Origin: Planctomycetaceae bacterium
GTDB taxonomy: Bacteria; Planctomycetota; Planctomycetia; Planctomycetales; Planctomycetaceae
Assembly (NCBI GenBank): GCA_019636285.1
Contig: JAHBXV010000002.1
Coordinates: 186,001-250,000, forward strand
DNA: 64,000 bases
Reading direction: 5' to 3'
Shown here: positions 1 to 64,000 of the stretch, piece by piece
How positions within the stretch are numbered: position 1 is the stretch's first letter
How the letters are laid out: each line of letters opens with the position of its first letter
Program-made: the position numbers and the translations under genes
The notes under the pieces: model-generated
Database searches by the model: none
What the model saw: only the letters and a program-made list of their open reading frames with translations
What the model was told of the DNA's origin: nothing

Positions 1-580
1 CCGCCCGATTTCCAAAAGTTCGCCAATCGCTTCCTGCGAAAAAACCGGACCGCACAACCGCGAGGCTCGGGCGGCAGTTCCTGAGTTGACGCTCCAGCGA
101 TTCTAGGAGTCGCGGGGTCTCCGTCAACCTGCGAGACCCGTGAATCGACCCAACTGACGATCAAGTCGAAACATCGGGAAACCCGGGCAAGCTGTTACGG
201 AACCCAGAACGTCTAGGATTGAACTCGCTGACTGGCAGCCGTTCGCCCAGTCGCCCGAGAAAATTCGAAACCTGGGCCCTGGGAGCAAATTTACTTGTCC
301 GACCGTCGGCGATGCCAGATACTGCGCTGCGATCTGACGATCCGGGATTGGCTCCTCCGTTTTCCGTGTTGTGCATCTCGATGAGCTTGCGCGACATTCA
401 CTTCGCCTGACTTCTCTTAGAATTCCTAACACAACCTCTGTGCAAACAAGTGTTTGCCCGAATTTTCGCAAGGTTTCTGACGGGCACAACCGGTTGTGTT
501 AGGGGTTCTCAGTTTCCCACGGTGTTTGTGCACCGATCGAAGCGTTTTTTGGACCTTCGTTAGCGGATCGGCCATCCCCG
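1..580. other. Left-edge intergenic region
   Basis: I see no convincing gene in this stretch. The open frames are short, overlap each other on both strands and match no recognisable family. The right part carries the nested inverted repeat listed at 425-503 and presumably the promoter of the vWA gene that begins at 581. The left edge may include the downstream flank of a gene outside the window. Confidence 0.5.
425..503. repeat. Nested inverted repeat upstream of the vWA gene
   Basis: A perfect 12-bp inverted repeat, CCTAACACAACC at 425-436 and GGTTGTGTTAGG at 492-503, encloses a second small hairpin, GCAAAC-AAGT-GTTTGC, at 442-457. It lies about 80 bp before the start codon at 581. It could be an operator, a transcript leader hairpin or a terminator of something upstream. 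No T-run follows the right arm, which argues against a classical intrinsic terminator. Confidence 0.5.
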
Positions 581-2623
581 ATGGACACCCCGGCACCACC
601 GCCACTGCCCCCGTTTCGCCTGGGGTCGCATCGCGGCGACGACGAACCGGAAATGCCGCGCCCGTACGACGATCGCGACATCGCGGGATTGTCGACGGAA
701 GGCTGGCGTAAACGGCTTGTCTCGCTGGGCTGCTCGCTCGTACTTCACCTGGCGGTGCTGCTGCCGCTGGCCTGGATTGTCTTCGCCGTTCCCGGAACGG
801 GTGGCGACTCATTCCTCATCCTCTCGGAACTCGATGACCCTGGCGAGAAGGCAGAACTTGCGTCGCTGGGCTCCGATGCCTCGGCGACGACATTTGAGAC
901 TCCGGCGTTAGAGTCTCCCCGATCACTGATCGCGGCGGACCATCTGACCACACGTCCGCTCGAGGCCGTCGATCCCCGGGCGCCGCCGACGTCGCGCGAG
1001 CTGACGTTTCTTCCGCCACCCCGGCCGTCGATGTCGTTCGAGTCCCTCGCGGAAGGCGTGAAGACAGTTCGTCGTTCCGATCCGCGACAGGGCGGCATCG
1101 TGCAGGGCGGAAGTGCCGGGAACGCCACGAACGGAATCCTGAACGGAATTCGTCGCGAACTCAGCCAGGGACCGGTTCAAATTGTGTGGCTGATGGATGC
1201 CTCCATCAGCATGAACGTCGACCGTGTCGAGGTCGCCCAGCGGCTCTACCCCTTCTACCAGGAGATGGCCAAACGCGATCCAAAGACCTCGTTCGCGCTG
1301 CTCAGTTCGGTGGTGCGTTTCGGAGCGCGTCCGGAAGAGATTTTGCGACCCAACCGCAACTTCGCACGCATCACCGAGACCGTCGCCGCCCAGCAGGACG
1401 ATCCGTCGGGCCTCGAGAACGTGATGACAGCCGTTCGTTATTGCCTCAACTTGTATGCGGGCTGGAAGGGAACACTCATCATCGTTGTCTGGACCGACGA
1501 GTCCGGCGACGACACCGCCATGCTGGAAGAAACGCTGCGGCACTGCCGGGAACGCGAGGCCATTGTCCATGTCGTTGGCCCGAACGCGTCGTTCGGCAGC
1601 GAGCGGGGAACTCATCAGTGGGTCGATAGCAATTCTGGTCTGAGTTTTCTGCTGCCGGTCAAACGCGGCCCGGAAACGTCGTTGCCGGAACGGCTGATGC
1701 TGCCCTTCTGGTTCGATGGCGACTTTCCTCCCGCGACGATGGGGGGCGCGCTCATCGCTTCCGGGCTTCCCTGGTATGGCGGGCCGATGCGCGATCGAGT
1801 CCTCTCCGGGTTCGGTCCCTATGCATTGACCCGGCTGGCCTTGGAAACCGGCGGCACCTTCACGATTCTGAACCGGCCGGGCGATCGAACGGTCGGTTCG
1901 TTTGAGTCGATGAAGCCCTACATCCCGGACTACTCCGCCGCAGTCGATTTCTATAGCGAGGTCAAATCGAGCGCGCTCAGGAAGACGGTCGTCGATGCCT
2001 CGCTGATTGTCTGGCAGGCCCCCAGCATGGACCCGCCGCCGACCACGTTTCTGTTCAGTCGCCAGAATTTCTATCCGTTCGTCCCGTTGATCGGATATAC
2101 GCCACCCGAGCTCTTCCGAACTCAGTTTCGCAAGGAACTTGAAGCGGTTCTAAAAGGGGCCTCGGCTCAGCAGGCGATCGTCGAGCAGGCGCTCGCGCTC
2201 TACGAGCAGGACGATCTTGAGCCCCTGTACGACGATGAATCGTCGCCCCGCTGGAAGGCGTGGTACGACCTGAACTATGGCCGCCTGCTCGCACAGAGCG
2301 TGCGGCTGCGCGAATACCAGCTTCGCTGCGCCTCAATTCTCGCGGAAGGGGGCCTGCAGAAAGAGACGAACCTCGTGAAGTTCCGCCCCGCCTCGGTCTA
2401 CCTGGGGGGCCGAGTCAGCGAAGGACGAGCGGTGTTCGCACGGCGCTTGCTGGAACGATGTCAGGTCAACAACCCGGACACGCCCTGGTCGCTTTTAGCC
2501 GGTTGGGAATTGCAGCACGACCTCGGTGTCGTCGCCGATCAAATCGTCATCCCCGTCCCCAGACCCGGCCCAGCCGTTTCGGCGCCCCCAGCCACGAAAC
2601 CCATCAGCTTTCCAAAGCTGTGA
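581..2623 (+). CDS. vWA domain protein with N-terminal membrane anchor
   Basis: A 680-residue protein of unknown role. After a proline-rich cytoplasmic N-terminus of about 45 residues there is one hydrophobic segment at roughly 48-70 (LVLHLAVLLPLAWIVFAV), then a long linker and a von Willebrand factor A domain from about residue 195. The metal-ion (MIDAS) signature is visible as DASIS after the strand VQIVWLM, and a second strand ending WTDESGDD fits the later MIDAS loop. The C-terminal third (about 480-680) is alpha-helical in character and unrecognised. The layout suggests a membrane-anchored domain facing the periplasm that binds a protein partner through a divalent metal. It stands alone and converges on the next gene. 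The domain call is solid; the function is unknown. Confidence 0.85.
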   Translation: MDTPAPPPLPPFRLGSHRGDDEPEMPRPYDDRDIAGLSTEGWRKRLVSLGCSLVLHLAVLLPLAWIVFAVPGTGGDSFLILSELDDPGEKAELASLGSDASATTFETPALESPRSLIAADHLTTRPLEAVDPRAPPTSRELTFLPPPRPSMSFESLAEGVKTVRRSDPRQGGIVQGGSAGNATNGILNGIRRELSQGPVQIVWLMDASISMNVDRVEVAQRLYPFYQEMAKRDPKTSFALLSSVVRFGARPEEILRPNRNFARITETVAAQQDDPSGLENVMTAVRYCLNLYAGWKGTLIIVVWTDESGDDTAMLEETLRHCREREAIVHVVGPNASFGSERGTHQWVDSNSGLSFLLPVKRGPETSLPERLMLPFWFDGDFPPATMGGALIASGLPWYGGPMRDRVLSGFGPYALTRLALETGGTFTILNRPGDRTVGSFESMKPYIPDYSAAVDFYSEVKSSALRKTVVDASLIVWQAPSMDPPPTTFLFSRQNFYPFVPLIGYTPPELFRTQFRKELEAVLKGASAQQAIVEQALALYEQDDLEPLYDDESSPRWKAWYDLNYGRLLAQSVRLREYQLRCASILAEGGLQKETNLVKFRPASVYLGGRVSEGRAVFARRLLERCQVNNPDTPWSLLAGWELQHDLGVVADQIVIPVPRPGPAVSAPPATKPISFPKL

Positions 2624-2658
2624 AGGGAAGGTCCAGCGAGCGCTGAGATTCTTCTCTT

Positions 2659-2684
2659 TCTCTCGACTCTGGACCCTCGACTCT
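2659..2684. repeat. Left copy of 26-bp inverted repeat flanking the cyclase-like gene
   Basis: This pyrimidine-rich stretch, beginning TCTCTCGACTCT, matches the reverse complement of 3911-3936 at 23 of 26 positions by eye. The two copies bracket the squalene-cyclase-like gene. They may be remnants of a small dispersed repeat family; a role in transcription termination is also possible. Confidence 0.45.
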
Positions 2685-2692
2685 CGACCCTT

Positions 2693-3817
2693 CTACTTCT
2701 TCGCCACGGCAGGCAGTTCATCGCACATTTGGAGCGCCAGCAAAGGAAACGCGGTGCCGCTGTACGTGATGAAATGCCAGGTGTCCGTGTTCAGGCTGCG
2801 AGTCCACCACCGCCCCGATTCGCGTTGATTGGCCTTGAGCCATTTCACGCCGTCTGCAATCGCGGGGTCATTCGCGGGGATTCCGGAAGATCGCAGGACA
2901 ATAATCGCCAGTCCCGTCATATGGCCATCGCTGGCAGGCTTGTCGAAATCGGGTTCGTCGCGCAGCTTCCTGGCCCGGTTCCCACTGCCCCACGTTTCGG
3001 GAGTGGCAAACGTGCGGATCGACCATCCGCCGTCTTCGCGTTGATGATTCCTTAGCATTTCGACCAGTTCAGCCTTGCGAGCCTCGTCGATCAGTCCCGG
3101 CCAGCGCGACTCCGCCCAAAGCAGCAGCACGCGGCTGTAATCATGTGGTGGCGACTCGGTCCGCAGGTAGTTCCTCAATCGCTCGACGGCTTCCTTCAAC
3201 GCGGCGTTGTCCGAGGCCGCCACCTTGTCGAGCCAGCCAGGCGCGGTTGCCGCCGCCATCGCCGCGACGGTCGCTTCGTGATAGGCGTCCGACTCATAGG
3301 GCGGCCAGCAGGTCAGCGTGCCCCAGGTGCCATTCTCATTCTGAATGGCGAACATCAGCTCCAGAGCCGCCTCCGTCGACGGGCTGAGCGACTTGGAGAG
3401 ATGGGCGTCCCACTCGGCGAGCCCATTCGCCAAATATATGACCTGAGCCGGCCGTGTCGATTTTTTGAGCGTCTCGTGGGTCTCTTGTTGGAGCGAAGTC
3501 AGCGTTTGACGAAAAAACTCGACCGTGGCGGCTGGCGGCTCTCCGAGCGTGGGAACCAGGGCTGGCCGAATCGCCATGTAGGTTCCGTTGGTGTGACAAC
3601 TGACGCACTTCCGCTGTCCGTTCCAGGCCACCGAGCCCTGTTCCAGATACGCGGCGGCCTGCTCCAGAGAAACGGTTTCCCGACGCGGTTCATCGCCCGT
3701 CGCCGCCGGAATGCGAATGTCGCCGAATTCGTACTGCACCGGTTCGGCGGCGTTCAGCAGGATGCCCGAACTCGCCGTCACCACGAAAACCCAAGAGATC
3801 ACGCGTGAGTCCGGCAT
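2693..3817 (-). CDS. Squalene-cyclase-like alpha/alpha-toroid protein with CxxCH motif
   Basis: A 374-residue exported protein when started at the ATG at 3817, which has a GGAG ribosome site 7-8 bp upstream and gives a good signal peptide (about residues 1-24, ending LLNAAEP). The frame is open 12 codons further upstream. A CVSCHTNG motif near mature residue 55 has the CxxCH form used for covalent heme c attachment. The rest carries prenyltransferase/squalene-oxidase-type repeats, seen as NENGTW, REDGGW and RESGRW. It is much shorter than true squalene-hopene cyclases (about 630-700 residues) and lacks a visible DxDD motif, so it is probably not a cyclase. Function is unknown; a periplasmic redox or binding role is a guess. 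Confidence 0.8.
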   Translation of the reverse strand: MPDSRVISWVFVVTASSGILLNAAEPVQYEFGDIRIPAATGDEPRRETVSLEQAAAYLEQGSVAWNGQRKCVSCHTNGTYMAIRPALVPTLGEPPAATVEFFRQTLTSLQQETHETLKKSTRPAQVIYLANGLAEWDAHLSKSLSPSTEAALELMFAIQNENGTWGTLTCWPPYESDAYHEATVAAMAAATAPGWLDKVAASDNAALKEAVERLRNYLRTESPPHDYSRVLLLWAESRWPGLIDEARKAELVEMLRNHQREDGGWSIRTFATPETWGSGNRARKLRDEPDFDKPASDGHMTGLAIIVLRSSGIPANDPAIADGVKWLKANQRESGRWWTRSLNTDTWHFITYSGTAFPLLALQMCDELPAVAKK

Positions 3818-3910
3818 CCAAACACTCCGTGGAGACAGGGGCTGGCTTTGCAACTCTCGGATAGCCTAACGAATCGCATCAAGATTGGAAGATGTGTCGC
3901 GTGCCGAAAG

Positions 3911-3936
3911 AGAGTCGAGAGTCCAGGGGCGAGAGA
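3911..3936. repeat. Right copy of 26-bp inverted repeat flanking the cyclase-like gene
   Basis: Purine-rich partner of 2659-2684, in opposite orientation (AGAGTCGAGAGTCC at its left end). See the left copy for the comparison. Confidence 0.45.
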
Positions 3937-4133
3937 CAAGTCTGACGGATTCAGCCATCTTTCTCGACAGTCAGCTCGCCTCAACCCACCTTGCAGGCGG
4001 GGGCAAAAACGGATAACACTCGATCGGGTTCTCAACTCCCGCTGCCAGCGCCTTTCGTGGTGGGAAGCGCGGCCAGCCATGTTGAGAATTGTTCTGGATG
4101 TCCTCTGTCTTTCCCCGACCGTCGGTTCGTGCC

Positions 4134-4736
4134 ATGCATTGCCAGCACTGCGGCCGACCACTGATCGTCAGTCCGGGGCAATCGGCCTCGAATTCGTGCA
4201 GTCCCGTCTGCCAGGCGTCGGCCCGTGCCGCACGAACGTCGGCCGCGATCGATGCCGCCCAGCGGCTGCTCGGGCGCTGGGCGGAAGCTCCGCTGGAATC
4301 CCGGAAGCCGCTGGCAGAAATCTCCACCACCGAGATCGATGATACGACACCCGCCGAACCCCTTCCCGTAAAGTTCGACGTTCCGCCGAAACCGGTTGTG
4401 GACGATTTCGAACCAGAAGCGGAACGACCGGTGCCTGAGTTGCGGCCGACCGCACGATGGGGAGTCGGGTTAGCTCTTTCCGGGCTGGTTGCGACCGCCT
4501 TCGGCGGTGCGGCCCTGGTCTGGGTTCGCCCTCGGTTGGAACTTGATGCCATCTCACTAGCCGCTTTGACGGCCGCTCTCGCAGGGCAGATCGCGCTGCT
4601 GTCGGGCATCGGAGTTCTGATCCGCAGTGTTCGGGAGCCCTCCGGCGACGTGCAAGACACGCCCAACGCCCCCACTGCGAGCAATCGGCCTTCTTTCGTT
4701 GAGGATCGCCCGCCGGCAGAGCGTCTTTCCGCCTAA
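4134..4736 (+). CDS. Zinc-ribbon protein with two C-terminal membrane helices
   Basis: About 200 residues from the ATG at 4134; an in-frame ATG at 4098 would add 12 residues. The N-terminus has CQHCGRP followed by a second cysteine-containing stretch (NSCSPVCQ), consistent with a four-cysteine zinc ribbon. A low-complexity acidic and proline-rich linker leads to two adjacent hydrophobic helices near the C-terminus (VGLALSGLVATAFGGAALVW, then a segment ending QIALLSGIGVLI). Such small zinc-ribbon membrane proteins are common in planctomycetes and have no known function. An open frame on the opposite strand covers the same region but has no family features. Confidence 0.65.
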   Translation: MHCQHCGRPLIVSPGQSASNSCSPVCQASARAARTSAAIDAAQRLLGRWAEAPLESRKPLAEISTTEIDDTTPAEPLPVKFDVPPKPVVDDFEPEAERPVPELRPTARWGVGLALSGLVATAFGGAALVWVRPRLELDAISLAALTAALAGQIALLSGIGVLIRSVREPSGDVQDTPNAPTASNRPSFVEDRPPAERLSA

Positions 4737-4905
4737 CTCTCACCACGATTGAGAAGTTGTTGCGCGGCCGCATGCCGCAGTTGACGCTGGGCGATACAAT
4801 AGATGTCATCGCCTCAAAAGTGGGCGATGTGCAATCAGTGGTCGGTGCGACGACCCGAATCGAAACGGCGTGAGCGTTCCGGCTCAGCCCAGGAGTAAAT
4901 GAGCG

Positions 4906-5235
4906 ATGTCCGAAGCGACGCAGACACCGGAAAATCTGGACAGCCTGCACCACGTGGCCATTTCCGTGTCGAGTATCTCCGAAGCCGTCAAGTGGTACAC
5001 CACGACGTTTCGTTGCCAGATTGCCTATCAGGATGACACCTGGGCGCTGCTGAAATTTGCCAACGTCAGCCTGGCCCTCGTGATCCCGGAACAGCACCCG
5101 CCGCACTTGGGATTCGTCACGCCGCGCGCCCGCGAGTATGGCACGCTCAAGCGGCATCGTGACGGAACCGAGTCGATCTACATTGCCGACAGCGCGGGCA
5201 ACGCGGTGGAACTCCTCGCGCCAGAGACGGTCTAG
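4906..5235 (+). CDS. VOC (glyoxalase/bleomycin-resistance fold) protein
   Basis: A 109-residue single-domain protein of the vicinal oxygen chelate superfamily. The N-terminal LHHVAISVSSISEAVKWYT is the typical first strand and helix, with a histidine at the usual metal position, and SIYIADSAGNAVELLAPE is the typical C-terminal strand pair with a glutamate. Members act as dimers on small substrates (glyoxalase, epimerase, dioxygenase or drug binding); the substrate here cannot be told. An AGGAG ribosome site lies about 10 bp before the ATG. The photolyase gene follows 42 bp downstream on the same strand and may be cotranscribed. Confidence 0.85.
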   Translation: MSEATQTPENLDSLHHVAISVSSISEAVKWYTTTFRCQIAYQDDTWALLKFANVSLALVIPEQHPPHLGFVTPRAREYGTLKRHRDGTESIYIADSAGNAVELLAPETV

Positions 5236-5277
5236 CAAGACGCTCGCGATACAATCGAGGCGTGAATCGAGACCTCC

Positions 5278-6798
5278 ATGAGCGAACTCGTTGTCTCCTC
5301 GTCGGTCCCGCCGCTGCGTGTACGCACTCTGAACCGGAAACGGGTCAATCCCGAGGGGGAATTCGTCCTTTACTGGATGCTCGCCAATCGCCGCTTGCGG
5401 TCCAATTTCGCGCTGCAGCGCGCGGTCGACTGGTCGATCACCCTGCGTCGGCCGCTCGTGATTTTTGAACCGGTGGGCTGTCGCGGTCGCTGGAACTCGG
5501 ATCGGACCCATGCGTTTGCCATTCAGGGCATGCGCGACCATGCCGAAGCCCTCTCACGAGCGAGTTCGGCCGTCGGATACGTTCCGTATGCCGAGCCCAA
5601 GCCGCAGGCTGCTGCTCCATTGCTGGACGAATTGCTGAGCCGCTCTGCCGTTGTCGTGACGGATGACTTTCCGTGCTACATCGTGCCGAAAGTGATCGAA
5701 GCCGGAGCACGGCGATCACCCGTGCTGTGCGAAGCGGTCGACACGAATGGTCTGCTTCCCATGCGGGCGGCCGAGCAAACCTTTACGACGGCCTATTCGT
5801 TCCGCAATTTCCTGCAAAAGACGCTACGGCCTCATCTAGGCGAATTCCCTGAAAAGAACCCGCTCTCCCGCAGCGGTCGCCTCCCCTGCCCGCCCGAGTT
5901 ATTGACGAAAGTCCTGACAACACCGGGGATCGTTTCGGGGGCCGCGTTCGACAAACCTGCCGATGTTGTTGCGAAGATGCCCATCGATCATGGTGTCCCG
6001 CCGGGACTGCAAACGGGAGGTTCCGTAGCCGGTCTGGCGACGCTGAAGCGATTTGTGGAGCACCGGCTGCCTCGCTATGGCGAACATCGCAACGACCCAG
6101 ATGACGAAGCGGCGAGCGGTCTGTCGCCGTATCTACATTTCGGGCATGTCGGCGTCCATCAAATCTTTTCGGAAGTCGTCGCGACGGAAGACTGGTCGGT
6201 CGAACAGGTTTGCCCGAAGGCCGGCGGAAAACGCGAAGGCTGGTGGAACCTGTCGCCCACCGTGGAGTCGTTTCTGGATGAGCTCATCACGTGGCGGGAG
6301 TTGGGGTTTAACTTCTGTTCGCGACACGACGACTACGATCAGTACGAGTCTTTACCCCACTGGGCTCGCGAAACCCTGGAGGAACATGCGGGTGATCGCC
6401 GGCCGGTGCTGTATGAGTTCGACGCGCTCGACAGCGCGTCGACGCATGATGAGTTGTGGAATGCTGCCCAGCGACAATTGGTGCGGGAAGGCCGCATGCA
6501 CAACTACCTGCGGATGTTGTGGGGGAAAAAAGTTCTTGAGTGGTCGCCGTCGCCGCGCGAAGCCATCCAGCACCTGATCGAGCTCAATAACCGGTACGCC
6601 ATCGATGGCCGCAATCCGAATTCGTACTCGGGCATCTTCTGGGTCTTTGGCCGCTACGACCGGGCCTGGGGGCCTGAACGGCCCATCTATGGGAAGATTC
6701 GCTACATGACGTCGGACAACACCCGGCGCAAGCTGAAACTGGACCGTTACCTCCGCACGTACGGACACGTCGCTGGCCAGAAGTCGCTGTTCTCATGA
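5278..6798 (+). CDS. phrB: Deoxyribodipyrimidine photolyase, class II type
   Basis: A 506-residue flavoprotein that repairs cyclobutane pyrimidine dimers using blue light. The N-terminal alpha/beta antenna domain starts with VLYWMLANRRLRSNFALQ, which resembles class II enzymes (the YWMxxxxR pattern). The FAD domain contains SGLSPYLHFGHVG and, near the C-terminus, the highly conserved NSYSGIFWVFGRYDRAW and GKIRYM blocks typical of class II photolyases. Length agrees with the family (450-510). The ATG at 5278 directly precedes the conserved region. Light-driven repair suits a surface-water or other sunlit habitat, though that is inference. Confidence 0.93.
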   Translation: MSELVVSSSVPPLRVRTLNRKRVNPEGEFVLYWMLANRRLRSNFALQRAVDWSITLRRPLVIFEPVGCRGRWNSDRTHAFAIQGMRDHAEALSRASSAVGYVPYAEPKPQAAAPLLDELLSRSAVVVTDDFPCYIVPKVIEAGARRSPVLCEAVDTNGLLPMRAAEQTFTTAYSFRNFLQKTLRPHLGEFPEKNPLSRSGRLPCPPELLTKVLTTPGIVSGAAFDKPADVVAKMPIDHGVPPGLQTGGSVAGLATLKRFVEHRLPRYGEHRNDPDDEAASGLSPYLHFGHVGVHQIFSEVVATEDWSVEQVCPKAGGKREGWWNLSPTVESFLDELITWRELGFNFCSRHDDYDQYESLPHWARETLEEHAGDRRPVLYEFDALDSASTHDELWNAAQRQLVREGRMHNYLRMLWGKKVLEWSPSPREAIQHLIELNNRYAIDGRNPNSYSGIFWVFGRYDRAWGPERPIYGKIRYMTSDNTRRKLKLDRYLRTYGHVAGQKSLFS

Positions 6799-6973
6799 GA
6801 CCGCTGGCTGTCGCGCCGTCCATTGGCAGTTTCGCCCGGCCGCCGGTATCGTGATGACCAGAATTTGTCCGCCGAAATGGCGTGGATTCTCTCCCGGCTG
6901 CTGGCGCCACACTCACCAAAGAGTTGTCGGGAGGGACGTAAGCACAACGTGATGCGCGATCGGGAGATTCAGC

Positions 6974-8023
6974 GTGACGGAGCAGGTTGTCATCATCGGT
7001 TCTGGGCCGGCGGGCTGGTCGGCCGCAATTTATGCCTCGCGGGCGCAATTGAATCCGCTGGTGTTTGAAGGAGCCGTCACCGAAGAAAACCGATTGCAGG
7101 GGACACTGCCGCTGGGCCAGTTGGCTCTGACGACGGAAGTGGAAAACTACGCTGGGTTTCCGGCCGGGAACCTGGAGCAGTTCCTCGATTCCGCGATTCC
7201 GGCCGAACGCCGACAGTTCATGAATCCGCACGGCGGCCACGGAGTGAGCGGCCCGGAAATGATGGAACTGATGCGGCAGCAGGCGCTCAACTTCGGTACG
7301 CGCATCGTCACGGATGACGTGGTCGATGTCGATCTCTCGAAGCGGCCGTTTGTCATCAAGACCAGCGAAGGCGAGACGCACGAAACGCACACGCTGATTA
7401 TTGCGACGGGCGCGCGAGCGAACTACCTCGGCCTGGAATCGGAAGAGAAGTACAAGAATCGCGGTGTTTCGGCCTGTGCGGTCTGTGATGGCGCGCTACC
7501 GCGGTTTCGCAACAAGCCGCTGGTGGTGATTGGCGGCGGCGACACCGCGATGGAAGAAGCGTCGTACCTCACGAAGTTCGCGTCGAAGGTGCATATTATT
7601 CACCGGCGCGACGAGTTTCGTGCCAGCAAGATCATGGCGGCGCGAGTCATCGAAAACCCGAAGATCGAAGTCCACTGGAATACCGTCGTCGAAGAAGTGC
7701 TCGGCGATGACAAGGCGGGGGTCTCCGGGGTCCGCCTTAAAGACGTGAAGACGGGCGCGACAAGTGAACTGCCCGCCAGCGGGATGTTCTGCGCCATCGG
7801 CCACACGCCAAATACGAACTTCCTCAAAGGCCAGGTCGAAACCGACGACAAGGGGTACCTGGTTTACAAGCAACTGTTCCGGACCTTCACGAGCGTGGAA
7901 GGGGTCTACGCGGCGGGCGACGTGGCGGACAGCTACTATCGTCAGGCGATTACGTCGGCTGGAACCGGCTGCATGGCGGCCCTGGATGCCGAACGCTACC
8001 TGGCCGAAAAGGGACTGCACTAG
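6974..8023 (+). CDS. trxB: Thioredoxin-disulfide reductase
   Basis: A 349-residue FAD enzyme that reduces thioredoxin with NADPH. The FAD-binding site is [18 protein letters not shown] near the start, the redox-active cysteines are in CAVCDG at about residue 172, the NADPH site is [15 protein letters not shown], and the C-terminal FAD motif ends [23 protein letters not shown]. It is somewhat longer than E. coli TrxB (about 320) because of an insert near residues 60-95 ([20 protein letters not shown]). Translation starts at a GTG. No thioredoxin gene is adjacent. Family assignment is secure. Confidence 0.95.
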
Positions 8024-8047
8024 CGGTTTGTCACGGCTCAAACAAAC

Positions 8048-8123
8048 GGGTGCCATTGGCGTTGCCAGTGTGGCTAACGGTGTCTTTCCGCAAAAAGAGG
8101 CACTGGCGGAGCCAGTGGCACCC
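8048..8123. repeat. Dispersed TGGCAC palindromic repeat, copy 1
   Basis: Two arms of about 23 bp, 8048-8070 (GGGTGCCATTGGCGTTGCC...) and 8101-8123 (the right arm contains GGAGCCAGTGGCACCC), form an imperfect inverted repeat with a 30-bp loop between trxB and the M24 peptidase gene. The core is the same as in the near-perfect copy at 61871-61950, so this is a repeated element rather than a local accident. Confidence 0.7.
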
Positions 8124-8160
8124 AACTGTTCGCTGACTTCGATCGATGAAAGAACGAGCC

Positions 8161-9339
8161 ATGTTGTCCAAAGACGGATGTCAGAAACGGCGCGAGCGTC
8201 TGTGGCGGGCATTACCGGCGGCATTGGAATGGGTTCTGATCGCCGATCCCCGGCATGTCCACTATTTCACCAATTTCCTGGTGAATCCGCTCAGTTTCTC
8301 TGGCGGCGAACGCGGATGGCTACTGCTGGAACGGAGCGGTAAGGCGACGCTGCTCGGGGATAACTTCACGCTGCGATCGCGCTCGGGGGAGCCCTACGTC
8401 GACGACGAAGTGATGGTGAAGTGGTACGACCATCGTCACTCGGTCATCAATCGCGATCACGCGCTGATGCAGGCGGCCGAGAAAGTGGCCGACCGGCTCT
8501 ATGGTCGCAACGGCGCGGTCGAAGCCGAGTGGCTGCCTGTGGGAGCCTTCGAGCTGCTGGGGCTCGATCACGAACGACACTCTGTTCGGAAGGAAGCCAA
8601 CGATCTTGTCGGTAAAGCGCCGGTCGACCTGGGGACGCTGGTCCGGTCGCTACGCCGTACCAAAGAGGCCGACGAGATTGCGTTGCTCAAGGAATGCATG
8701 GCGGCTTGCGCGGCGGGCCATGCGCGCGCCAAGGAAGTGATCGCCCCCGGCGTGACCGAGATGGAAGTCTTCCTGGAAGTGCAGAAGGCGGCACTCGCGG
8801 CCGCCGGACGACCGGGGCTGGTCTACGGCGACTTCCGCGCGCTCAATGCGTCGCAACCCAAGGCGGGGGGGCTCCCCACGCAAAATAAGCTCGCGGAGGG
8901 AGACATCTTCGTTCTTGATTACTCGGTGGTGCTGGAAGGCTACCGCAGCGACTTCACCAATGGATATGCCGTGGGAACTCCCACGGCTGGCCAGCAGCGA
9001 TTGTTCGACCTGGTGATGGCGGCTCAACAAGAAGGTGAAAAGACGCTCAAAGCGGGCGTCCCTGCAAAAGCCGTGTTCGATGCCGTCGAACGCCCGCTTC
9101 GCGAAGCGAACGTGGCCGACAAGTTCGCGCATCATGCCGGGCATGGAATCGGCCTGGCGCATCCCGAAGCCCCCATTCTGGTCCCGGAAAGCGAAGACAC
9201 GCTGCTGGCGGGCGATGTCATCACCCTTGAACCGGGACTCTATATCGAAGGAATTGGCGGTATTCGCATCGAGCACAACTACCTGATTACCGAAACGGGC
9301 TACGAACGACTGAGCCAGCACACGATTTCGCTCGTGTAG
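8161..9339 (+). CDS. M24 family metallopeptidase (Xaa-Pro aminopeptidase-like)
   Basis: About 392 residues from the ATG at 8161; the frame also contains an ATG at 8146. The N-terminal creatinase-like domain (about 1-165) precedes a pita-bread catalytic domain. The expected five metal ligands are all visible: Asp in VLDYSV, Asp in RSDFTNG, His in [13 protein letters not shown], Glu in ITLEPGLY and Glu in IRIEHNYLI. The family cleaves the N-terminal residue in front of proline or removes other N-terminal residues with two divalent metals. Likely a cytoplasmic peptide-turnover enzyme; the exact specificity is not predictable. Confidence 0.9.
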
Positions 9340-9396
9340 GCGGTTTCTGTCTGTTCAATGGACGCTTGTTGCGCCATACGCTCGTGGTCATGACTC

Positions 9397-10563
9397 ATGT
9401 CACTAGAGTGGCTCACGGACGAGTTGACCCGGCTGCAAGGCCAGAACCTGCTGCGCCGCGCGAAATGCGTGACTCAGACGTCCGGCGCCTTGGTTGAGAT
9501 CGACGGACGGCGCCTGCGTGACGCCTCCTCGAATGACTATCTCGCGCTCTCCTGTCATGCGGATGTCCGAAAAGCGGCGATCGACGCGATCGAGCAATGG
9601 GGCGTCGGGGCGCGTGCCAGTCCCCTCGTCTCTGGATTTGGCCCCGTGCATGCGGAACTGGAAACGGAACTCGCGGCCTTCGAAGAGACCAATGCCGCCC
9701 TGCTCTTTCCCACGGGGTTCGCGGCCAACGTGGGAACACTGGTCGCGCTTTGCCGGTCCGGCGACGTCGTCTACTGCGACCGGTTGAATCACGCCAGTCT
9801 TGTCGATGGATGCCGCCACTCCGGTGCGACTCTCAAGGTCTTTCGTCACGATCAGCTCGATCGCCTGGAAAAGAGTCTTTCGCGGGAAGCGAGCAAGGGA
9901 CGGCGGTACATCGCGACCGATGCCGTCTTCAGCATGGACGGCGACCTGGCTCCCTTACCAGAGCTTTGCAAACTCGCTGAGCGCTTCGATGCGACACTGA
10001 TTGTCGACGAAGCCCATGGAACGGGTGTCTTCGGAGCCACCGGACGAGGGGCGTGCGAACACTTTCAGGTGGATCACCGCGTTCCCGTGCGGATTGGAAC
10101 TCTGAGCAAGGCTTTGGGGTCTCTCGGCGGGTTTGTGGCTGGCGAACGGCCGCTCATCGAGTTTTTGCGGAACCACGCGCGGACACAGATGTACTCGACG
10201 GCCTTACCGGCCGCGAATTGCGCGGCCGCGCTGGCTTCATTGCGACTGCTGCGAGATGACCCGTCTCTGCCATCGAAGCTCCAAACACTCTCCCGGCGAT
10301 TTCGTGATCGCCTCGAAGAGTCGGGGGTCAGTCCGGCCGTCGGCTCTACAGGTCCAATCGTGCCGATTGTTCTCGGCGATCCCGATCGGACGCTGGCAGC
10401 GGCAGGGAGGCTCGACGAAGCGGGCTGGCTCGTCGGGGCGATCCGCCCGCCGACGGTGCCCCGGGGAACGTCGCGACTGCGGATCTCGCTGAGCCTGCAC
10501 TTGTCGGATAGCGATGTGGACGACCTGGCGGAAGCGGTTGCCGCCGCCATCAGGTCAACATAA
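9397..10563 (+). CDS. bioF: 8-amino-7-oxononanoate synthase (biotin synthesis)
   Basis: A 388-residue PLP enzyme of the alpha-oxoamine synthase family. Visible features are ASNDYLALS near the start, LVSGFGPVHAELE, the aspartate motif IVDEAHGTGVFG and the PLP lysine in TLSKALGSLGGF. It would condense pimeloyl thioester with L-alanine in biotin synthesis. Related enzymes (KBL, serine palmitoyltransferase, 5-ALA synthase) share the fold, but length and the N-terminal pattern fit BioF best. No other bio gene is adjacent. Its last 14 bp overlap the 3' end of the convergent helicase gene. Confidence 0.85.
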   Translation: MSLEWLTDELTRLQGQNLLRRAKCVTQTSGALVEIDGRRLRDASSNDYLALSCHADVRKAAIDAIEQWGVGARASPLVSGFGPVHAELETELAAFEETNAALLFPTGFAANVGTLVALCRSGDVVYCDRLNHASLVDGCRHSGATLKVFRHDQLDRLEKSLSREASKGRRYIATDAVFSMDGDLAPLPELCKLAERFDATLIVDEAHGTGVFGATGRGACEHFQVDHRVPVRIGTLSKALGSLGGFVAGERPLIEFLRNHARTQMYSTALPAANCAAALASLRLLRDDPSLPSKLQTLSRRFRDRLEESGVSPAVGSTGPIVPIVLGDPDRTLAAAGRLDEAGWLVGAIRPPTVPRGTSRLRISLSLHLSDSDVDDLAEAVAAAIRST

Positions 10564-11794
10564 ACCCGAACTCTTCTTCTTCCTCGTCGGGAGCCGCTGG
10601 CTCGGCGGACTCGAGTTCGTCGACGGTGAGTCGGCGGGCGACGGGGCGCTGTGTTTCGAATCCCTCGATGGGGTACGACTCGAGCATGCGGTTGATGCGT
10701 TTTTCGATGTTCGTGAGCTGACCGCCCTCGTCGCGGCAGACAAGCGTAAAAGCCGTTCCGCGCGATTCGGTCGAGGAGAGCCGCCCCGTCCGGCCAACAC
10801 GGTGGACGTAGTCGTCGCAGTCCTCGGGGACATCGTAGTTGATGATGTGCGAGATGGTGCTGACATCGATCCCGCGGCCGACGACATCGGTCGCGATCAG
10901 CAGACGGATTTTTCGCTCGCGAAACCTCAACATGATTCGATCGCGCGCCGACTGGGCCAGGTCGCCATGGATGAAGGCCGCGCCGGGGAGCTTGCCACGG
11001 AATTTCTTCAGCACGTTTTCCGCCCCGCGCTTCGTGCGGGTGAAGACGATCGCCTGCTGCGGACGTTCCTGCTTGAGAAGCTGCACCAGCGTGCGGAATT
11101 TCCGATCGGGATCGACAGGGATAACGTACTGGTCGATCGTGTCTCCCGCGACGGTTTTAACCGACAAGTCGACGCGCTCGGGATCGATCATGTACCGCTG
11201 GGCGAGACGTTCGACGGGCGGCGGAAGCGTTGCGGACAACAGCAACGTCTGACGCTCTTTCGGACATTGCTTGAGGATCCGTTCGATGTCGGGTCGAAAG
11301 CCGATGTCGAGCATCCGGTCGGCTTCGTCGAGAATCACGCACTTCAGGTTCTCGACGGAGAGAACCCGGCGAGCGAGCAGGTCGATGACGCGGCCGGGCG
11401 TTCCGATGACGACCTGCGCACCGCTTTTGAGCTGATCGATCTGTTGGCGGATCGGGCGTCCACCGACGCAGCAGGCGGTCGTTAATTCATGTTCCGACGA
11501 CAACCGATGAGCTTCGTCAGCGACTTGCTGGCTCAATTCGCGGGTGGGCGTGAGGACGAGGGCCTGGGTTCGCCGATCGTCCAGATCGAGCCGTTCGAGA
11601 AGGGGCAACACGAACGCGGCGGTCTTGCCGGTTCCGGTCTGGGCCTGGCCGATACAGTCGCGGCCGGTAATGGCGATGGGAATGAAGCGAGCCTGGATGG
11701 GGCTGGGCTTGGCGAAGCCCAGTTGCCGCAATGCGGCCAGCGACTCAGCGCTGAGGCCAAGCTCCTCGAAAGACTGGGGGATGCTCTCCGTCAC
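10550..11794 (-). CDS. DEAD-box RNA helicase
   Basis: A 414-residue ATP-dependent RNA helicase of the RhlE/DeaD type. All motifs are visible in order: the Q motif region (FAKPSPIQARFIP), Walker A AQTGTGKT, PTRELSQQ, GTPGR, DEAD in ILDEADRM, LSATLPP, and in the second RecA domain FTRTKRGAE, ATDVVGRGID and VHRVGRTGR. The short C-terminal tail is acidic (EEEEEEFG). It starts at a GTG. Such proteins unwind structured RNA in ribosome assembly or RNA decay. It converges on bioF and overlaps its 3' end by 14 bp. Confidence 0.93.
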   Translation of the reverse strand: MTESIPQSFEELGLSAESLAALRQLGFAKPSPIQARFIPIAITGRDCIGQAQTGTGKTAAFVLPLLERLDLDDRRTQALVLTPTRELSQQVADEAHRLSSEHELTTACCVGGRPIRQQIDQLKSGAQVVIGTPGRVIDLLARRVLSVENLKCVILDEADRMLDIGFRPDIERILKQCPKERQTLLLSATLPPPVERLAQRYMIDPERVDLSVKTVAGDTIDQYVIPVDPDRKFRTLVQLLKQERPQQAIVFTRTKRGAENVLKKFRGKLPGAAFIHGDLAQSARDRIMLRFRERKIRLLIATDVVGRGIDVSTISHIINYDVPEDCDDYVHRVGRTGRLSSTESRGTAFTLVCRDEGGQLTNIEKRINRMLESYPIEGFETQRPVARRLTVDELESAEPAAPDEEEEEFGFMLT

Positions 11795-11993
11795 TGTTTC
11801 CGATCATCCGCGGGGGGCGTTCCTCCAGAAGAAACCCCCAATAAGGCGAATCGAGCCGCCACGACGTACGCCGACGGCCGCTGGAAGCCGTGGATGATAT
11901 GCATCGACTTGTCGCAACGTCAATCCGCACGCCGAAATGGGTCGATCCCGCCCTCCCTTGGAACGGGGGACGAAAACGCCCCGCCGCAGCCGG

Positions 11994-13964
11994 TCAGCCG
12001 GCAACCGTCCCGTCCCCGGGAGTGTCGATGTGGCTTTCCGGAACGGCATCCGAGCGGGGAATGTAGGGACCGATGACCTCGATCATTTCTTCCTGGGTCA
12101 GCGACTCTTTCTCGGCGAGCGCGTTCGTCAGGTCGTCGAGTTGTTTGCGGTACTGGCGGAGCATCGACTTGGCCCGCTCGTCGGCGGCGTTCAGAAACGT
12201 CTGAACCTCTTCGTCGATCACGCGGGCGGTCACCTCGGAGTGGGTTCTTTGCTCGACGATTTCCTTGCCGAGGAACGGATGTTCGTCGGAATCGCGGAAG
12301 GCAACCGGCCCAATTTTTTCGCTCATGCCCCAACGGGAAACCATCCGACGGGCAATATCGGTCGCCCGGCGGAGGTCGTCTTCAGCGCCGGCGGAATACT
12401 CGTCGAAGACGATCTTCTCGGCCGCGCGTCCCCCCAGCATGAAGGCGAGTTGCGAGTGCAGCCGGTGCTCGCCCACGTTGTAGCGTTCCTCGTTCGGCAG
12501 GAGCTGAGTGACCCCGAGCGCGCGGCCCCGCGGGATGACCGTGACCTTGTGAACGGGATCGACATCAGGCTGGTACCAGGCCAGAAGGGCGTGACCGGCT
12601 TCGTGATAGGCGGTCATGAGGCGTTCCCGCTGACTCAGGACTTCCTCGCGCCGGGGCCCCATCAGCACGCGGTCGCGGGCGATTTCGAAGTCCACGGCGG
12701 TCACGCGGTCGCGACCATCCCGCGCGGCATTCAGGGCCGCCTCGTTCACCAGATTTTTGAGTTCCGCCCCCGAGAAGCCAATCGTTCCCGCTGCGATCCG
12801 TTCGAGATCGACATCATCGGCCAACGGAACTTTACGCGAGTGAACCTTGAGAATCGCCACGCGGCCGGTACGGCTTGGGCGGTCGACCGTGATGTGGCGA
12901 TCGAATCGACCGGGACGCAAAAGGGCGGGGTCGAGCACGTCGGGGCGGTTCGTCGCCGCCAGCACGATGACGGCTTCGGTCTGCTGAAAACCGTCCATCT
13001 CGCTGAGAATCTGGTTGAGCGTCTGCTCGCGTTCATCGTGTCCGCCGCCGAGACCGGCTCCGCGAACCCGGCCAACGGCATCGATTTCGTCGATGAACAG
13101 AATGCAGGGGGAACTCTCCTTGGCGGTGCGGAACATGTCGCGGACGCGACTGGCGCCGACGCCCACGAACATCTGGATGAACTCGGAACCGTTAATCGAG
13201 AAGAAGGGCACGCCGGCTTCACCCGCCGTGGCGCGGGCCAGCAGGGTCTTACCGGTTCCGGGAGGGCCCATCAGCAGCACCCCCTTGGGGATCTGAGCCC
13301 CCAGCCGCTGGAACTTCGCCGGGTTCTTGAGGAACTCGACGATTTCCTGCAGTTCGGCCTTCGCCTGCTCCATCGAGGCGACGTCGTCGAACGTGGTCTG
13401 CTGTTCGGAAGGACGAAACCGTTTGGCGGGGCTGCGGATGAAGTTGCTGATCATCCCGGTCCCCATCGGATCGCCGCTGCGGCGCATCATCAGCCAGAGA
13501 AAACCGATGATGAGCAGCGGTCCGATCATCCACAGCAGCAACATGGCCCCGAAGCCAAGCTCGCTCGACTCCGAGGCGATCTGCACGCCGTGTTGACGCA
13601 GGAGCGGGAGCAGATCCCGGTCTTCGACGGGGGGCAACGTGGTGTTGAATTGTTCGCCGAGTTTCCCCCCCTGCTTGTTGGGGTTCGGGGGAATCTGCTT
13701 CCACTTGCCGGTGATGCGGTCGCCATGGAACGTCGCTCGTTCGACGTTGCCGGCTTCGACCTGCTTCCAGAAAAACATGTAGTCGACGGTCGACCCAACG
13801 CTGCCCGGGGACTGCCGCCAGAACCACAGCGTCGCCAGGATGAACAACAGGAGAATCGTCAGCCAACTCGCCGAAAACATCGGCCGCGGCGGCTCTTCGG
13901 AGTCCCCCTTGCGGCGTGGCGGCTTGGCGTTTTCCGGGCGTTTGGGCTCGGGAGCATCGGACAT
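11994..13964 (-). CDS. ftsH: ATP-dependent zinc metalloprotease FtsH
   Basis: A 656-residue inner-membrane AAA+ protease. A charged N-terminus leads into the first membrane helix ([16 protein letters not shown]), a periplasmic domain to about residue 160, and a second helix ([19 protein letters not shown]). The AAA domain has Walker A GPPGTGKT, Walker [10 protein letters not shown] and the second-region-of-homology block [19 protein letters not shown]. The zinc site is HEAGH with a further aspartate in the region [15 protein letters not shown]. It degrades misfolded membrane proteins and short-lived regulators. A second FtsH elsewhere in the genome is likely but not visible here. Confidence 0.96.
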
Positions 13965-14039
13965 TTTCGGGCAGTCAGTTAAAGTCTTGGCGAAATCGAT
14001 GCGAACACTTCGAGACGAATCGACAAGGAGCGAAGGCGC

Positions 14040-14879
14040 TTAATCGGCCCACCAGTAGCGGACAATGCACCACAGGGCCTGGACGCCATCCTTCCAGCCA
14101 ATTTTCTTTCCCTGGTCGTAAGTGCGGCCGTCGTAGCTGACGGACAATTCATAAATTCGATACCGCCGCCGGGCGACTTTGGCGGTCAATTCCGGCTCGA
14201 TCCCGAAGCGATTCTGCTTGAGGGTCGGCCAGATGGAGTTAATCGCCTCGCGGGAGAAGACCTTGTAACAAGTCTCCATGTCAGTGAGGTTCAGGTTCGT
14301 GAAGCAGTTGGACAGTGTTGTCAGTACGGTGTTTCCGAGGTAGTGCCAGTAATACAACACCCGGTGTTCCTGATCCCCGAGGAAGCGGCTGCCGAAGACG
14401 ACATCGGCCCGGCCCTCGACCAGGGGGCGCAACAGTCGAGGGTAGTCGGACGGGTCGTATTCCAGGTCGGCATCCTGAATCAGCACGTAGTCGCCGCTGG
14501 TCTTGGAAAACCCGGTCTTGCAGGCGGCACCCTTCCCCTTGTTGACTTCGTGATGGACGACGAGGACGCGGTTCCAGGGGTCGGGATTCGCGGCTTCTTC
14601 GCTGGCAATCTGTTTAAGAATGTCCGTGGTTCCGTCGCGGCTGAAGTCGTCGACGAGAACAATCTCTTTACGAATCGGGACGCTTTTGACCTTGGCAAGG
14701 ATCGTCCGAATGGTCTCCCGTTCGTTATAGACCGGGATGACCACCGACAGAACCGACTGCTCGGGAATCGCGTAGATGCCAAGGTTCCGGCAGCCGACTT
14801 CGCCAAGTTGAGACTTGAGACGCTCGTACCAGGAGACGGAATACGGGCGATCGGCGGAATCCGGCTCGACAAGAGTCAT
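14040..14879 (-). CDS. Family 2 glycosyltransferase, dolichol-phosphate mannose synthase-like
   Basis: About 279 residues from the ATG at 14879, preceded by AAGGAA about 12 bp upstream; the open frame extends 39 codons further but that part has no family features. The GT-A fold is clear: [38 protein letters not shown] and the metal-binding DADLEYDP. This arrangement is typical of soluble polyprenyl-phosphate glycosyltransferases acting at the inner leaflet. Likely role is transfer of a sugar to a polyprenyl phosphate for envelope glycans. It lies 75 bp downstream of ftsH on the same strand. Confidence 0.85.
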
Positions 14880-15204
14880 GATCGACGCAATTCCTTTACG
14901 CTTCGCGGCTGGACGACCAGCCACCCGTTTCGTCCTTGCGAGATCGGGTTCCCAGGCGCCCCGTGTGGCACACCCCGACGATTTCGCTACACTCACTGGT
15001 CCGGGCAGTCACTGCCTGTCGTCGCGACGCTGTTGTAACTGGTTAAGCGAGCCCTGTCACCCGAACTCCGTCTGCCCGAAGAACTTTGCCCCCGCGAGGG
15101 GGCCGCCGTCCGGGTGGCGGTTGGGACTCCCGGTGATCCTGGTGCCGCCCCATTCCAACGCGTCAACCAACCTCGATTCGACCGCTCCGTGAAGGTGCAA
15201 TGAA
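14880..15204. other. Divergent intergenic region
   Basis: About 325 bp separate the glycosyltransferase from the oppositely oriented DUF4432 gene. It should hold both promoters. I found no clear repeat, operator or RNA structure in it. Confidence 0.5.
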
Positions 15205-16389
15205 ATGGCAAACACTCCGCGCATCCTGCTCGATACGGCGAGCCACGTTGAGTTTTGCCCTGGAGAAATGGTTTCGCCAACCCTTTCGAAGTCAAGCGGC
15301 CAGCCGGTTTGGAAGGCCCGCTGGTGGACACTTCGAGGCGGAGTTTCGGAGGGGGTGCAGGTCGTTGAACTGGCCAACGAACTCTTGGAGATCCGCATTC
15401 TTCCGACCCGCGGCATGGGTCTCTGGAATGGCCGCTGCGGCTCTCTGGAACTTGGCTGGCACTCTCCGGTGGCGAATCCGGTCCACCCCGCGTATGTCAA
15501 TCTTCAGGATCGGGGCGGACTCGGCTGGCTGCACGGTTTTCAGGAACTGCTCTGTCGTTGCGGGCTGGCATTCAATGGTCCGCCCGGTCAGGACGGGGGC
15601 GATACGCTGACGCTGCACGGCCGCATCGCCAATCTGCCCGCCCACAAACTCTCGCTGACGGTCGACCCGTCGCCCGGCGGTGCTTTGGAACTCTCGGGTG
15701 AAGTCGATGAAGCCTCGATGTTCGGACCACGATGGCGGCTGAAGTCGACGACGCGTCTGGAAAGTGGCGAACCGACCATTCATCTGGTTGATGAAGTGAC
15801 GAATCTCGGCGGACAGCCCGTGCCGCTCTCGCTGCTGTACCACATCAACGTTGGTCGACCGTTTCTGGAAGCGGGGGCGAAGTGGGAGGCCCCGATTCGC
15901 GAACTGGCACCACGCGATCCCCGAGCCGCCGAGGGAATGGACGAGGTCTTCACCTACCGTGGCCCCGAACCCGGCTACCAGGAACAGGCTTACTTCGCGG
16001 AACTGCACCCGGACGACACAGGGTGGACGACAGCCCTGTTGACCAACTCCAGCGAAGCAGCGGCATTTTGCCTGAATTACCAGGCGCGGACGATGCCCTG
16101 CTTCACGGTTTGGAAGAACACCACCGCCGAAGCGGACGGCTATGTGACTGGGTTGGAACCCGGCACGAACTATCCGAACCTGCGGCCTTATGAACGGGCT
16201 CATGGACGTCTCCCGTCCATCCCGCCTGGCGGCACCTATCGGACCGAGTTTTCCATCACCATCGGCGATGGACGTGAGGCAGTTGCAGCGCTTCGAGAAC
16301 GGGTTTCCCGACTGCAGCGTAAGGCGCCGCCGCTCCTCAACATGTACCCCAAAGCTGGCTGGAGCCCGTGTGCGGATTCGAACGCCTGA
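15205..16389 (+). CDS. DUF4432 family protein (aldose epimerase-like)
   Basis: A 394-residue protein with the galactose-mutarotase fold pattern. The block VELANELLEIRILPTRGMG and the later SLLYHINVGRPF are characteristic of DUF4432, a family related to aldose 1-epimerase and common in planctomycetes. YHINVGRP contains the histidine that would correspond to a catalytic base. A sugar epimerase or sugar-binding role is likely but the substrate is unknown. No signal peptide is visible. The cobA-hemD gene follows 63 bp downstream on the same strand. Confidence 0.8.
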   Translation: MANTPRILLDTASHVEFCPGEMVSPTLSKSSGQPVWKARWWTLRGGVSEGVQVVELANELLEIRILPTRGMGLWNGRCGSLELGWHSPVANPVHPAYVNLQDRGGLGWLHGFQELLCRCGLAFNGPPGQDGGDTLTLHGRIANLPAHKLSLTVDPSPGGALELSGEVDEASMFGPRWRLKSTTRLESGEPTIHLVDEVTNLGGQPVPLSLLYHINVGRPFLEAGAKWEAPIRELAPRDPRAAEGMDEVFTYRGPEPGYQEQAYFAELHPDDTGWTTALLTNSSEAAAFCLNYQARTMPCFTVWKNTTAEADGYVTGLEPGTNYPNLRPYERAHGRLPSIPPGGTYRTEFSITIGDGREAVAALRERVSRLQRKAPPLLNMYPKAGWSPCADSNA

Positions 16390-16452
16390 TCGGCCGCGAC
16401 ACAGACGAGACTGCCGGCCGGTTGGCGGAAAACGAGGGGGAGTTCGCACGGA

Positions 16453-17994
16453 ATGACGGATGATGGACACAAACCGGCGGCCGGTCGCCTTGGGAAGGTC
16501 TATCTCGTGGGCGCCGGCCCGGGCGATCCCGGGCTGATTACGGTGCGGGGCCGCGAACTTCTCCAACTCGCCGATCTGGTGCTTTATGACGGTCTGGTCA
16601 ATCCGCAACTTCTGCTGCATGTCCATTCGCGCACCGAACGGACCTGTCGGGTGCAGAGTGATACCGGAAAACACCTGCCGCAGGACGAGATTAACGCCCG
16701 CCTGATTGCCGCCGCCAAGCAGGGGCTGACGGTTGTTCGCCTGAAGGGGGGCGACCCGTTCATCTTTGGGCGAGGGACCGAGGAAGCCGCCGCGTTGGCC
16801 GCCGAGGGAATTCCGTTTGAAGTCGTCCCCGGAATCACCGCGGCGACGGGAGCCGCCGTCTACGCGGGGATTTCTCTCACGCACCGGGACTTTGCGTCGG
16901 CTGTCGCTTTTGTGACGGGGCATGAGTCGCCCGGCAAATCGCGGCTCTCGCTCGACTACAAGGCGCTGGCGCGGTTTCCGGGAACCCTTGTCTTCTACAT
17001 GGGGCTCGGGCATCTCGAGGAAATCGTCACCGCCCTCATTCGCGAAGGCCGGTCGCGCGACACTCCGGCCGCGGTGGTCTCTCGGGCGACGACGCCAGCT
17101 CAGCAGGTCGTGACCGCGAAGCTCGAAGAGCTGCCGAATGCCGTTTCGCGAGCGAGGCTGCCGGCTCCGTCGCTGGTGGTGATTGGCGAATGCGTCACCG
17201 TTCGCGAGGCCATCAACTGGTTCGAGCAGCTCCCCCTGTTTGGGAAACGCATAGGCGTGACTCGGCCCAGCCACCAGTTCCTTCCCATTGCCGAGCAGAT
17301 TGTTCGCCTGGGGGGCGAGGCGATCCCCATGCCGATGATCGAAATCGGCCCGCCGGATGATTGGGAACCGGTCGATTCCGCGATCGACCGGTTGACTGAC
17401 TATGACTGGGTCATCTTCACATCGCAGAACGGAGTCGAGGGATTCCTGGGGCGGGTCTGGGAACAAGGTCGCGATGCGCGATGCTTCGGCGGAATGAGAC
17501 TGGCCGCGATTGGTGAACAGACCGCGCGATCGCTGGAACGATTTGGACTCAAGGCGGATCTGATTCCAGCGGATGCGAACGGGGAAGCCCTCGCGGCGGC
17601 GATCAGTCTGTTTGTCGAGGGCAAGCGTGTGGTCTGGCCGAAGGCGAATCGCGGTCGCGACGTGCTGCCGAAGATCCTTGCCGAGCGCGGCGCGACGGTC
17701 GACGAAGTGGTTGTTTACCGAAACCAGGATCTTGCGTCGCTTCCTTCACAGACTCAGCAGCGGCTCGTGGAGGGGAACATCGACTGGATCGCCATGTCGA
17801 GCCCCTCCATTGCCAGGAACCTGACTCGACTGCTACCCCGCGAGTCCCTCGAAAAGATTGGGACGACGATTCGCCTGGCTGCGATCAGCCCGCTCACCGC
17901 GGAAGCCGCTCAGGAGGTGGGGTTGCCCGTTGCCGCCACGGCCTCCGAGAGCACTTGGGACGCGATGCTCGCTGCCATTGCCGAGGCGCCGTAA
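16453..17994 (+). CDS. cobA-hemD: Uroporphyrinogen-III C-methyltransferase / uroporphyrinogen-III synthase fusion
   Basis: A 513-residue two-domain enzyme. Residues about 15-255 form a SAM-dependent uroporphyrinogen-III methyltransferase (CobA/SUMT): VYLVGAGPGDPGLITVRG, the VVRLKGGDPFIFGRG block and GIPFEVVPGITAATGAA are diagnostic. Residues about 260-510 form HemD (uroporphyrinogen-III synthase), with GKRIGVTRPSHQF, VIFTSQNGVE and WIAMSSPSIARNL. One polypeptide would therefore make uroporphyrinogen III from hydroxymethylbilane and methylate it to precorrin-2 for siroheme or cobalamin. Such fusions are known in several phyla. It may be cotranscribed with the upstream DUF4432 gene. Confidence 0.95.
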   Translation: MTDDGHKPAAGRLGKVYLVGAGPGDPGLITVRGRELLQLADLVLYDGLVNPQLLLHVHSRTERTCRVQSDTGKHLPQDEINARLIAAAKQGLTVVRLKGGDPFIFGRGTEEAAALAAEGIPFEVVPGITAATGAAVYAGISLTHRDFASAVAFVTGHESPGKSRLSLDYKALARFPGTLVFYMGLGHLEEIVTALIREGRSRDTPAAVVSRATTPAQQVVTAKLEELPNAVSRARLPAPSLVVIGECVTVREAINWFEQLPLFGKRIGVTRPSHQFLPIAEQIVRLGGEAIPMPMIEIGPPDDWEPVDSAIDRLTDYDWVIFTSQNGVEGFLGRVWEQGRDARCFGGMRLAAIGEQTARSLERFGLKADLIPADANGEALAAAISLFVEGKRVVWPKANRGRDVLPKILAERGATVDEVVVYRNQDLASLPSQTQQRLVEGNIDWIAMSSPSIARNLTRLLPRESLEKIGTTIRLAAISPLTAEAAQEVGLPVAATASESTWDAMLAAIAEAP

Positions 17995-18462
17995 ATCCAT
18001 CCGGTGGCGACGCTCTTCAGTTTTTTTCCAAAAAAATTTCTCCGCGGACAAAGTTCGTGGAGCGCCGGTCATCGACCAACGGTAGGATGTCGCCCCGCGT
18101 GGGGGTCGATTTCGTGTCGATCCTCTCGTCTGGCAAAGGATTGCCGGGCACACAACAGGAATGGCTGGCGAGCTATTCCCTTATTCGGCGAAGGACCGCT
18201 GATTCCATCATGCGAGCGCAACATTCGGGTGGTTGGACCGCCCACTTCTCTCCTCCTCGCTGGTTCTCTGTTGGAGATTGGGAGTTCGCTCCCGGCACGG
18301 AATCTCCTCGCTTGAACGAACCATTTCCGGTCTGAAATTGTTCCGGGACCGACGTCGTGATCGGCGTCGCCGGTTTGCAGGCTTTCAACCGATGCGGCCG
18401 TTGTGTCTTGCCACATGGATGTGGTGAAACGGCCTTTCCTTAATAGCCACGGAAGGCGAATC
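17995..18462. other. Leader region of the primary sigma factor gene
   Basis: About 470 bp without a supported gene. Near the left end there is a T-run followed by an A-run (around 18020-18040) that could serve as a weak terminator for cobA-hemD. The rest probably contains the rpoD promoter and leader. No specific operator was recognised. Confidence 0.45.
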
Positions 18463-20169
<1,707 letters not shown>

Positions 20170-20340
20170 TCGGAGCCGGTCACGGCGACGGTTGGTGTGC
20201 AGATTACCAGAATGTTCAGGCAGGAAACTGGCGATTGTGCAGGGGTTTAACTATTCTCCCGCATGAAAAATTGGGAGATTTCCCCAACATGATCGCGATT
20301 CTGGCCGCCTGACACCCGAAGCGGCCTGGGAAGCCGTTCC

Positions 20341-21633
20341 GTGACCGCGCTTGAGATGATCCCCCTGACTGGCAGCGTCGTCGGCACCGTTCGTCCGCCG
20401 GGGTCGAAAAGCCTGACCAACCGCGCTTTGATTACTGCGGCATTGGCGACCGGTACGTCTCGGCTGACGGGGGTTCTCGACAGCCGAGACACGCAGGTGA
20501 TGCTGGAAAGTCTCAAGCGTCTGGGTCTGACAGTCACGGCGGATGTTGCGGCCAGGACTATTGAGATTGTCGGGTGCGGGGGAACGCCGCCCGTTGAGGC
20601 AGCCGACTTGTGGCTGGAGAACAGCGGCACGAGCATTCGCTTTCTGACGGCCATGTGTACGCTGGGGCGTGGTCGTTACCGACTGGATGGCAACGCGCGG
20701 ATGCGCCAGCGTCCGATCGGCGACCTGCTGGCGGCCTTGAACGAATTGGGGGCAAACTGCCGCCCCGAGTCGGGAGGCGATTGCCCGCCCGTGGTTGTTG
20801 AAGCCGCTGGCCTGCCGGGTGGCGAAACGACCGTTAATACTTCGCTCTCGAGTCAGTACTTAAGCGCGCTCCTGATGGCCGCGCCCTGTGCGACGCGGGA
20901 CGTCACCGTTCATCTCGCCGGGCCGCTTGTCTCGGAACCGTATATCGACATGACGCTGGGAGTCATGGCGCGGTTTGGCGTGACCGTCGAAACGCCGGTG
21001 CCGGGCATCTTCCGCATTCCGCGGCAGCAGTATCGCGCCGCCAATTACGACATCGAGCCCGATGCCTCGGCCGCCAGTTACTTTTTCGCCGTGGCTGCCA
21101 TCACCGGCGGCAAAGTAACCGTCGACGGGCTCAATGAGTATGCACTGCAAGGCGATGTCCGGTTTGTCGATGCCTTGCAGCAGATGGGCTGCGTCGTGCA
21201 TTGGGAACAGAACTCCGTCACCGTCGAAGGTCGACCACTTACAGGAATCGACATCGATATGAATGCGATCAGCGATACGGCCCAGACGTTGGCCGCGGTC
21301 GCGCCGTTCGCGAATGGTCCGACGACGATCCGCAACATCGCCCACGTGCGACATAAGGAAACCGACCGGATTACGGCGGTCACGACCGAACTGCGGAAGC
21401 TGGGCCTGGATGTCGTTGAGTTCGCGGACGGAATGACGATTCATCCCGGACCAATGCGTCCCGCCGAGATCGACACCTACGACGATCACCGCATGGCGAT
21501 GAGTCTGGCCCTCATCGGGCTGCGACAGCCGGGCGTGGTCATTCGCGATCCTGGCTGCACGTCGAAGACCTACCCGGAATTCTTCGTCGATCTCGGGAAA
21601 TTGACCAGATCCCCGGCCCAACCCGTCGCGTGA
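20341..21633 (+). CDS. aroA: 3-phosphoshikimate 1-carboxyvinyltransferase (EPSP synthase)
   Basis: A 430-residue enzyme of the shikimate pathway that joins phosphoenolpyruvate to shikimate 3-phosphate. Visible signatures are [18 protein letters not shown] at the N-terminus, the central [29 protein letters not shown], and near the C-terminus [19 protein letters not shown] and [11 protein letters not shown]. Translation begins at a GTG at 20341. In the glycine loop the residues read ENSGTSIR, an unremarkable pattern for this family. No other aro gene is adjacent. It ends two bases before the convergent DUF4350 gene. Confidence 0.96.
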
Positions 21634-21634
21634 A

Positions 21635-22795
21635 TCATGGGATCCGGGCGGGAAGTCGCTGCCGCAACTGGATGACCGTTTTCAGATGCGCGGCGATTAT
21701 CCGGCGGGACAGTTTCGCGACGTTCAGGTCGCTGGCCACCCGTCGCAGGGCATCCGCCAGCTTCGGATCGCTCCCTGAAACATCTTCAGCGTGCCGCATC
21801 AGTGCCTGCTCGGGGTGAAGGGGGGAGCCGTCCTTTCGCCGGGTGGGGAGCGGGGTGGCTGCCACGAACGCGCGGAGCACCTCGATGCTGTTGCGGCCGC
21901 GCCAATACCAGGCGCCGATGGCATCGGTATGCTCGATCAGGTTCTGCCGACGCACCAAGAGGCGATCATCGTACGGACCGAACCGGCGGCTGTTCCACCA
22001 GGCATACAGCAAGGCTGCCACCAGGAGTTGCAGCGTGAGCGGCCGCACCAGCGGGTCGAGCAACAGCCCGACCGCTCGTGGGGTGCCCGAAGCATTCAGC
22101 GACTCATCGATCGTGACCCAATCGAGGGGGCCAACGGCTTCGAGCAACCGCCAGGCCAGGAGGCTGTTGTCGCCGAACGTCTGCAATTGATTCGAGAATG
22201 GCAAACTGCTGGCCACGAAGACAATCGCCCCGTTCCCCAATCGCAGGCGCGCGGCCTGTGGGGTGCCGTTGTATTCCACCAGAATGTCATCGACGGTTGT
22301 TTCTAGCGCGCCGTCAGTCCACCAGGCAATTTCTCGCGAAGCCACCAGCGAAGTTTCGGGCAATAGCGTGTCATCGCCGGGCGACGAAAAGGGTTGATAC
22401 TTCACACCCAGACCCGGCACTTCGAGCGGTTCACTGCCACGAAAGGCGTAGACGAGCCGCCCGCCCGCTCGCACCCAGTCCGACAGGGCTCGCCATTCGC
22501 TGGGAGTGGGAGAACGCTCGGGGCCGAGAATGCACAGCATTTCGTCGGAAGCCAGCCAGTTCTGAATCTGGTCGAGCGCGTACGAATTGCGCGAGACGGC
22601 ATAGCAGTTGGGCGAGAGGACGAGCATTTCATGGAGCGCCCGTTGACCCTCGGCCGTCACGCTGTAGGAATCGTGCGAGGTTCCCGGAGGAATATCGGGA
22701 TACCAGAACTGACCGACAATCACCGCCACGATCAGGACGGGCCAGATTAGAGTGATGTATCGCGAACTTGCGATTGCCGCTGAGTGGGAGGTCAT
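21635..22795 (-). CDS. DUF4350 domain membrane protein
   Basis: A 386-residue protein with one N-terminal membrane helix (ITLIWPVLIVAVIVGQFWY), a long extracytoplasmic portion and a second helix around residues 270-290 (LTLQLLVAALLYAWW) followed by a cytoplasmic tail. The pattern YSVTAEGQRALHEML with a later SDWVRAGGRLVYAF is typical of DUF4350, which resembles a GATase/ThuA-like fold. Its start overlaps the end of the DUF4129 gene by 4 bp, indicating translational coupling. These families usually sit in operons with a MoxR ATPase and a DUF58 protein; those partners are not in this window. Confidence 0.85.
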   Translation of the reverse strand: MTSHSAAIASSRYITLIWPVLIVAVIVGQFWYPDIPPGTSHDSYSVTAEGQRALHEMLVLSPNCYAVSRNSYALDQIQNWLASDEMLCILGPERSPTPSEWRALSDWVRAGGRLVYAFRGSEPLEVPGLGVKYQPFSSPGDDTLLPETSLVASREIAWWTDGALETTVDDILVEYNGTPQAARLRLGNGAIVFVASSLPFSNQLQTFGDNSLLAWRLLEAVGPLDWVTIDESLNASGTPRAVGLLLDPLVRPLTLQLLVAALLYAWWNSRRFGPYDDRLLVRRQNLIEHTDAIGAWYWRGRNSIEVLRAFVAATPLPTRRKDGSPLHPEQALMRHAEDVSGSDPKLADALRRVASDLNVAKLSRRIIAAHLKTVIQLRQRLPARIP

Positions 22796-23835
22796 TGCGC
22801 GACCTCCACGTCGGTGGATGATGAAACGAATCCCTGGCGGTACGACTGGAGCGCCTGTTCAAAACCCTCGCTGGTCGCGGGACGCCTGCCGAAGCCCACG
22901 GGTTCATATCCCGCCAACAGGGAACGAAAGGCAGTCTGTTCGCGCGGATGCGAGCGCGTGGACCTCAGGTAGTCACGCATCGTCAGCCCACGCCGATAGC
23001 GAATCCAGCCCGCGCGTTCGATCGAACTCATCCCTCCCCACACCAGGCGAGCCAGTGCTTCCGCGAACTTCCCCTGCCCGGCCAATCGCATCGCTTCGGC
23101 GAGATAGATATCGGCGGCGACGTCTCCCGGCGCGCGATCGTCGGCCATCTCGATCGTGCCGCCGTTACTCAACACGGCTTGCAGGCGAGGTTGTCGCCGC
23201 CAGTTCAAGAGTCCCATGACGACCAGCCCGAGGATCAACGCGCACACCGCGACGATGACCAGCCAGAAGAAGAGTTGTGCGACGAAGCCAATCAACTCGC
23301 CGGCCGCGGAACCCGCCGACCCCAGCAGGGAATCCAGTTCTTCGGTATCCGCGTTCTCCCGTTTCCGGTTTTCGTCTCCAGGACGCTGACGACTGGGCCG
23401 CCGGATTCCATCGCCCGGGGCCTCTGCCGTGGACCCATTTTTGTTGGTGCTCTCCCCGCTGCCAGGTTTTGTTCGATTCGAGTTCGCCTGTGGACCGCCG
23501 GCAGGCGTGTCGCTCGATCCGGAACGCGATCTCGCCGGATCGTTCTCCTTGCCAGTTTGAGAACGGTCGCCCGTGGGCGGCGGCTGGAGAGTCGACGAGC
23601 TACTCGCACGTTGGAAGTTCTCGTCGAGACGGTCGAAGTACCGGAATTGCGACTGCTTGAGGACTTCGTCCCGCAACTGGCGGACTTCGTGATCCGTCAG
23701 TTCCTCCTGGGCAAAAGCCGGCACGTTCACGGCAAAGAGCGAGGCCAGCGCCAGCACGGTCAAGCGCTGTCCGCGACCATGAACACAGCGATTTTCGCGA
23801 GCAGGCAGCATCAGCACTCGTCCCAGGCCCGCCAT
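22792..23835 (-). CDS. DUF4129 domain membrane protein
   Basis: A 347-residue exported or membrane protein. The N-terminus has a signal peptide (about 20-43, ending VPAFAQ), then a low-complexity Ser/Pro/Arg-rich stretch, a single membrane helix at about residues 190-215 (LFFWLVIVAVCALILGLVVM) and a cytoplasmic C-terminal DUF4129 domain with AEAMRLAGQGKFAEALARL and RRGLTMRDYL. The gene is coupled to DUF4350 through an overlap. Known gene neighbourhoods suggest a role with MoxR-type chaperones in cell-envelope processes, but the biochemical function is unknown. Confidence 0.85.
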   Translation of the reverse strand: MAGLGRVLMLPARENRCVHGRGQRLTVLALASLFAVNVPAFAQEELTDHEVRQLRDEVLKQSQFRYFDRLDENFQRASSSSTLQPPPTGDRSQTGKENDPARSRSGSSDTPAGGPQANSNRTKPGSGESTNKNGSTAEAPGDGIRRPSRQRPGDENRKRENADTEELDSLLGSAGSAAGELIGFVAQLFFWLVIVAVCALILGLVVMGLLNWRRQPRLQAVLSNGGTIEMADDRAPGDVAADIYLAEAMRLAGQGKFAEALARLVWGGMSSIERAGWIRYRRGLTMRDYLRSTRSHPREQTAFRSLLAGYEPVGFGRRPATSEGFEQALQSYRQGFVSSSTDVEVAQ

Positions 23836-23973
23836 TGTCGCGCGTCAGACGGCCTGCCGACGAGGCTCGACCGCGCATGGACCGTTCCATGAACGAGACG
23901 ATCATAAAGGCGATTCGCCGTCTTTCGCAAAGCCATTCAACACGCTTGGCAGGCCCCGGCAAATGTCGAAATC

Positions 23974-24741
23974 CTATTCGTCGTCATCGTCATCGTCATC
24001 GAAAAGCGGCCGGGGCTTGGTGCTCGGTGAGGCTTTCGGAAGCAGGTTGCCCGCGAATTGCAGATCGTCTGCCGTGGTGATCTTCAGATTAGTCCTGTCG
24101 CCCAAGACGACGCGGACGGGATAACCGGCATCTTGCAGCAGTTGAGCTTCATCGGTCGGCTGCCGGTCTCCGCGCTTTTGAAAGGCATCGCGCAGCCAGT
24201 CCACGCGGCTGACCTGGGGAGTCTGCGCCTCCCAGAGTCCGTCGCGCGGAACCGTGGTCTCGATGACATCGTCTGCTTGAACCCGCTTGATGGTTCCGAC
24301 AATCGGGGTCGCCAGAATGGCCGCGCCGAATTCCCCGGCGGTGGCGAAGACGCGATCGATGGCGTCGCGAGTCACCAGCGGGCGGGCGGCGTCATGCACA
24401 GCGACATGCGTGATGTTTGGCCCCAGCGCGGCCAGGCCCCGCTCGACCGAGTCGACCCGCTCGGCCCCGCCATCCACGAGGTCAATACCCAGAAGCGCCA
24501 GTTGACCCCGATGCTGCTCCTGAAAGGCTTCCCGATCGTCTGGCGAGATCACAAGAACGATCTGTCCAATATCGGATCGCGACAGAAACGCGTCGGCGGA
24601 GTGTTTCCAGACCGGCTTGCCGGCGAGGTCGGCATAGATCTTGCGCGGTGGAAGCCGGTGCCAGGCATCCAGGGGATTCTGTTCCGTCATGAAGCGAGTG
24701 CTGCGACCGGCAGCCGCGAGGATGACACCGAATCGTTCCAT
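23974..24741 (-). CDS. ispD: 2-C-methyl-D-erythritol 4-phosphate cytidylyltransferase
   Basis: A 255-residue enzyme of the MEP isoprenoid pathway that activates methylerythritol phosphate with CTP. The nucleotide-binding start is GVILAAAGRSTRF; other family blocks are GGAERVDSVERGLAAL, VHDAARPLVTRDAID and the substrate-binding QTPQVSRVDWLRDAF and TDEAQLLQDAG. It has an insert of about ten residues after the P-loop compared with the usual GxxxPKQY pattern, with KIYADLAGKPVW in place of KQY. The C-terminus ends in an unusual acidic run, FDDDDDDDE. The divergent regulator gene begins 358 bp away. Confidence 0.9.
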   Translation of the reverse strand: MERFGVILAAAGRSTRFMTEQNPLDAWHRLPPRKIYADLAGKPVWKHSADAFLSRSDIGQIVLVISPDDREAFQEQHRGQLALLGIDLVDGGAERVDSVERGLAALGPNITHVAVHDAARPLVTRDAIDRVFATAGEFGAAILATPIVGTIKRVQADDVIETTVPRDGLWEAQTPQVSRVDWLRDAFQKRGDRQPTDEAQLLQDAGYPVRVVLGDRTNLKITTADDLQFAGNLLPKASPSTKPRPLFDDDDDDDE

Positions 24742-25099
24742 GGAGATGTCTCAACACTCACCGTGAATGTGCGGTGCGTGGCAAGTCCGTCTCACGCCCA
24801 CCGCTTCCGCCAATCCGCGTGTTCTAGCCGTTGAACGATCGAGAAATCAATCTTCCGCCGCGATGGGACCGACGTTGATTCCTCGCAACATGTGGCGTGC
24901 GGCTGCTGCCGTTCCGCCACGTCGGCCGGCAACGTCAATTCCACGACACGCTGCATGTAAAGTCATTTCAACCAGTTAGATCGCGTGCAAGAAAACTTGA
25001 ACACTTCGGCACTGGAATTGTTTCAGAGTCGGATCACTGCCGTCGCCACGTTGACGCGTCGGGCCACTCCCCGTTCATTCGACCCCAGAAAGCAGCACC
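24742..25099. other. Divergent region between ispD and the regulator
   Basis: About 358 bp with no supported gene. It should hold promoters for both flanking genes. The only element I can point to is the weak sigma-54-like match at 25008-25022. Confidence 0.5.
25008..25022 (+). promoter_or_regulatory. Possible sigma-54 (-24/-12) promoter
   Basis: The sequence GGCAC, five bases, TTGTT matches the sigma-54 consensus GGCAC-N5-TTGCW except that the conserved C of the -12 element is T. It lies about 78 bp before a gene for a sigma-54 activator-like protein, so self-regulation would be plausible. The mismatch falls at a near-invariant base and a chance match is quite possible. Confidence 0.2.
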
Positions 25100-26587
25100 A
25101 TGGTGCAACCGGTTGTTCTGATGCTCAGCCGAGACCACGAGCTGACCTGCGAATTTGCCGGCTGTTTGCAGGGGGTCGCCGACATTCGTGCCTGCGATCA
25201 GCCCGATGAGCTTCTGGAACTGTCCGGGCAATGGAAGCCCTCCGCCATCGTGCTGGACTACCGTCGGCTCGGCCTTCTCGGACCTGGCGAACAGCGCCTT
25301 GTAGGCACTCTTGAGAGTCGTTTTCCCGACAGTTCGCTGGCCGTCCTCGCGGAACCGCGACTGTCGTCTTCGATGGGCGAAATCTCCACATCCGGTCGCG
25401 TGCGAACGCTGATCGAAGCGCCGACTCGCGAACGAGTCATGCAGCTTTGTCGTGACATTCTGGAATTCCCCGAAGACGAAGCCAACGAGATTGCTGCTCC
25501 CGAAGAAGTGGCACCGGTACCTCCTGTTGTTCCGGTTGTTGAAAACACCGCGCCGACAGGAACCCTGGCGGGAATCACCCGTCGGTTTGAAACAAGCTGC
25601 CCGAAGTTGACGCAGATGCTGCGCGACCTGGAAGTCGCGGCCCGCCACGATGTCACGATCCTGCTCATCGGCGAAACGGGAGCGGGAAAGACGTTCCTGT
25701 CGCGGCTGATCCACGAGGTCTCTCCGCGGCGGCACGAACCGTTCCTGCCGGTGGCCTGCGGGGCATTGCCGAATGACCTGATTGAAAGCGAACTCTTCGG
25801 CCATGCGAAAGGGGCGTTTACCAGCGCGCATGCTGATAAAGAGGGAAAGTTCCTGGCAGCCCGCCGCGGTTCGCTGCTGCTCGACGAAATCGATGTCCTG
25901 GGCCTCGAACAGCAGGTCAAGCTGCTGCGAGTCATCGAGACGGGGGAATTCGAACCGGTCGGGTCCAACCAGACCATGCACTGCGAAGCACGGCTGATCG
26001 TCGCGAGCAATCTCCAATTGCAGCCGCTGGTCGAACAAAACCGGTTCCGTCCGGACCTCTACTATCGTCTCAATATGCTGAAGTTCGAAATTCCCCCGCT
26101 GCGACAGCGGCCGATGGACATCATGCCGCTCGCGAAGAAGTTCGTGCGGCAGTTCGCGATCAAGCACGGCGTGACGATCAGCGAGATCGACTCGAGCCTG
26201 TTCCACGCGCTCCTGGGCTATCCGTGGCCGGGGAATGTCCGCGAACTGGAACACGTCATTCAGCGGGCGGTCATTTACTGCCGCGATGGAAATCTGACGG
26301 CTGCCCATCTCCCCTCGCACATCGTGCAGGGGAAGGCCGGGCCGACGAACGACCCCAGCGTTGATCTCGGCATGGGTGCCCGGCCGGCTGCACCCGTGGC
26401 GGCGGTTGAACACAGTCTGGGCGGTCAAATCGCGCTCACGGAACGGGAGATCATTGAACAGACTCTCTTCCGCAACAGCTTCAGCCGGACTCGAACGGCC
26501 AAGGAACTCGGGATCAGCCGCGTGACCCTGTATAACAAGATGAAGCGATACGGGATCGGCGGGTTGGGGCCGTCCGAAAACGCATGA
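25100..26587 (+). CDS. Sigma-54-dependent-type transcriptional activator (NtrC family)
   Basis: A 495-residue protein with three parts. Residues 1-120 look like a degenerate receiver domain: an Asp is present in IVLDYRRLG, but the usual acidic pocket near the start is reduced to SRDHEL. Residues about 150-390 are an AAA+ domain with Walker A LIGETGAGKT, Walker B LLLDEID and an L1 loop reading GAFTSA instead of the canonical GAFTGA. The C-terminus is a Fis-type helix-turn-helix (RTAKELGISRVTLYNKMKRY). The family remodels sigma-54 polymerase to start transcription. Targets are unknown; rpoN is not in the window. Confidence 0.88.
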   Translation: MVQPVVLMLSRDHELTCEFAGCLQGVADIRACDQPDELLELSGQWKPSAIVLDYRRLGLLGPGEQRLVGTLESRFPDSSLAVLAEPRLSSSMGEISTSGRVRTLIEAPTRERVMQLCRDILEFPEDEANEIAAPEEVAPVPPVVPVVENTAPTGTLAGITRRFETSCPKLTQMLRDLEVAARHDVTILLIGETGAGKTFLSRLIHEVSPRRHEPFLPVACGALPNDLIESELFGHAKGAFTSAHADKEGKFLAARRGSLLLDEIDVLGLEQQVKLLRVIETGEFEPVGSNQTMHCEARLIVASNLQLQPLVEQNRFRPDLYYRLNMLKFEIPPLRQRPMDIMPLAKKFVRQFAIKHGVTISEIDSSLFHALLGYPWPGNVRELEHVIQRAVIYCRDGNLTAAHLPSHIVQGKAGPTNDPSVDLGMGARPAAPVAAVEHSLGGQIALTEREIIEQTLFRNSFSRTRTAKELGISRVTLYNKMKRYGIGGLGPSENA

Positions 26588-26792
26588 AATCCTCGATTGC
26601 GACCTTCGCGAATTCCCTGTCATTGGGTGGACGCGCCGCCGCTAATTCGACAGGCTGTGAAATTGAGTGGCTTCTCCGAAAATTGTCTTCGTGAGGAGCC
26701 AACTCGCGCGACGCGGCAAGCATCAAAAGACCCGAGCGCGAGGTTGGAGGGGGCCAGTCCAACCCGTGCCAGACAGGCGAAGGCAAAGCTAA

Positions 26793-27083
26793 ATGTCCGA
26801 TTCGGACGACATTCCCGAAATCGAAATTCAGATCCGGCCGGATGACGACACCCTGGCGGAATTGGGTGTTTCCGCAGAAGAGTTCGAGCAGCAACTCGAA
26901 GTGGCCATCGCGGACTACCACGAACTGCTCGACACGGCGGGCGAGTCGGACGATGTTCCGGGGCTGGAAGATATCGAGGTCGAACTTCACGGCCGCCTCC
27001 ACCGGCTCGGGGACTTGGCAGCCATCCGCATTACGGGTGATCTCGACGCGCTCAGCGACGAGACCGATGAGCTGGAGCCGTAA
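26793..27083 (+). CDS. Small acidic hypothetical protein
   Basis: A 96-residue, very acidic protein that I do not recognise. It has no signal peptide, membrane helix or cysteine. The sequence alternates acidic beta-like stretches (IPEIEIQIRP, LEDIEVELHG) with a helical EEFEQQLEVAIADYHELL. Base usage at third codon positions resembles that of neighbouring genes, which supports it being real. It sits between the regulator gene and tRNA-Leu on the same strand. Confidence 0.55.
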   Translation: MSDSDDIPEIEIQIRPDDDTLAELGVSAEEFEQQLEVAIADYHELLDTAGESDDVPGLEDIEVELHGRLHRLGDLAAIRITGDLDALSDETDELEP

Positions 27084-27157
27084 TCGGTCTGCAACGTGCC
27101 GATCAAAGCCGGTCTGGCTCGACTCCCGCATCCTCCCCGGCGTACAATCCCCGCCGC

Positions 27158-27239
27158 GCGAGAGTGGCGAAACTGGCAGACGCGCAAGATTTAGGATCTT
27201 GTGGGGCAACCCATGGGGGTTCGATTCCCCCCTCTCGCA
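27158..27239 (+). tRNA. tRNA-Leu (anticodon UAG)
   Basis: Acceptor arms GCGAGAG (27158-27164) and CTCTCGC (27232-27238) pair perfectly, with discriminator A at 27239. The anticodon stem is CAAGA/TCTTG around loop TTTAGGA, giving anticodon TAG, which reads CUA-type leucine codons. A long variable arm (TGGGGCAACCCA) marks a class II tRNA, and the T arm is GGGGG-TTCGATT-CCCCC. The 3' CCA is not encoded. It sits just left of the large lipid/polyketide locus. Confidence 0.95.
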
Positions 27240-27268
27240 ACTCTTTTCGCCTCAGGGCGATACGTCGA

Positions 27269-27304
27269 ACGAGGCTTTTGGCGCTCTAAGTGGCGCCGCC
27301 TCGT
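27269..27304 (+). terminator. Stem-loop downstream of tRNA-Leu
   Basis: ACGAGGC (27269-27275) pairs with GCCTCGT (27298-27304), and inside it GGCGC (27280-27284) pairs with GCGCC (27293-27297). This gives a strong two-part hairpin 30 bp after the tRNA. A U-run does not follow, so it may be a processing or Rho-independent-like stop of low efficiency. Confidence 0.35.
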
Positions 27305-27531
27305 CCGCGATAGCCTCCGTCATGGTGGGCCATTCGGCTTAGGCTCGGTTGCCGAATCGTTCCACTTCTCAAGTTGGTCCGAAGGCCGTCCGCTACTCTG
27401 CTGGGACGAGTTCTCCATTTCCCGGCCCTTTCACACACGAAGTCAGGCCACTCAATCCAACCATTCTACGCAAACATCCTTTTCCATCTTTTCCGCGCCA
27501 TCTGACTCGGTTTATGATCGGGGAACAGTGA

Positions 27532-28830
27532 ATGTCCCTACTTCAGAACCAGATTTGCCGCGAGATGGATAGTACGAACCACACTCCTCCCAAGAAGTTA
27601 TCGCTCGGTCTCAGCGCCCTTCAGATGTTGTGCGGCCTGTCTCGACGATTGGGAATCCAGAAAGATCTTTCGGCAACAGACCTGCGGCGAGCGGCCAGTC
27701 GATCAACCGGGTTGACCGACTGGGGTGATGACCCCCTCGCGGACCTCTTCGAGAATCTGGTCGCGTCTCTCGAGGCAGATGGCAATCTCACGCCGCTTGG
27801 CCGGGCGATGGCCAGGCAGGGGCTGACTCGGCTGCTCAAGACGCGGCTCTATCTCCAACGAGAGCTTGCCGCCCGGCCAGATATCCCCCAACGGGAAATA
27901 CGACGGCCGATCATTATTGCTGCCCTGCCCCGCACCGGAACCACGCTGCTGCACAACCTGTTGTCCCTCTCGGAAGATGGGCGTCCACTGTTGTTGTGGG
28001 AAACGATGACGCCGGCGCGGACCGGACGTCGCCTGAGCGATTCCGATCGACGCGCGGAGCATATGCGGCGACAAGTTGCGTTCCTCAAGCGATGGTTGCC
28101 CACCATGGCCACCATGCACGAAGTCTCGGCGGACGGTCCGGAGGAATGCTCACTGCTTCTGGCCTACTCGTATTTGCTCCCCTTTCCCGCCGATAGCCTC
28201 ATCGGCGGCTACCGGTCGCGCCTGGACCGAATGTCCGACGCGGAAATCGACCTGATGTATCAGTACCACCGCATGCAGTTGCAGATCCTGCAGGGTGACA
28301 CGTCTCCGCAATGGATTCTCAAGGGGATTTCACACCTGTTCGGCCTGGGCAGTCTACTGGCGACCTATCCCGATGCGTGCGTGATCCAGACACACCGCGA
28401 CCCGTGCCGGGTCGTTCCATCAATTTGCAGTTTGCAGTTCCTGTTTGTTGAACCGATGTTTCGCAATCTGGATGGCTACGGAGAAGCCGTCGCAAGCTCG
28501 CTGGCCGATCACCTGCGTCGCGGCCTGGACGGCCGAGATCGATTTCCCGCGGAACGGGTCTTCGACCTCGCCTACGAGGATCTTGTCGCCGATCCGCTGG
28601 AATCGGTGCGGCGGATTCATGACCATTTCGGCCTCGAATTCACCTCTCGGCATCGGCAGCGCTGCGAGCAATGGCTGGCGGCCAATCCTCGCCACAAGCA
28701 TGGCGTTCACAAGTACAGCCTCGAACAATTCGGGCTGACCGAGCAGCGGATCGATGAACTCTATGGGTTCTATACCGACCGCTTCTTGCCGTCGGCCCCG
28801 AAAAGGTCGGCGAGCACCGTCAGCGTTTAG
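27532..28830 (+). CDS. PAPS-dependent sulfotransferase family protein
   Basis: A 432-residue cytoplasmic protein that would move a sulfuryl group from PAPS to a hydroxyl or amine. The 5'-phosphosulfate loop is IIIAALPRTGTTLLHNLL at about residue 125, and the 3'-phosphate site is VIQTHRDPCRVVPSI at about residue 285. The N-terminal 110 residues are a helical region seen in large bacterial sulfotransferases. An alternative ATG lies 11 codons in. It opens the lipid/polyketide locus just after tRNA-Leu, so the acceptor may be the lipid product, but that link is only positional. Family call is firm; substrate is unknown. Confidence 0.85.
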   Translation: MSLLQNQICREMDSTNHTPPKKLSLGLSALQMLCGLSRRLGIQKDLSATDLRRAASRSTGLTDWGDDPLADLFENLVASLEADGNLTPLGRAMARQGLTRLLKTRLYLQRELAARPDIPQREIRRPIIIAALPRTGTTLLHNLLSLSEDGRPLLLWETMTPARTGRRLSDSDRRAEHMRRQVAFLKRWLPTMATMHEVSADGPEECSLLLAYSYLLPFPADSLIGGYRSRLDRMSDAEIDLMYQYHRMQLQILQGDTSPQWILKGISHLFGLGSLLATYPDACVIQTHRDPCRVVPSICSLQFLFVEPMFRNLDGYGEAVASSLADHLRRGLDGRDRFPAERVFDLAYEDLVADPLESVRRIHDHFGLEFTSRHRQRCEQWLAANPRHKHGVHKYSLEQFGLTEQRIDELYGFYTDRFLPSAPKRSASTVSV

Positions 28831-28892
28831 TCGAGCTACGGTGGTGTTGCGGCAAGCCGCCGCGAGAGTCGCCCATGACAATGCGACGCGGG

Positions 28893-29474
28893 CTACCTGG
28901 GTTCGCTGAAAACCAGATAGTGGTACACGAAGAACCGGATGAGGGTCGAAACTCCGAGCACCAACGGGACGGCGATCAGGACCGATGGCTGAAAGAGTGT
29001 TTCGAGCACCGAGAAGCCGAGGTACTCGCCCACGCGATGCACGACGTTCATCAGGATGTACCGGATGATCTGTCGCCTCAACAAACTGCCTGACGCTCGA
29101 AAGACGTATCGCCGGAGCCCCAGAAAGTTGATGACCGAGACCGTCACCAGCGACACCAGGAATGCCACTTGTGCGGGGAGACCCACGAGATTGTGCAGGC
29201 TCCAGGTGATGCCCAGGTGACACGCCAGGGACACGCCAAGCCAACTCAGGTACCGGAGCGACGTCTGCCGAGCCGTGACGGGGCGTTCGCTGGCGACCGA
29301 TGACGGGTCATCAACAGCGGGAAGTCCGGCGGGCGGAGCGGGCATTGTCGGCACGGGCGGGACCGCTTCTGGTTCTAGAGGTGGTTTCAAAACCCTCTGG
29401 ACGACGGGGTGTGTCCCCGATTTCGAGACGTTTTGCAGCCACCAACCGGGTTTTGAAACGTGTTCTCGTTCCAT
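28893..29474 (-). CDS. GtrA-like membrane protein
   Basis: A 193-residue protein with a proline-rich N-terminal tail of about 70 residues and a four-helix GtrA domain. The segments are LSWLGVSLACHLGITWSL, QVAFLVSLVTVSVINFLGL, the helix around LGFSVLETL, and VLIAVPLVLGVSTLIRFFVY. The motif NFLGLRRYVF and the closing RFFVYHYLVF are typical. GtrA proteins are thought to flip or present polyprenyl-linked sugars. The true start could lie further in because the first 70 residues are not part of the domain. It ends 62 bp from the sulfotransferase gene, which converges on it, and lies 24 bp downstream of the GH3 gene. Confidence 0.8.
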   Translation of the reverse strand: MEREHVSKPGWWLQNVSKSGTHPVVQRVLKPPLEPEAVPPVPTMPAPPAGLPAVDDPSSVASERPVTARQTSLRYLSWLGVSLACHLGITWSLHNLVGLPAQVAFLVSLVTVSVINFLGLRRYVFRASGSLLRRQIIRYILMNVVHRVGEYLGFSVLETLFQPSVLIAVPLVLGVSTLIRFFVYHYLVFSEPR

Positions 29475-29498
29475 CGAGACGACGTGACGGATGCCCGT

Positions 29499-31226
29499 TC
29501 AGAGGACATCGCTTTGCGACGAGACCAGCTTCTCCGAAAAGACGGCGTCGGTTTCCTCGACGATCCGGGCCAGATCGTCAAGGCGGGCATGATCGGTAAT
29601 CAGGAACGGGTGTTTGTACTGTTCCAGAGTTCCGCCGCTGCGTGCGAGCTGGAGCAAGTCCCATGCGCGCCAGGTTCCCGACGGCAGCACATCGAGATGC
29701 AGCGGCTCGAAGAGCGTTTCGTGCCGTTTGCGTTTGTAGAGATAGTTCTGCTCGCCCATGGCTCGGTCGATGGCGATGGCGAGATCGGCGCGTTGTTCGA
29801 CGGACAGTGTGTTCGACGATTCAATCAGCAGACGATAAGCCGTCTGCTCGTGCGCACGAGGGGGAACGAGTGAAAAATCGCCCAGGGGGATCCCGGTGGC
29901 GATCGCGGCTTCGCGCACGGCGGAGACGACCTGATTCTCGGTCAGTTTCTCGCCAAAGACATCGGACACCCGGCTCCCCTTGTGCAGGAACTCGACGATG
30001 GGTGTCTTCTCGTGCCAGTCGATGACCCGCACGACGTCATGAATGTTGTATCGATACAGGCCGCTGGTGGTGGTCAGCAGGATGTAGTACTCCTTGCCGG
30101 TCTCCAGATCCGCGGCTTCGAGGATCGTTGGCGAAGGAGAATCCATTTCGGCGACGGGGATGAATTCGAAGAAAGCGCTCGTTACGTCGAGAATCCCGCC
30201 GGGCGTTCCGTCTTCCTTGGGAATGCTCATCCGGGTTTCGCTGGCAATCAATCCAATATCTCGCCGAGGAACATCGCCGAACAGATCGGTGATCTGGTCG
30301 AGATAGGCCCGCGCGGGACCACCCAGCCAGCAGGCAATCAGGCCCATGCCTGGCCAGATATCCTTCGGGTCAAGTCGGCAGGTCCTTTCAACGATCTTTT
30401 CGAGTTCGGCTGCCCGTTTGGGATCGGCCGGCAGATTGCGTTTCAACCACGATCGAAGCGAATAGGGGAATTTCAGATCTGACGAGTACCCTCCGTTGCG
30501 GACCTCGCGAATCAGTTGTTCGGCGTGTTCCGTTCCGAACCGGGCGAAATGCAGCAGGATGCCGGGGTTGGGGGCCACGCACATCCCCAGGTTGCGATGC
30601 AACGCCACGCGCCAGTTGAGGTAGCCGCGGGTCTGGGCATCGGCCCAGTTGGCGGCGTTGGCAGGCAGGCAGTAGCTGCGCTGAACGATCCCCGGGTTCA
30701 TGCTCGCGGTGAGACCGCTGAGGCTGCCGCACGGGATACCGGCCTCGGTCTTGAACTCGCTGACGACTCCGCCGAATCCGACCTTGGCCTGCAGGAACAG
30801 GTGTGGATACTTCTCGAAGACCTGCAATCCCCACATCGACCAGCCGCGGCGGTAGTCATCCAGATACTGTTTGGTGACCGGAATGAATTTGCGCGTGCTG
30901 GTCGTTCCGCTCGTCAGCGAGAACATCACGACCTGCTCGTCGCGAAACATCGCTGAGACTTCACCGCGTTTCACCCGCTCGATGTACGGCAAATAGTCGT
31001 CGTACTCCGAGATGGGCATCCGTCGCTGGAAGTCGGCGAGCGTGTGGAGTTCGCGGAATCCGTGATCCTGCCCGAAAGCCGAATCGCCGTGCTGGCGCAG
31101 CAGTCTCGACAGCAACTGGTGCTGGACCTCGCGCGGCTGCATGGTCGCGTGATGAAAGGCCAGGCGTTCTTTCGCGACCTTGCGGGCGAGAAATCGGCCG
31201 ACCAGCGAGACGAGGGAATTGAGCAT
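29499..31226 (-). CDS. GH3 family adenylate-forming enzyme
   Basis: About 575 residues from the ATG at 31226, which has GAGG about 8 bp upstream; the open frame continues 27 codons further. The protein matches the GH3 family, best known in plants for joining amino acids to auxin or jasmonate through an acyl adenylate. The phosphate-binding loop is FSLTSGTTSTRKFIPVT, followed by the family blocks EAGIPCGSLSGLT, FFEFIPVAEMDSP and YYILLTTTSGLYRYNIHDVVRV. The C-terminal domain begins around DVFGEKLTENQVV. In this locus it could activate a fatty or polyketide acid, or attach an amine to it. It belongs to the leftward transcription unit with the reductase, PPTase and megasynthase. Confidence 0.88.
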   Translation of the reverse strand: MLNSLVSLVGRFLARKVAKERLAFHHATMQPREVQHQLLSRLLRQHGDSAFGQDHGFRELHTLADFQRRMPISEYDDYLPYIERVKRGEVSAMFRDEQVVMFSLTSGTTSTRKFIPVTKQYLDDYRRGWSMWGLQVFEKYPHLFLQAKVGFGGVVSEFKTEAGIPCGSLSGLTASMNPGIVQRSYCLPANAANWADAQTRGYLNWRVALHRNLGMCVAPNPGILLHFARFGTEHAEQLIREVRNGGYSSDLKFPYSLRSWLKRNLPADPKRAAELEKIVERTCRLDPKDIWPGMGLIACWLGGPARAYLDQITDLFGDVPRRDIGLIASETRMSIPKEDGTPGGILDVTSAFFEFIPVAEMDSPSPTILEAADLETGKEYYILLTTTSGLYRYNIHDVVRVIDWHEKTPIVEFLHKGSRVSDVFGEKLTENQVVSAVREAAIATGIPLGDFSLVPPRAHEQTAYRLLIESSNTLSVEQRADLAIAIDRAMGEQNYLYKRKRHETLFEPLHLDVLPSGTWRAWDLLQLARSGGTLEQYKHPFLITDHARLDDLARIVEETDAVFSEKLVSSQSDVL

Positions 31227-31281
31227 CGATGACCTCGATGAATAACCGTTCGACACGGTGGTTCGAGTTTCAGGACAGCGG

Positions 31282-32046
31282 CTAAACGTGAACGGCGGCT
31301 CCGCCATCGACGATCAGCGTCTGTCCCTGCACGAGATCCGAAAGCGGACTGCACAGGAACAGAACGGCATCAGCCACATCGGTCGCCTCGAGCTGGCGTT
31401 CGCCCGTCATCGTCTTGTAAGAGCGCGCGTCAAACATCTGCTGGGCGCCAGGAAGAAGTCGCGTGGAGTCGGTCGGCACCAGGCCCGCCTGCACGACGTT
31501 GAAATTCATGCCCTGATCGCCGAATTCGAGCGCCATATGCCGAACGAGACTTTCGAGCGCCGCCTTCGAACTGCCGATCAACCCGTACATGGGGAGCGCC
31601 ATGTGCGAACCATGGCTGGAGATGGCGACAACTTTGGCACGGTCGCGTGCCCGTTCCAGCAGCGGATGAGCCGCCTGCACTAGGAACAAGAGGGCCCGAA
31701 CATTCGTGTTCATGGTGGCTTCGAAGTTGCGCGGCGTCGCGGCGAGCAGTGGACGGAAGCCGCCGGAAGCCGCGTTGCTGACGAGAATGTCGAGCCGGCC
31801 GAACGTTTCGCCCACGAACTCCATCATTGACTGGACGTCGGGCTGCTCGCTGACATCGGCTCGAACGACGGCCACGCGGCGACCCATCTCGGCAATTCGT
31901 TCAGCCGTGCGATCGGCTTCATCGCGAGACGAGACGTAGTTCAGAACAATATCCGCTCCGGCTTCGGCCAGGCGGAGAGCGGTCGCACGACCGATGCCCC
32001 GCGAACCACCGGTGACCAGAGCAATTTTGTCATGCAGAGAAATCAT
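31282..32046 (-). CDS. SDR family enoyl-ACP reductase, FabL-like
   Basis: A 254-residue NAD(P)-dependent short-chain dehydrogenase. The nucleotide-binding motif is VTGGSRGIGRATALRLAEAG and the C-terminal block is LVQGQTLIVDGGAAVHV. The catalytic pattern is Y-x6-K (YGLIGSSK) rather than the usual Y-x3-K. That spacing is characteristic of enoyl-ACP reductases of the FabI and FabL type, and the surrounding SKAALESLVRHMALE resembles B. subtilis FabL. It probably reduces enoyl-thioesters made by the adjacent megasynthase, which has KR and DH but no enoyl reductase domain. It ends 55 bp before the GH3 start and begins 12 bp after the PPTase stop codon. Confidence 0.8.
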   Translation of the reverse strand: MISLHDKIALVTGGSRGIGRATALRLAEAGADIVLNYVSSRDEADRTAERIAEMGRRVAVVRADVSEQPDVQSMMEFVGETFGRLDILVSNAASGGFRPLLAATPRNFEATMNTNVRALLFLVQAAHPLLERARDRAKVVAISSHGSHMALPMYGLIGSSKAALESLVRHMALEFGDQGMNFNVVQAGLVPTDSTRLLPGAQQMFDARSYKTMTGERQLEATDVADAVLFLCSPLSDLVQGQTLIVDGGAAVHV

Positions 32047-32058
32047 CGGTGAGAGTCC

Positions 32059-32835
32059 TTAGCAGGAGTGTGCAAGTCCGACGCAGGTACCAGCCATTTG
32101 GTCCATCCGTTGGGACGCATGAGCTGGCCACCGGGAAATGGTTGTTGTCCAACAATTGCCGCCCAGTCGTAACGCGGCGAGCCAGCCGCCGGATGGCAGG
32201 TTGACGGTGACGCACGTCTCGACGGTCAATTCGTTATCGCGAAATCGACATTGCGGCAGTCCCTGATCCGAGTTGGCCAGCAAGACTTCGTAGCGGGCCG
32301 GCCGGAAGGGTTCGCCATGGTTGAGGGCTTTGTACAGGGCCTCTTTCAGCGACCAGACTTTGGCGAAGTCGGCTTCTGTTCGTCCCAGGAGTTGTTCGCG
32401 TTCGCGTGATGTCGACCAGCAGCGAACGGCCTTCGCCGCGGCACCGGGGTCATCGACAAGATCAATTCCAACGCGAGTCTCACGATCAACACTGAATGCC
32501 ATCGCCAGTTGGGAGTTCGTATGTGCCAGTGATATTCGCCAGGGAACAAGCCGACCTCGAAAATAGAGCCTGGGCTGAGTCCCGCGACCGAGGCCATTAC
32601 GTGTCACAATCCGCAGGTCACCGGGATCGATGTCGGCCCGGTTCATCATCAGACGCGGGTACAGTCGTGAAAGCAGAAAGTATCGTCCCAATGTCCAGAG
32701 CTCGCGCCGTGCGACATCCGCGAAATGGGGATCGTCGAGATCGCGAACCGCGAACTGGCAATTCGAGGCCAGTTCGTCGCGAAGTTCGTCAATCGTGGCG
32801 ACCGCCCATTCCAGCGGTTGGGGCAGACCAATCAC
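32059..32835 (-). CDS. 4'-phosphopantetheinyl transferase, Sfp type
   Basis: A 258-residue enzyme that transfers phosphopantetheine from CoA to serine of carrier domains. The magnesium and CoA motifs are visible as VGIDLVDD and FAKVWSLKEALYKALNHG. Its start codon overlaps the stop of the 3277-residue megasynthase by 4 bp, so both are likely translated together, and it is the obvious candidate for activating the three ACP domains there. It may also serve the second megasynthase and the free ACPs of the locus. The N-terminal half is less conserved, as is usual for Sfp/HetI-type transferases. Confidence 0.92.
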   Translation of the reverse strand: MIGLPQPLEWAVATIDELRDELASNCQFAVRDLDDPHFADVARRELWTLGRYFLLSRLYPRLMMNRADIDPGDLRIVTRNGLGRGTQPRLYFRGRLVPWRISLAHTNSQLAMAFSVDRETRVGIDLVDDPGAAAKAVRCWSTSREREQLLGRTEADFAKVWSLKEALYKALNHGEPFRPARYEVLLANSDQGLPQCRFRDNELTVETCVTVNLPSGGWLAALRLGGNCWTTTISRWPAHASQRMDQMAGTCVGLAHSC

Positions 32836-35800
32836 CGCTTCACTTCCCCTTTGACGACACTCCGGTAGCTGCGAACCTGATAAATCGGCGATCCGCTCGA
32901 GTCACACAGCAGCAAGTCACAGGTTGACCCCGTCTCGTCGCTGTCGCCTGGCCAAAGTCGGACCGTGAGTGCTTCGCCCGGGCGAGGCAGCTCGGTTCGC
33001 AGAACAAGCAATTCGTCGAAGGCGAGCGGCAATTCGACCCGGCCATCGTTATAGATCCACGCATCGACGCCCCCGGCCACGAAGCAGGCATCCAGGACGC
33101 CGGGATGAGTGACGAGGTCGGCCTGGGCATTCGGAGCCAGCAGAGTTTCAATCGGAGTCGGGGCGATGTGTCCCCAGCCAGCCGTACGCCGCAGGCACAA
33201 TTCCGTCAGGCAGCGGAATGGGCCACCGTGATACATGGGTGCCCCGCCGTCCGGATAGTTCATCGGCCCGAACTTGGCGGTCGGCGCATCCATGGTGAGT
33301 AGTTCGGCCCGGGCACGCTCGATGCGATCGAGCCGCGCGGTCGCCAGCACGACTTCTCCGCCATCCACGTCGATAAGTTTGGCATCCCAACCGCTGTCGG
33401 CTTTAACCGCCACCACCTGCACGCGCCGCGGCAAGGCTGCCTGGAAGTGAAGTGAGTGACGGATGACGAAATCGCGAATCCGCGGAACAGTCGTCCCTGG
33501 GATGACCGCGCGCAATGCTTCCGAGAAAATCTCGATCATCGCGACGGCAGGAAGGAGCGGACGATCGTTAAACCGGTGTTCGGCCAGCAGTGGTTCGGTC
33601 CGCGGCTCGATTCTCAGTTCGGCCTCCCAACGATCTGCCTGACGTGTACACGCCTCAACCGGGAAGACCATCTGCGGAAGCGACTCGCTCTCGTGTCTGG
33701 CCGACTCGATGACGGCGGCGGGCTCCGTTGCGACAGACGTTGCCGCGGGAACAGCCTGAGTTCCTGCGGCAGAGACAATCTTGAAACCTTGAACATCCAG
33801 CAGCGGTTCTCCGGAGCGTGTTCGCAGTCCGAAGTTGAAGACGAGATGCTGATCCGCCTGCTCGACCGCTTCTCCCGTAACCACGCACGAGTCACTGTCA
33901 GCGGTCGGACGATAAACGGTGAGTTCGCGAAGCTGCTGCGGAAGGTGCAACCGTCCCAATGTCAGCGAGGCCCAGCGATCGCAGGCGATGTAGCAGGCAT
34001 CGAGGACGGCCGGAGCCAGTCGCCAACGACTTCCGGTCCGCTGACCGGAGAAACCGCCGCTTGACGGGGGCTCGATCGTCCCTTCGAACCGGCTCTCCTT
34101 CCGAGAAATATCGATCAGGCCGCGAATCGATGGTCCAGTATAGACGCTGCCGTACTTGGGCTCGCCAATCTGCTGCCAGGTATCCGCGTAATCCACCGCT
34201 TGTCGCGGCGTGCCAAGTTCCTTCACCTTTTCGGACGGAGTGCGATTGGCCGCCGGCGCGAGTTCCGCGCGGACCAGGAGTCGGTTGTTTTCGAGAAGAA
34301 CACCCTTGCGGTTCCGGAACGGTGCGACCAACTCGCCAATGTACCGATTGCCTTCACGTCGGACCCGGGCTGTCACCCGTTCGGGATGGCCCGAGAAGAA
34401 TCGCAGGCCGTTCACCACCTCGATATGGCTCATCGTGATGCCGGCGAGATCCGGCCGGAGAACTCCCAGCGTTTCGGCCAGCAGTTCCATGCCGAAGGCC
34501 ATCGGCAGGATGGGGGCATCGCGGTGTTGATGGTCGTACAGGAACGGGTCGGCTGACGGATCGAGCCGTGCTTCGACCCATGCTCGTTCACCGGCGACAT
34601 AGTCCACGATGGTATCGAGCAGTGGACTCTGATTCGTCCGATCCTGCGCGGCCACGAAGTCGTCCCAGACCGCGCGATCGGGGAGGGTCTTATCCAAATC
34701 GAGGCCATCCGGCTTGTCGATGATCAGAATTTCCGGCTCCGGATTCGTCGCCAGCAATTCTTCCAACAGGAACGCAGCTCCTTCGAGCGGCGGCATGAAT
34801 CCCATACCACCGGCCGCCAGCGCGAGCTTACTTTCCGGGCGAGCAGCCATGCCGACTTCATCCCACGGCGGCCAGTGAACCGCGATGGTGCGACAGTCGG
34901 GGCGGCGTCGGCCAAGGTCGTTGCAGAACTTGGCGAGGGCGTCCGATGCCGCCGAGTAATCGGCTTGTCCCAATCCGCCAAATCGTCCGCTCGTGGAGCC
35001 GAAGCCGACGAAGTAACGGACCGGATCGTGTTCCAGCACATCGGCCAGATGCCGTGCCCCATCCACCTTCACGGCGAATGTCTTACGGACCATACCAGCC
35101 TGCTTGCGATCGAACCGGCACGCGGCCTCAACGCCGGCCCCGTGAATGACGCCTTCGATCGGTGCACCGAGTGCGCGGATCGCGGACATCGTCTCTTCGA
35201 CCGAACGACGACTGGCGACATCACAAGAATGATAAGTCACCTTCATTCCAGCCTGGCGCATCGTCCGCAGCGTCTTTTCGACTTCCAGTCCGCGTTCGAT
35301 GCGGTTCCACGCTTCGAGAGGAACTTCACCGCGTTCGCGAGCTTCAGCCATCACCGTGCGGCGAATGGTCTTCAGCTCGTCTGCCGATGCCGTTGTCCAG
35401 GCAGGATCAAATTCCGGCAACGGCGATGAGCCAACAAGGTGCAGGTGGACGCCGAATCGCAGCCCCAGTTCCCGGGCGACGACAGCCGTCACGCCGCGAG
35501 CCCCACCGGTGATGACCCAGGCGCTTCCGGCCGTTGGTCCCTGAGCAATGTCAGCCGAGGCTGGCACCGGGAGACCCGCGAGACGGAAACGCTGGCCGCG
35601 AGAGTAGGCGACTTCGCACAATTCAAAAGGTTGATTCAATTCCGCTCGCAACTGGGCCATCACCCGATGCGGTTGCTCATCGACCGGAAAGTCGACGACA
35701 CGGGCGGGAAGGCCGCCGAACTCGCGTCGCAACGCCTTCCAGAACCCCGTATGCGAACCGCCATCGGCACCGACCGGACTGCCAGACAGCCCGAAGTCGC

Positions 35801-38800
35801 CACCCATGAACGTGAGGGCCGTCATCGTGGCTCGATCGGCAAGTCCAGAAGCCGCGACATGTTGAGCCCACAACTGCAAAAGTCGGAACACCGGAACGAA
35901 ACGCTCTGCGTGATCGCTCGCGGGAAGTTCCTGGCTCGAACGGGGTGCCACAACAAACAGGTGCTGGATCGGCGCCCCGGTTGTCAGAGCGTTAAAGGCA
36001 TTTTCGGTAGCGGCCAGATCGCCGTTCCAGTTCAGATGCTCAACTTCGATGCCATCCTTCCGCAGCGCGACAATCAACTCCTCGGCGATTTGGCCCTGTC
36101 CATGGACCAGCGTCCGACCGGTGATGGTGAAACGGTTGGCACTCTGGTCATCGCCAGTCACCTTCTCCCCAGCGGTCGGAAGGGGACGCAGAATGACGCG
36201 ACGCATGACGCGATCGGCAACCGGCGGCAAGCCTTTGAGCGGATTCGCGGCTTCCCGCTGCGGCGACACCGAAACAGTCGTGGCGCGGTTCGTCGCTGGA
36301 GTCGCACCGGTCGCTCCGCCGTCTGTCTTCCCTTGGAAGAAACTGGACAGAGGAATCGTCGAGTACTGGTCGGCCACTTCGCGAGGAGTCGGCCCTGGCG
36401 TGATGCGGACCTGAGAGACCTCGGGCCGCATCACGACGCTGATCTGGTTGTCGACGCGACGGATGGTGTTCATCGTCGGATGTGCGGTGATCCGCTGACG
36501 ACGGCCGTCGAACTGGTCTCGCAGCAGAACCTCCGCCGATTGCGACGAGATGCCGTCGTTTTCGTACTTCTTCAAGAGATCCTGCAATCGTTCCAGACGA
36601 TGGACCGAGTGCGGCGGCGTCGGATGAGTCGGCTTCAGCAGCAGCGCGTGATTGGTGCCGATGAGGCGGGTGAGGTTCTCACGCACGATCATTTCATCCC
36701 GATCGTATTCGATGTAGCACAGCGAATCGGTCGGGTAGTGGCTGAGGCAGACGCTCCAGGCGCCGTTACGGCGGGCGTCACGCAGAATAGCGATCGCTTC
36801 CGGAATGGTCGCGGCATGCTGCAGCATCCGCTTCACCAGAACCGGGTGAATGTCGCCTTGCGCGGTCACGTCACGCGGGGCCCGATCGAGCAACAATGTG
36901 CTACTAACGGACAGGCCCTTCTCGTTCGTTCCGTTGATCCCGGCGAGTTGGCCCGAGACGCTGAACGAAACGTGGCGGTATCCCTGACTCGGCTGGCGGA
37001 ACTGCACAATTCGCCGCAGGCTGTCGGCCAGACTCAACGCCAGCGACGAATCTTCGTTCGCCGCGTGGATCAGCCGGTTGCGCCCGTTGGCACGGCTGGT
37101 TACCGCGAAGTGAACACAGCCGGGCACATAGTCCTCACACAGTCCCAGGTTGTGAGCCACCAGAAAATCGAGCGGAAGCTCGGCACCGTCGGCAATGCCG
37201 CGAAGTTCGGCCAGTTCGAGTTCGCCGAAGTAACGGGTGGGCTCATGCAGAGCCTGGTCGAGTTCCGGCATGTTGGTCAGTCGGCTGCCGTACCGGGAAA
37301 TCTGGCTTTCCAGAATCCGGCGGATGGCGTCCCGCTGATGTTTACCGTGGGCCAGACCCAACTCGTACGGATCGCCGCCGCAGACCAGCCGCGTGACGAG
37401 TTCTGAGGTGGATTCGGCAAATGGCTCGTCCGGTTCCGCAGTCAGCGTCGCGACCGAGGTGACCACCTCCGGAGCCTGTTGAGTTGATTCGTCCTGCGAA
37501 GCCTGCGCGGCGACTGGTGCCACTGGAGCTTGAGGAGTCGAAGCAATTCGTTCGGTGGTCAGGAAGTCGATGATGTGTCCCAGCGACGGGAACTGATCGA
37601 GCGACAAGTCGCTGACTTCGTCCGCCAGCCAGTTCAATTCGAACTTCTGGGCACACTCGCCCAGCATCTGGGCTTTCTTGATGCTGTCGATGCCGAGGTC
37701 GGCTTCGAGATCGGCATCCAGCTCGATCATCTCGGCAGGGTAGCCCGTCTGATCGACGATGTAATCTGTGACGAACGCCTGCAACTCGGCACGACTTGGC
37801 AACTGGCCGCGTGAACTCGCCACGGGTGCCGAGGCCGCGACTGCAACGACCGGTTCGGCAATCGGAATCGCAGCCGGAGCGACCGTGGGGACCGGTGTCG
37901 GTGTTGATCCCGCACGTTCCGTCGTCAGGAAGTCGATGATGTGTCCCAGCGACGGGAATTGATCCAGCGACAGATCGCTGACTTCGTCGGCCAGCCAGTT
38001 CAGTTCGAACTTCTGGGCACACTCGCCAAGCATCTGGGCTTTCTTGATGCTGTCGATGCCGAGGTCGGCTTCCAGATCGGCATCCAGTTCGATCATTTCG
38101 GCTGGATAGCCCGTCTGGTCGACAATGTATTCGGTGACGAACGCTTGCAGTTCCGCCCGGTTCGGGAGCTTGCCGCGTGAACTCGCGACAGGTGCCGGGG
38201 CAGCAGCCACGGGCTCCGTGATAGGAGCGACAGCCGAGGCGGTAACTGGAGCGGCGGCCGGTGCTGCTCCAGTGCGTTCCGTGGTCAGGAAGTCGATGAT
38301 GTGCCCCAGCGACGGGAACTGGTCGAGCGACAGGTCGCTCACTTCGTCCGCGAGCCAGTTCAGTTCGAACTTCTGGGCACACTCTCCTAGCATCTGGGCT
38401 TTCTTGATGCTGTCGATGCCAAGGTCGGCTTCCAGATCGGCATCCAGTTCGATCATTTCGGCCGGATAACCCGTCTGATCGACGATGTATTCGGTGACGA
38501 ACGCCGTCAGTTCCGCGCGGTTCGGCAGTTTGCCGCGCGAACTCGCGACAGGTGTCGGGGCAGCCGCCAAAGCGACGGGTTCTTCGACCTTCGGAGTCGA
38601 GGCGGTCACGAAGGGAACCACGGCTGGTTCCGGCTCCGGACTGCCGACGGCGCGTTGCCGGTTCTGATCCTTGCGACGCTGGGTCGCGTCGAAGTGCAGA
38701 ATCCGGGAAGAAGGATCAGACACAGGCGATGCTTTCTCTGTGACAGCAAGAACGGTATTCGGGGCACTTGCGGGCGGAGTCAAGACGCCGCGCTGTGCAA

Positions 38801-41800
38801 GGGTCGTCACGATGCCGGCCAACGGATCGACACCTTGCGAGTCGCGAGGGTCGGTCGGAAGAACGGTCAGGCGAGCGTCCCCCACGGATTTGCGAACCAG
38901 GTTCGTCAGCACCTGTTTCGGCCCGCATTCGACCGCCAGGGTCACGCCCTGCTCTTCGAGCCGATGCACCATGTCGACGAAGTCCATCGTCGTCACCAAC
39001 TGACGGGCGAGATTCTCGCGGATGACTTCCGGATCGATGACAAGTTGATTTCCCACGCCGGACAGGAGGGGGACCATTGGCCGAGCGATCGGCAGAGACT
39101 TTAGACGTTCCCGGAATTCGCCAACTGCAGCTTCCAGAAGAGGCGTGTGATAGGCTGCGGGAACCGACAATGGCTTACAGACAATCTTCATGGCCTTCAG
39201 CGAGTTCTCGAACTCGCGAAGTTCATCCACCATTCCACCGACAACGGTCTGTTCCGGGGAATTGATGTTGGCGAGGTAGACCTCGCCGGGGAATCGCGCG
39301 ATGGCTCGCCGAACGGTGTCGCCGTCCGACGCGACAGCCATCAGGCCGCCGCCGGAGACGCCGAATTGGGAAACGACCTCGGCACGATGCTGCGTGGCAA
39401 TCAGGGCGTCGCGGAACGTCAACGAACCAGCCACGACCAACGCGGCGTACTCGCCATAGCTGTGTCCGCAGACAAGCACGGGACGAACGCCGCGTGCCTT
39501 CAGAGCCGCCGCGTGCAGCAGGTTCATCACCAGCATGGTCAGTTGCGACGGAAGCACTCCCGCCGAGGGATTATTTGTCAACGCGACCACCGTGGGGCAG
39601 CCCAGATCCGTCAGCACGCGATCGAATTCCGCGATCTTGCTGGCGAGCGACGGAGTGCGCTCCAGCAAACGAGCGACCATTCCTTCCGAGTGCGACCCCT
39701 GCCCCGGGAACAACATGGCCCATCGATGAGCCTGACCGGGCTTCGCGGCGGAAGCAGACGCCACCTTCGGCTTCGTGGTCGTCACGACCGGACGTTGCGG
39801 ACACTTCTCGCGGCTCTCCAGGAGCACGCTATAACCCATCCCCGTTTCCGAGAGGTGATTGACGGCAATCAGGCCATGCCCTTCGGGCGTCGATGCGTAA
39901 ATCGGTTCGGCCGAATTCGGCAGCGCGGCTTCCGGGACTCCGCTCGCGGTATTGAAGCTCTTCACGCCGAAACGCGGCGGAACTTTTCCGTTTTCGAGTT
40001 CGAGGACGGCCTTGGCGACGGACACCATGCCCGTGGCCCCGCGCACATAACCAATCTGTGGAGTGATGCCCGTCAGACGCACAGCATCGGACTCGCTGTT
40101 TCCATTGGCTTTAGACAACAATTCCGCTTGCGGGGGTGTCCACTCGGTGGCCTCGAAACCGGACGCTTCAAGGACGCCAATCGACTGCGGCTGCACGCCG
40201 GCCAGTTCGCAGGTTCGCTCGGCAGCGGCGGCGAAGGCAACTTCCGGCTCTTCGTACCGGGAGACCTGACCAACACCGCGAATCACGGCGCGGATCGGGT
40301 CGCCATCGCGTTCCGCATCGGCCAGACGCTTCAGAAGGACGACCGCCACGCCTTCCGCCGGCAGGACGCCGTCGAAGTTCTTATCGAACGGCGACTTCGC
40401 ATTGCCCTGGCTGAGCATGCCATTTCGCTGAAGAGCCTCGAACAGAGCGGCATCCATCGCCTGCTGACCGGCAGCGCACAGAACCATGTCGGACACGCCG
40501 GTTTGCAGCATTCCCACGCCGGCGTGCATGGCCGCCAGCCCAGAGACTTCGTCCGAGTCGATCGCGAAAGCACCGCCCATGAAATCGAACGACTTCGAAA
40601 GCCGCGAAGCGAGCGTGCTGCTCGTGAAACTTCCAGTTTCATCCATCAGCGCGGGCATCTTCTCCAGGAGACGCTTTTCGAATCGAAGCAGGGCTTCCTC
40701 GATTTTGTCTTCGGGCAGACCATCGGCTCGCAGCAAATCTCCCAGAATCTTTTGCATATGAGGCAGACGAAGGCCCAGTTGCAGCGAGATCGCGAAGTCA
40801 CCGCCGAAGATCGTGCCGACGACCACCGAGGCGCGTGACCGGTCATAGTCGCGCTTGCTGTATCCGGCATCCGACAAAGCCTGGTCTGCTGCGTCGAGCA
40901 ACATGAACTGCAAGGGGTTCGCGTTGGCGATCTGCTTCGGCGGAACCTTATGCCGTTTCCAGTCATAGACGAAGTCGGTGATGTATCCACCACGAGTGGT
41001 CGGAACCGGTTCACCTGCGGCTTGTTTCTCCGCGAACAGAACGTCCGCATCCCAGCAGCGTCCGGCAGGCAGGTCGCACTTGGGATCCTTTCCGGAAACC
41101 AGGAGTTCCCAGAGCGCGGCCTTGTTCAGCGCGCCGGGGAGAATCGTCCCCACGCCAAGAACCGCGATCGGCTCGAAGGAAACACGGCCGGCTTCGACGG
41201 ACTTGGTAGACCGCAGGTTCCCCGGAACAGCGACTCGGGACTTCCCGGTTTCGCCGGGAAGAAGTCCGTCATCCAGAACCACGTGGACGTTCAATCCGCC
41301 GATCCCGAACGAGTTGACCGCACAACGACGCGGCTTCCCGTTCGATGACTTTGTCCAGTCACGCGGCTGGCAAGCCACTTCGAACGGAATGTTCGCCCAG
41401 TCGATTTCCGGATTCGGCGTATTGAAGTTGATCTGCGGCGGAATGACTCCGTTCTGCATCGCCAGCACGGACTTCAGCAGTCCCGCGATCCCGGCTGCTT
41501 CGAGCGTATGTCCAATGTTGGCCTTCACGCTGCCGATCGGAATTCGGCGGCCACCGGCCAGACCGGGCGGGAAGGCACGCGACAGACCCTTCAATTCGGT
41601 GGCATCGCCGACCTGCGTCGATGTCGCATGGCATTCGATATAGTCCAGCGACGTAGGGTCGACCATCGACGAGTAGGCACGCTGAATCGCCGAAATCTGG
41701 CCTTCCGGTCGCGGAGCCCACAGGCTCTTCCCGCGACCGTCGGACGAAACACCGATCCCGCGAATAACCGCCAGAACGCGATCGCCATCGGCCAGCGCGC

Positions 41801-42665
41801 GGTCGAGTGTCTTGAGGACAACGATTCCATAGCCGTCGGAACTGATAAGGCCGTCGGCGTCGGCATCGAACGGCCGCGACCCGCTGCCGCTGATGGACAT
41901 AGCCATCGAGAACAGGACCAGGCCATACCACTTGCTATAAGAGGCCCCGCCCGCCAAGGCCATGTCGATGTCGCCGCGCTGCAGCGCCTGGGCTGCCTGG
42001 CTCATCGCCATCAGCGACGACGCGCAAGCGGCGTCGACGACAAATGTTGGTCCCTCAAAGCCATGCACGCGGGCAATCAGCATCGCCGCGTTACTGGCCA
42101 CGAATTTCATGTCGCGCACGGATTCCTCGGACGGCATCTCCTGGCGGACGCGTTCGACGAGTCGCCTGGCCAGGTTGGCTCGTTCCGCGGGCGAACAAGC
42201 GCGGAAGTCGTCGTCGCGGCGGAGAATGTCTCCCGCCATTGCGGCATACCGGGCATAGCCAACATCGCCGGCCAGACAGCTTCCGCCGGAATGACCGATA
42301 TAAACGCCAGTCCGCGCATAAGGTGTTCGGCTTGGGTCGATTCCCGCGTCGCGCAATGCCGAGGATGCCACTTCGCACAACGTCAGATGCGCGGAATCTG
42401 ACTCACGCAGCAATTTGTCGCTGATCGGGCAAACCCGGCGGTCGATCGGCCGTTCGGGGACGATGCCCCCAAGATCGGAGTAGGTTCGGCCCGCCTTGCC
42501 GTGTTCGGAGTCGAAGTAGAGGTCTCGGTTAAGACGCTCCTCGGGAACCGGCCCGATGGCGCTCCGCTTCTCGACCAGTAATTTCCAATACTCCGAGACG
42601 CCGTCGCCTCCCGGCATCCGGCAACCCATTCCGACAATCGCGATTGGCTGGAACTGCTGACCCAC
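32832..42665 (-). CDS. PUFA-synthase-like megasynthase KS-KS0-AT-ACPx3-C45-KR-DH-DH
   Basis: A 3277-residue multidomain synthase starting at a GTG with a strong GGAAGGA site upstream. KS1 (about 1-455) has Cys214 in DAACASS and the two histidine motifs. A second KS-like domain (about 490-955) has Glu706 where the cysteine should be, as in chain-length factors. The AT domain (about 1000-1310) has Ser1069 in GHSYGE. Three ACPs carry phosphopantetheine serines at 1419, 1539 and 1661, each in LGIDSIKK, the form seen in PUFA synthases. Residues about 1755-2110 are a C45/AAT Ntn-hydrolase domain with candidate nucleophile Cys1850 (PGCVHFAV), GTNEKGLSVS and IGTNHALLL. KR (NADP site around 2386) and two DH domains (His2712 and His3030, each with a later LDAC) follow. 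No enoyl reductase domain is present. Confidence 0.93.
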   Translation of the reverse strand: MGQQFQPIAIVGMGCRMPGGDGVSEYWKLLVEKRSAIGPVPEERLNRDLYFDSEHGKAGRTYSDLGGIVPERPIDRRVCPISDKLLRESDSAHLTLCEVASSALRDAGIDPSRTPYARTGVYIGHSGGSCLAGDVGYARYAAMAGDILRRDDDFRACSPAERANLARRLVERVRQEMPSEESVRDMKFVASNAAMLIARVHGFEGPTFVVDAACASSLMAMSQAAQALQRGDIDMALAGGASYSKWYGLVLFSMAMSISGSGSRPFDADADGLISSDGYGIVVLKTLDRALADGDRVLAVIRGIGVSSDGRGKSLWAPRPEGQISAIQRAYSSMVDPTSLDYIECHATSTQVGDATELKGLSRAFPPGLAGGRRIPIGSVKANIGHTLEAAGIAGLLKSVLAMQNGVIPPQINFNTPNPEIDWANIPFEVACQPRDWTKSSNGKPRRCAVNSFGIGGLNVHVVLDDGLLPGETGKSRVAVPGNLRSTKSVEAGRVSFEPIAVLGVGTILPGALNKAALWELLVSGKDPKCDLPAGRCWDADVLFAEKQAAGEPVPTTRGGYITDFVYDWKRHKVPPKQIANANPLQFMLLDAADQALSDAGYSKRDYDRSRASVVVGTIFGGDFAISLQLGLRLPHMQKILGDLLRADGLPEDKIEEALLRFEKRLLEKMPALMDETGSFTSSTLASRLSKSFDFMGGAFAIDSDEVSGLAAMHAGVGMLQTGVSDMVLCAAGQQAMDAALFEALQRNGMLSQGNAKSPFDKNFDGVLPAEGVAVVLLKRLADAERDGDPIRAVIRGVGQVSRYEEPEVAFAAAAERTCELAGVQPQSIGVLEASGFEATEWTPPQAELLSKANGNSESDAVRLTGITPQIGYVRGATGMVSVAKAVLELENGKVPPRFGVKSFNTASGVPEAALPNSAEPIYASTPEGHGLIAVNHLSETGMGYSVLLESREKCPQRPVVTTTKPKVASASAAKPGQAHRWAMLFPGQGSHSEGMVARLLERTPSLASKIAEFDRVLTDLGCPTVVALTNNPSAGVLPSQLTMLVMNLLHAAALKARGVRPVLVCGHSYGEYAALVVAGSLTFRDALIATQHRAEVVSQFGVSGGGLMAVASDGDTVRRAIARFPGEVYLANINSPEQTVVGGMVDELREFENSLKAMKIVCKPLSVPAAYHTPLLEAAVGEFRERLKSLPIARPMVPLLSGVGNQLVIDPEVIRENLARQLVTTMDFVDMVHRLEEQGVTLAVECGPKQVLTNLVRKSVGDARLTVLPTDPRDSQGVDPLAGIVTTLAQRGVLTPPASAPNTVLAVTEKASPVSDPSSRILHFDATQRRKDQNRQRAVGSPEPEPAVVPFVTASTPKVEEPVALAAAPTPVASSRGKLPNRAELTAFVTEYIVDQTGYPAEMIELDADLEADLGIDSIKKAQMLGECAQKFELNWLADEVSDLSLDQFPSLGHIIDFLTTERTGAAPAAAPVTASAVAPITEPVAAAPAPVASSRGKLPNRAELQAFVTEYIVDQTGYPAEMIELDADLEADLGIDSIKKAQMLGECAQKFELNWLADEVSDLSLDQFPSLGHIIDFLTTERAGSTPTPVPTVAPAAIPIAEPVVAVAASAPVASSRGQLPSRAELQAFVTDYIVDQTGYPAEMIELDADLEADLGIDSIKKAQMLGECAQKFELNWLADEVSDLSLDQFPSLGHIIDFLTTERIASTPQAPVAPVAAQASQDESTQQAPEVVTSVATLTAEPDEPFAESTSELVTRLVCGGDPYELGLAHGKHQRDAIRRILESQISRYGSRLTNMPELDQALHEPTRYFGELELAELRGIADGAELPLDFLVAHNLGLCEDYVPGCVHFAVTSRANGRNRLIHAANEDSSLALSLADSLRRIVQFRQPSQGYRHVSFSVSGQLAGINGTNEKGLSVSSTLLLDRAPRDVTAQGDIHPVLVKRMLQHAATIPEAIAILRDARRNGAWSVCLSHYPTDSLCYIEYDRDEMIVRENLTRLIGTNHALLLKPTHPTPPHSVHRLERLQDLLKKYENDGISSQSAEVLLRDQFDGRRQRITAHPTMNTIRRVDNQISVVMRPEVSQVRITPGPTPREVADQYSTIPLSSFFQGKTDGGATGATPATNRATTVSVSPQREAANPLKGLPPVADRVMRRVILRPLPTAGEKVTGDDQSANRFTITGRTLVHGQGQIAEELIVALRKDGIEVEHLNWNGDLAATENAFNALTTGAPIQHLFVVAPRSSQELPASDHAERFVPVFRLLQLWAQHVAASGLADRATMTALTFMGGDFGLSGSPVGADGGSHTGFWKALRREFGGLPARVVDFPVDEQPHRVMAQLRAELNQPFELCEVAYSRGQRFRLAGLPVPASADIAQGPTAGSAWVITGGARGVTAVVARELGLRFGVHLHLVGSSPLPEFDPAWTTASADELKTIRRTVMAEARERGEVPLEAWNRIERGLEVEKTLRTMRQAGMKVTYHSCDVASRRSVEETMSAIRALGAPIEGVIHGAGVEAACRFDRKQAGMVRKTFAVKVDGARHLADVLEHDPVRYFVGFGSTSGRFGGLGQADYSAASDALAKFCNDLGRRRPDCRTIAVHWPPWDEVGMAARPESKLALAAGGMGFMPPLEGAAFLLEELLATNPEPEILIIDKPDGLDLDKTLPDRAVWDDFVAAQDRTNQSPLLDTIVDYVAGERAWVEARLDPSADPFLYDHQHRDAPILPMAFGMELLAETLGVLRPDLAGITMSHIEVVNGLRFFSGHPERVTARVRREGNRYIGELVAPFRNRKGVLLENNRLLVRAELAPAANRTPSEKVKELGTPRQAVDYADTWQQIGEPKYGSVYTGPSIRGLIDISRKESRFEGTIEPPSSGGFSGQRTGSRWRLAPAVLDACYIACDRWASLTLGRLHLPQQLRELTVYRPTADSDSCVVTGEAVEQADQHLVFNFGLRTRSGEPLLDVQGFKIVSAAGTQAVPAATSVATEPAAVIESARHESESLPQMVFPVEACTRQADRWEAELRIEPRTEPLLAEHRFNDRPLLPAVAMIEIFSEALRAVIPGTTVPRIRDFVIRHSLHFQAALPRRVQVVAVKADSGWDAKLIDVDGGEVVLATARLDRIERARAELLTMDAPTAKFGPMNYPDGGAPMYHGGPFRCLTELCLRRTAGWGHIAPTPIETLLAPNAQADLVTHPGVLDACFVAGGVDAWIYNDGRVELPLAFDELLVLRTELPRPGEALTVRLWPGDSDETGSTCDLLLCDSSGSPIYQVRSYRSVVKGEVKR
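37550..38540 (-). repeat. Three near-identical tandem ACP units
   Basis: The three ACP modules of the megasynthase repeat at 366 and 360 bp (120-122 residues), with serine codons at 37683-37685, 38049-38051 and 38409-38411. The coding sequence of the core is almost identical between copies, while the Ala/Pro/Val-rich linkers differ. Such arrays multiply carrier sites in PUFA-type synthases and can expand or contract by recombination. Confidence 0.9.
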
Positions 42666-43403
42666 TCTGAATTCCTTCCTCGGACGATCAATGCCGATTT
42701 GGGAAGTTGCCCCTACCCAGAAAGGCTTCCACCCCTCTATGAGATTTAACTCTACGAGGCGTTTTCAAATTGGAGCAAGTTTAGAAGATGCAACATGGGC
42801 ACATTCTGGGCAATTTGGCTGGTTTTGCCGTTACTCTCGCTAACAGGTGTTGTCAACCATCCACAACGATTGTGTCTTCTGGAACAGCCTCGCCGATTGC
42901 AGGAGCTGAGTCTTCGTCAACGTCGCGCCAGGTGGACCGGGCCTGTTCCTTTTCGGAAACAGGCTGAAGTCTTCCTCAAGATCGCGCGGTGCGACGCGGC
43001 AACCCGGAGATCCCCATTTTTCGCTGCGATGCCCGTGGTGTTTGAATCCGGCAACTTCGGCCGATAGAGGCATCGTCTCCATTGAGAACCCCCGGGATTT
43101 GCCACCGAGCGACGCGTGATGACCAGGAAGCGTTAGAAAGGTCAATGTGGGAAGGTCGAGTGGCTTGCGTCGAGTTTCGCGATTCTGACGATTTTGAGCA
43201 GAGGCGTGGCACCGGTCTGCCGGCGCATCCGTTCCAATTGGACCAATTCGCACAACCGGACGATAAAGCAGATACGTCATGACCGGACCGGGTATGTCGG
43301 AGCGTTCCCGGTCGATGGTCATGCTCGTTGGGGGTGTGCCACCCGCGGGTGCGGCAGTGCCGCGGAGGCGACGGCCACGAACTGGCCGATACGGGGGATA
43401 GAA
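42666..43403. other. Divergent control region of the two halves of the locus
   Basis: About 740 bp lie between the leftward megasynthase and the rightward TolC gene. The part next to the megasynthase (about 42700-42800) is clearly richer in A and T than the surroundings and is the likely promoter zone of the leftward unit. A small inverted repeat, CACAA-CGA-TTGTG, occurs near 42860. A 426-residue open frame on the minus strand spans much of this stretch and runs into TolC, but shows no family features. I support no gene here. Confidence 0.5.
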
Positions 43404-45413
43404 GTGGCAAGACGTCCAGGTGAATGGATTCGCCGGATGGCCGCGTGGGGGCAGACAATTGCCCGGCGCGTCCCGTTCCCGAATCCTCGACACGCAATTC
43501 TGCGGCTGACCATTGTCGGAACCGGCGTGAGCGTCGGTGTGCTGCCTCCCATGCTGGGGGCCGACGACGAACCGCGTTGGCACTCTGTCTTTCCCGAAGA
43601 GCGGACGCTCCGGCCGACGCTTCCGCCGCGCTACCAGACGAATGTTCCGCAATCTTCGGAGCCTGCCACGATTCTGAAATATGAAGACCGTGAAGAATGG
43701 CGGCTGTCGCTCGACGAGGCGATCCACGTTGCGTTGCAGAATGCCGAGGCCATTCGGGTTGCCAACGGCACGACGATTCGCGGGTCCGGCCAGACCATTT
43801 ATGACGTGGCCATCGCGAACACGAAAATCGACGCGGAACGGGCGCGGTTCGACCCGGAAGTGACGCTCGATAATACGTTCGGCGATCGGGATGTGCCCAC
43901 GGCCGGCATCGTGGTTCCCAACCCGCGTCAATTCTCGGTCAACGGCTTCAACCTCAGCACGTACAACATGGAAGCCGGCATCCAGAAGCAGAACTCGCTG
44001 GGCGGGGTCGCGCGATTGGACGTCGAAACGAACGTCCAGCGCCAAAAACCGCGCATCACGACGCTGAATCCGCTGACATCGACACGCGCTGGAGTCAGCT
44101 ACGTGCAGCCGCTGCTGCAAGGGGCGGGGCGCGACGTCAACCTGGCACCCGTCCGGATCGCGCAGCTCGATACCGACCGCACCTATTTCCAGACGCGCGG
44201 CAGCATCCAGGATCTCACTTACAGCGTGATCCAGGCCTACTGGCGCCTCGAATCGTCGCGAGTCTCGGTCTGGGCGCGGGAACAGCAGGTCGAACAGGGG
44301 AAATTTGCCTACGAGCGCGCCCAGGCCCGGATGCGACAGGGACTCGCCGACAGTGCCGAAGTGGCGCAGACGCGCCTGGCCTATGCGAACTTTCGATCGG
44401 CAAGCGTCGTCGCCAAGAGCAATCAGTTGGATGCGGAGAACTCGCTGCGCAACCTGCTCTTCCTGTCACCCGTTTCGGACACCGAGATTCTGCCGGTCAC
44501 CTCTCTGCATGCGGAGCCATTGGACTTCAACTGGGAAGAGCTGCTGGAACTGGCGGACCGCAACCGTAACGACTTGCAGGAACTGCGCACGGTGGTTCAA
44601 TCGGACCAGCAGAAAATCACGCTGGCCAAGACCAAGACGTTGCCTCAACTGAACCTTGTCGCCGGCTATGGCTGGACCAACACCCAGGGAGAGCGCCAGG
44701 GCCTGTTCGACCCGACCATTACCGGGTACAACGCCAGCGGCAGCCGCTTTCCGGATTGGATGCTCGGCGTCAACTTCGACATGCCGCTCGGCTTTCGCGA
44801 AGGCCGGGCGAATGTTCGCGGTCAAGAGCTGAACTATTCGCGCGATCTTGCCAACCTGCGGCAGACGCAGCACGCGGCGATTCACGACGTCGCCGGTGCC
44901 CTGCGGAGCATCGTCCGCAGCTATGCCGAGTTCGAATCGTACCGGGAAACCCGGATCGCGGCGGCGGAAAACCTCGATCAACAGCGGACCGAGTACGAAA
45001 ACGGCCGGACCACGTTCCTTGATGTCTTGCAGGCTATTGTCAACTGGGGCGACGCGGTCAATGCCGAAGTTGATTCGCTGGCACGATTCAACGTCGAACT
45101 GGCCAATCTGGAGCGTCAGACCGGAACCATTCTGGAGACGCACGCCGTCCACTTCATGCAGGAAAAATTCTGCACGGACGGACCGCTGGGACATCGTCGC
45201 CCCGTGGAATACCCCATGAATGTTCGGCCGACCGGAAACCAGACCCGATACGGTGCCGAGGCTGAACCGCCCGAAAGGAAGTACTTCGATCAGAATCGCA
45301 CGAAGACAACTGGTGGCAGCCGGGCAACGGGCGATGCAACAACTGACTCGGACAGTTCCTCTCGAACCGGTAACACCGTTGCGGCGCCGATCGTTCCGAC
45401 GTCGAGTCGCTGA
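43404..45413 (+). CDS. TolC-like outer-membrane efflux protein
   Basis: About 669 residues from the GTG at 43404, which follows a GGGGG stretch at suitable distance; an ATG at 43437 is the alternative. Arginine-rich residues followed by LRLTIVGTGVSVGVLPPMLGAD form a signal peptide. Two TolC-type repeats are recognisable: SLDEAIHVALQNAEAI near the start with QAYWRLESSRVSVWAREQQV, and later ELADRNRNDLQELRTVV with LPQLNLVAGYGW. The protein would form the outer-membrane channel for the MacAB-type pump encoded just downstream. The C-terminal 90 residues are low-complexity and probably disordered. The thioesterase follows 75 bp later. Confidence 0.88.
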   Translation: MARRPGEWIRRMAAWGQTIARRVPFPNPRHAILRLTIVGTGVSVGVLPPMLGADDEPRWHSVFPEERTLRPTLPPRYQTNVPQSSEPATILKYEDREEWRLSLDEAIHVALQNAEAIRVANGTTIRGSGQTIYDVAIANTKIDAERARFDPEVTLDNTFGDRDVPTAGIVVPNPRQFSVNGFNLSTYNMEAGIQKQNSLGGVARLDVETNVQRQKPRITTLNPLTSTRAGVSYVQPLLQGAGRDVNLAPVRIAQLDTDRTYFQTRGSIQDLTYSVIQAYWRLESSRVSVWAREQQVEQGKFAYERAQARMRQGLADSAEVAQTRLAYANFRSASVVAKSNQLDAENSLRNLLFLSPVSDTEILPVTSLHAEPLDFNWEELLELADRNRNDLQELRTVVQSDQQKITLAKTKTLPQLNLVAGYGWTNTQGERQGLFDPTITGYNASGSRFPDWMLGVNFDMPLGFREGRANVRGQELNYSRDLANLRQTQHAAIHDVAGALRSIVRSYAEFESYRETRIAAAENLDQQRTEYENGRTTFLDVLQAIVNWGDAVNAEVDSLARFNVELANLERQTGTILETHAVHFMQEKFCTDGPLGHRRPVEYPMNVRPTGNQTRYGAEAEPPERKYFDQNRTKTTGGSRATGDATTDSDSSSRTGNTVAAPIVPTSSR

Positions 45414-45488
45414 ACGGGTTCAGCCTCAAGGAGTTCATCAGAACCGTCGCGGGCGGCCGTCGGGAACCATCGAACGAGGATTGGAATC

Positions 45489-46319
45489 GTGCCGGCGGAT
45501 GCCAATCCTGACGAGTTGCCGTCGCCGATCGTTTCGGCTGACGCGAGGCCGCTTCCATGGCTGGATCGTGTTCCTGACGACGAGCGGCGCGTGCGGCTTT
45601 TTTGCCTGCCGTGTGCTGGCGGCTCGTCGACGGCGTACGACGGCTGGCACGAGGGGCTGGGAGAGTCCGTCGAGACTCTTCCCATTCTATTGCCCGGGCG
45701 AGGCACGCGATTCCTGGAGCCCGTGGTCCCGAGTGTTCCCGCTTTGGTCGAACAGATCACGGAAAGTCTTGGCCCCTCGCTTAGGGCTCCCTATGCCTTG
45801 TTCGGGCATAGCTATGGGGCGCTCCTGGCATTTGAAATGGCCCGCTCCTGTCGCCGCCTCGGATTGCCGTCTCCGTCGATCTTGCTTGTCGCCGGCTTTC
45901 GCGGGCCGAAGACTCCGGCACCCGCCATCGCTGCCGCCGAATCTTCCGACGACGACCTTGTGAATTGGCTCGAAGACGGGAGTGGCGCGCGCGACCCGGT
46001 ATTCGAGAATCCAGACTTCCGCCGCCTGTTTCTGGATGTGTTGCGCGGGGATCTGACAGCTATCGCGAGCTACCAGTATGCCGCGGAGCCACCGCTGAAG
46101 TGCCCGATCGTCGCCTTCGCTGGCGAACAGGATCCGGTCGCGCCGCGGCGCGACATGCTGGCGTGGCGGCACGAAACCGCCGACCGATTCAACTTGCATG
46201 TGCTGCCCGGCCGTCATCTGTTCGTTCGGACGGCTGAATCCAGGCTCCTGCCGCTCATCGGGCTGGAACTCGCCGCGCTGGCGAAAGATATCGTCCGAGC
46301 TCCGGAAATCGCTGGCTGA
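45489..46319 (+). CDS. Type II thioesterase (alpha/beta hydrolase)
   Basis: A 276-residue hydrolase of the GrsT/RifR type that usually removes wrong or stalled acyl groups from carrier proteins, or releases products. Visible features are FCLPCAGGSS for the oxyanion region, nucleophile Ser in YALFGHSYGALLAFE, Asp in AGEQDPVAP and His in LPGRHLF. It starts at a GTG with GAGGA 8 bp upstream. Its place between the TolC gene and a converging ABC transporter operon, within the lipid locus, suggests a proofreading or release role for the two megasynthases, neither of which ends with a thioesterase domain. Confidence 0.9.
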   Translation: MPADANPDELPSPIVSADARPLPWLDRVPDDERRVRLFCLPCAGGSSTAYDGWHEGLGESVETLPILLPGRGTRFLEPVVPSVPALVEQITESLGPSLRAPYALFGHSYGALLAFEMARSCRRLGLPSPSILLVAGFRGPKTPAPAIAAAESSDDDLVNWLEDGSGARDPVFENPDFRRLFLDVLRGDLTAIASYQYAAEPPLKCPIVAFAGEQDPVAPRRDMLAWRHETADRFNLHVLPGRHLFVRTAESRLLPLIGLELAALAKDIVRAPEIAG

Positions 46320-46346
46320 AACAGGAGTGGAACGTGCATCGGAACA

Positions 46347-47108
46347 TTAGACGACGGCTTCCGACTCGACGGGCGTGAACTGGATGCCGGCTTCCAGGTT
46401 GATCGCGCGAATCGCTTCCTCGGCATCGGTGGTGTCAATCAGGACTTGTCCGTCTCGCATCACAATCTGGCGGCGGGTCGCGCGAGCCACGTGATGATCG
46501 TGCGTGACGATGATGATCGTCAGCCCTTTCTCGCGATTGAGGCGGTGGAACAGTCTGAGGACATCGCCGCCGGTCTTCGAGTCGAGGTTTCCGGTCGGTT
46601 CGTCGGCCAGCAGAATCGGCGGATCGTTGGCCAGCGCGCGGGCGATGGCCACGCGCTGCTGCTGACCACCCGAGAGCTGACTGGGGAAGTGGTCGTGACG
46701 ATCCTTGAGATCGACGAGTTCCAGGAGATCTTCGGCTCTTTTACGTCGCTGCTTGGCCGTGAGTTTCTGCGAGTACATCATCGGCAGTTCGACATTCTCC
46801 AGGGCGCTCGTTCGCGACAGGAGATTGAAGCTCTGGAAAACAAACCCAATCTTTCGATTGCGAATCGCGGCCCGTTCGTCGGCAGAGAGTTTTTCGATCG
46901 CCACGCCGTCGAGAAGACAGGAACCCGCCGTCGGACGATCGAGGCAGCCGAGCATGTTCATCATGGTCGACTTGCCCGAACCGGAGGGGCCGACAAGCGA
47001 CACGATCTCGCCAGCGTGGATCTGAAGACTGACCCCGCGCAGCGCGTGAACCTCCACGTCTCCGAGTTGATAGACCTTCGTCACGTTTTTCAGGTCGATC
47101 AGGGCCAT
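46347..47108 (-). CDS. ABC transporter ATP-binding protein, MacB/LolD type
   Basis: About 253 residues from the ATG at 47108; the open frame runs on upstream, but the conserved domain begins at MALIDLKNVTKVYQLG. Walker A is GPSGSGKST, the signature is LSGGQQQRVAIARALA and Walker B is ILLADEPTGNLD. The conserved start IDLKNVTKVYQLGDVEVHALRG is typical of the lipoprotein and macrolide export ATPases. It would power the FtsX-type permease encoded upstream in the same operon. An ACP gene separates the two. Confidence 0.92.
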   Translation of the reverse strand: MALIDLKNVTKVYQLGDVEVHALRGVSLQIHAGEIVSLVGPSGSGKSTMMNMLGCLDRPTAGSCLLDGVAIEKLSADERAAIRNRKIGFVFQSFNLLSRTSALENVELPMMYSQKLTAKQRRKRAEDLLELVDLKDRHDHFPSQLSGGQQQRVAIARALANDPPILLADEPTGNLDSKTGGDVLRLFHRLNREKGLTIIIVTHDHHVARATRRQIVMRDGQVLIDTTDAEEAIRAINLEAGIQFTPVESEAVV

Positions 47109-47211
47109 GTCGAAAAATTCCATCAAACACAATGAAACCAGAAGTCCAGGCCGTCCGAATGCGGTCGCGAGCCTTGAAGCCGGCGCGTCGTCGGTCGTGC
47201 TTGCGTCGGCA

Positions 47212-47457
47212 CTAGACGACCGCGGACTCCGTCTTTCCACGGATAAACTCGAACACGGCCCCGACAGTTTGGATCGAGGCAGCTTCTTCATCCGAGATGC
47301 TGACGCCAAACTCGTTTTCGAGCGACGCCACGATCTCGACAACCTCGATGGAGGTCGCGCCCAGATCGGCTCGCAATCGGGCCTCTTCGGTGAGAGCGGT
47401 TACCGGGACGGCCAGGCTGTCCGACAGGATGTCGCGAACGCGAGATTCGAGATTCAT
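47212..47457 (-). CDS. Acyl carrier protein inside the exporter operon
   Basis: An 81-residue free-standing acyl carrier protein. The phosphopantetheine attachment site reads DLGATSIEVVEIV, where the serine follows threonine instead of the usual aspartate (DSL). The rest is the familiar four-helix pattern (VRDILSDSLAV, VVEIVASLENEFGVSI). An AGGAG site lies upstream of its ATG. It sits between the permease gene (82 bp away) and the ATPase gene (103 bp away) on the same strand. It may carry the acyl chain that becomes export cargo, or a starter unit for the FAAL domain. Confidence 0.9.
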   Translation of the reverse strand: MNLESRVRDILSDSLAVPVTALTEEARLRADLGATSIEVVEIVASLENEFGVSISDEEAASIQTVGAVFEFIRGKTESAVV

Positions 47458-47539
47458 GGTCTTGCTCCTGAAAGTACGGGGCGTTGGAAACTAACCGTCG
47501 CGAACACCAGGGGATCATTCCAATTTGGCGGATCGCGGT

Positions 47540-48781
47540 TTACTCGTAACGAAGGGCATCGATCGGATCGAGATGGCTGGCGCGACGCGCGGGGTAGTAC
47601 CCGAAAAAGACGCCAATCAGCGCGGAAAAGACGAGTGAGACAATTGCCGCCTCGATGGACACCATGTACGGCCAGGAGGCGGTGGGAGTCAGCCAATTGA
47701 CGAGCATGGTCAACCCGGCGGCACCCACCGTTCCCAGGGCAATTCCGAACATGCCCCCCATCGACGAGAGCAGCACGGCTTCGATGAGAAACTGGCGGAG
47801 GATATCTTTCGACTTGGCGCCGATCGCCATGCGGATCCCGATTTCCCGCGTCCGCTCGGCGACCGAGACGAGCATGATGTTCATGATGCCGACGCCGCCA
47901 ACCACCAACGAAATCGCGGCAATCGCCGTCAGCATGATGGTGATGGTTCCCATGATGATGCGGAGCATCTGTGCGATTTCGGTCGTGCTCTGAACGCGGA
48001 AGTCCGGTTCGCGATCGGGACCGATGCCGTGGCGATCGCGGAGCAGGGCTTCGACTTCCTTCGCGGCCGTCTGGGCCAGGTTCGAACTGGGAGACGAAAC
48101 CAGAATGGCATCGACGCCCGATCCGGCTCGCGAACGAAGTCGCTTCGCGGCCGTGGTATGCGGCAGGACGATAATGTCATCATGATCCTGACCGAACATG
48201 CTGACCCCCTTGGCCTCCAGCACGCCAATCACCTGGAACGGAATGTTCTTGATGCGGACGCTGCGGCCGATGGGGTTTTCGGATTGAAACAATTCGCGGA
48301 CCACGGTCTGTCCCAGGACGCAGACGGTATTGGTCGACGAAATGTCGCGTTCTGACAGGAAGCTGCCCCCGGCAAGATTCCAACTGCGAACGACCTGGTA
48401 GTCGACACCGACCCCGAAAATTGACTTGGGGTTCCAGTTGGCGTTGCGGTAAACAACCTGCGCGCCGGCGGAGACCAGCGGCGAGACCGCGTTCACGGCC
48501 GGGCAGGAACTCCGAATGGCGTCGACATCGCTGATATCGAGCGAACCGGCATCAATCGTCCGGATACCGCCGCGTTGCATGGCGCCCGGCAGAACCGCCA
48601 GCATATTGGTGCCGAGCGTCTCCAGTTGCGACTCGACCAGTTTGCTGGCGCTTTGCCCGAGCGAAACCATGGCCGTGACGGCGGCAATCCCGATCACGAT
48701 GCCGAGAATCGTCAGCCCGGCGCGCAGGCGATTCTTACTCAGCGCCCTGATGGCAATTCGAACTGTCAGCCAGAATTTCAT
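47540..48781 (-). CDS. MacB-type ABC transporter permease
   Basis: A 413-residue permease with the MacB/FtsX layout. There is one helix near the N-terminus (LRAGLTILGIVIGIAAVTAM), a large periplasmic MacB_PCD domain of about 220 residues (containing SLDISDVDAIRSSCPAV and NPIGRSVRIKN), and three C-terminal helices (around IMLTAIAAISLVVGGVGIMNI, LLSSMGGMFGIALG and IVSLVFSALIGVFFGYYPA). Such permeases do not pump across the inner membrane but push substrates from the periplasm through TolC. It lies 46 bp downstream of the adaptor gene, clearly one operon. Its ATPase is encoded separately, after the ACP gene. Confidence 0.93.
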   Translation of the reverse strand: MKFWLTVRIAIRALSKNRLRAGLTILGIVIGIAAVTAMVSLGQSASKLVESQLETLGTNMLAVLPGAMQRGGIRTIDAGSLDISDVDAIRSSCPAVNAVSPLVSAGAQVVYRNANWNPKSIFGVGVDYQVVRSWNLAGGSFLSERDISSTNTVCVLGQTVVRELFQSENPIGRSVRIKNIPFQVIGVLEAKGVSMFGQDHDDIIVLPHTTAAKRLRSRAGSGVDAILVSSPSSNLAQTAAKEVEALLRDRHGIGPDREPDFRVQSTTEIAQMLRIIMGTITIMLTAIAAISLVVGGVGIMNIMLVSVAERTREIGIRMAIGAKSKDILRQFLIEAVLLSSMGGMFGIALGTVGAAGLTMLVNWLTPTASWPYMVSIEAAIVSLVFSALIGVFFGYYPARRASHLDPIDALRYE

Positions 48782-48827
48782 GGTCGTCCGTCCGAGACAT
48801 TCGCATTTGAAAAATCAGGATCGACAT

Positions 48828-50069
48828 CTAGTCCGCGATCACGGCACTCACGACACGGTCGCCTGGCTTGAGGCTGGACTTCTTCAGTTCAGTCATCTGG
48901 TCGTTGGAGTCGCCGATCTCGACTTCAACGAAACGCAGCAGGTTCTTGTCGGTTACCCAGAGCAATCGCTTGCCCGTCACGCCAGGCGTCTCGCTGCTGG
49001 ATTCCTCCGCGCGCTCGACGAACTGATTCTTGGCGGCGGTCCGCTGCAAGTATTCAGCCCGCTGATCGGGAACCACGTGCTTGGGATCGGGAAGAAATCG
49101 CAGGGCGTTGTTCGGGACGAGCACGGTATCTTCGATCACGGACACTTCGAACGCGACGTTCGCCGTCATCCCCGGAAGCAACTTGAGATCGGGATTGGGA
49201 ACCGAGACGACAACCGGGTAGGTCACGACGGCCTGGCGACCGTCGGCGGCGGAGCGGATCTGCTCGACCTTGCCTTCGAAGACGTCGTCCGGATAGGCGT
49301 CCACCGTGAACTGAACCGGACGATCTTCCGAGAAAGCCTTGATGATCGTGCCAATATCCGCCTCGTCGACCGAGACGAGAATACGCATTTCCTGATCCAT
49401 GTTCTGGGCGATCTGGAACAGCTCCGGAATCTGAAACGATGACGCCAGCGTCTGCCCCGGCTCGATCTTGCGATCGATCACCACGCCCGCGACGGGAGCG
49501 CGAATCTCGGTGTACTGCATGTTCGCTTGTGAGTTCTGCATGGCCGCCTCGGCTTGTTTGACGTTGGCCGCGGCCACTTCGAGCTGTGCCTCGATCGACA
49601 GACGGTTAAAGCGTTTCGCATCCAGTTCGGCGCGCGACACGTACGATTCATTTTCCTTTTGCACCGCGAGCGCCCGCTGCTCGTCGAGTTTGGCTTGCTC
49701 CAACAGCACTTCGACACGTTTCTGGTCGGCGACGGCGGTCGCATGAACGGCTTCGTCGCGGGCCGCGATTGCCGCATACGTCCTGGGGTCGATGGTCGCC
49801 ATGATCTGGCCCTCCTCGACCTTGTCGTTGAAGTCCACGAAAATGTCCTTCACGGGGCCGGACACGAACGAGCCAACGCTGACCGTGAGGACCGGCTTGA
49901 TCGTGCCGTTCGAGCGGACGACCGAGACCAGGGATCCTTCCTTGATTTCCACCTGCTGAAACGTCGGGGGCGCCCCCATCGGCAGGTAGTCCATCCCGTG
50001 GTTGTAAATCACGTAACCCAGTCCGGCACAAATACCGAGAGCGACTAACGACTTAATCGCGAACCACAT
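48828..50069 (-). CDS. MacA-like periplasmic adaptor (HlyD/RND family)
   Basis: A 413-residue membrane-fusion protein that bridges MacB and TolC. It has an N-terminal membrane anchor (VALGICAGLGYVIYNHG), a biotinyl-lipoyl-like domain (SLVSVVRSNGTIKPVLTV, GPVKDIFVDFNDKVEEGQ), a long coiled-coil hairpin (about residues 105-185, rich in Ala, Glu and Gln) and the returning lipoyl half (EIRAPVAGVVIDRKIEPGQTL). A beta-barrel and a membrane-proximal domain follow (LPGMTANVAFEVSV). It is the first gene of the leftward exporter operon, whose promoter must lie in 50070-50897. Confidence 0.93.
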   Translation of the reverse strand: MWFAIKSLVALGICAGLGYVIYNHGMDYLPMGAPPTFQQVEIKEGSLVSVVRSNGTIKPVLTVSVGSFVSGPVKDIFVDFNDKVEEGQIMATIDPRTYAAIAARDEAVHATAVADQKRVEVLLEQAKLDEQRALAVQKENESYVSRAELDAKRFNRLSIEAQLEVAAANVKQAEAAMQNSQANMQYTEIRAPVAGVVIDRKIEPGQTLASSFQIPELFQIAQNMDQEMRILVSVDEADIGTIIKAFSEDRPVQFTVDAYPDDVFEGKVEQIRSAADGRQAVVTYPVVVSVPNPDLKLLPGMTANVAFEVSVIEDTVLVPNNALRFLPDPKHVVPDQRAEYLQRTAAKNQFVERAEESSSETPGVTGKRLLWVTDKNLLRFVEVEIGDSNDQMTELKKSSLKPGDRVVSAVIAD

Positions 50070-50897
50070 GGCTGGCCACTCGCTTTTTCAAGGAATGCAT
50101 AAACAGTAAGACGGGACGCCACCTTCGAGCGGCATCGCGAACCGGGCCCGTCACTCGCGAGCCCCGTCCATCGCGTTCAAGAGACGCTTCGCATTACGAT
50201 TCGGACCCGTCGTGTCCTGAACCGGAATTGCCCTCTTTCGATCATAAATCCGTAACTTCCGGCGATTCAACGACCCGCTCGCGTCGACGAATTGACCGTC
50301 GGCGTCGATCCGATGCCAAAACCGGATCGCACTCCGCGTGCCTGGTTGTTGATCCTCGCAAATTCAGCAGACACCTCCCGGAGACTCGACGCAATCCCGT
50401 TCGAACGATTTCCAGCGGGATGCCAGGGATCGGGGTCGGATTCTGGCGCGGTTGCCTCCCTGGTCGGCACGTTGACTTTTCGCCACAGAGGCGAGCCGCC
50501 GAGCCCGCCGACGGCGGACGTGTTCAGGAAATTTAGCGCGCTCGTCCCCGTCTGCCCGAACGCAGGTCAAACCCGTTCAGAAAGGCGACATTTCGCGATT
50601 TTGGTTGCGATCGCTGCGATCCGAACTCGCTGATCGCAACTCCGCGAAACTCGTCGAATCGTGAACAAACTGGCAATGCACGCGCCCCCCAGGCGGCTTG
50701 ATAATCGCGCTGGCCGGATGTGAGCCCCTCTCAAATTCCAGCCACTTTCCAACGGCCCCGCCACTAGGAATCGGGGACCGAAAACAGGCGAAACCGCCTG
50801 CACTCGCTCGCCGTAGCGGATGGCGAACACGGACGAATCGACGGGCCGGACGGAGTCGATTGGGATCGCTGGAATCCTGACTTGGACGTAATCGTTC
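50070..50897. other. Divergent intergenic region between exporter and second megasynthase
   Basis: About 830 bp with no supported gene. Several short open frames overlap on both strands without family features. It should hold the promoters of the exporter operon and of the rightward megasynthase operon. I saw no strong repeat or operator. Confidence 0.5.
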
Positions 50898-53800
50898 ATG
50901 GCTGAAACCAAGACTTTCGATGCGACGCGACTGGCATCGATTTCGATGCTCGACATTCTCGCGCGGCGAGCCCGCGGTGAAGAAGGTCGGCGTGCGTTTT
51001 CGTTCCTGCGCCGCCCCGACGGCGACTGCCTGTCGATCAGCTATCGGCAACTTCACGAACGATCGCTCCAGGTGGGCCGAATGCTCGCCTCGCGAGGACT
51101 TCGCGGCGAACGGATCGTTCTGCTCTACGACTCTGGCTTTGAGTTTCTGGAAGCCCTGTTTGGTTGCTGGGCGGCGGGCTGCGTGGCGGTTCCTGCTCCG
51201 TTGCCACGCCCCAAGAAGCGCAACGCTCGCCTGGAAGGAATTCTTGCCGATTGCCAGGCCGCGGCCATCCTCTGCACGCCGGAAACCCGCTCTCACCTGA
51301 TGCTCCCCGCCGAGTGTCAGACAGTCCAATTGCTGACAACGGAAGAAGCTCACGAACGTCCAGCGGATGCGGAACTTCCCGAGGCCGCTGCCGAAGTGGC
51401 CGTGCTCCAGTACACATCGGGTTCAACCGGCAGCCCCAAGGGCGTGCGGGTCACGCACGAGAACATTGTCGCCAATGTCACGGCGATGGCGGATCGACTC
51501 GGGTGCAGTGAAGGCGACGTCGGTCTGACATGGCTCCCCTTCTTTCATGACATGGGACTGATCGGCGGGTTGATGCTCCCGGTCTTCGCCGGCTTTGAAA
51601 CGGTCATCTTTCCTCCGGTTTGCTTCATCGAACGACCGCTGTCGTGGCTCCAGGTCATTTCCGATTTCCGCGTCACGATCACCGGCGGTCCGAACTTCGC
51701 CTACCAGCTTTGCGCGAAGCGCTCTTCAGCCGATACGGTGTCGAACCTCGACCTGTCGTGCTGGCGCGTCGCCTTCTGCGGCTCGGAGCATGTCTGTCTC
51801 GATACTCTGAACCGCTTTGCGCGCGAGTTCGCGAGTTCTGGTTTCGCCCGGCAAGCCCTCCTGCCCTGCTACGGGCTCGCCGAGGCCACTCTGTTCGTGA
51901 CGGGTCGCCCCCGTGGGATGCAGTTTGGCGCTCAATTCGTTCATCGCGATTCGCTGAAGAGGGGCGAAATCGTCATCCGCCGTCCGCGCAATGGGCTGGA
52001 GCCGAATTCAACCGACTACAAGCCAATCGTCTCGAATGGTCCAGTCGCGGCCGATCACGATGTCGTGATTTGCGCGCCCGAAGGAAACGTCCGCTACCAG
52101 GGGAATCGCGAAGGCGAAATCTGCGTCGCGGGTCCAAGCGTCACTCCCGGATATTGGACCGCCGAGCATCGCGTCGCGACCATTCCGGGTGAAGATGGGA
52201 CGTCGAAGACGTATCTGCGCACCGGAGATCTGGGGTTTCTGCACGAAGGCGAGTTGTATGTGACGGGCCGCCTGAAAGACCTGATTATCGTGCGCGGCGT
52301 GAATGTCTGCCCGCACGATATCGAGGCTTCAGCAGCTCGCTCGCACAGTGCGATTCGTGGCGGCGGCGTGGCTGCGTTCTCGATCGGTGAACACGGTCAC
52401 GAAGAAGTCGCGATCGCGGTCGAGATCGAGCGAACGCGCGTTCGCGATCTGGATCTCGAATCCCTCTTCGCGTCGATTCGCGAGACCGTCGCCGAGGACG
52501 AAGGGGTCTCTCTGAAATACATCGCTGCGGTCAAACCTGGCCGCTTGCCACGAACATCGAGCGGAAAACTGCAACGCGGCCGCTGTCGGTGGCTGGTCGC
52601 CGAAGGGGGGTTGGAAGGCGTGGTGGGCGAATGGCGTCGCCAGGAAACGCCCATGGCCACGCAGGCGCTGCTGAAATCGCCCGCTGGTTCGTCCGTCTCG
52701 ACCATGAGCCTGGGCGGCCTGGTGACGCGTGAACCGCATCGCGATCTCTCACGGCAGGAAGCGGCCGTCGACCGCGGTCACCACCGTAAGGCGCGTGTCG
52801 AATGGGAGGAGCCGATTGCCGTTGTCGGCATGGCGTGCAAGTTTCCGATGGCGGATTCGATCGCCGCGTTCGACAGCCTGCTCGCGGAGGCCGGGAACGC
52901 CATCACGAACGTACCGCCGGAGCGCTGGAATCCCGCCGACCATGCAGGACCAGAAGGTGCCGACGCAGCTCTGCGGCATGGTGGGTTCTGCACCGACATC
53001 GACCGGTTCGATGCGTCCTTCTTTGGGATCGCGCCGCGCGAAGCTGAAAAGCTCGACCCGCAGCAGCGGATGCTGCTCGAAGTCAGTTGGCAGGCACTCA
53101 TTGACGCGGGCCTGGCTGGACGACAGCTGCGCGATTCGCAAACCGGCGTCTTCGTGGGCATCGGCAACAGCGACTATTCCAAGCTGACGATTCTGTCGGC
53201 TCCGGGATATGCCGGCGTCGATGCTTACTCGGGAACTGGCAACGCGCTGAGCGTGGCCGCCAACCGGTTGTCGTATCTGTACGGGTTTCGCGGTCCCAGT
53301 TTGGCGATCGATACGGCCTGTTCTTCGTCGCTGGTCGCCCTGCACTATGCCTGTCAGAGCCTGCGGCTGCGCGAGTGCAACGCGGCCCTGGCTGGCGGCG
53401 TCAATGCCCTGCTCTCTCCGGCCGCATCGCTGGCCTTTGCAAAGGCCCGAATGCTTTCGCCCGATGGCAACTGCTATGCGTTCGACAGCCGGGCTAATGG
53501 ATATGTCCGTGGTGAAGGCTGCGGCGTTGTTGTCCTGAAACGTCTTAGCGATGCCCAGCGCGATGGCGATCGCATTCTGGGCCTCATTCGTGGCACGGCC
53601 GTCAATCATGTCGGACATGCACGGGGGCTGACTGTTCCCGATGCCCAGGCTCAGCGCGAAGTCGTCATGACCGCCCTCAAACATGCCGGCATCCGTGTCG
53701 ATGAAGTCGGCTATGTCGAGGCACATGGAACCGGAACACCGGTGGGCGATCCCATCGAGTTCGCGGTCCTCAAGGACGTTTTCGGCGGACGCAATACGAC

Positions 53801-56800
53801 GGATGCCTGCTACTTCGGCTCGGTGAAGGCGAATATCGGTCATCTCGAAACCGCTTCGGGCATCGCCAGCCTGATTAAAGTGCTGCTGATGTTCGAGCGG
53901 GGTCGGCTCTACCCCCAGAGGAATCTCGTTCAATTCAATCCCGACTGCGATCCGCAGGGAACGCGGCTGGTGCCGGCGCTGCAGGCAACGCGGTGGCCGG
54001 AGTCGGGACGGTTGCGCTTCGCGGGCATCAATTCATTTGGCTTTGGCGGGGCGAATGCCCATGCCGTCCTCGAGTCGCCCCGGTTCGTCCCCGATCCGCC
54101 CGTCGGACCTTCCATCGCGGATCGTCCGGTCACGTTGCTCTCGGTTTCCGCGCACAGTGAAGCAGCCGCGCGGCAGGTGGCACGCGATCTGGCCGAACGG
54201 CTCGATCTGATTCCCGAATCGTCCCTTGGCGATTTCAGTTTCTCGGTCAATACCTCGCGCGACACGGCCTCGTATCGCGAATTGATCGTCGCCGCCAACA
54301 AGGACGAACTGAAGCAGGAGCTGCTGAAACTCAGCGAACGCAAAGGGGCGTTTGCTCCGATTTCGCCCCGAGCCCCCCACGCGGCCGGTCCGCGCATCGC
54401 CTTCCTCTTCACCGGGCAGGGTTCGCAGTACGTCGGCATGGGACGTGAACTGTATAACTCCGATCCAACCTTCCGCACGCTGCTGGATCGCTGCGACCAG
54501 CTCGCCGTGGAATGTCTGGGTCGGCGGCTGCTCCCGATCTTGTTCGGCGAGGATGAAACCGGCGCGAATCTCAACGACACGCAATTCTCCCAGCCGGCTC
54601 TGTTCGCCCTGCAATGGGCGCTCGGCGAAACGTGGCGGCGGTGGGGTGTCGAGCCGACCGTCCTGATGGGCCACAGCGTGGGCGAGTACGCGGCGGCCTG
54701 TCTGGCAGGCGTCTTCACCGTCGACGAGGGCTTCCGCCTGATGTGCGAGCGTGGCCGCCTGATGGGCAGCCTCGCGAGCGGAGGCGGCATGCTGGCGGTC
54801 CAGGCCCCAACGGCCCTGGTGGAGTCCGCGCTCGGCGAGTTCACGCACGAGCTTTCGATCGCCGCTTATAACGGCCCGCGGCTGTGCGTGGTGTCGGGAC
54901 CGAAATCGGACCTCGATCAACTGGCCGCTCTTCTCGCGGAAAAACGAGTTCCCTGTCAGCCATTGGAAGTTTCCGGCGGGTTCCATTCCGTGCTCGTCGA
55001 GCCGATTCTCGACGACCTCGAAGACGCCGCGCGGGGCGTGACGCACCGCCCGGCGCAGATTTCGCTCATCTCCAACCTGACCGGCAGCGAAATTGGCCGT
55101 GAGGAGCCGATCCCGCCCACTTACTGGCGGCGACACGCCCGCGAAGCCGTTCACTTTGAACGAGGCATGCGAACGCTCGTGGAGATGGGCGTTGAGTGCT
55201 TCGTCGAAATTGGACCATCGCCCACGCTCGTCACCCTTGGACGAACTTGCGTCGCATCCACCCGATTGCGGTGGCTGCCGTCTTTGCGGAAAGGCCAGGG
55301 CGACTGGCAGGTGATGGCCAAAACGCTTCAGTCGCTGGACGGCCTGGGCGTCTCGATCGACTGGCGTGCCTTCGAAGGAACAAGGCCGCGCACTCGTCTG
55401 CATCTGCCAAGTTATCCCTTCGCGCGGGATCGGTACTGGCTGAAAGAGGAGCAGGCTGCCAACGGCGTGACTCCGACCGGCCGCTCGCGGAACACGAGTG
55501 AGGCGAATGTCACTCCGCTGGGTGACGATGGTGTCGCTGTCGAAGCTACGCGGACGTTCTCCAGTGGCCGCGCGACGCTGGCGGACATCATCGATCTGGG
55601 CCTGACCACCGCGCGATTGCGGGGCAAACTCGGGACGATCGAGTTGCGAGACGTCACGCTGCCGAGTTCCCGCGCGCCTGTCGCCGACGCATCGCAAACC
55701 GCGACACTTCGAGTCGAAAGTCTCCTCGACGAGAACGGCGACGATTCGCTGGTGATTGAGGCCCCCGTGCAGGGCGGCGCACTCCTTCAAACGATTGGCC
55801 ATGCTAGAATCGCGACCCAAACAGATTCGCGCTGGAGCGACTGTTCCATCGCGCCGTCGTCGGCCTCGATGGACTCCGAGGAACTCGCCGCATGGCAATC
55901 GCTGTTCGTCAGCAATGCTTTTAAGGTTGAAGTCCTCGGATTCGACAAGACGTCTATCAAGTTGCATCTCCAGCCGAGCCAAGAACTCGCGGCAGCCGTT
56001 GGCGATAACCCGCCGATGGTCCTCGCAAGTCTCGGCTTGCAGGTGTTGGCACAACTGCAGCGTCGGGCTGAACCGACTGGACTTCATGATCCGGCATCGG
56101 CCGAGCGGGTTCTTGCCCGTCGCATGCCGAACGGAGTCATTCATTTACTTGCCGAATTATCGGACGACGCGGAACGAACCGTCGGAGCGTTCTGCTTCAC
56201 CGATGAATACGGCGAACCGTTTTTCCTCTGTGAAGGGATACGATTCGCCGGACCGGAGACGTGTGAATCTCCAACGCGAATTCTCGTGGCGAGAACTTCC
56301 TGGCGGCGATCCGATCCCGTCACGATGTCCCGTGAAGGCAAGCCGTCGACAGCCGTCGATCGCTGGGTGATCCTTTCGGACCAGCCAGGCGAAGACTGCC
56401 AGGGCGTCTACTGGCTCGGTTGGAACGACGATCTGTCCAACCTGAAGAGCTGGCTGACGAGTGGCTCGGAGTCGAAACCCGTTGGGTTCGCGATGTCGAT
56501 TGACTTGGCGGACGCAGAGGCATCCATTGTCGCGGAACGCCTGGCTTCGTTCGTGAAGCAGCGATTCGAACTGGACAAACTGAGCCAGGCGGCTGGCCCC
56601 GTTGCCGTGATTGTTCGCGGGCTCGCACCCTTTGAAACCGCGACGGCCGACGACCTGATGGCATGGCTGACTACTGAGTTGAATGCCGGTATCCAACAAG
56701 GAGTTCGTCGCGAACCGCGATGGATTTCTGTTTTCGAAGCGTACGTCGAGCGCCGATCGCTGGGGCGGCTCCTGCACGAGTTGCGCCTCGGTCAGAGTCG

Positions 56801-57800
56801 CCACGTCGTGCTAGAGCAGGACCGGCGATGGATTCGCGAAGTTCGGCTGGCGACCGACATGGCAACGCCGAGGGCTAACCCATGGCCCGCCTATCTCCTG
56901 TGTGGAGAGATCGGGCTGCTGTCGGCTCACGTCGCGAATCGTCTGGCACAACAGTCTCCCGGTTGCCGTCTGGCGGTCGCGGGCGACCCGCTACCGGAGT
57001 TCCTCGACACGCTCGACGACCAGATTGACCTCGAACCGTTCCCCCCCGTGGGAGAGACACATACGACAGTTCTCCATGTTTCACCTCAAGGCGAACGGAC
57101 AGAGGATGCGACATGCCATTTGCCCGGCCTGAACTTAGACTCGGTGCGACGGGTCTCGATTCGCAAGCGGAACGCGGGCGAGGCGATCACGAGCGAGCCC
57201 GCATTGCTCTCGGCCGATTTCACCATCGACTGTCTGGCGGCATCGGACAGTTCGATCGACACGCCGACGGAAGCAGCCTTCGCGAATGCCATCGTGGAAA
57301 TCGCCACAAGTTCTTCGAGTGAGCCGAACACGGTCTGGCTGATTGGCGAAGCCAACGAGTTACACACGGAAGCCATCTTCTGGACCGGTAATCAGTCTGA
57401 CGGCAAGACGACCGGTGCTCCGAAGGCGAGCGAACCGGCGGAGGTAGCCTGGTTGTCGACCCAAATGCAGGCTGCTCGCCGCGACCAGCGTCAGCCCCTG
57501 TTGCTCAATCATTTTCTCGATCTGCTGGCCCGTGTCACGAACCAGGAACGGCACCGCATTCGTCCCCAGGATCCGATTCGCCGACTGGGCCTCGATTCGC
57601 TGATGACCATCGAGTTGAAGAACGCGATTGAATCGAGCCTGGGAATCACGCTCGACCTGACCGTGCTCTTCCAGGATCCCAGCATCGAGCAACTGGTTGC
57701 CCATGCTCTTCAGGCATGGGAACGCATGCAGCATGCGGCGACCGCGCCATCCACGACGACCAAATCCCAGACGCCGGTAGCGGCGGGAGGCCGGCCATGA
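50898..57800 (+). CDS. FAAL-KS-AT-(decayed DH/KR)-ACP megasynthase
   Basis: A 2300-residue modular synthase. Residues about 1-590 are a fatty acyl-AMP ligase: LQYTSGSTGSPKGVRVTH, the FAAL-typical TWLPFFHDMGLIGG, RTGDLGFLHEGELYVTGR and the C-terminal lysine in PRTSSGKLQRG. No carrier domain follows it. The KS (about 637-1065) has Cys808 in DTACSSS and the motifs EAHGTGTPVGDP and KANIGHLETASG. The AT (about 1165-1445) has Ser1260 in GHSVGEY. Residues about 1500-2150 look like DH and KR remnants: the KR nucleotide site has decayed to YLLCGEIGLLSAHV and I see no DH catalytic His motif. The final ACP has Ser2234 in GLDSLM. It overlaps the next gene by 4 bp. Confidence 0.9.
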   Translation: MAETKTFDATRLASISMLDILARRARGEEGRRAFSFLRRPDGDCLSISYRQLHERSLQVGRMLASRGLRGERIVLLYDSGFEFLEALFGCWAAGCVAVPAPLPRPKKRNARLEGILADCQAAAILCTPETRSHLMLPAECQTVQLLTTEEAHERPADAELPEAAAEVAVLQYTSGSTGSPKGVRVTHENIVANVTAMADRLGCSEGDVGLTWLPFFHDMGLIGGLMLPVFAGFETVIFPPVCFIERPLSWLQVISDFRVTITGGPNFAYQLCAKRSSADTVSNLDLSCWRVAFCGSEHVCLDTLNRFAREFASSGFARQALLPCYGLAEATLFVTGRPRGMQFGAQFVHRDSLKRGEIVIRRPRNGLEPNSTDYKPIVSNGPVAADHDVVICAPEGNVRYQGNREGEICVAGPSVTPGYWTAEHRVATIPGEDGTSKTYLRTGDLGFLHEGELYVTGRLKDLIIVRGVNVCPHDIEASAARSHSAIRGGGVAAFSIGEHGHEEVAIAVEIERTRVRDLDLESLFASIRETVAEDEGVSLKYIAAVKPGRLPRTSSGKLQRGRCRWLVAEGGLEGVVGEWRRQETPMATQALLKSPAGSSVSTMSLGGLVTREPHRDLSRQEAAVDRGHHRKARVEWEEPIAVVGMACKFPMADSIAAFDSLLAEAGNAITNVPPERWNPADHAGPEGADAALRHGGFCTDIDRFDASFFGIAPREAEKLDPQQRMLLEVSWQALIDAGLAGRQLRDSQTGVFVGIGNSDYSKLTILSAPGYAGVDAYSGTGNALSVAANRLSYLYGFRGPSLAIDTACSSSLVALHYACQSLRLRECNAALAGGVNALLSPAASLAFAKARMLSPDGNCYAFDSRANGYVRGEGCGVVVLKRLSDAQRDGDRILGLIRGTAVNHVGHARGLTVPDAQAQREVVMTALKHAGIRVDEVGYVEAHGTGTPVGDPIEFAVLKDVFGGRNTTDACYFGSVKANIGHLETASGIASLIKVLLMFERGRLYPQRNLVQFNPDCDPQGTRLVPALQATRWPESGRLRFAGINSFGFGGANAHAVLESPRFVPDPPVGPSIADRPVTLLSVSAHSEAAARQVARDLAERLDLIPESSLGDFSFSVNTSRDTASYRELIVAANKDELKQELLKLSERKGAFAPISPRAPHAAGPRIAFLFTGQGSQYVGMGRELYNSDPTFRTLLDRCDQLAVECLGRRLLPILFGEDETGANLNDTQFSQPALFALQWALGETWRRWGVEPTVLMGHSVGEYAAACLAGVFTVDEGFRLMCERGRLMGSLASGGGMLAVQAPTALVESALGEFTHELSIAAYNGPRLCVVSGPKSDLDQLAALLAEKRVPCQPLEVSGGFHSVLVEPILDDLEDAARGVTHRPAQISLISNLTGSEIGREEPIPPTYWRRHAREAVHFERGMRTLVEMGVECFVEIGPSPTLVTLGRTCVASTRLRWLPSLRKGQGDWQVMAKTLQSLDGLGVSIDWRAFEGTRPRTRLHLPSYPFARDRYWLKEEQAANGVTPTGRSRNTSEANVTPLGDDGVAVEATRTFSSGRATLADIIDLGLTTARLRGKLGTIELRDVTLPSSRAPVADASQTATLRVESLLDENGDDSLVIEAPVQGGALLQTIGHARIATQTDSRWSDCSIAPSSASMDSEELAAWQSLFVSNAFKVEVLGFDKTSIKLHLQPSQELAAAVGDNPPMVLASLGLQVLAQLQRRAEPTGLHDPASAERVLARRMPNGVIHLLAELSDDAERTVGAFCFTDEYGEPFFLCEGIRFAGPETCESPTRILVARTSWRRSDPVTMSREGKPSTAVDRWVILSDQPGEDCQGVYWLGWNDDLSNLKSWLTSGSESKPVGFAMSIDLADAEASIVAERLASFVKQRFELDKLSQAAGPVAVIVRGLAPFETATADDLMAWLTTELNAGIQQGVRREPRWISVFEAYVERRSLGRLLHELRLGQSRHVVLEQDRRWIREVRLATDMATPRANPWPAYLLCGEIGLLSAHVANRLAQQSPGCRLAVAGDPLPEFLDTLDDQIDLEPFPPVGETHTTVLHVSPQGERTEDATCHLPGLNLDSVRRVSIRKRNAGEAITSEPALLSADFTIDCLAASDSSIDTPTEAAFANAIVEIATSSSSEPNTVWLIGEANELHTEAIFWTGNQSDGKTTGAPKASEPAEVAWLSTQMQAARRDQRQPLLLNHFLDLLARVTNQERHRIRPQDPIRRLGLDSLMTIELKNAIESSLGITLDLTVLFQDPSIEQLVAHALQAWERMQHAATAPSTTTKSQTPVAAGGRP

Positions 57801-59041
57801 AGCCAAACCGTAAAGTGGTCGTGACCGGAATGGGAGCGATGACCCCCTTTGGCCATGGGGTCGAGCCTCTCTGGAACGGCGTGAGCGCGGGCCAAAGTAC
57901 GGTGCGAACGATTCAGTCGTTCGAGACGACCGGCATGCCTGTGAACTATGCGTCGGAAATGGACGACTTCGACGCGGCGGAACTCGTGGGTCGGGAACTG
58001 CCGTCCACGCGCGACAAGTGCCTTAAAATGTCGTTTGTCGCGGGGGCCGCCGCGCTCAAGCAGGCCAACTTGTTCGATCGAGACTCGCGCCCGTCCGACC
58101 TCGCGATTCAGACCATCGTCGGAACGGCGCTCGGCCCGTGTTATGAGGCCGACTATTCGTATGGCTGTTATTTCAAGCAAGGCTGGAAAGGGGTCCGTCC
58201 AACCACGGTTCCCAAGAGCATGTTCAACAGCTATGCCAGCCAGCTTTCTGTCGAATATGGCCTCACCGGCATGAACCAGACCATTGCGTGTGCCTGTGCC
58301 TCGGGTGCCGCTGCGATCGGTCTGGCTGCTCAGTTGATTCAATTCGGCCTTGCCGACGCCGTCCTGACCGGAGCGGTCGATTCGCCGCTTTGCGGAAGTA
58401 TGTTCGCGGCCTGGACCAATCTGAGAGTGTTGGCACGGCACGAAGATCCCCAACGGGCGGCGCGTCCGTTCGATCGCGACCGTAACGGCCTCGTTTTGGG
58501 TGAAGGAGCCGGGCTGCTGGTGCTCGAATCCGAAGAGTCGGCCCTTCGTCGCGGCGCCACGCCCCTGGCTGAAGTGCGCGGTTATGGGTCGTCCAGCGAT
58601 TCTTCTCACCTGACGGCTCCCACGGTCGACGGCCCGGTGCGAGCGATTCGACAGGCACTCGACCAGGCGGGACTGAACCCCGACGACATCGACTATGTCA
58701 ACGCCCATGGAACCGCGACTGTCGCGAACGATGAAAACGAAGCCCGCGCGCTGAAGGAAGTTTTCGGGGTTCGGGGAGCGTCGCTGCCCATCAGTTCGAC
58801 GAAGTCGATGCTCGGCCATGGCATGGGGGCCAGCAGCGCTCTCGAGGCGATCATCTGCGTGGAGGCACTGCGGCATCAGCACGTGCCCCCCACGATCAAT
58901 TGCGAAAATCCCGATCCGGCGGCCGAGGGGTTCGACCTGGTGACGGGAGAGGGGCGTCCTCATCGGATGCGTCATGCGTTGTCGAACTCGTTCGGCTTCG
59001 GTGGCGCGAACAGTGTCCTTATCGTGAGTGGATTGACATGA
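57797..59041 (+). CDS. FabF-type beta-ketoacyl-ACP synthase (first)
   Basis: A 414-residue condensing enzyme starting at the ATG at 57797, which overlaps the stop of the megasynthase (ATGA). It has the full thiolase-fold set: VVVTGMGAMTPFG, catalytic Cys in CACASGAAAIG, NAHGTAT, the lysine/histidine motif KSMLGHGMGASS and the closing SNSFGFGGANSVL. It is similar in length to FabF (about 410-420). It probably extends an acyl chain on the ACP encoded by the next gene, with which it also overlaps by 4 bp. Whether it works alone or pairs with the second FabF-like enzyme at 62067 cannot be decided here. Confidence 0.93.
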   Translation: MKPNRKVVVTGMGAMTPFGHGVEPLWNGVSAGQSTVRTIQSFETTGMPVNYASEMDDFDAAELVGRELPSTRDKCLKMSFVAGAAALKQANLFDRDSRPSDLAIQTIVGTALGPCYEADYSYGCYFKQGWKGVRPTTVPKSMFNSYASQLSVEYGLTGMNQTIACACASGAAAIGLAAQLIQFGLADAVLTGAVDSPLCGSMFAAWTNLRVLARHEDPQRAARPFDRDRNGLVLGEGAGLLVLESEESALRRGATPLAEVRGYGSSSDSSHLTAPTVDGPVRAIRQALDQAGLNPDDIDYVNAHGTATVANDENEARALKEVFGVRGASLPISSTKSMLGHGMGASSALEAIICVEALRHQHVPPTINCENPDPAAEGFDLVTGEGRPHRMRHALSNSFGFGGANSVLIVSGLT

Positions 59042-59310
59042 CCGTTCCAACGCGACAGACGATTCTCGATCAACTGACTCACTCGGTGCGCAAGCTCCGA
59101 GGAAAACGGGTCGAAACTGCAAACCTGACCGAAGACGCGCTCCTGGGAGCCGATCTCGGGCTCGACTCGCTCGACATGCTTGAAGTGCGCTTCGACATCG
59201 AAGACGCCTGGAAAATCGAGATCAGCGACAGCGAAGCCGAAGCCCTGTCCTCGGTTCGCGACGTCGTCGACAAGATCCTTGCGAAGTGCGAAGCCGCGCA
59301 GCCGGTCTGA
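59038..59310 (+). CDS. Acyl carrier protein (second free ACP)
   Basis: A 90-residue acyl carrier protein whose ATG at 59038 overlaps the stop of the FabF-type gene. The attachment site is canonical, GADLGLDSLDMLEV, followed by FDIEDAWKIEISDSEAEALS. Translational coupling with the megasynthase and the FabF-type enzyme makes it the most likely partner for the FAAL domain, which lacks its own ACP, and for presenting acyl chains to DarB. Confidence 0.93.
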   Translation: MTVPTRQTILDQLTHSVRKLRGKRVETANLTEDALLGADLGLDSLDMLEVRFDIEDAWKIEISDSEAEALSSVRDVVDKILAKCEAAQPV

Positions 59311-59484
59311 CGCGAGCTTTCGATGACATAGGTGTCGGCAAGTGTTTCCAACACGAACCCGAAACGTACGGCAGTTTTCGACAAATGTCGCGAGTGCCGA
59401 AATGGACCTTCCTTTTTACGCAATGATTCGAGACCGCTTCGGGGGGCACCTTATTTGAGGTCAGCCTCCGATGGAGAGACGGAC

Positions 59485-60504
59485 GTGGAGACGGCGATAC
59501 TCATGCCACCGGAAACGATGCGACGAGAGTTCCACTCCGAGAAGCGGGTTCTCGTCCTGTCGTACTCACAAAGCGGCGACGCCGCCCGGTGCGCGGCCGA
59601 GCTTCTGGAACCGCTGCGACGTTCGGGCGTCCGGCTGACCGAAGTGGAGATTCGCCCGCTGCGCCCCTACCCATTTCCTTGGGGGAGTCTGCGAAAATTC
59701 TTCAATGTCATGCCCGACTGTATTCTCGGGAAGACGCCGGAGATTGAGCCCCCGGAGATTGACGAAGACGTCGAATGGGATCTCGTCATTCTCGTATACC
59801 AGGTCTGGTTTCTGGCTCCCTCGCTCCCGATCCAGGCGTTCTTACGGCATCCCGCAGCCAAATTCCTGCGAGGATGTCCGGTTGTCACCCTGTCCGTCTG
59901 CCGCAACATGTGGCTGGCGGCAGCCGAGCGGATGAGCGACTCGCTGCGGCGGTTGGGAGCCCATCATGTCGACAATGTGGTGGTGACACACCAAGGTCCG
60001 ATCTGGGCGACATTCATCACGACCCCCCGCTACCTGCTCTGGGGCCGTCGCGACCGCCTGTGGAATCTCTTTCCCGAACCGGGCGTCGGAACGGCGGAGT
60101 TGTCCCGCGTGGCGTCGTTCGGGCGATCGTTAGCTGCACAATCTTCGGAATTTGAACCCGATCGCCGGGCCCCTTTCCTGTCGGGCCAGGGAGCGACCCG
60201 GATTGAAGAGAAGTACATTCTCCCCGAACTGATCGGACGACGGATGTTCCGCCTGTTCGCCCGTCTCATCGAGCGGTTCGAGAGCCTGGGAGGCCGGTTT
60301 CTGCGCGGTGTCGGGGTCTATTTATTTGTTGCAACCCTCGTAGCCGGAGTTGTCGTGGGCATCCCTGTGCTATTCGCCTTTCGACTGCTGTTTTCCCGAT
60401 TGCTGTGTCCATTTCTGCGCGGCTACAAGGAACGGATGAGCGGCCCATCGGACCGTTTCCAGGTAGGCACGGAGGATCCGGTTCATCGATTGGCCGACCA
60501 TTAA
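59485..60504 (+). CDS. darA: DarA-like dialkylresorcinol aromatase/condensing enzyme
   Basis: About 339 residues from the GTG at 59485, preceded by GGAGAG at ideal distance; an ATG at 59503 is the alternative. The fold is flavodoxin-like, with the phosphate loop in VLVLSYSQSGDAARCA. Blocks matching DarA proteins of flexirubin and dialkylresorcinol clusters include YPFPWGSLRKFFNVMPD, DLVILVYQVWFLAPSLPIQA and VVTLSVCRNMWLAAAERM. A hydrophobic segment near the C-terminus (VYLFVATLVAGVVVGIPVLF) may anchor it in the membrane. In studied systems DarA aromatises the ring made by DarB. It stands between the ACP and the DarB-like gene. Confidence 0.8.
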   Translation: METAILMPPETMRREFHSEKRVLVLSYSQSGDAARCAAELLEPLRRSGVRLTEVEIRPLRPYPFPWGSLRKFFNVMPDCILGKTPEIEPPEIDEDVEWDLVILVYQVWFLAPSLPIQAFLRHPAAKFLRGCPVVTLSVCRNMWLAAAERMSDSLRRLGAHHVDNVVVTHQGPIWATFITTPRYLLWGRRDRLWNLFPEPGVGTAELSRVASFGRSLAAQSSEFEPDRRAPFLSGQGATRIEEKYILPELIGRRMFRLFARLIERFESLGGRFLRGVGVYLFVATLVAGVVVGIPVLFAFRLLFSRLLCPFLRGYKERMSGPSDRFQVGTEDPVHRLADH

Positions 60505-60696
60505 AGGCTGTCTGCTGAAACAGACACGCCAGCCAGGATTTGATGGATTTCCATTGAGTCGCCCCCGTCGGGCTCGCGGGAAGACTCACACCGGCAACGA
60601 TGCGAGACCGCCTGTTCTAACTGCAACGAATGCGACGGTCGCAAGGATCCTGCCGTCACGAGTCTCGAAGTTTCCAATTGAGTTTGAGACGAATCC

Positions 60697-61845
60697 ATGA
60701 TGGAAGCGTACATCAGCGGCGTTGGCATTTTTCTGCCGAACGATCCGGTTGGCAACGAACAGATTGAGTCTGTTCTGGGCCAGATCAACGGTCGTTCGTC
60801 GAAAGTGAAAGACTGGGTTCTTGACTACAACAAGATCAAGACCCGGCACTACGCCATCGATCCACAAACGGGCCTTCCGACACACAGCAACGCCCAGATG
60901 ACCGCTCTGGCCATACACAATTTGCTCAAGTCGCAGGGCATGGCACTGGACGAAATCGCCTGCCTGGCGTGCGGGACTTCGAGCGCCGACCAGATCATTC
61001 CGAATCACGGCGTGATGGTTCACGGCGAACTGGGCTGTCCCCCCTGCGAAGTCATCGCCACCACCGGGGTCTGCTGCTCCGGCATGACGTCGATGAAATA
61101 CGCGATCATGAACGTCATGTCGGGCCTGGCGCCGAACGCCATCTCGACCGGATCGGAACTGGCCTCGCTCTCGTTCCGGGCCAGCCGCTTCAAACCACAG
61201 ATCGATCGCCTCGTCAGCGAGTTCAACGCGGAACCCACCCTGGCCTTCGAGAATGATTTTCTGCGCTGGATGCTCTCCGACGGGGCCGGCGCCGCTCTCA
61301 TCACTCCCGAACCCCGGCTGAACGGTCCCTCGCTCCGCATCGACTGGATCGAAATCCGCAGCTTCGCCAATGAAGCCGAAACCTGCATGTACTATGGGGG
61401 CATTAAAACAGCCGACGGCAAACTGGAGACGTTCCGCAAAGTGGACGACCCCATGGAGCTTGTCGGAGCCGGCTATCTGAGCCTGGCCCAGGACGTTCGC
61501 GTCCTGCGCGAAAAGCTCCCTTACTCGGTGCGCGAGACATTTCTGTACTGCCGCGAAAAGCACGGGCTATCGGCCGACGAAGTCGACTGGATCCTGCCGC
61601 ACTACTCGTCGGAAGGCTTCCGGGAGCCGCTGCAATCGGGCCTGGCTGAAGTCGGGTTCTCGCTCCCTGATGACCGCTGGTTCACGAACCTGCACTCACG
61701 CGGGAACACCGGCTCCGCGTCGATCTACATCATTCTCGAAGAATTCCTGTCGTCGGGTCGGGCGCAGCCCGGCGACCGGGTGCTGTGCTTCGTCCCCGAA
61801 AGCGCGCGGTTCTCGAACTGTTTCATGCATCTGACGGTGGTCTAG
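60697..61845 (+). CDS. darB: DarB-like ketosynthase/cyclase
   Basis: A 382-residue KAS III-type enzyme. Its N-terminus (YISGVGIFLPNDPVGNEQIE), RHYAIDPQTGLPTHSNAQMT and RWMLSDGAGAALI resemble the DarB group of dialkylresorcinol and flexirubin clusters rather than housekeeping FabH. The catalytic cysteine is probably Cys127 in GVCCSGMTSMKYA, with His in LPHYSSE and Asn in NLHSRGNTGSAS. In characterised systems DarB joins two acyl thioesters, one of them a beta-ketoacyl chain, and cyclises them to a cyclohexanedione. It follows the DarA-like gene by 192 bp on the same strand, which reinforces the call. Confidence 0.83.
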   Translation: MMEAYISGVGIFLPNDPVGNEQIESVLGQINGRSSKVKDWVLDYNKIKTRHYAIDPQTGLPTHSNAQMTALAIHNLLKSQGMALDEIACLACGTSSADQIIPNHGVMVHGELGCPPCEVIATTGVCCSGMTSMKYAIMNVMSGLAPNAISTGSELASLSFRASRFKPQIDRLVSEFNAEPTLAFENDFLRWMLSDGAGAALITPEPRLNGPSLRIDWIEIRSFANEAETCMYYGGIKTADGKLETFRKVDDPMELVGAGYLSLAQDVRVLREKLPYSVRETFLYCREKHGLSADEVDWILPHYSSEGFREPLQSGLAEVGFSLPDDRWFTNLHSRGNTGSASIYIILEEFLSSGRAQPGDRVLCFVPESARFSNCFMHLTVV

Positions 61846-61870
61846 AGCATCGTAAATGTTCAGAACTCAG

Positions 61871-61950
61871 TCGTGTGCCACTGGCTCTGCCAGTGCCTCC
61901 TATTTCGTGCGATCGATTAAAAGCACACTGGCAGAGCCAGTGGCACACGA
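61871..61950. repeat. Dispersed TGGCAC palindromic repeat, copy 2
   Basis: A perfect 25-bp inverted repeat, 61871-61895 (TCGTGTGCCACTGGCTCTGC...) and 61926-61950, with a 30-bp loop, sits between the darB-like and second FabF-like genes. Its core GCCACTGGC/GCCAGTGGC is shared with the copy at 8048-8123. No gene is encoded in it. Confidence 0.85.
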
Positions 61951-62066
61951 AAACTAAGCCATAACAAACCACGGACCGATGCGGTGGACGCTCGGCACGC
62001 TTTCAGCTTCCGCACTTGCCGATCACGGTGCCGATACTCCAACTCTGGATCTGTTGAGGACTGCGA

Positions 62067-63278
62067 ATGCCGCGGCGTATCGCTATTACCGGGATGGGAA
62101 TCGTCAATTCGCTCGGCAATTCCGTCAGCGAGGTGACGGAGTCCTTGCGCTGTGGGAAGTCGGGAGTCGAGATCGTTCCCGAGTACCGGGAACTGGGCTT
62201 TCGCAGTTCGCTGGCGGGTACGCTCAAGAACTACACTCCGCCCGCAATTGATCGCATCTATCTCCGGCAGATGGGAGACAACGGACTTCTGGCCACCGCC
62301 GCCGCTCAGGAAGCGATTGCCGATGCCGGGTTGTCACCGGACCTCGTGCAGAATCCGCGTATGGGAGTCGTTGTTGGCAACTCGGGGACGTATCGAGAGA
62401 CATATCAGCTTTGTCATCAAAAGAAGGATCTCGGCAAGAAACTGACGGGGCTCGCCTTGCCCCGGAGCATGGCCTCCACGGTTTCCGCGAATCTATCGGT
62501 CCTGCTGAAAACCCAGGGGATCTGCTTCACCGCCAGCGCTGCTTGTGCTGGAGGAGCGGTGGCCATCGTCCAGGCCGCCTGGGCCATCCGGCAGGGCCTG
62601 CAAGACCGAGTCCTGGCGGGGGGCGTGCATTGGGGCTCGTGGGAGTTCGATTGCCTCTTCGATTCTCTGCGCGTTTTCTCACGGCGTGAAGACTCCCCCA
62701 CGGAGGCTTCGCGACCGTTCGACGCGAATCGCGATGGCCTCGTTCCTTCAACCGCCGCCGGGATGCTCGTTCTGGAAGACCTGGAACTGGCCGTTGCGCG
62801 AGGCGCCACCGTTCACGCCGAGCTGATCGGCATCGCGATGAACTCGGACGGCTTTGAAATGACCAGCCCATCTGGCGAGGGAAGCGAACGCTGCATGAAG
62901 CTGGCGCTCGAAGATGCCGGAATCACGGCCCGCGATGTCGCGTACATCAACGCACATGCCACCGGAACCGAGGTCGGCGATGCCATCGAGGCGCGCAGCC
63001 TGGGCGCCCTCTTTGGCGATCAGCCGTTTGTCAGCTCCACGAAGTCGATGACCGGTCACGAGGTGAGCGCGGGCGGAGCGACCGAACTCATTTACACCGT
63101 GCAGATGATGAAGCACGGCTTCGTTGCTCCGACGATTAACCTCGAAACCATCGACCCGGAGTGCGCGATGATCCGCCATGTCCCGGGGCGTTCCATCGCC
63201 GCGGAACTCCCCATCGCCATGAGCAACTCGTTTGGCTTCGGCGGAGTCAATGCCGTGCTCATTGTTCGCCGGCCATAG
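62067..63278 (+). CDS. FabF/FabB-type beta-ketoacyl-ACP synthase (second)
   Basis: A 403-residue condensing enzyme. The start ATG has GAGGA about 6-9 bp upstream. Motifs are IAITGMGIVNSLGNSV, catalytic Cys in TASAACAGGAVAIVQA, NAHATGTEVGDAIEA (alanine replaces the usual glycine after the histidine), KSMTGHEVSAGG and the closing SNSFGFGGVNAVLIV. All three catalytic residues are kept, so it should be active. Two FabF-like enzymes in one locus would allow separate chains to be built for the DarB step; one could be specialised for the first or last round. Confidence 0.92.
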   Translation: MPRRIAITGMGIVNSLGNSVSEVTESLRCGKSGVEIVPEYRELGFRSSLAGTLKNYTPPAIDRIYLRQMGDNGLLATAAAQEAIADAGLSPDLVQNPRMGVVVGNSGTYRETYQLCHQKKDLGKKLTGLALPRSMASTVSANLSVLLKTQGICFTASAACAGGAVAIVQAAWAIRQGLQDRVLAGGVHWGSWEFDCLFDSLRVFSRREDSPTEASRPFDANRDGLVPSTAAGMLVLEDLELAVARGATVHAELIGIAMNSDGFEMTSPSGEGSERCMKLALEDAGITARDVAYINAHATGTEVGDAIEARSLGALFGDQPFVSSTKSMTGHEVSAGGATELIYTVQMMKHGFVAPTINLETIDPECAMIRHVPGRSIAAELPIAMSNSFGFGGVNAVLIVRRP

Positions 63279-63352
63279 TCGTAACTTCGATTCTGGCGAG
63301 GCCCTCACTCCCTCCGAGTTCTGGCAATCTTCGTGAGAGCGCGATCACGATT

Positions 63353-64000
63353 TCAGATCAGCGGCGATCCGGTTCGGATTCTCGTCGCGAGCTTTGCTCC
63401 CAGCGGTCCCGCTAACAGAGACGTCAGCAGGAACACGTCGCCAATCCAGGCGGTAATCAGCATTCCAGCCATCATCCAGCCAAACCGGCTCACCAGCAGC
63501 AGGTCGGCGAACAGCAACATTCCCAGACCCGCGGCCGTCATGAACGCGGTCTGCCAGAGAGGTTCTCCGGAACGGCCCAGCGACTGGATCGCCGCCTCCC
63601 GATGAGACAACCCCTGGCGAACGCCCTTCGCGAAGCCAGCCATCAGATGCAGCGTGCCATCGACGGCGATCCCCAGGCCAATCGACGCGGTCATCATCGT
63701 CCCCAGATCCACCACCCCCCCGAACCAGGAAAATCCCCCAAAGACGATGGCGATCGGGAAGAGGTTCGGGATCATCGCGGCGATCGTGCCGGAAACGCTT
63801 CTTAGCAGGAACAGGAAGATGGCCGCGATGACCGCCATGGTCACCAGAAAGCTCACGATCAGGCTTTCCAGAACGGCCTGTTGTGTTCTCAAGAACAAGG
63901 GCACATGCCCGGTGACGATCGCCGAAGCGCCATCGAACCCGCCAAGCGCCGTCCCTGCCTCGTTGGTGACGTCTGTAATGAACGTCGCATAGTCGAGATC
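63353..64000 (-). CDS. MMPL/RND-family exporter, C-terminal part (cut by window edge)
   Basis: The reading frame is open from the window edge to its stop at 63353, giving the last roughly 215 residues of a large membrane transporter. Five or six helices of the second RND half are visible, for example LESLIVSFLVTMAVIAAIFL, IAAMIPNLFPIAIVFGGFSW and LGMLLFADLLLVSRFGW. The segment LGTMMTASIGLGIAVDGTLH is characteristic of RND/MMPL transporters of hydrophobic molecules. Similar exporters are common in aryl-polyene and resorcinol lipid loci. Its direction converges on the second FabF-type gene. Confidence 0.85.
   Translation of the reverse strand, partial: DLDYATFITDVTNEAGTALGGFDGASAIVTGHVPLFLRTQQAVLESLIVSFLVTMAVIAAIFLFLLRSVSGTIAAMIPNLFPIAIVFGGFSWFGGVVDLGTMMTASIGLGIAVDGTLHLMAGFAKGVRQGLSHREAAIQSLGRSGEPLWQTAFMTAAGLGMLLFADLLLVSRFGWMMAGMLITAWIGDVFLLTSLLAGPLGAKLATRIRTGSPLI

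Follow-up and report, generated by a model that had tools for sequence, protein, structure and literature searches.

Gene and Domain Organization of the Synthase Locus

The window (the whole 64,000-nt stretch of DNA analyzed here, from contig JAHBXV010000002.1 of a Planctomycetaceae bacterium) encodes a PUFA-synthase-like megasynthase in which a C45-type Ntn domain lies between the tandem ACPs and the KR. The synthase gene belongs to a same-strand run that continues with genes for a 4'-phosphopantetheinyl transferase (PPTase), an SDR, and a GH3-family ligase, with overlaps or a 12-nt gap between the listed ORFs. The features of this run, and the evidence for each, are:

32832–42665, minus strand: 3277-aa PUFA-synthase-like megasynthase, KS-KS0-AT-ACPx3-C45-KR-DH-DH (ORF translation, Pfam, NCBIfam, motif positions)
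38832–39713, minus strand: AT domain, residues 985–1278, with the malonyl-type motif GHSYG at 1067 (Pfam scan, motif position)
37551–38498, minus strand: three tandem ACPs, residues 1390–1705, with serine blocks at 1416, 1536, and 1658 (Pfam scan)
36336–37403, minus strand: C45/AAT Ntn domain, residues 1755–2110 (NCBIfam, Pfam, AlphaFold model, structural alignment)
37119–37121, minus strand: codon of Gly1849, after which a cut is predicted (Gly-Cys motif)
37116–37118, minus strand: codon of Cys1850, the presumed Ntn nucleophile (motif, structural alignment, 28-row profile)
37050–37052, minus strand: codon of Asp1872 in the NED block, aligned with IAT Asp121 (28-row profile)
36651–36653, minus strand: codon of Asn2005 in the TNH block, aligned with IAT Asn246 (28-row profile)
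34746–36188, minus strand: preKR stretch and KR, residues 2160–2640, with the KR Tyr block at 2570 (Pfam scan, conservation)
32856–34628, minus strand: two DH domains, residues 2680–3270, with His motifs at 2711 and 3029 (Pfam scan)
32059–32835, minus strand: PPTase, overlapping the synthase stop by 4 nt (ORF list, profile scan)
31282–32046, minus strand: SDR, whose best NCBIfam match is FabL enoyl-ACP reductase with 268.6 bits, cut-off 328 (profile scan)
29499–31307, minus strand: GH3-family acyl-amido synthetase, the presumed downstream ligase (profile scans, tree)

Pfam and NCBIfam scans of the synthase identify two KS domains, one AT, three ACPs, the C45 domain, a KR, and two DH domains; the motifs of the KS, AT, ACP, KR, and DH domains are presumed to have their customary meanings. 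The first KS has its Cys block at residue 211, which in the second KS is replaced by DSDEVSG at 703. An additional conserved stretch (preKR; residues 2160–2375) separates C45 from the KR proper. Neither a thioesterase domain nor an amino-acid-loading domain was detected in the Pfam scan of the whole synthase. The top NCBIfam match of the entire protein is omega_3_PfaA (TIGR02813), with 802.1 bits, below the cut-off of 1010.1.

Divergent from the synthase, the window encodes a TolC-type outer membrane protein, followed by an ABC ATPase, a MacB-type permease, and an HlyD-type adaptor (43194–50069), which possibly export the synthase product. In genome G039 (locus L042), the synthase likewise has a divergent TolC-type neighbor, with a weaker match. 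Further along the window is a second PKS region (50898–63278, plus strand) that encodes an AMP-ligase-KS-AT-ACP protein (50898–57800), KS genes (57716–59041 and 62067–63278), and a StlD/DarB-type ketosynthase (60697–61845, plus strand; 507.7 bits, cut-off 450). This region is suggestive of a pathway of dialkylresorcinol or aryl-polyene type.

Identification and Predicted Fold of the C45 Domain

An earlier note, made from the nucleotide sequence alone, had assigned the insert to the C45/AAT family, and this identification is confirmed, together with the boundaries, motifs, Cys1850, and domain order that it gave. In the whole protein, the NCBIfam model NF040521 (C45_proenzyme) matches residues 1764–2082 with 138.9 bits (cut-off 85). 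The isolated domain scores above cut-off with both this model (144.3 bits, cut-off 85) and Pfam AAT (PF03417; 45.5 bits, cut-off 23.2), the latter being absent from the match list of the whole-protein Pfam scan. A chance match or artefact was rejected on the grounds of the high profile scores, the open frame, and the recurrence of the insertion in many genomes.

The domain carries Gly1849-Cys1850, GTNEKGL from residue 1912, and TNHALL from residue 2004. Compared alone with IAT, it matches at an E-value of only 0.005 and with the Cys three positions out of register, whereas a 28-row profile places the Cys on Cys103 and, compared with 2x1d, aligns the GC, NED, and TNH blocks with Gly102-Cys103, NWD121, and TN246H of IAT. 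We take Asp121 and Asn246 of IAT to be catalytic residues.

An AlphaFold2 model of residues 1744–2126, built from an alignment of 28 sequences (the window and relatives), has a pLDDT of 87.8 and a pTM of 0.89. Its top Foldseek match is IAT (E 2.2e-21), and VIA-align superposes it on the IAT precursor over 325 residues (Z 37.6, 2.5 Å, 17% identity), with scores of Z 31.1 for acid ceramidase and Z 30.8 for NAAA. Many of the VIA-align rows start at Cys1850 (model residue 107); this residue pairs with residue 126 of human NAAA, residue 143 of human acid ceramidase, and residue 1 of both penicillin V acylase and a penicillin G acylase, and the titles of the structure entries for uncleaved NAAA and ceramidase give C126A and Cys143Ala. 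Cys1850 directly follows Gly in model strand 106–112, and the sole internal stretch of the model with pLDDT below 50 (model residues 100–102) is just upstream of it. By these alignments, Cys1850 is predicted to occupy the Ntn position at which mature Ntn-hydrolase chains begin, as the earlier note had supposed.

Distribution and Phylogeny

Of the four C45 matches in the window's own genome, only that of the window lies in a frame of synthase length. The 28-row profile matches 23 of the 170 genomes in the family sample (own genome included; E 1e-40 or better) and 19 of the 397 in the class sample. The GTDB collection yields 29 loci, mostly in planctomycete MAGs, alongside Gimesia, Rhodopirellula, Stieleria, strain TBK1r, and some MAGs that carry the labels Acidobacteria and Deltaproteobacteria. 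The same C45 insertion recurs in other synthases, with 45 distinct synthase-type domains at first count and 48 after later additions. Where the order is readable, the embedded C45 follows the AT or ACPs and precedes the KR; deviations comprise L060, in which no AT was detected, and a few loci with an extra KR or KS. Four further proteins (L045, L046, L047, and L048; 501–541 aa, open frame) represent free C45 of the synthase clade. An ACP is detectable before C45 in three of the four; by eye, their carrier serine is missing and the C45 Cys is kept.

In a 52-row tree, 40 synthase-type C45 domains form one clade (support 100/99) against 12 free-standing C45s, and the four free proteins of ACP-C45 type nest inside it. 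Given this topology, C45 was probably gained by the synthase line a single time and afterwards also moved out of it. The window's domain falls in a 16-row clade (98/89). This tree is the second of two: the first also included L004, which was read in the wrong frame, and the long branches L056, L088, and L089. The truncated L040 and L057 are in neither tree, nor are L165–L167, which were added later. The degenerate L099 and L101 group with the free C45s in the first tree and with the synthase clade in the second, and their position is uncertain.

Retention and Loss of the Nucleophile Cys

Across the 45 distinct synthase-type rows, the nucleophile Cys is present in 31, lost in 13, and unreadable in one (at a contig end). 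The 13 replacements are Gly in ten (one of them truncated), and Ala, Met, and Val in one row each; three loci found later have Cys, Ala, and Ser, the last in an otherwise degraded site. At least two losses are required by the 52-row tree. The earlier note had regarded homologs without this Cys as evidence against its reading, and such homologs do exist (13 of 45 rows), with none in the window's own clade, where all 16 rows retain Cys. The invariant Cys of alignment A1 does not count as independent evidence, since Cys-bearing rows were selected for it, and the 16-row clade is used instead.

Most of the domain is retained in every Cys-less row except four: L057, which is truncated, and L056, L099, and L101, which are degraded. 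A Cys-to-Gly domain is modeled as an Ntn fold (pLDDT 88.4; Z 33.9 to IAT), from an alignment that contains living relatives. For two Cys-less pairs dN/dS is 0.07 and 0.28, with dS near saturation; for three Cys-bearing pairs it is 0.05 to 0.18, with dS high in most, and two further pairs are saturated. Because a Cys-less copy keeps the modeled fold, and given the dN/dS of 0.07 and 0.28, C45 appears to have some non-catalytic role. Extended to the whole family, the same observations would accord with C45 as mainly a structural or docking module that has lost its catalytic activity even in Cys-bearing copies. We consider this quite unlikely: the 31 Cys rows, which span planctomycete families as well as the MAGs labelled Acidobacteria and Deltaproteobacteria, also keep the Asp and Asn blocks, and the Cys persists in the free ACP-C45 proteins, which are not part of a synthase.

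If the domain is active, self-cleavage before Cys1850 would be expected by analogy with other C45 enzymes, for which passages of PMC10194958 describe Ntn activation by cutting of a Gly-Cys bond (Gly102-Cys103 in IAT, Gly121-Cys122 in Tan); the calculated pieces of the window synthase are 196.8 and 156.2 kDa. The earlier note had suggested that the synthase might split itself in this way to mimic separate PfaA/PfaC-type subunits. As a purpose, this is not borne out. That the main use of C45 is to cut the synthase into KS-KS0-AT-ACP and KR-DH-DH halves, with later catalysis incidental, is highly improbable: lineages in which the Cys has become Gly, Ala, Met, or Val cannot cut in this manner, yet keep the domain at the same position in a similar synthase; none of the loci with the frame readable on both sides has the gene split at C45; and the catalytic-site Asp and Asn are retained along with the Cys. 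Where ACPs are on a separate protein, the break is elsewhere than at C45. The Cys-less relatives also suggest that synthases of C45 type can do without self-cleavage, and splitting would likely be a consequence of activation.

Natural pseudo-enzymes, in which a Cys-less C45 lies beside a thioester-reductase-like gene, are encoded at L051, L055, L058, L154, L155, L166, and L167; the C45 site is more widely degraded in L154, L155, L166, and L167. At L057 (7996–15261, plus strand), the C45 match has shrunk to about 125 residues in an otherwise full-length synthase.

Partner Genes of C45 Synthases

The 28 embedded Cys-bearing loci are accompanied by GH3 (7), an oxoamine-synthase-like domain (4), a class III aminotransferase (1), a reductase-like protein (5), or no recognized partner (11, several of them on short contigs or at contig ends). 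At the 15 loci with a dead or truncated C45, the partner is a reductase in nine and GH3, oxoamine synthase, or aminotransferase in none, with no partner seen at the remaining six (five cut by contig ends). Thus, GH3, oxoamine synthase, and aminotransferase genes adjoin a Cys-bearing C45 in 12 of 12 cases, and a dead C45 with a recognized partner adjoins a thioester-reductase-like gene in 9 of 9. These counts leave out G107, in which GH3 is present and the Cys lies off the contig, and the four free C45 proteins. Among loci with a partner, Fisher's test of Cys state against partner gives p = 0.0007, and p = 0.20 once the loci are collapsed by hand into lineages, so the association is suggestive and confounded by descent.

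Partner classes were assigned by phmmer with one query each, with Pfam and NCBIfam scans for L042, L055, L073, L079, L081, and L083 only. Pfam recognizes a reductase type (NAD_binding_4) in L042, L073, and L079, a PLP domain in L083, and a class III aminotransferase in L081; by NCBIfam, the reductases of L042 and L055 are thioester-reductase-like and the L083 domain is BioF/SPT-like, all below curated cut-offs. At L082, L083, L084, and L087 (about 1–4143, plus strand), KS-ACP-oxoamine-synthase-ACP proteins are encoded beside the C45 synthase. Loci of this kind, in Rhodopirellula, TBK1r, and Stieleria, represent a possible PKS-type sphingolipid pathway; a sphingolipid route by PKS plus oxoamine synthase is described in passages of PMC12134224.

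The window's GH3 protein scores 117.3 bits against the OlsH model (NF052613) and a second GH3 protein of the same genome scores 105.1 bits, against an equivalog cut-off of 620, and an OlsH identity was therefore rejected. C45-linked GH3s group with those of genomes G018 and G064 (93/87, branch not starred), apart from unlinked paralogues. In these two genomes, GH3 directly follows argB-, argD-, and argF-type genes, named here from their Pfam families (L047, 3539–8606, minus strand; L151, 165–4887, plus strand), hinting at ornithine as the amine. At L047, which encodes a free C45, the GH3 gene is within the same 20 kb. A common operon for the argBDF-like genes and the free ACP-C45 gene of G018 was considered and rejected: a divergent gene intervenes, and only GH3 directly follows the argF-like gene.

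A Proposed Role in Chain Release

Through its Cys, IAT acylates an amine with the acyl group of a CoA thioester. We propose, with a probability of roughly 0.55, that C45 serves within the synthase as an Ntn acyl-transfer domain that processes itself and removes the finished chain from the enzyme. The folded domain would cut the Gly1849-Cys1850 bond, giving pieces of about 197 and 156 kDa that would stay together via the folded C45 domain. Cys1850 would then accept the acyl group carried on the phosphopantetheine of a neighboring ACP, and the acyl enzyme would be resolved by water or an amine. For the window lineage, water would be the first choice: the free acid could be activated with ATP by GH3 and joined to an amino acid, perhaps ornithine. 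Where relatives encode an oxoamine synthase, the amino product would more naturally be N-acylated directly, in ceramide-like fashion.

The only AT of the window synthase is of GHSxG type, and the Pfam scan shows no thioesterase domain, so a release function appears to be missing from it; according to passages of PMC12895367 (2026), the motif is GYSxG in PfaB, which serves marine PUFA synthases as terminal acyltransferase, and GHSxG in malonyl types. C45 directly follows the ACPs and is positioned where it could meet them when loaded. The planctomycete GH3 enzyme OlsH converts free fatty acid, ornithine, and ATP to N-acyl-ornithine (in the available part of PMC12493201), against which stands the low score of the window's GH3 for OlsH (117.3 bits, cut-off 620). 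That all Cys-less domains with a partner lie beside a reductase is consistent with release being a task that can pass to another enzyme. On the other side of the balance, a reductase is also present at five Cys-bearing loci, and 11 Cys-bearing loci have no recognized partner. Of the two consequences of C45 activity raised in the earlier note, release is the better supported, in that partner genes track Cys state; this support weakens from p = 0.0007 to p = 0.20 when counted by lineage.

The five Cys-bearing loci at which a reductase is a second candidate releaser might instead point to an editing hydrolase, by which C45 clears stalled or wrong chains from the ACPs in the manner of a type II thioesterase, and another enzyme releases the product. 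No other releaser was recognized in the window's gene run, and we hold this reading to be very unlikely.

Also weighing against release, C45 enzymes that act on carrier proteins, AzsT and DobA, hydrolyze an N-succinyl amide of the bound substrate, the chain not being released (in passages of PMC10445470 and PMC12154687). By this precedent, the window's C45 might strip an N-acyl group, serving as protection or as starter, from an amino-acyl chain that itself remains on an ACP of the synthase, and amine-related partners do adjoin Cys-bearing domains. The absence of an amino-acid-loading domain from the Pfam scan of the window synthase argues against this, as does the position of GH3 as the last gene of the run, since an OlsH-like GH3 would need a free acid; amide cutting on the carrier is thus unlikely.

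Building on chain release as the preferred reading, a broader scheme is offered tentatively, and we regard it as somewhat doubtful: self-cutting might expose an in-line N-terminal Cys as the release nucleophile, a class distinct from thioesterases, reductases, condensation domains, and PfaB, which could serve N-acyl-amino-acid, ceramide-like, or amine lipids according to the partner gene, and which would decay to a folded pseudo-enzyme once a thioester reductase takes over.

Significance

Chain release by PUFA-type synthases is still being worked out, with PfaB named as terminal acyltransferase (in the accessible passages of PMC12895367). The mainly planctomycete family of C45 synthases provides a self-contained candidate for release, with natural Cys-less versions as built-in negative controls. 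If the proposed role is correct, it would represent unfamiliar release chemistry, usable for engineering lipids and amides, would provide a self-processed megasynthase, and would offer a route into the little-known amino- and sphingo-like lipids of planctomycetes. No description of a synthase with a C45 domain was found in the open-licence literature, covered mostly as titles and abstract openings with some passages; in the available passages of Shulse and Allen (2011; PMC3098273), planctomycete types I and J are listed without a C45-type domain. The combination of known families in these synthases, along with its spread and decay, is new to us.

Comparison With Known Systems

Arg before N-x-D is a defining feature of acid ceramidase and NAAA. 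These enzymes belong to the same superfamily as the window C45, and their nucleophile positions coincide with Cys1850 in the structural alignment; they are less similar to it than is IAT (Z 31.1 and 30.8), and the RNxD block of acid ceramidase (RNMD) corresponds to ANED in the window, where the Arg is absent. IAT (AAT; peptidase family C45) shares the predicted fold and the Gly-Cys, NxD, and TNH blocks with the window C45. It is, however, a free fungal protein acting on CoA thioesters, whereas the window C45, at 17% identity, forms part of a synthase and has ACPs next to it. Two positions after the Cys, IAT has T and most embedded rows have H or Q. AzsT and DobA, from diazo-compound pathways, are of the C45 family and likewise have carrier-protein-bound substrates, but the same passages of PMC10445470 and PMC12154687 describe them as separate proteins, unlike the embedded window C45.

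In the planctomycete OlsH system, close OlsH homologues share an operon with OlsI (in the available part of PMC12493201). The window ligase is of the same GH3 family, with an OlsH score far short of the cut-off, and the genes scanned at 27532–32835 of the window include no recognized alpha/beta hydrolase, in contrast to the OlsH-OlsI operon. Finally, the window synthase shares KS, malonyl-type AT, tandem ACPs, and KR with PfaA-type PUFA synthases; it differs from PfaA in having KS0 and DH-DH on the same chain, in the inserted C45, and in a score below the PfaA cut-off, and is thus PfaA-like, not PfaA.
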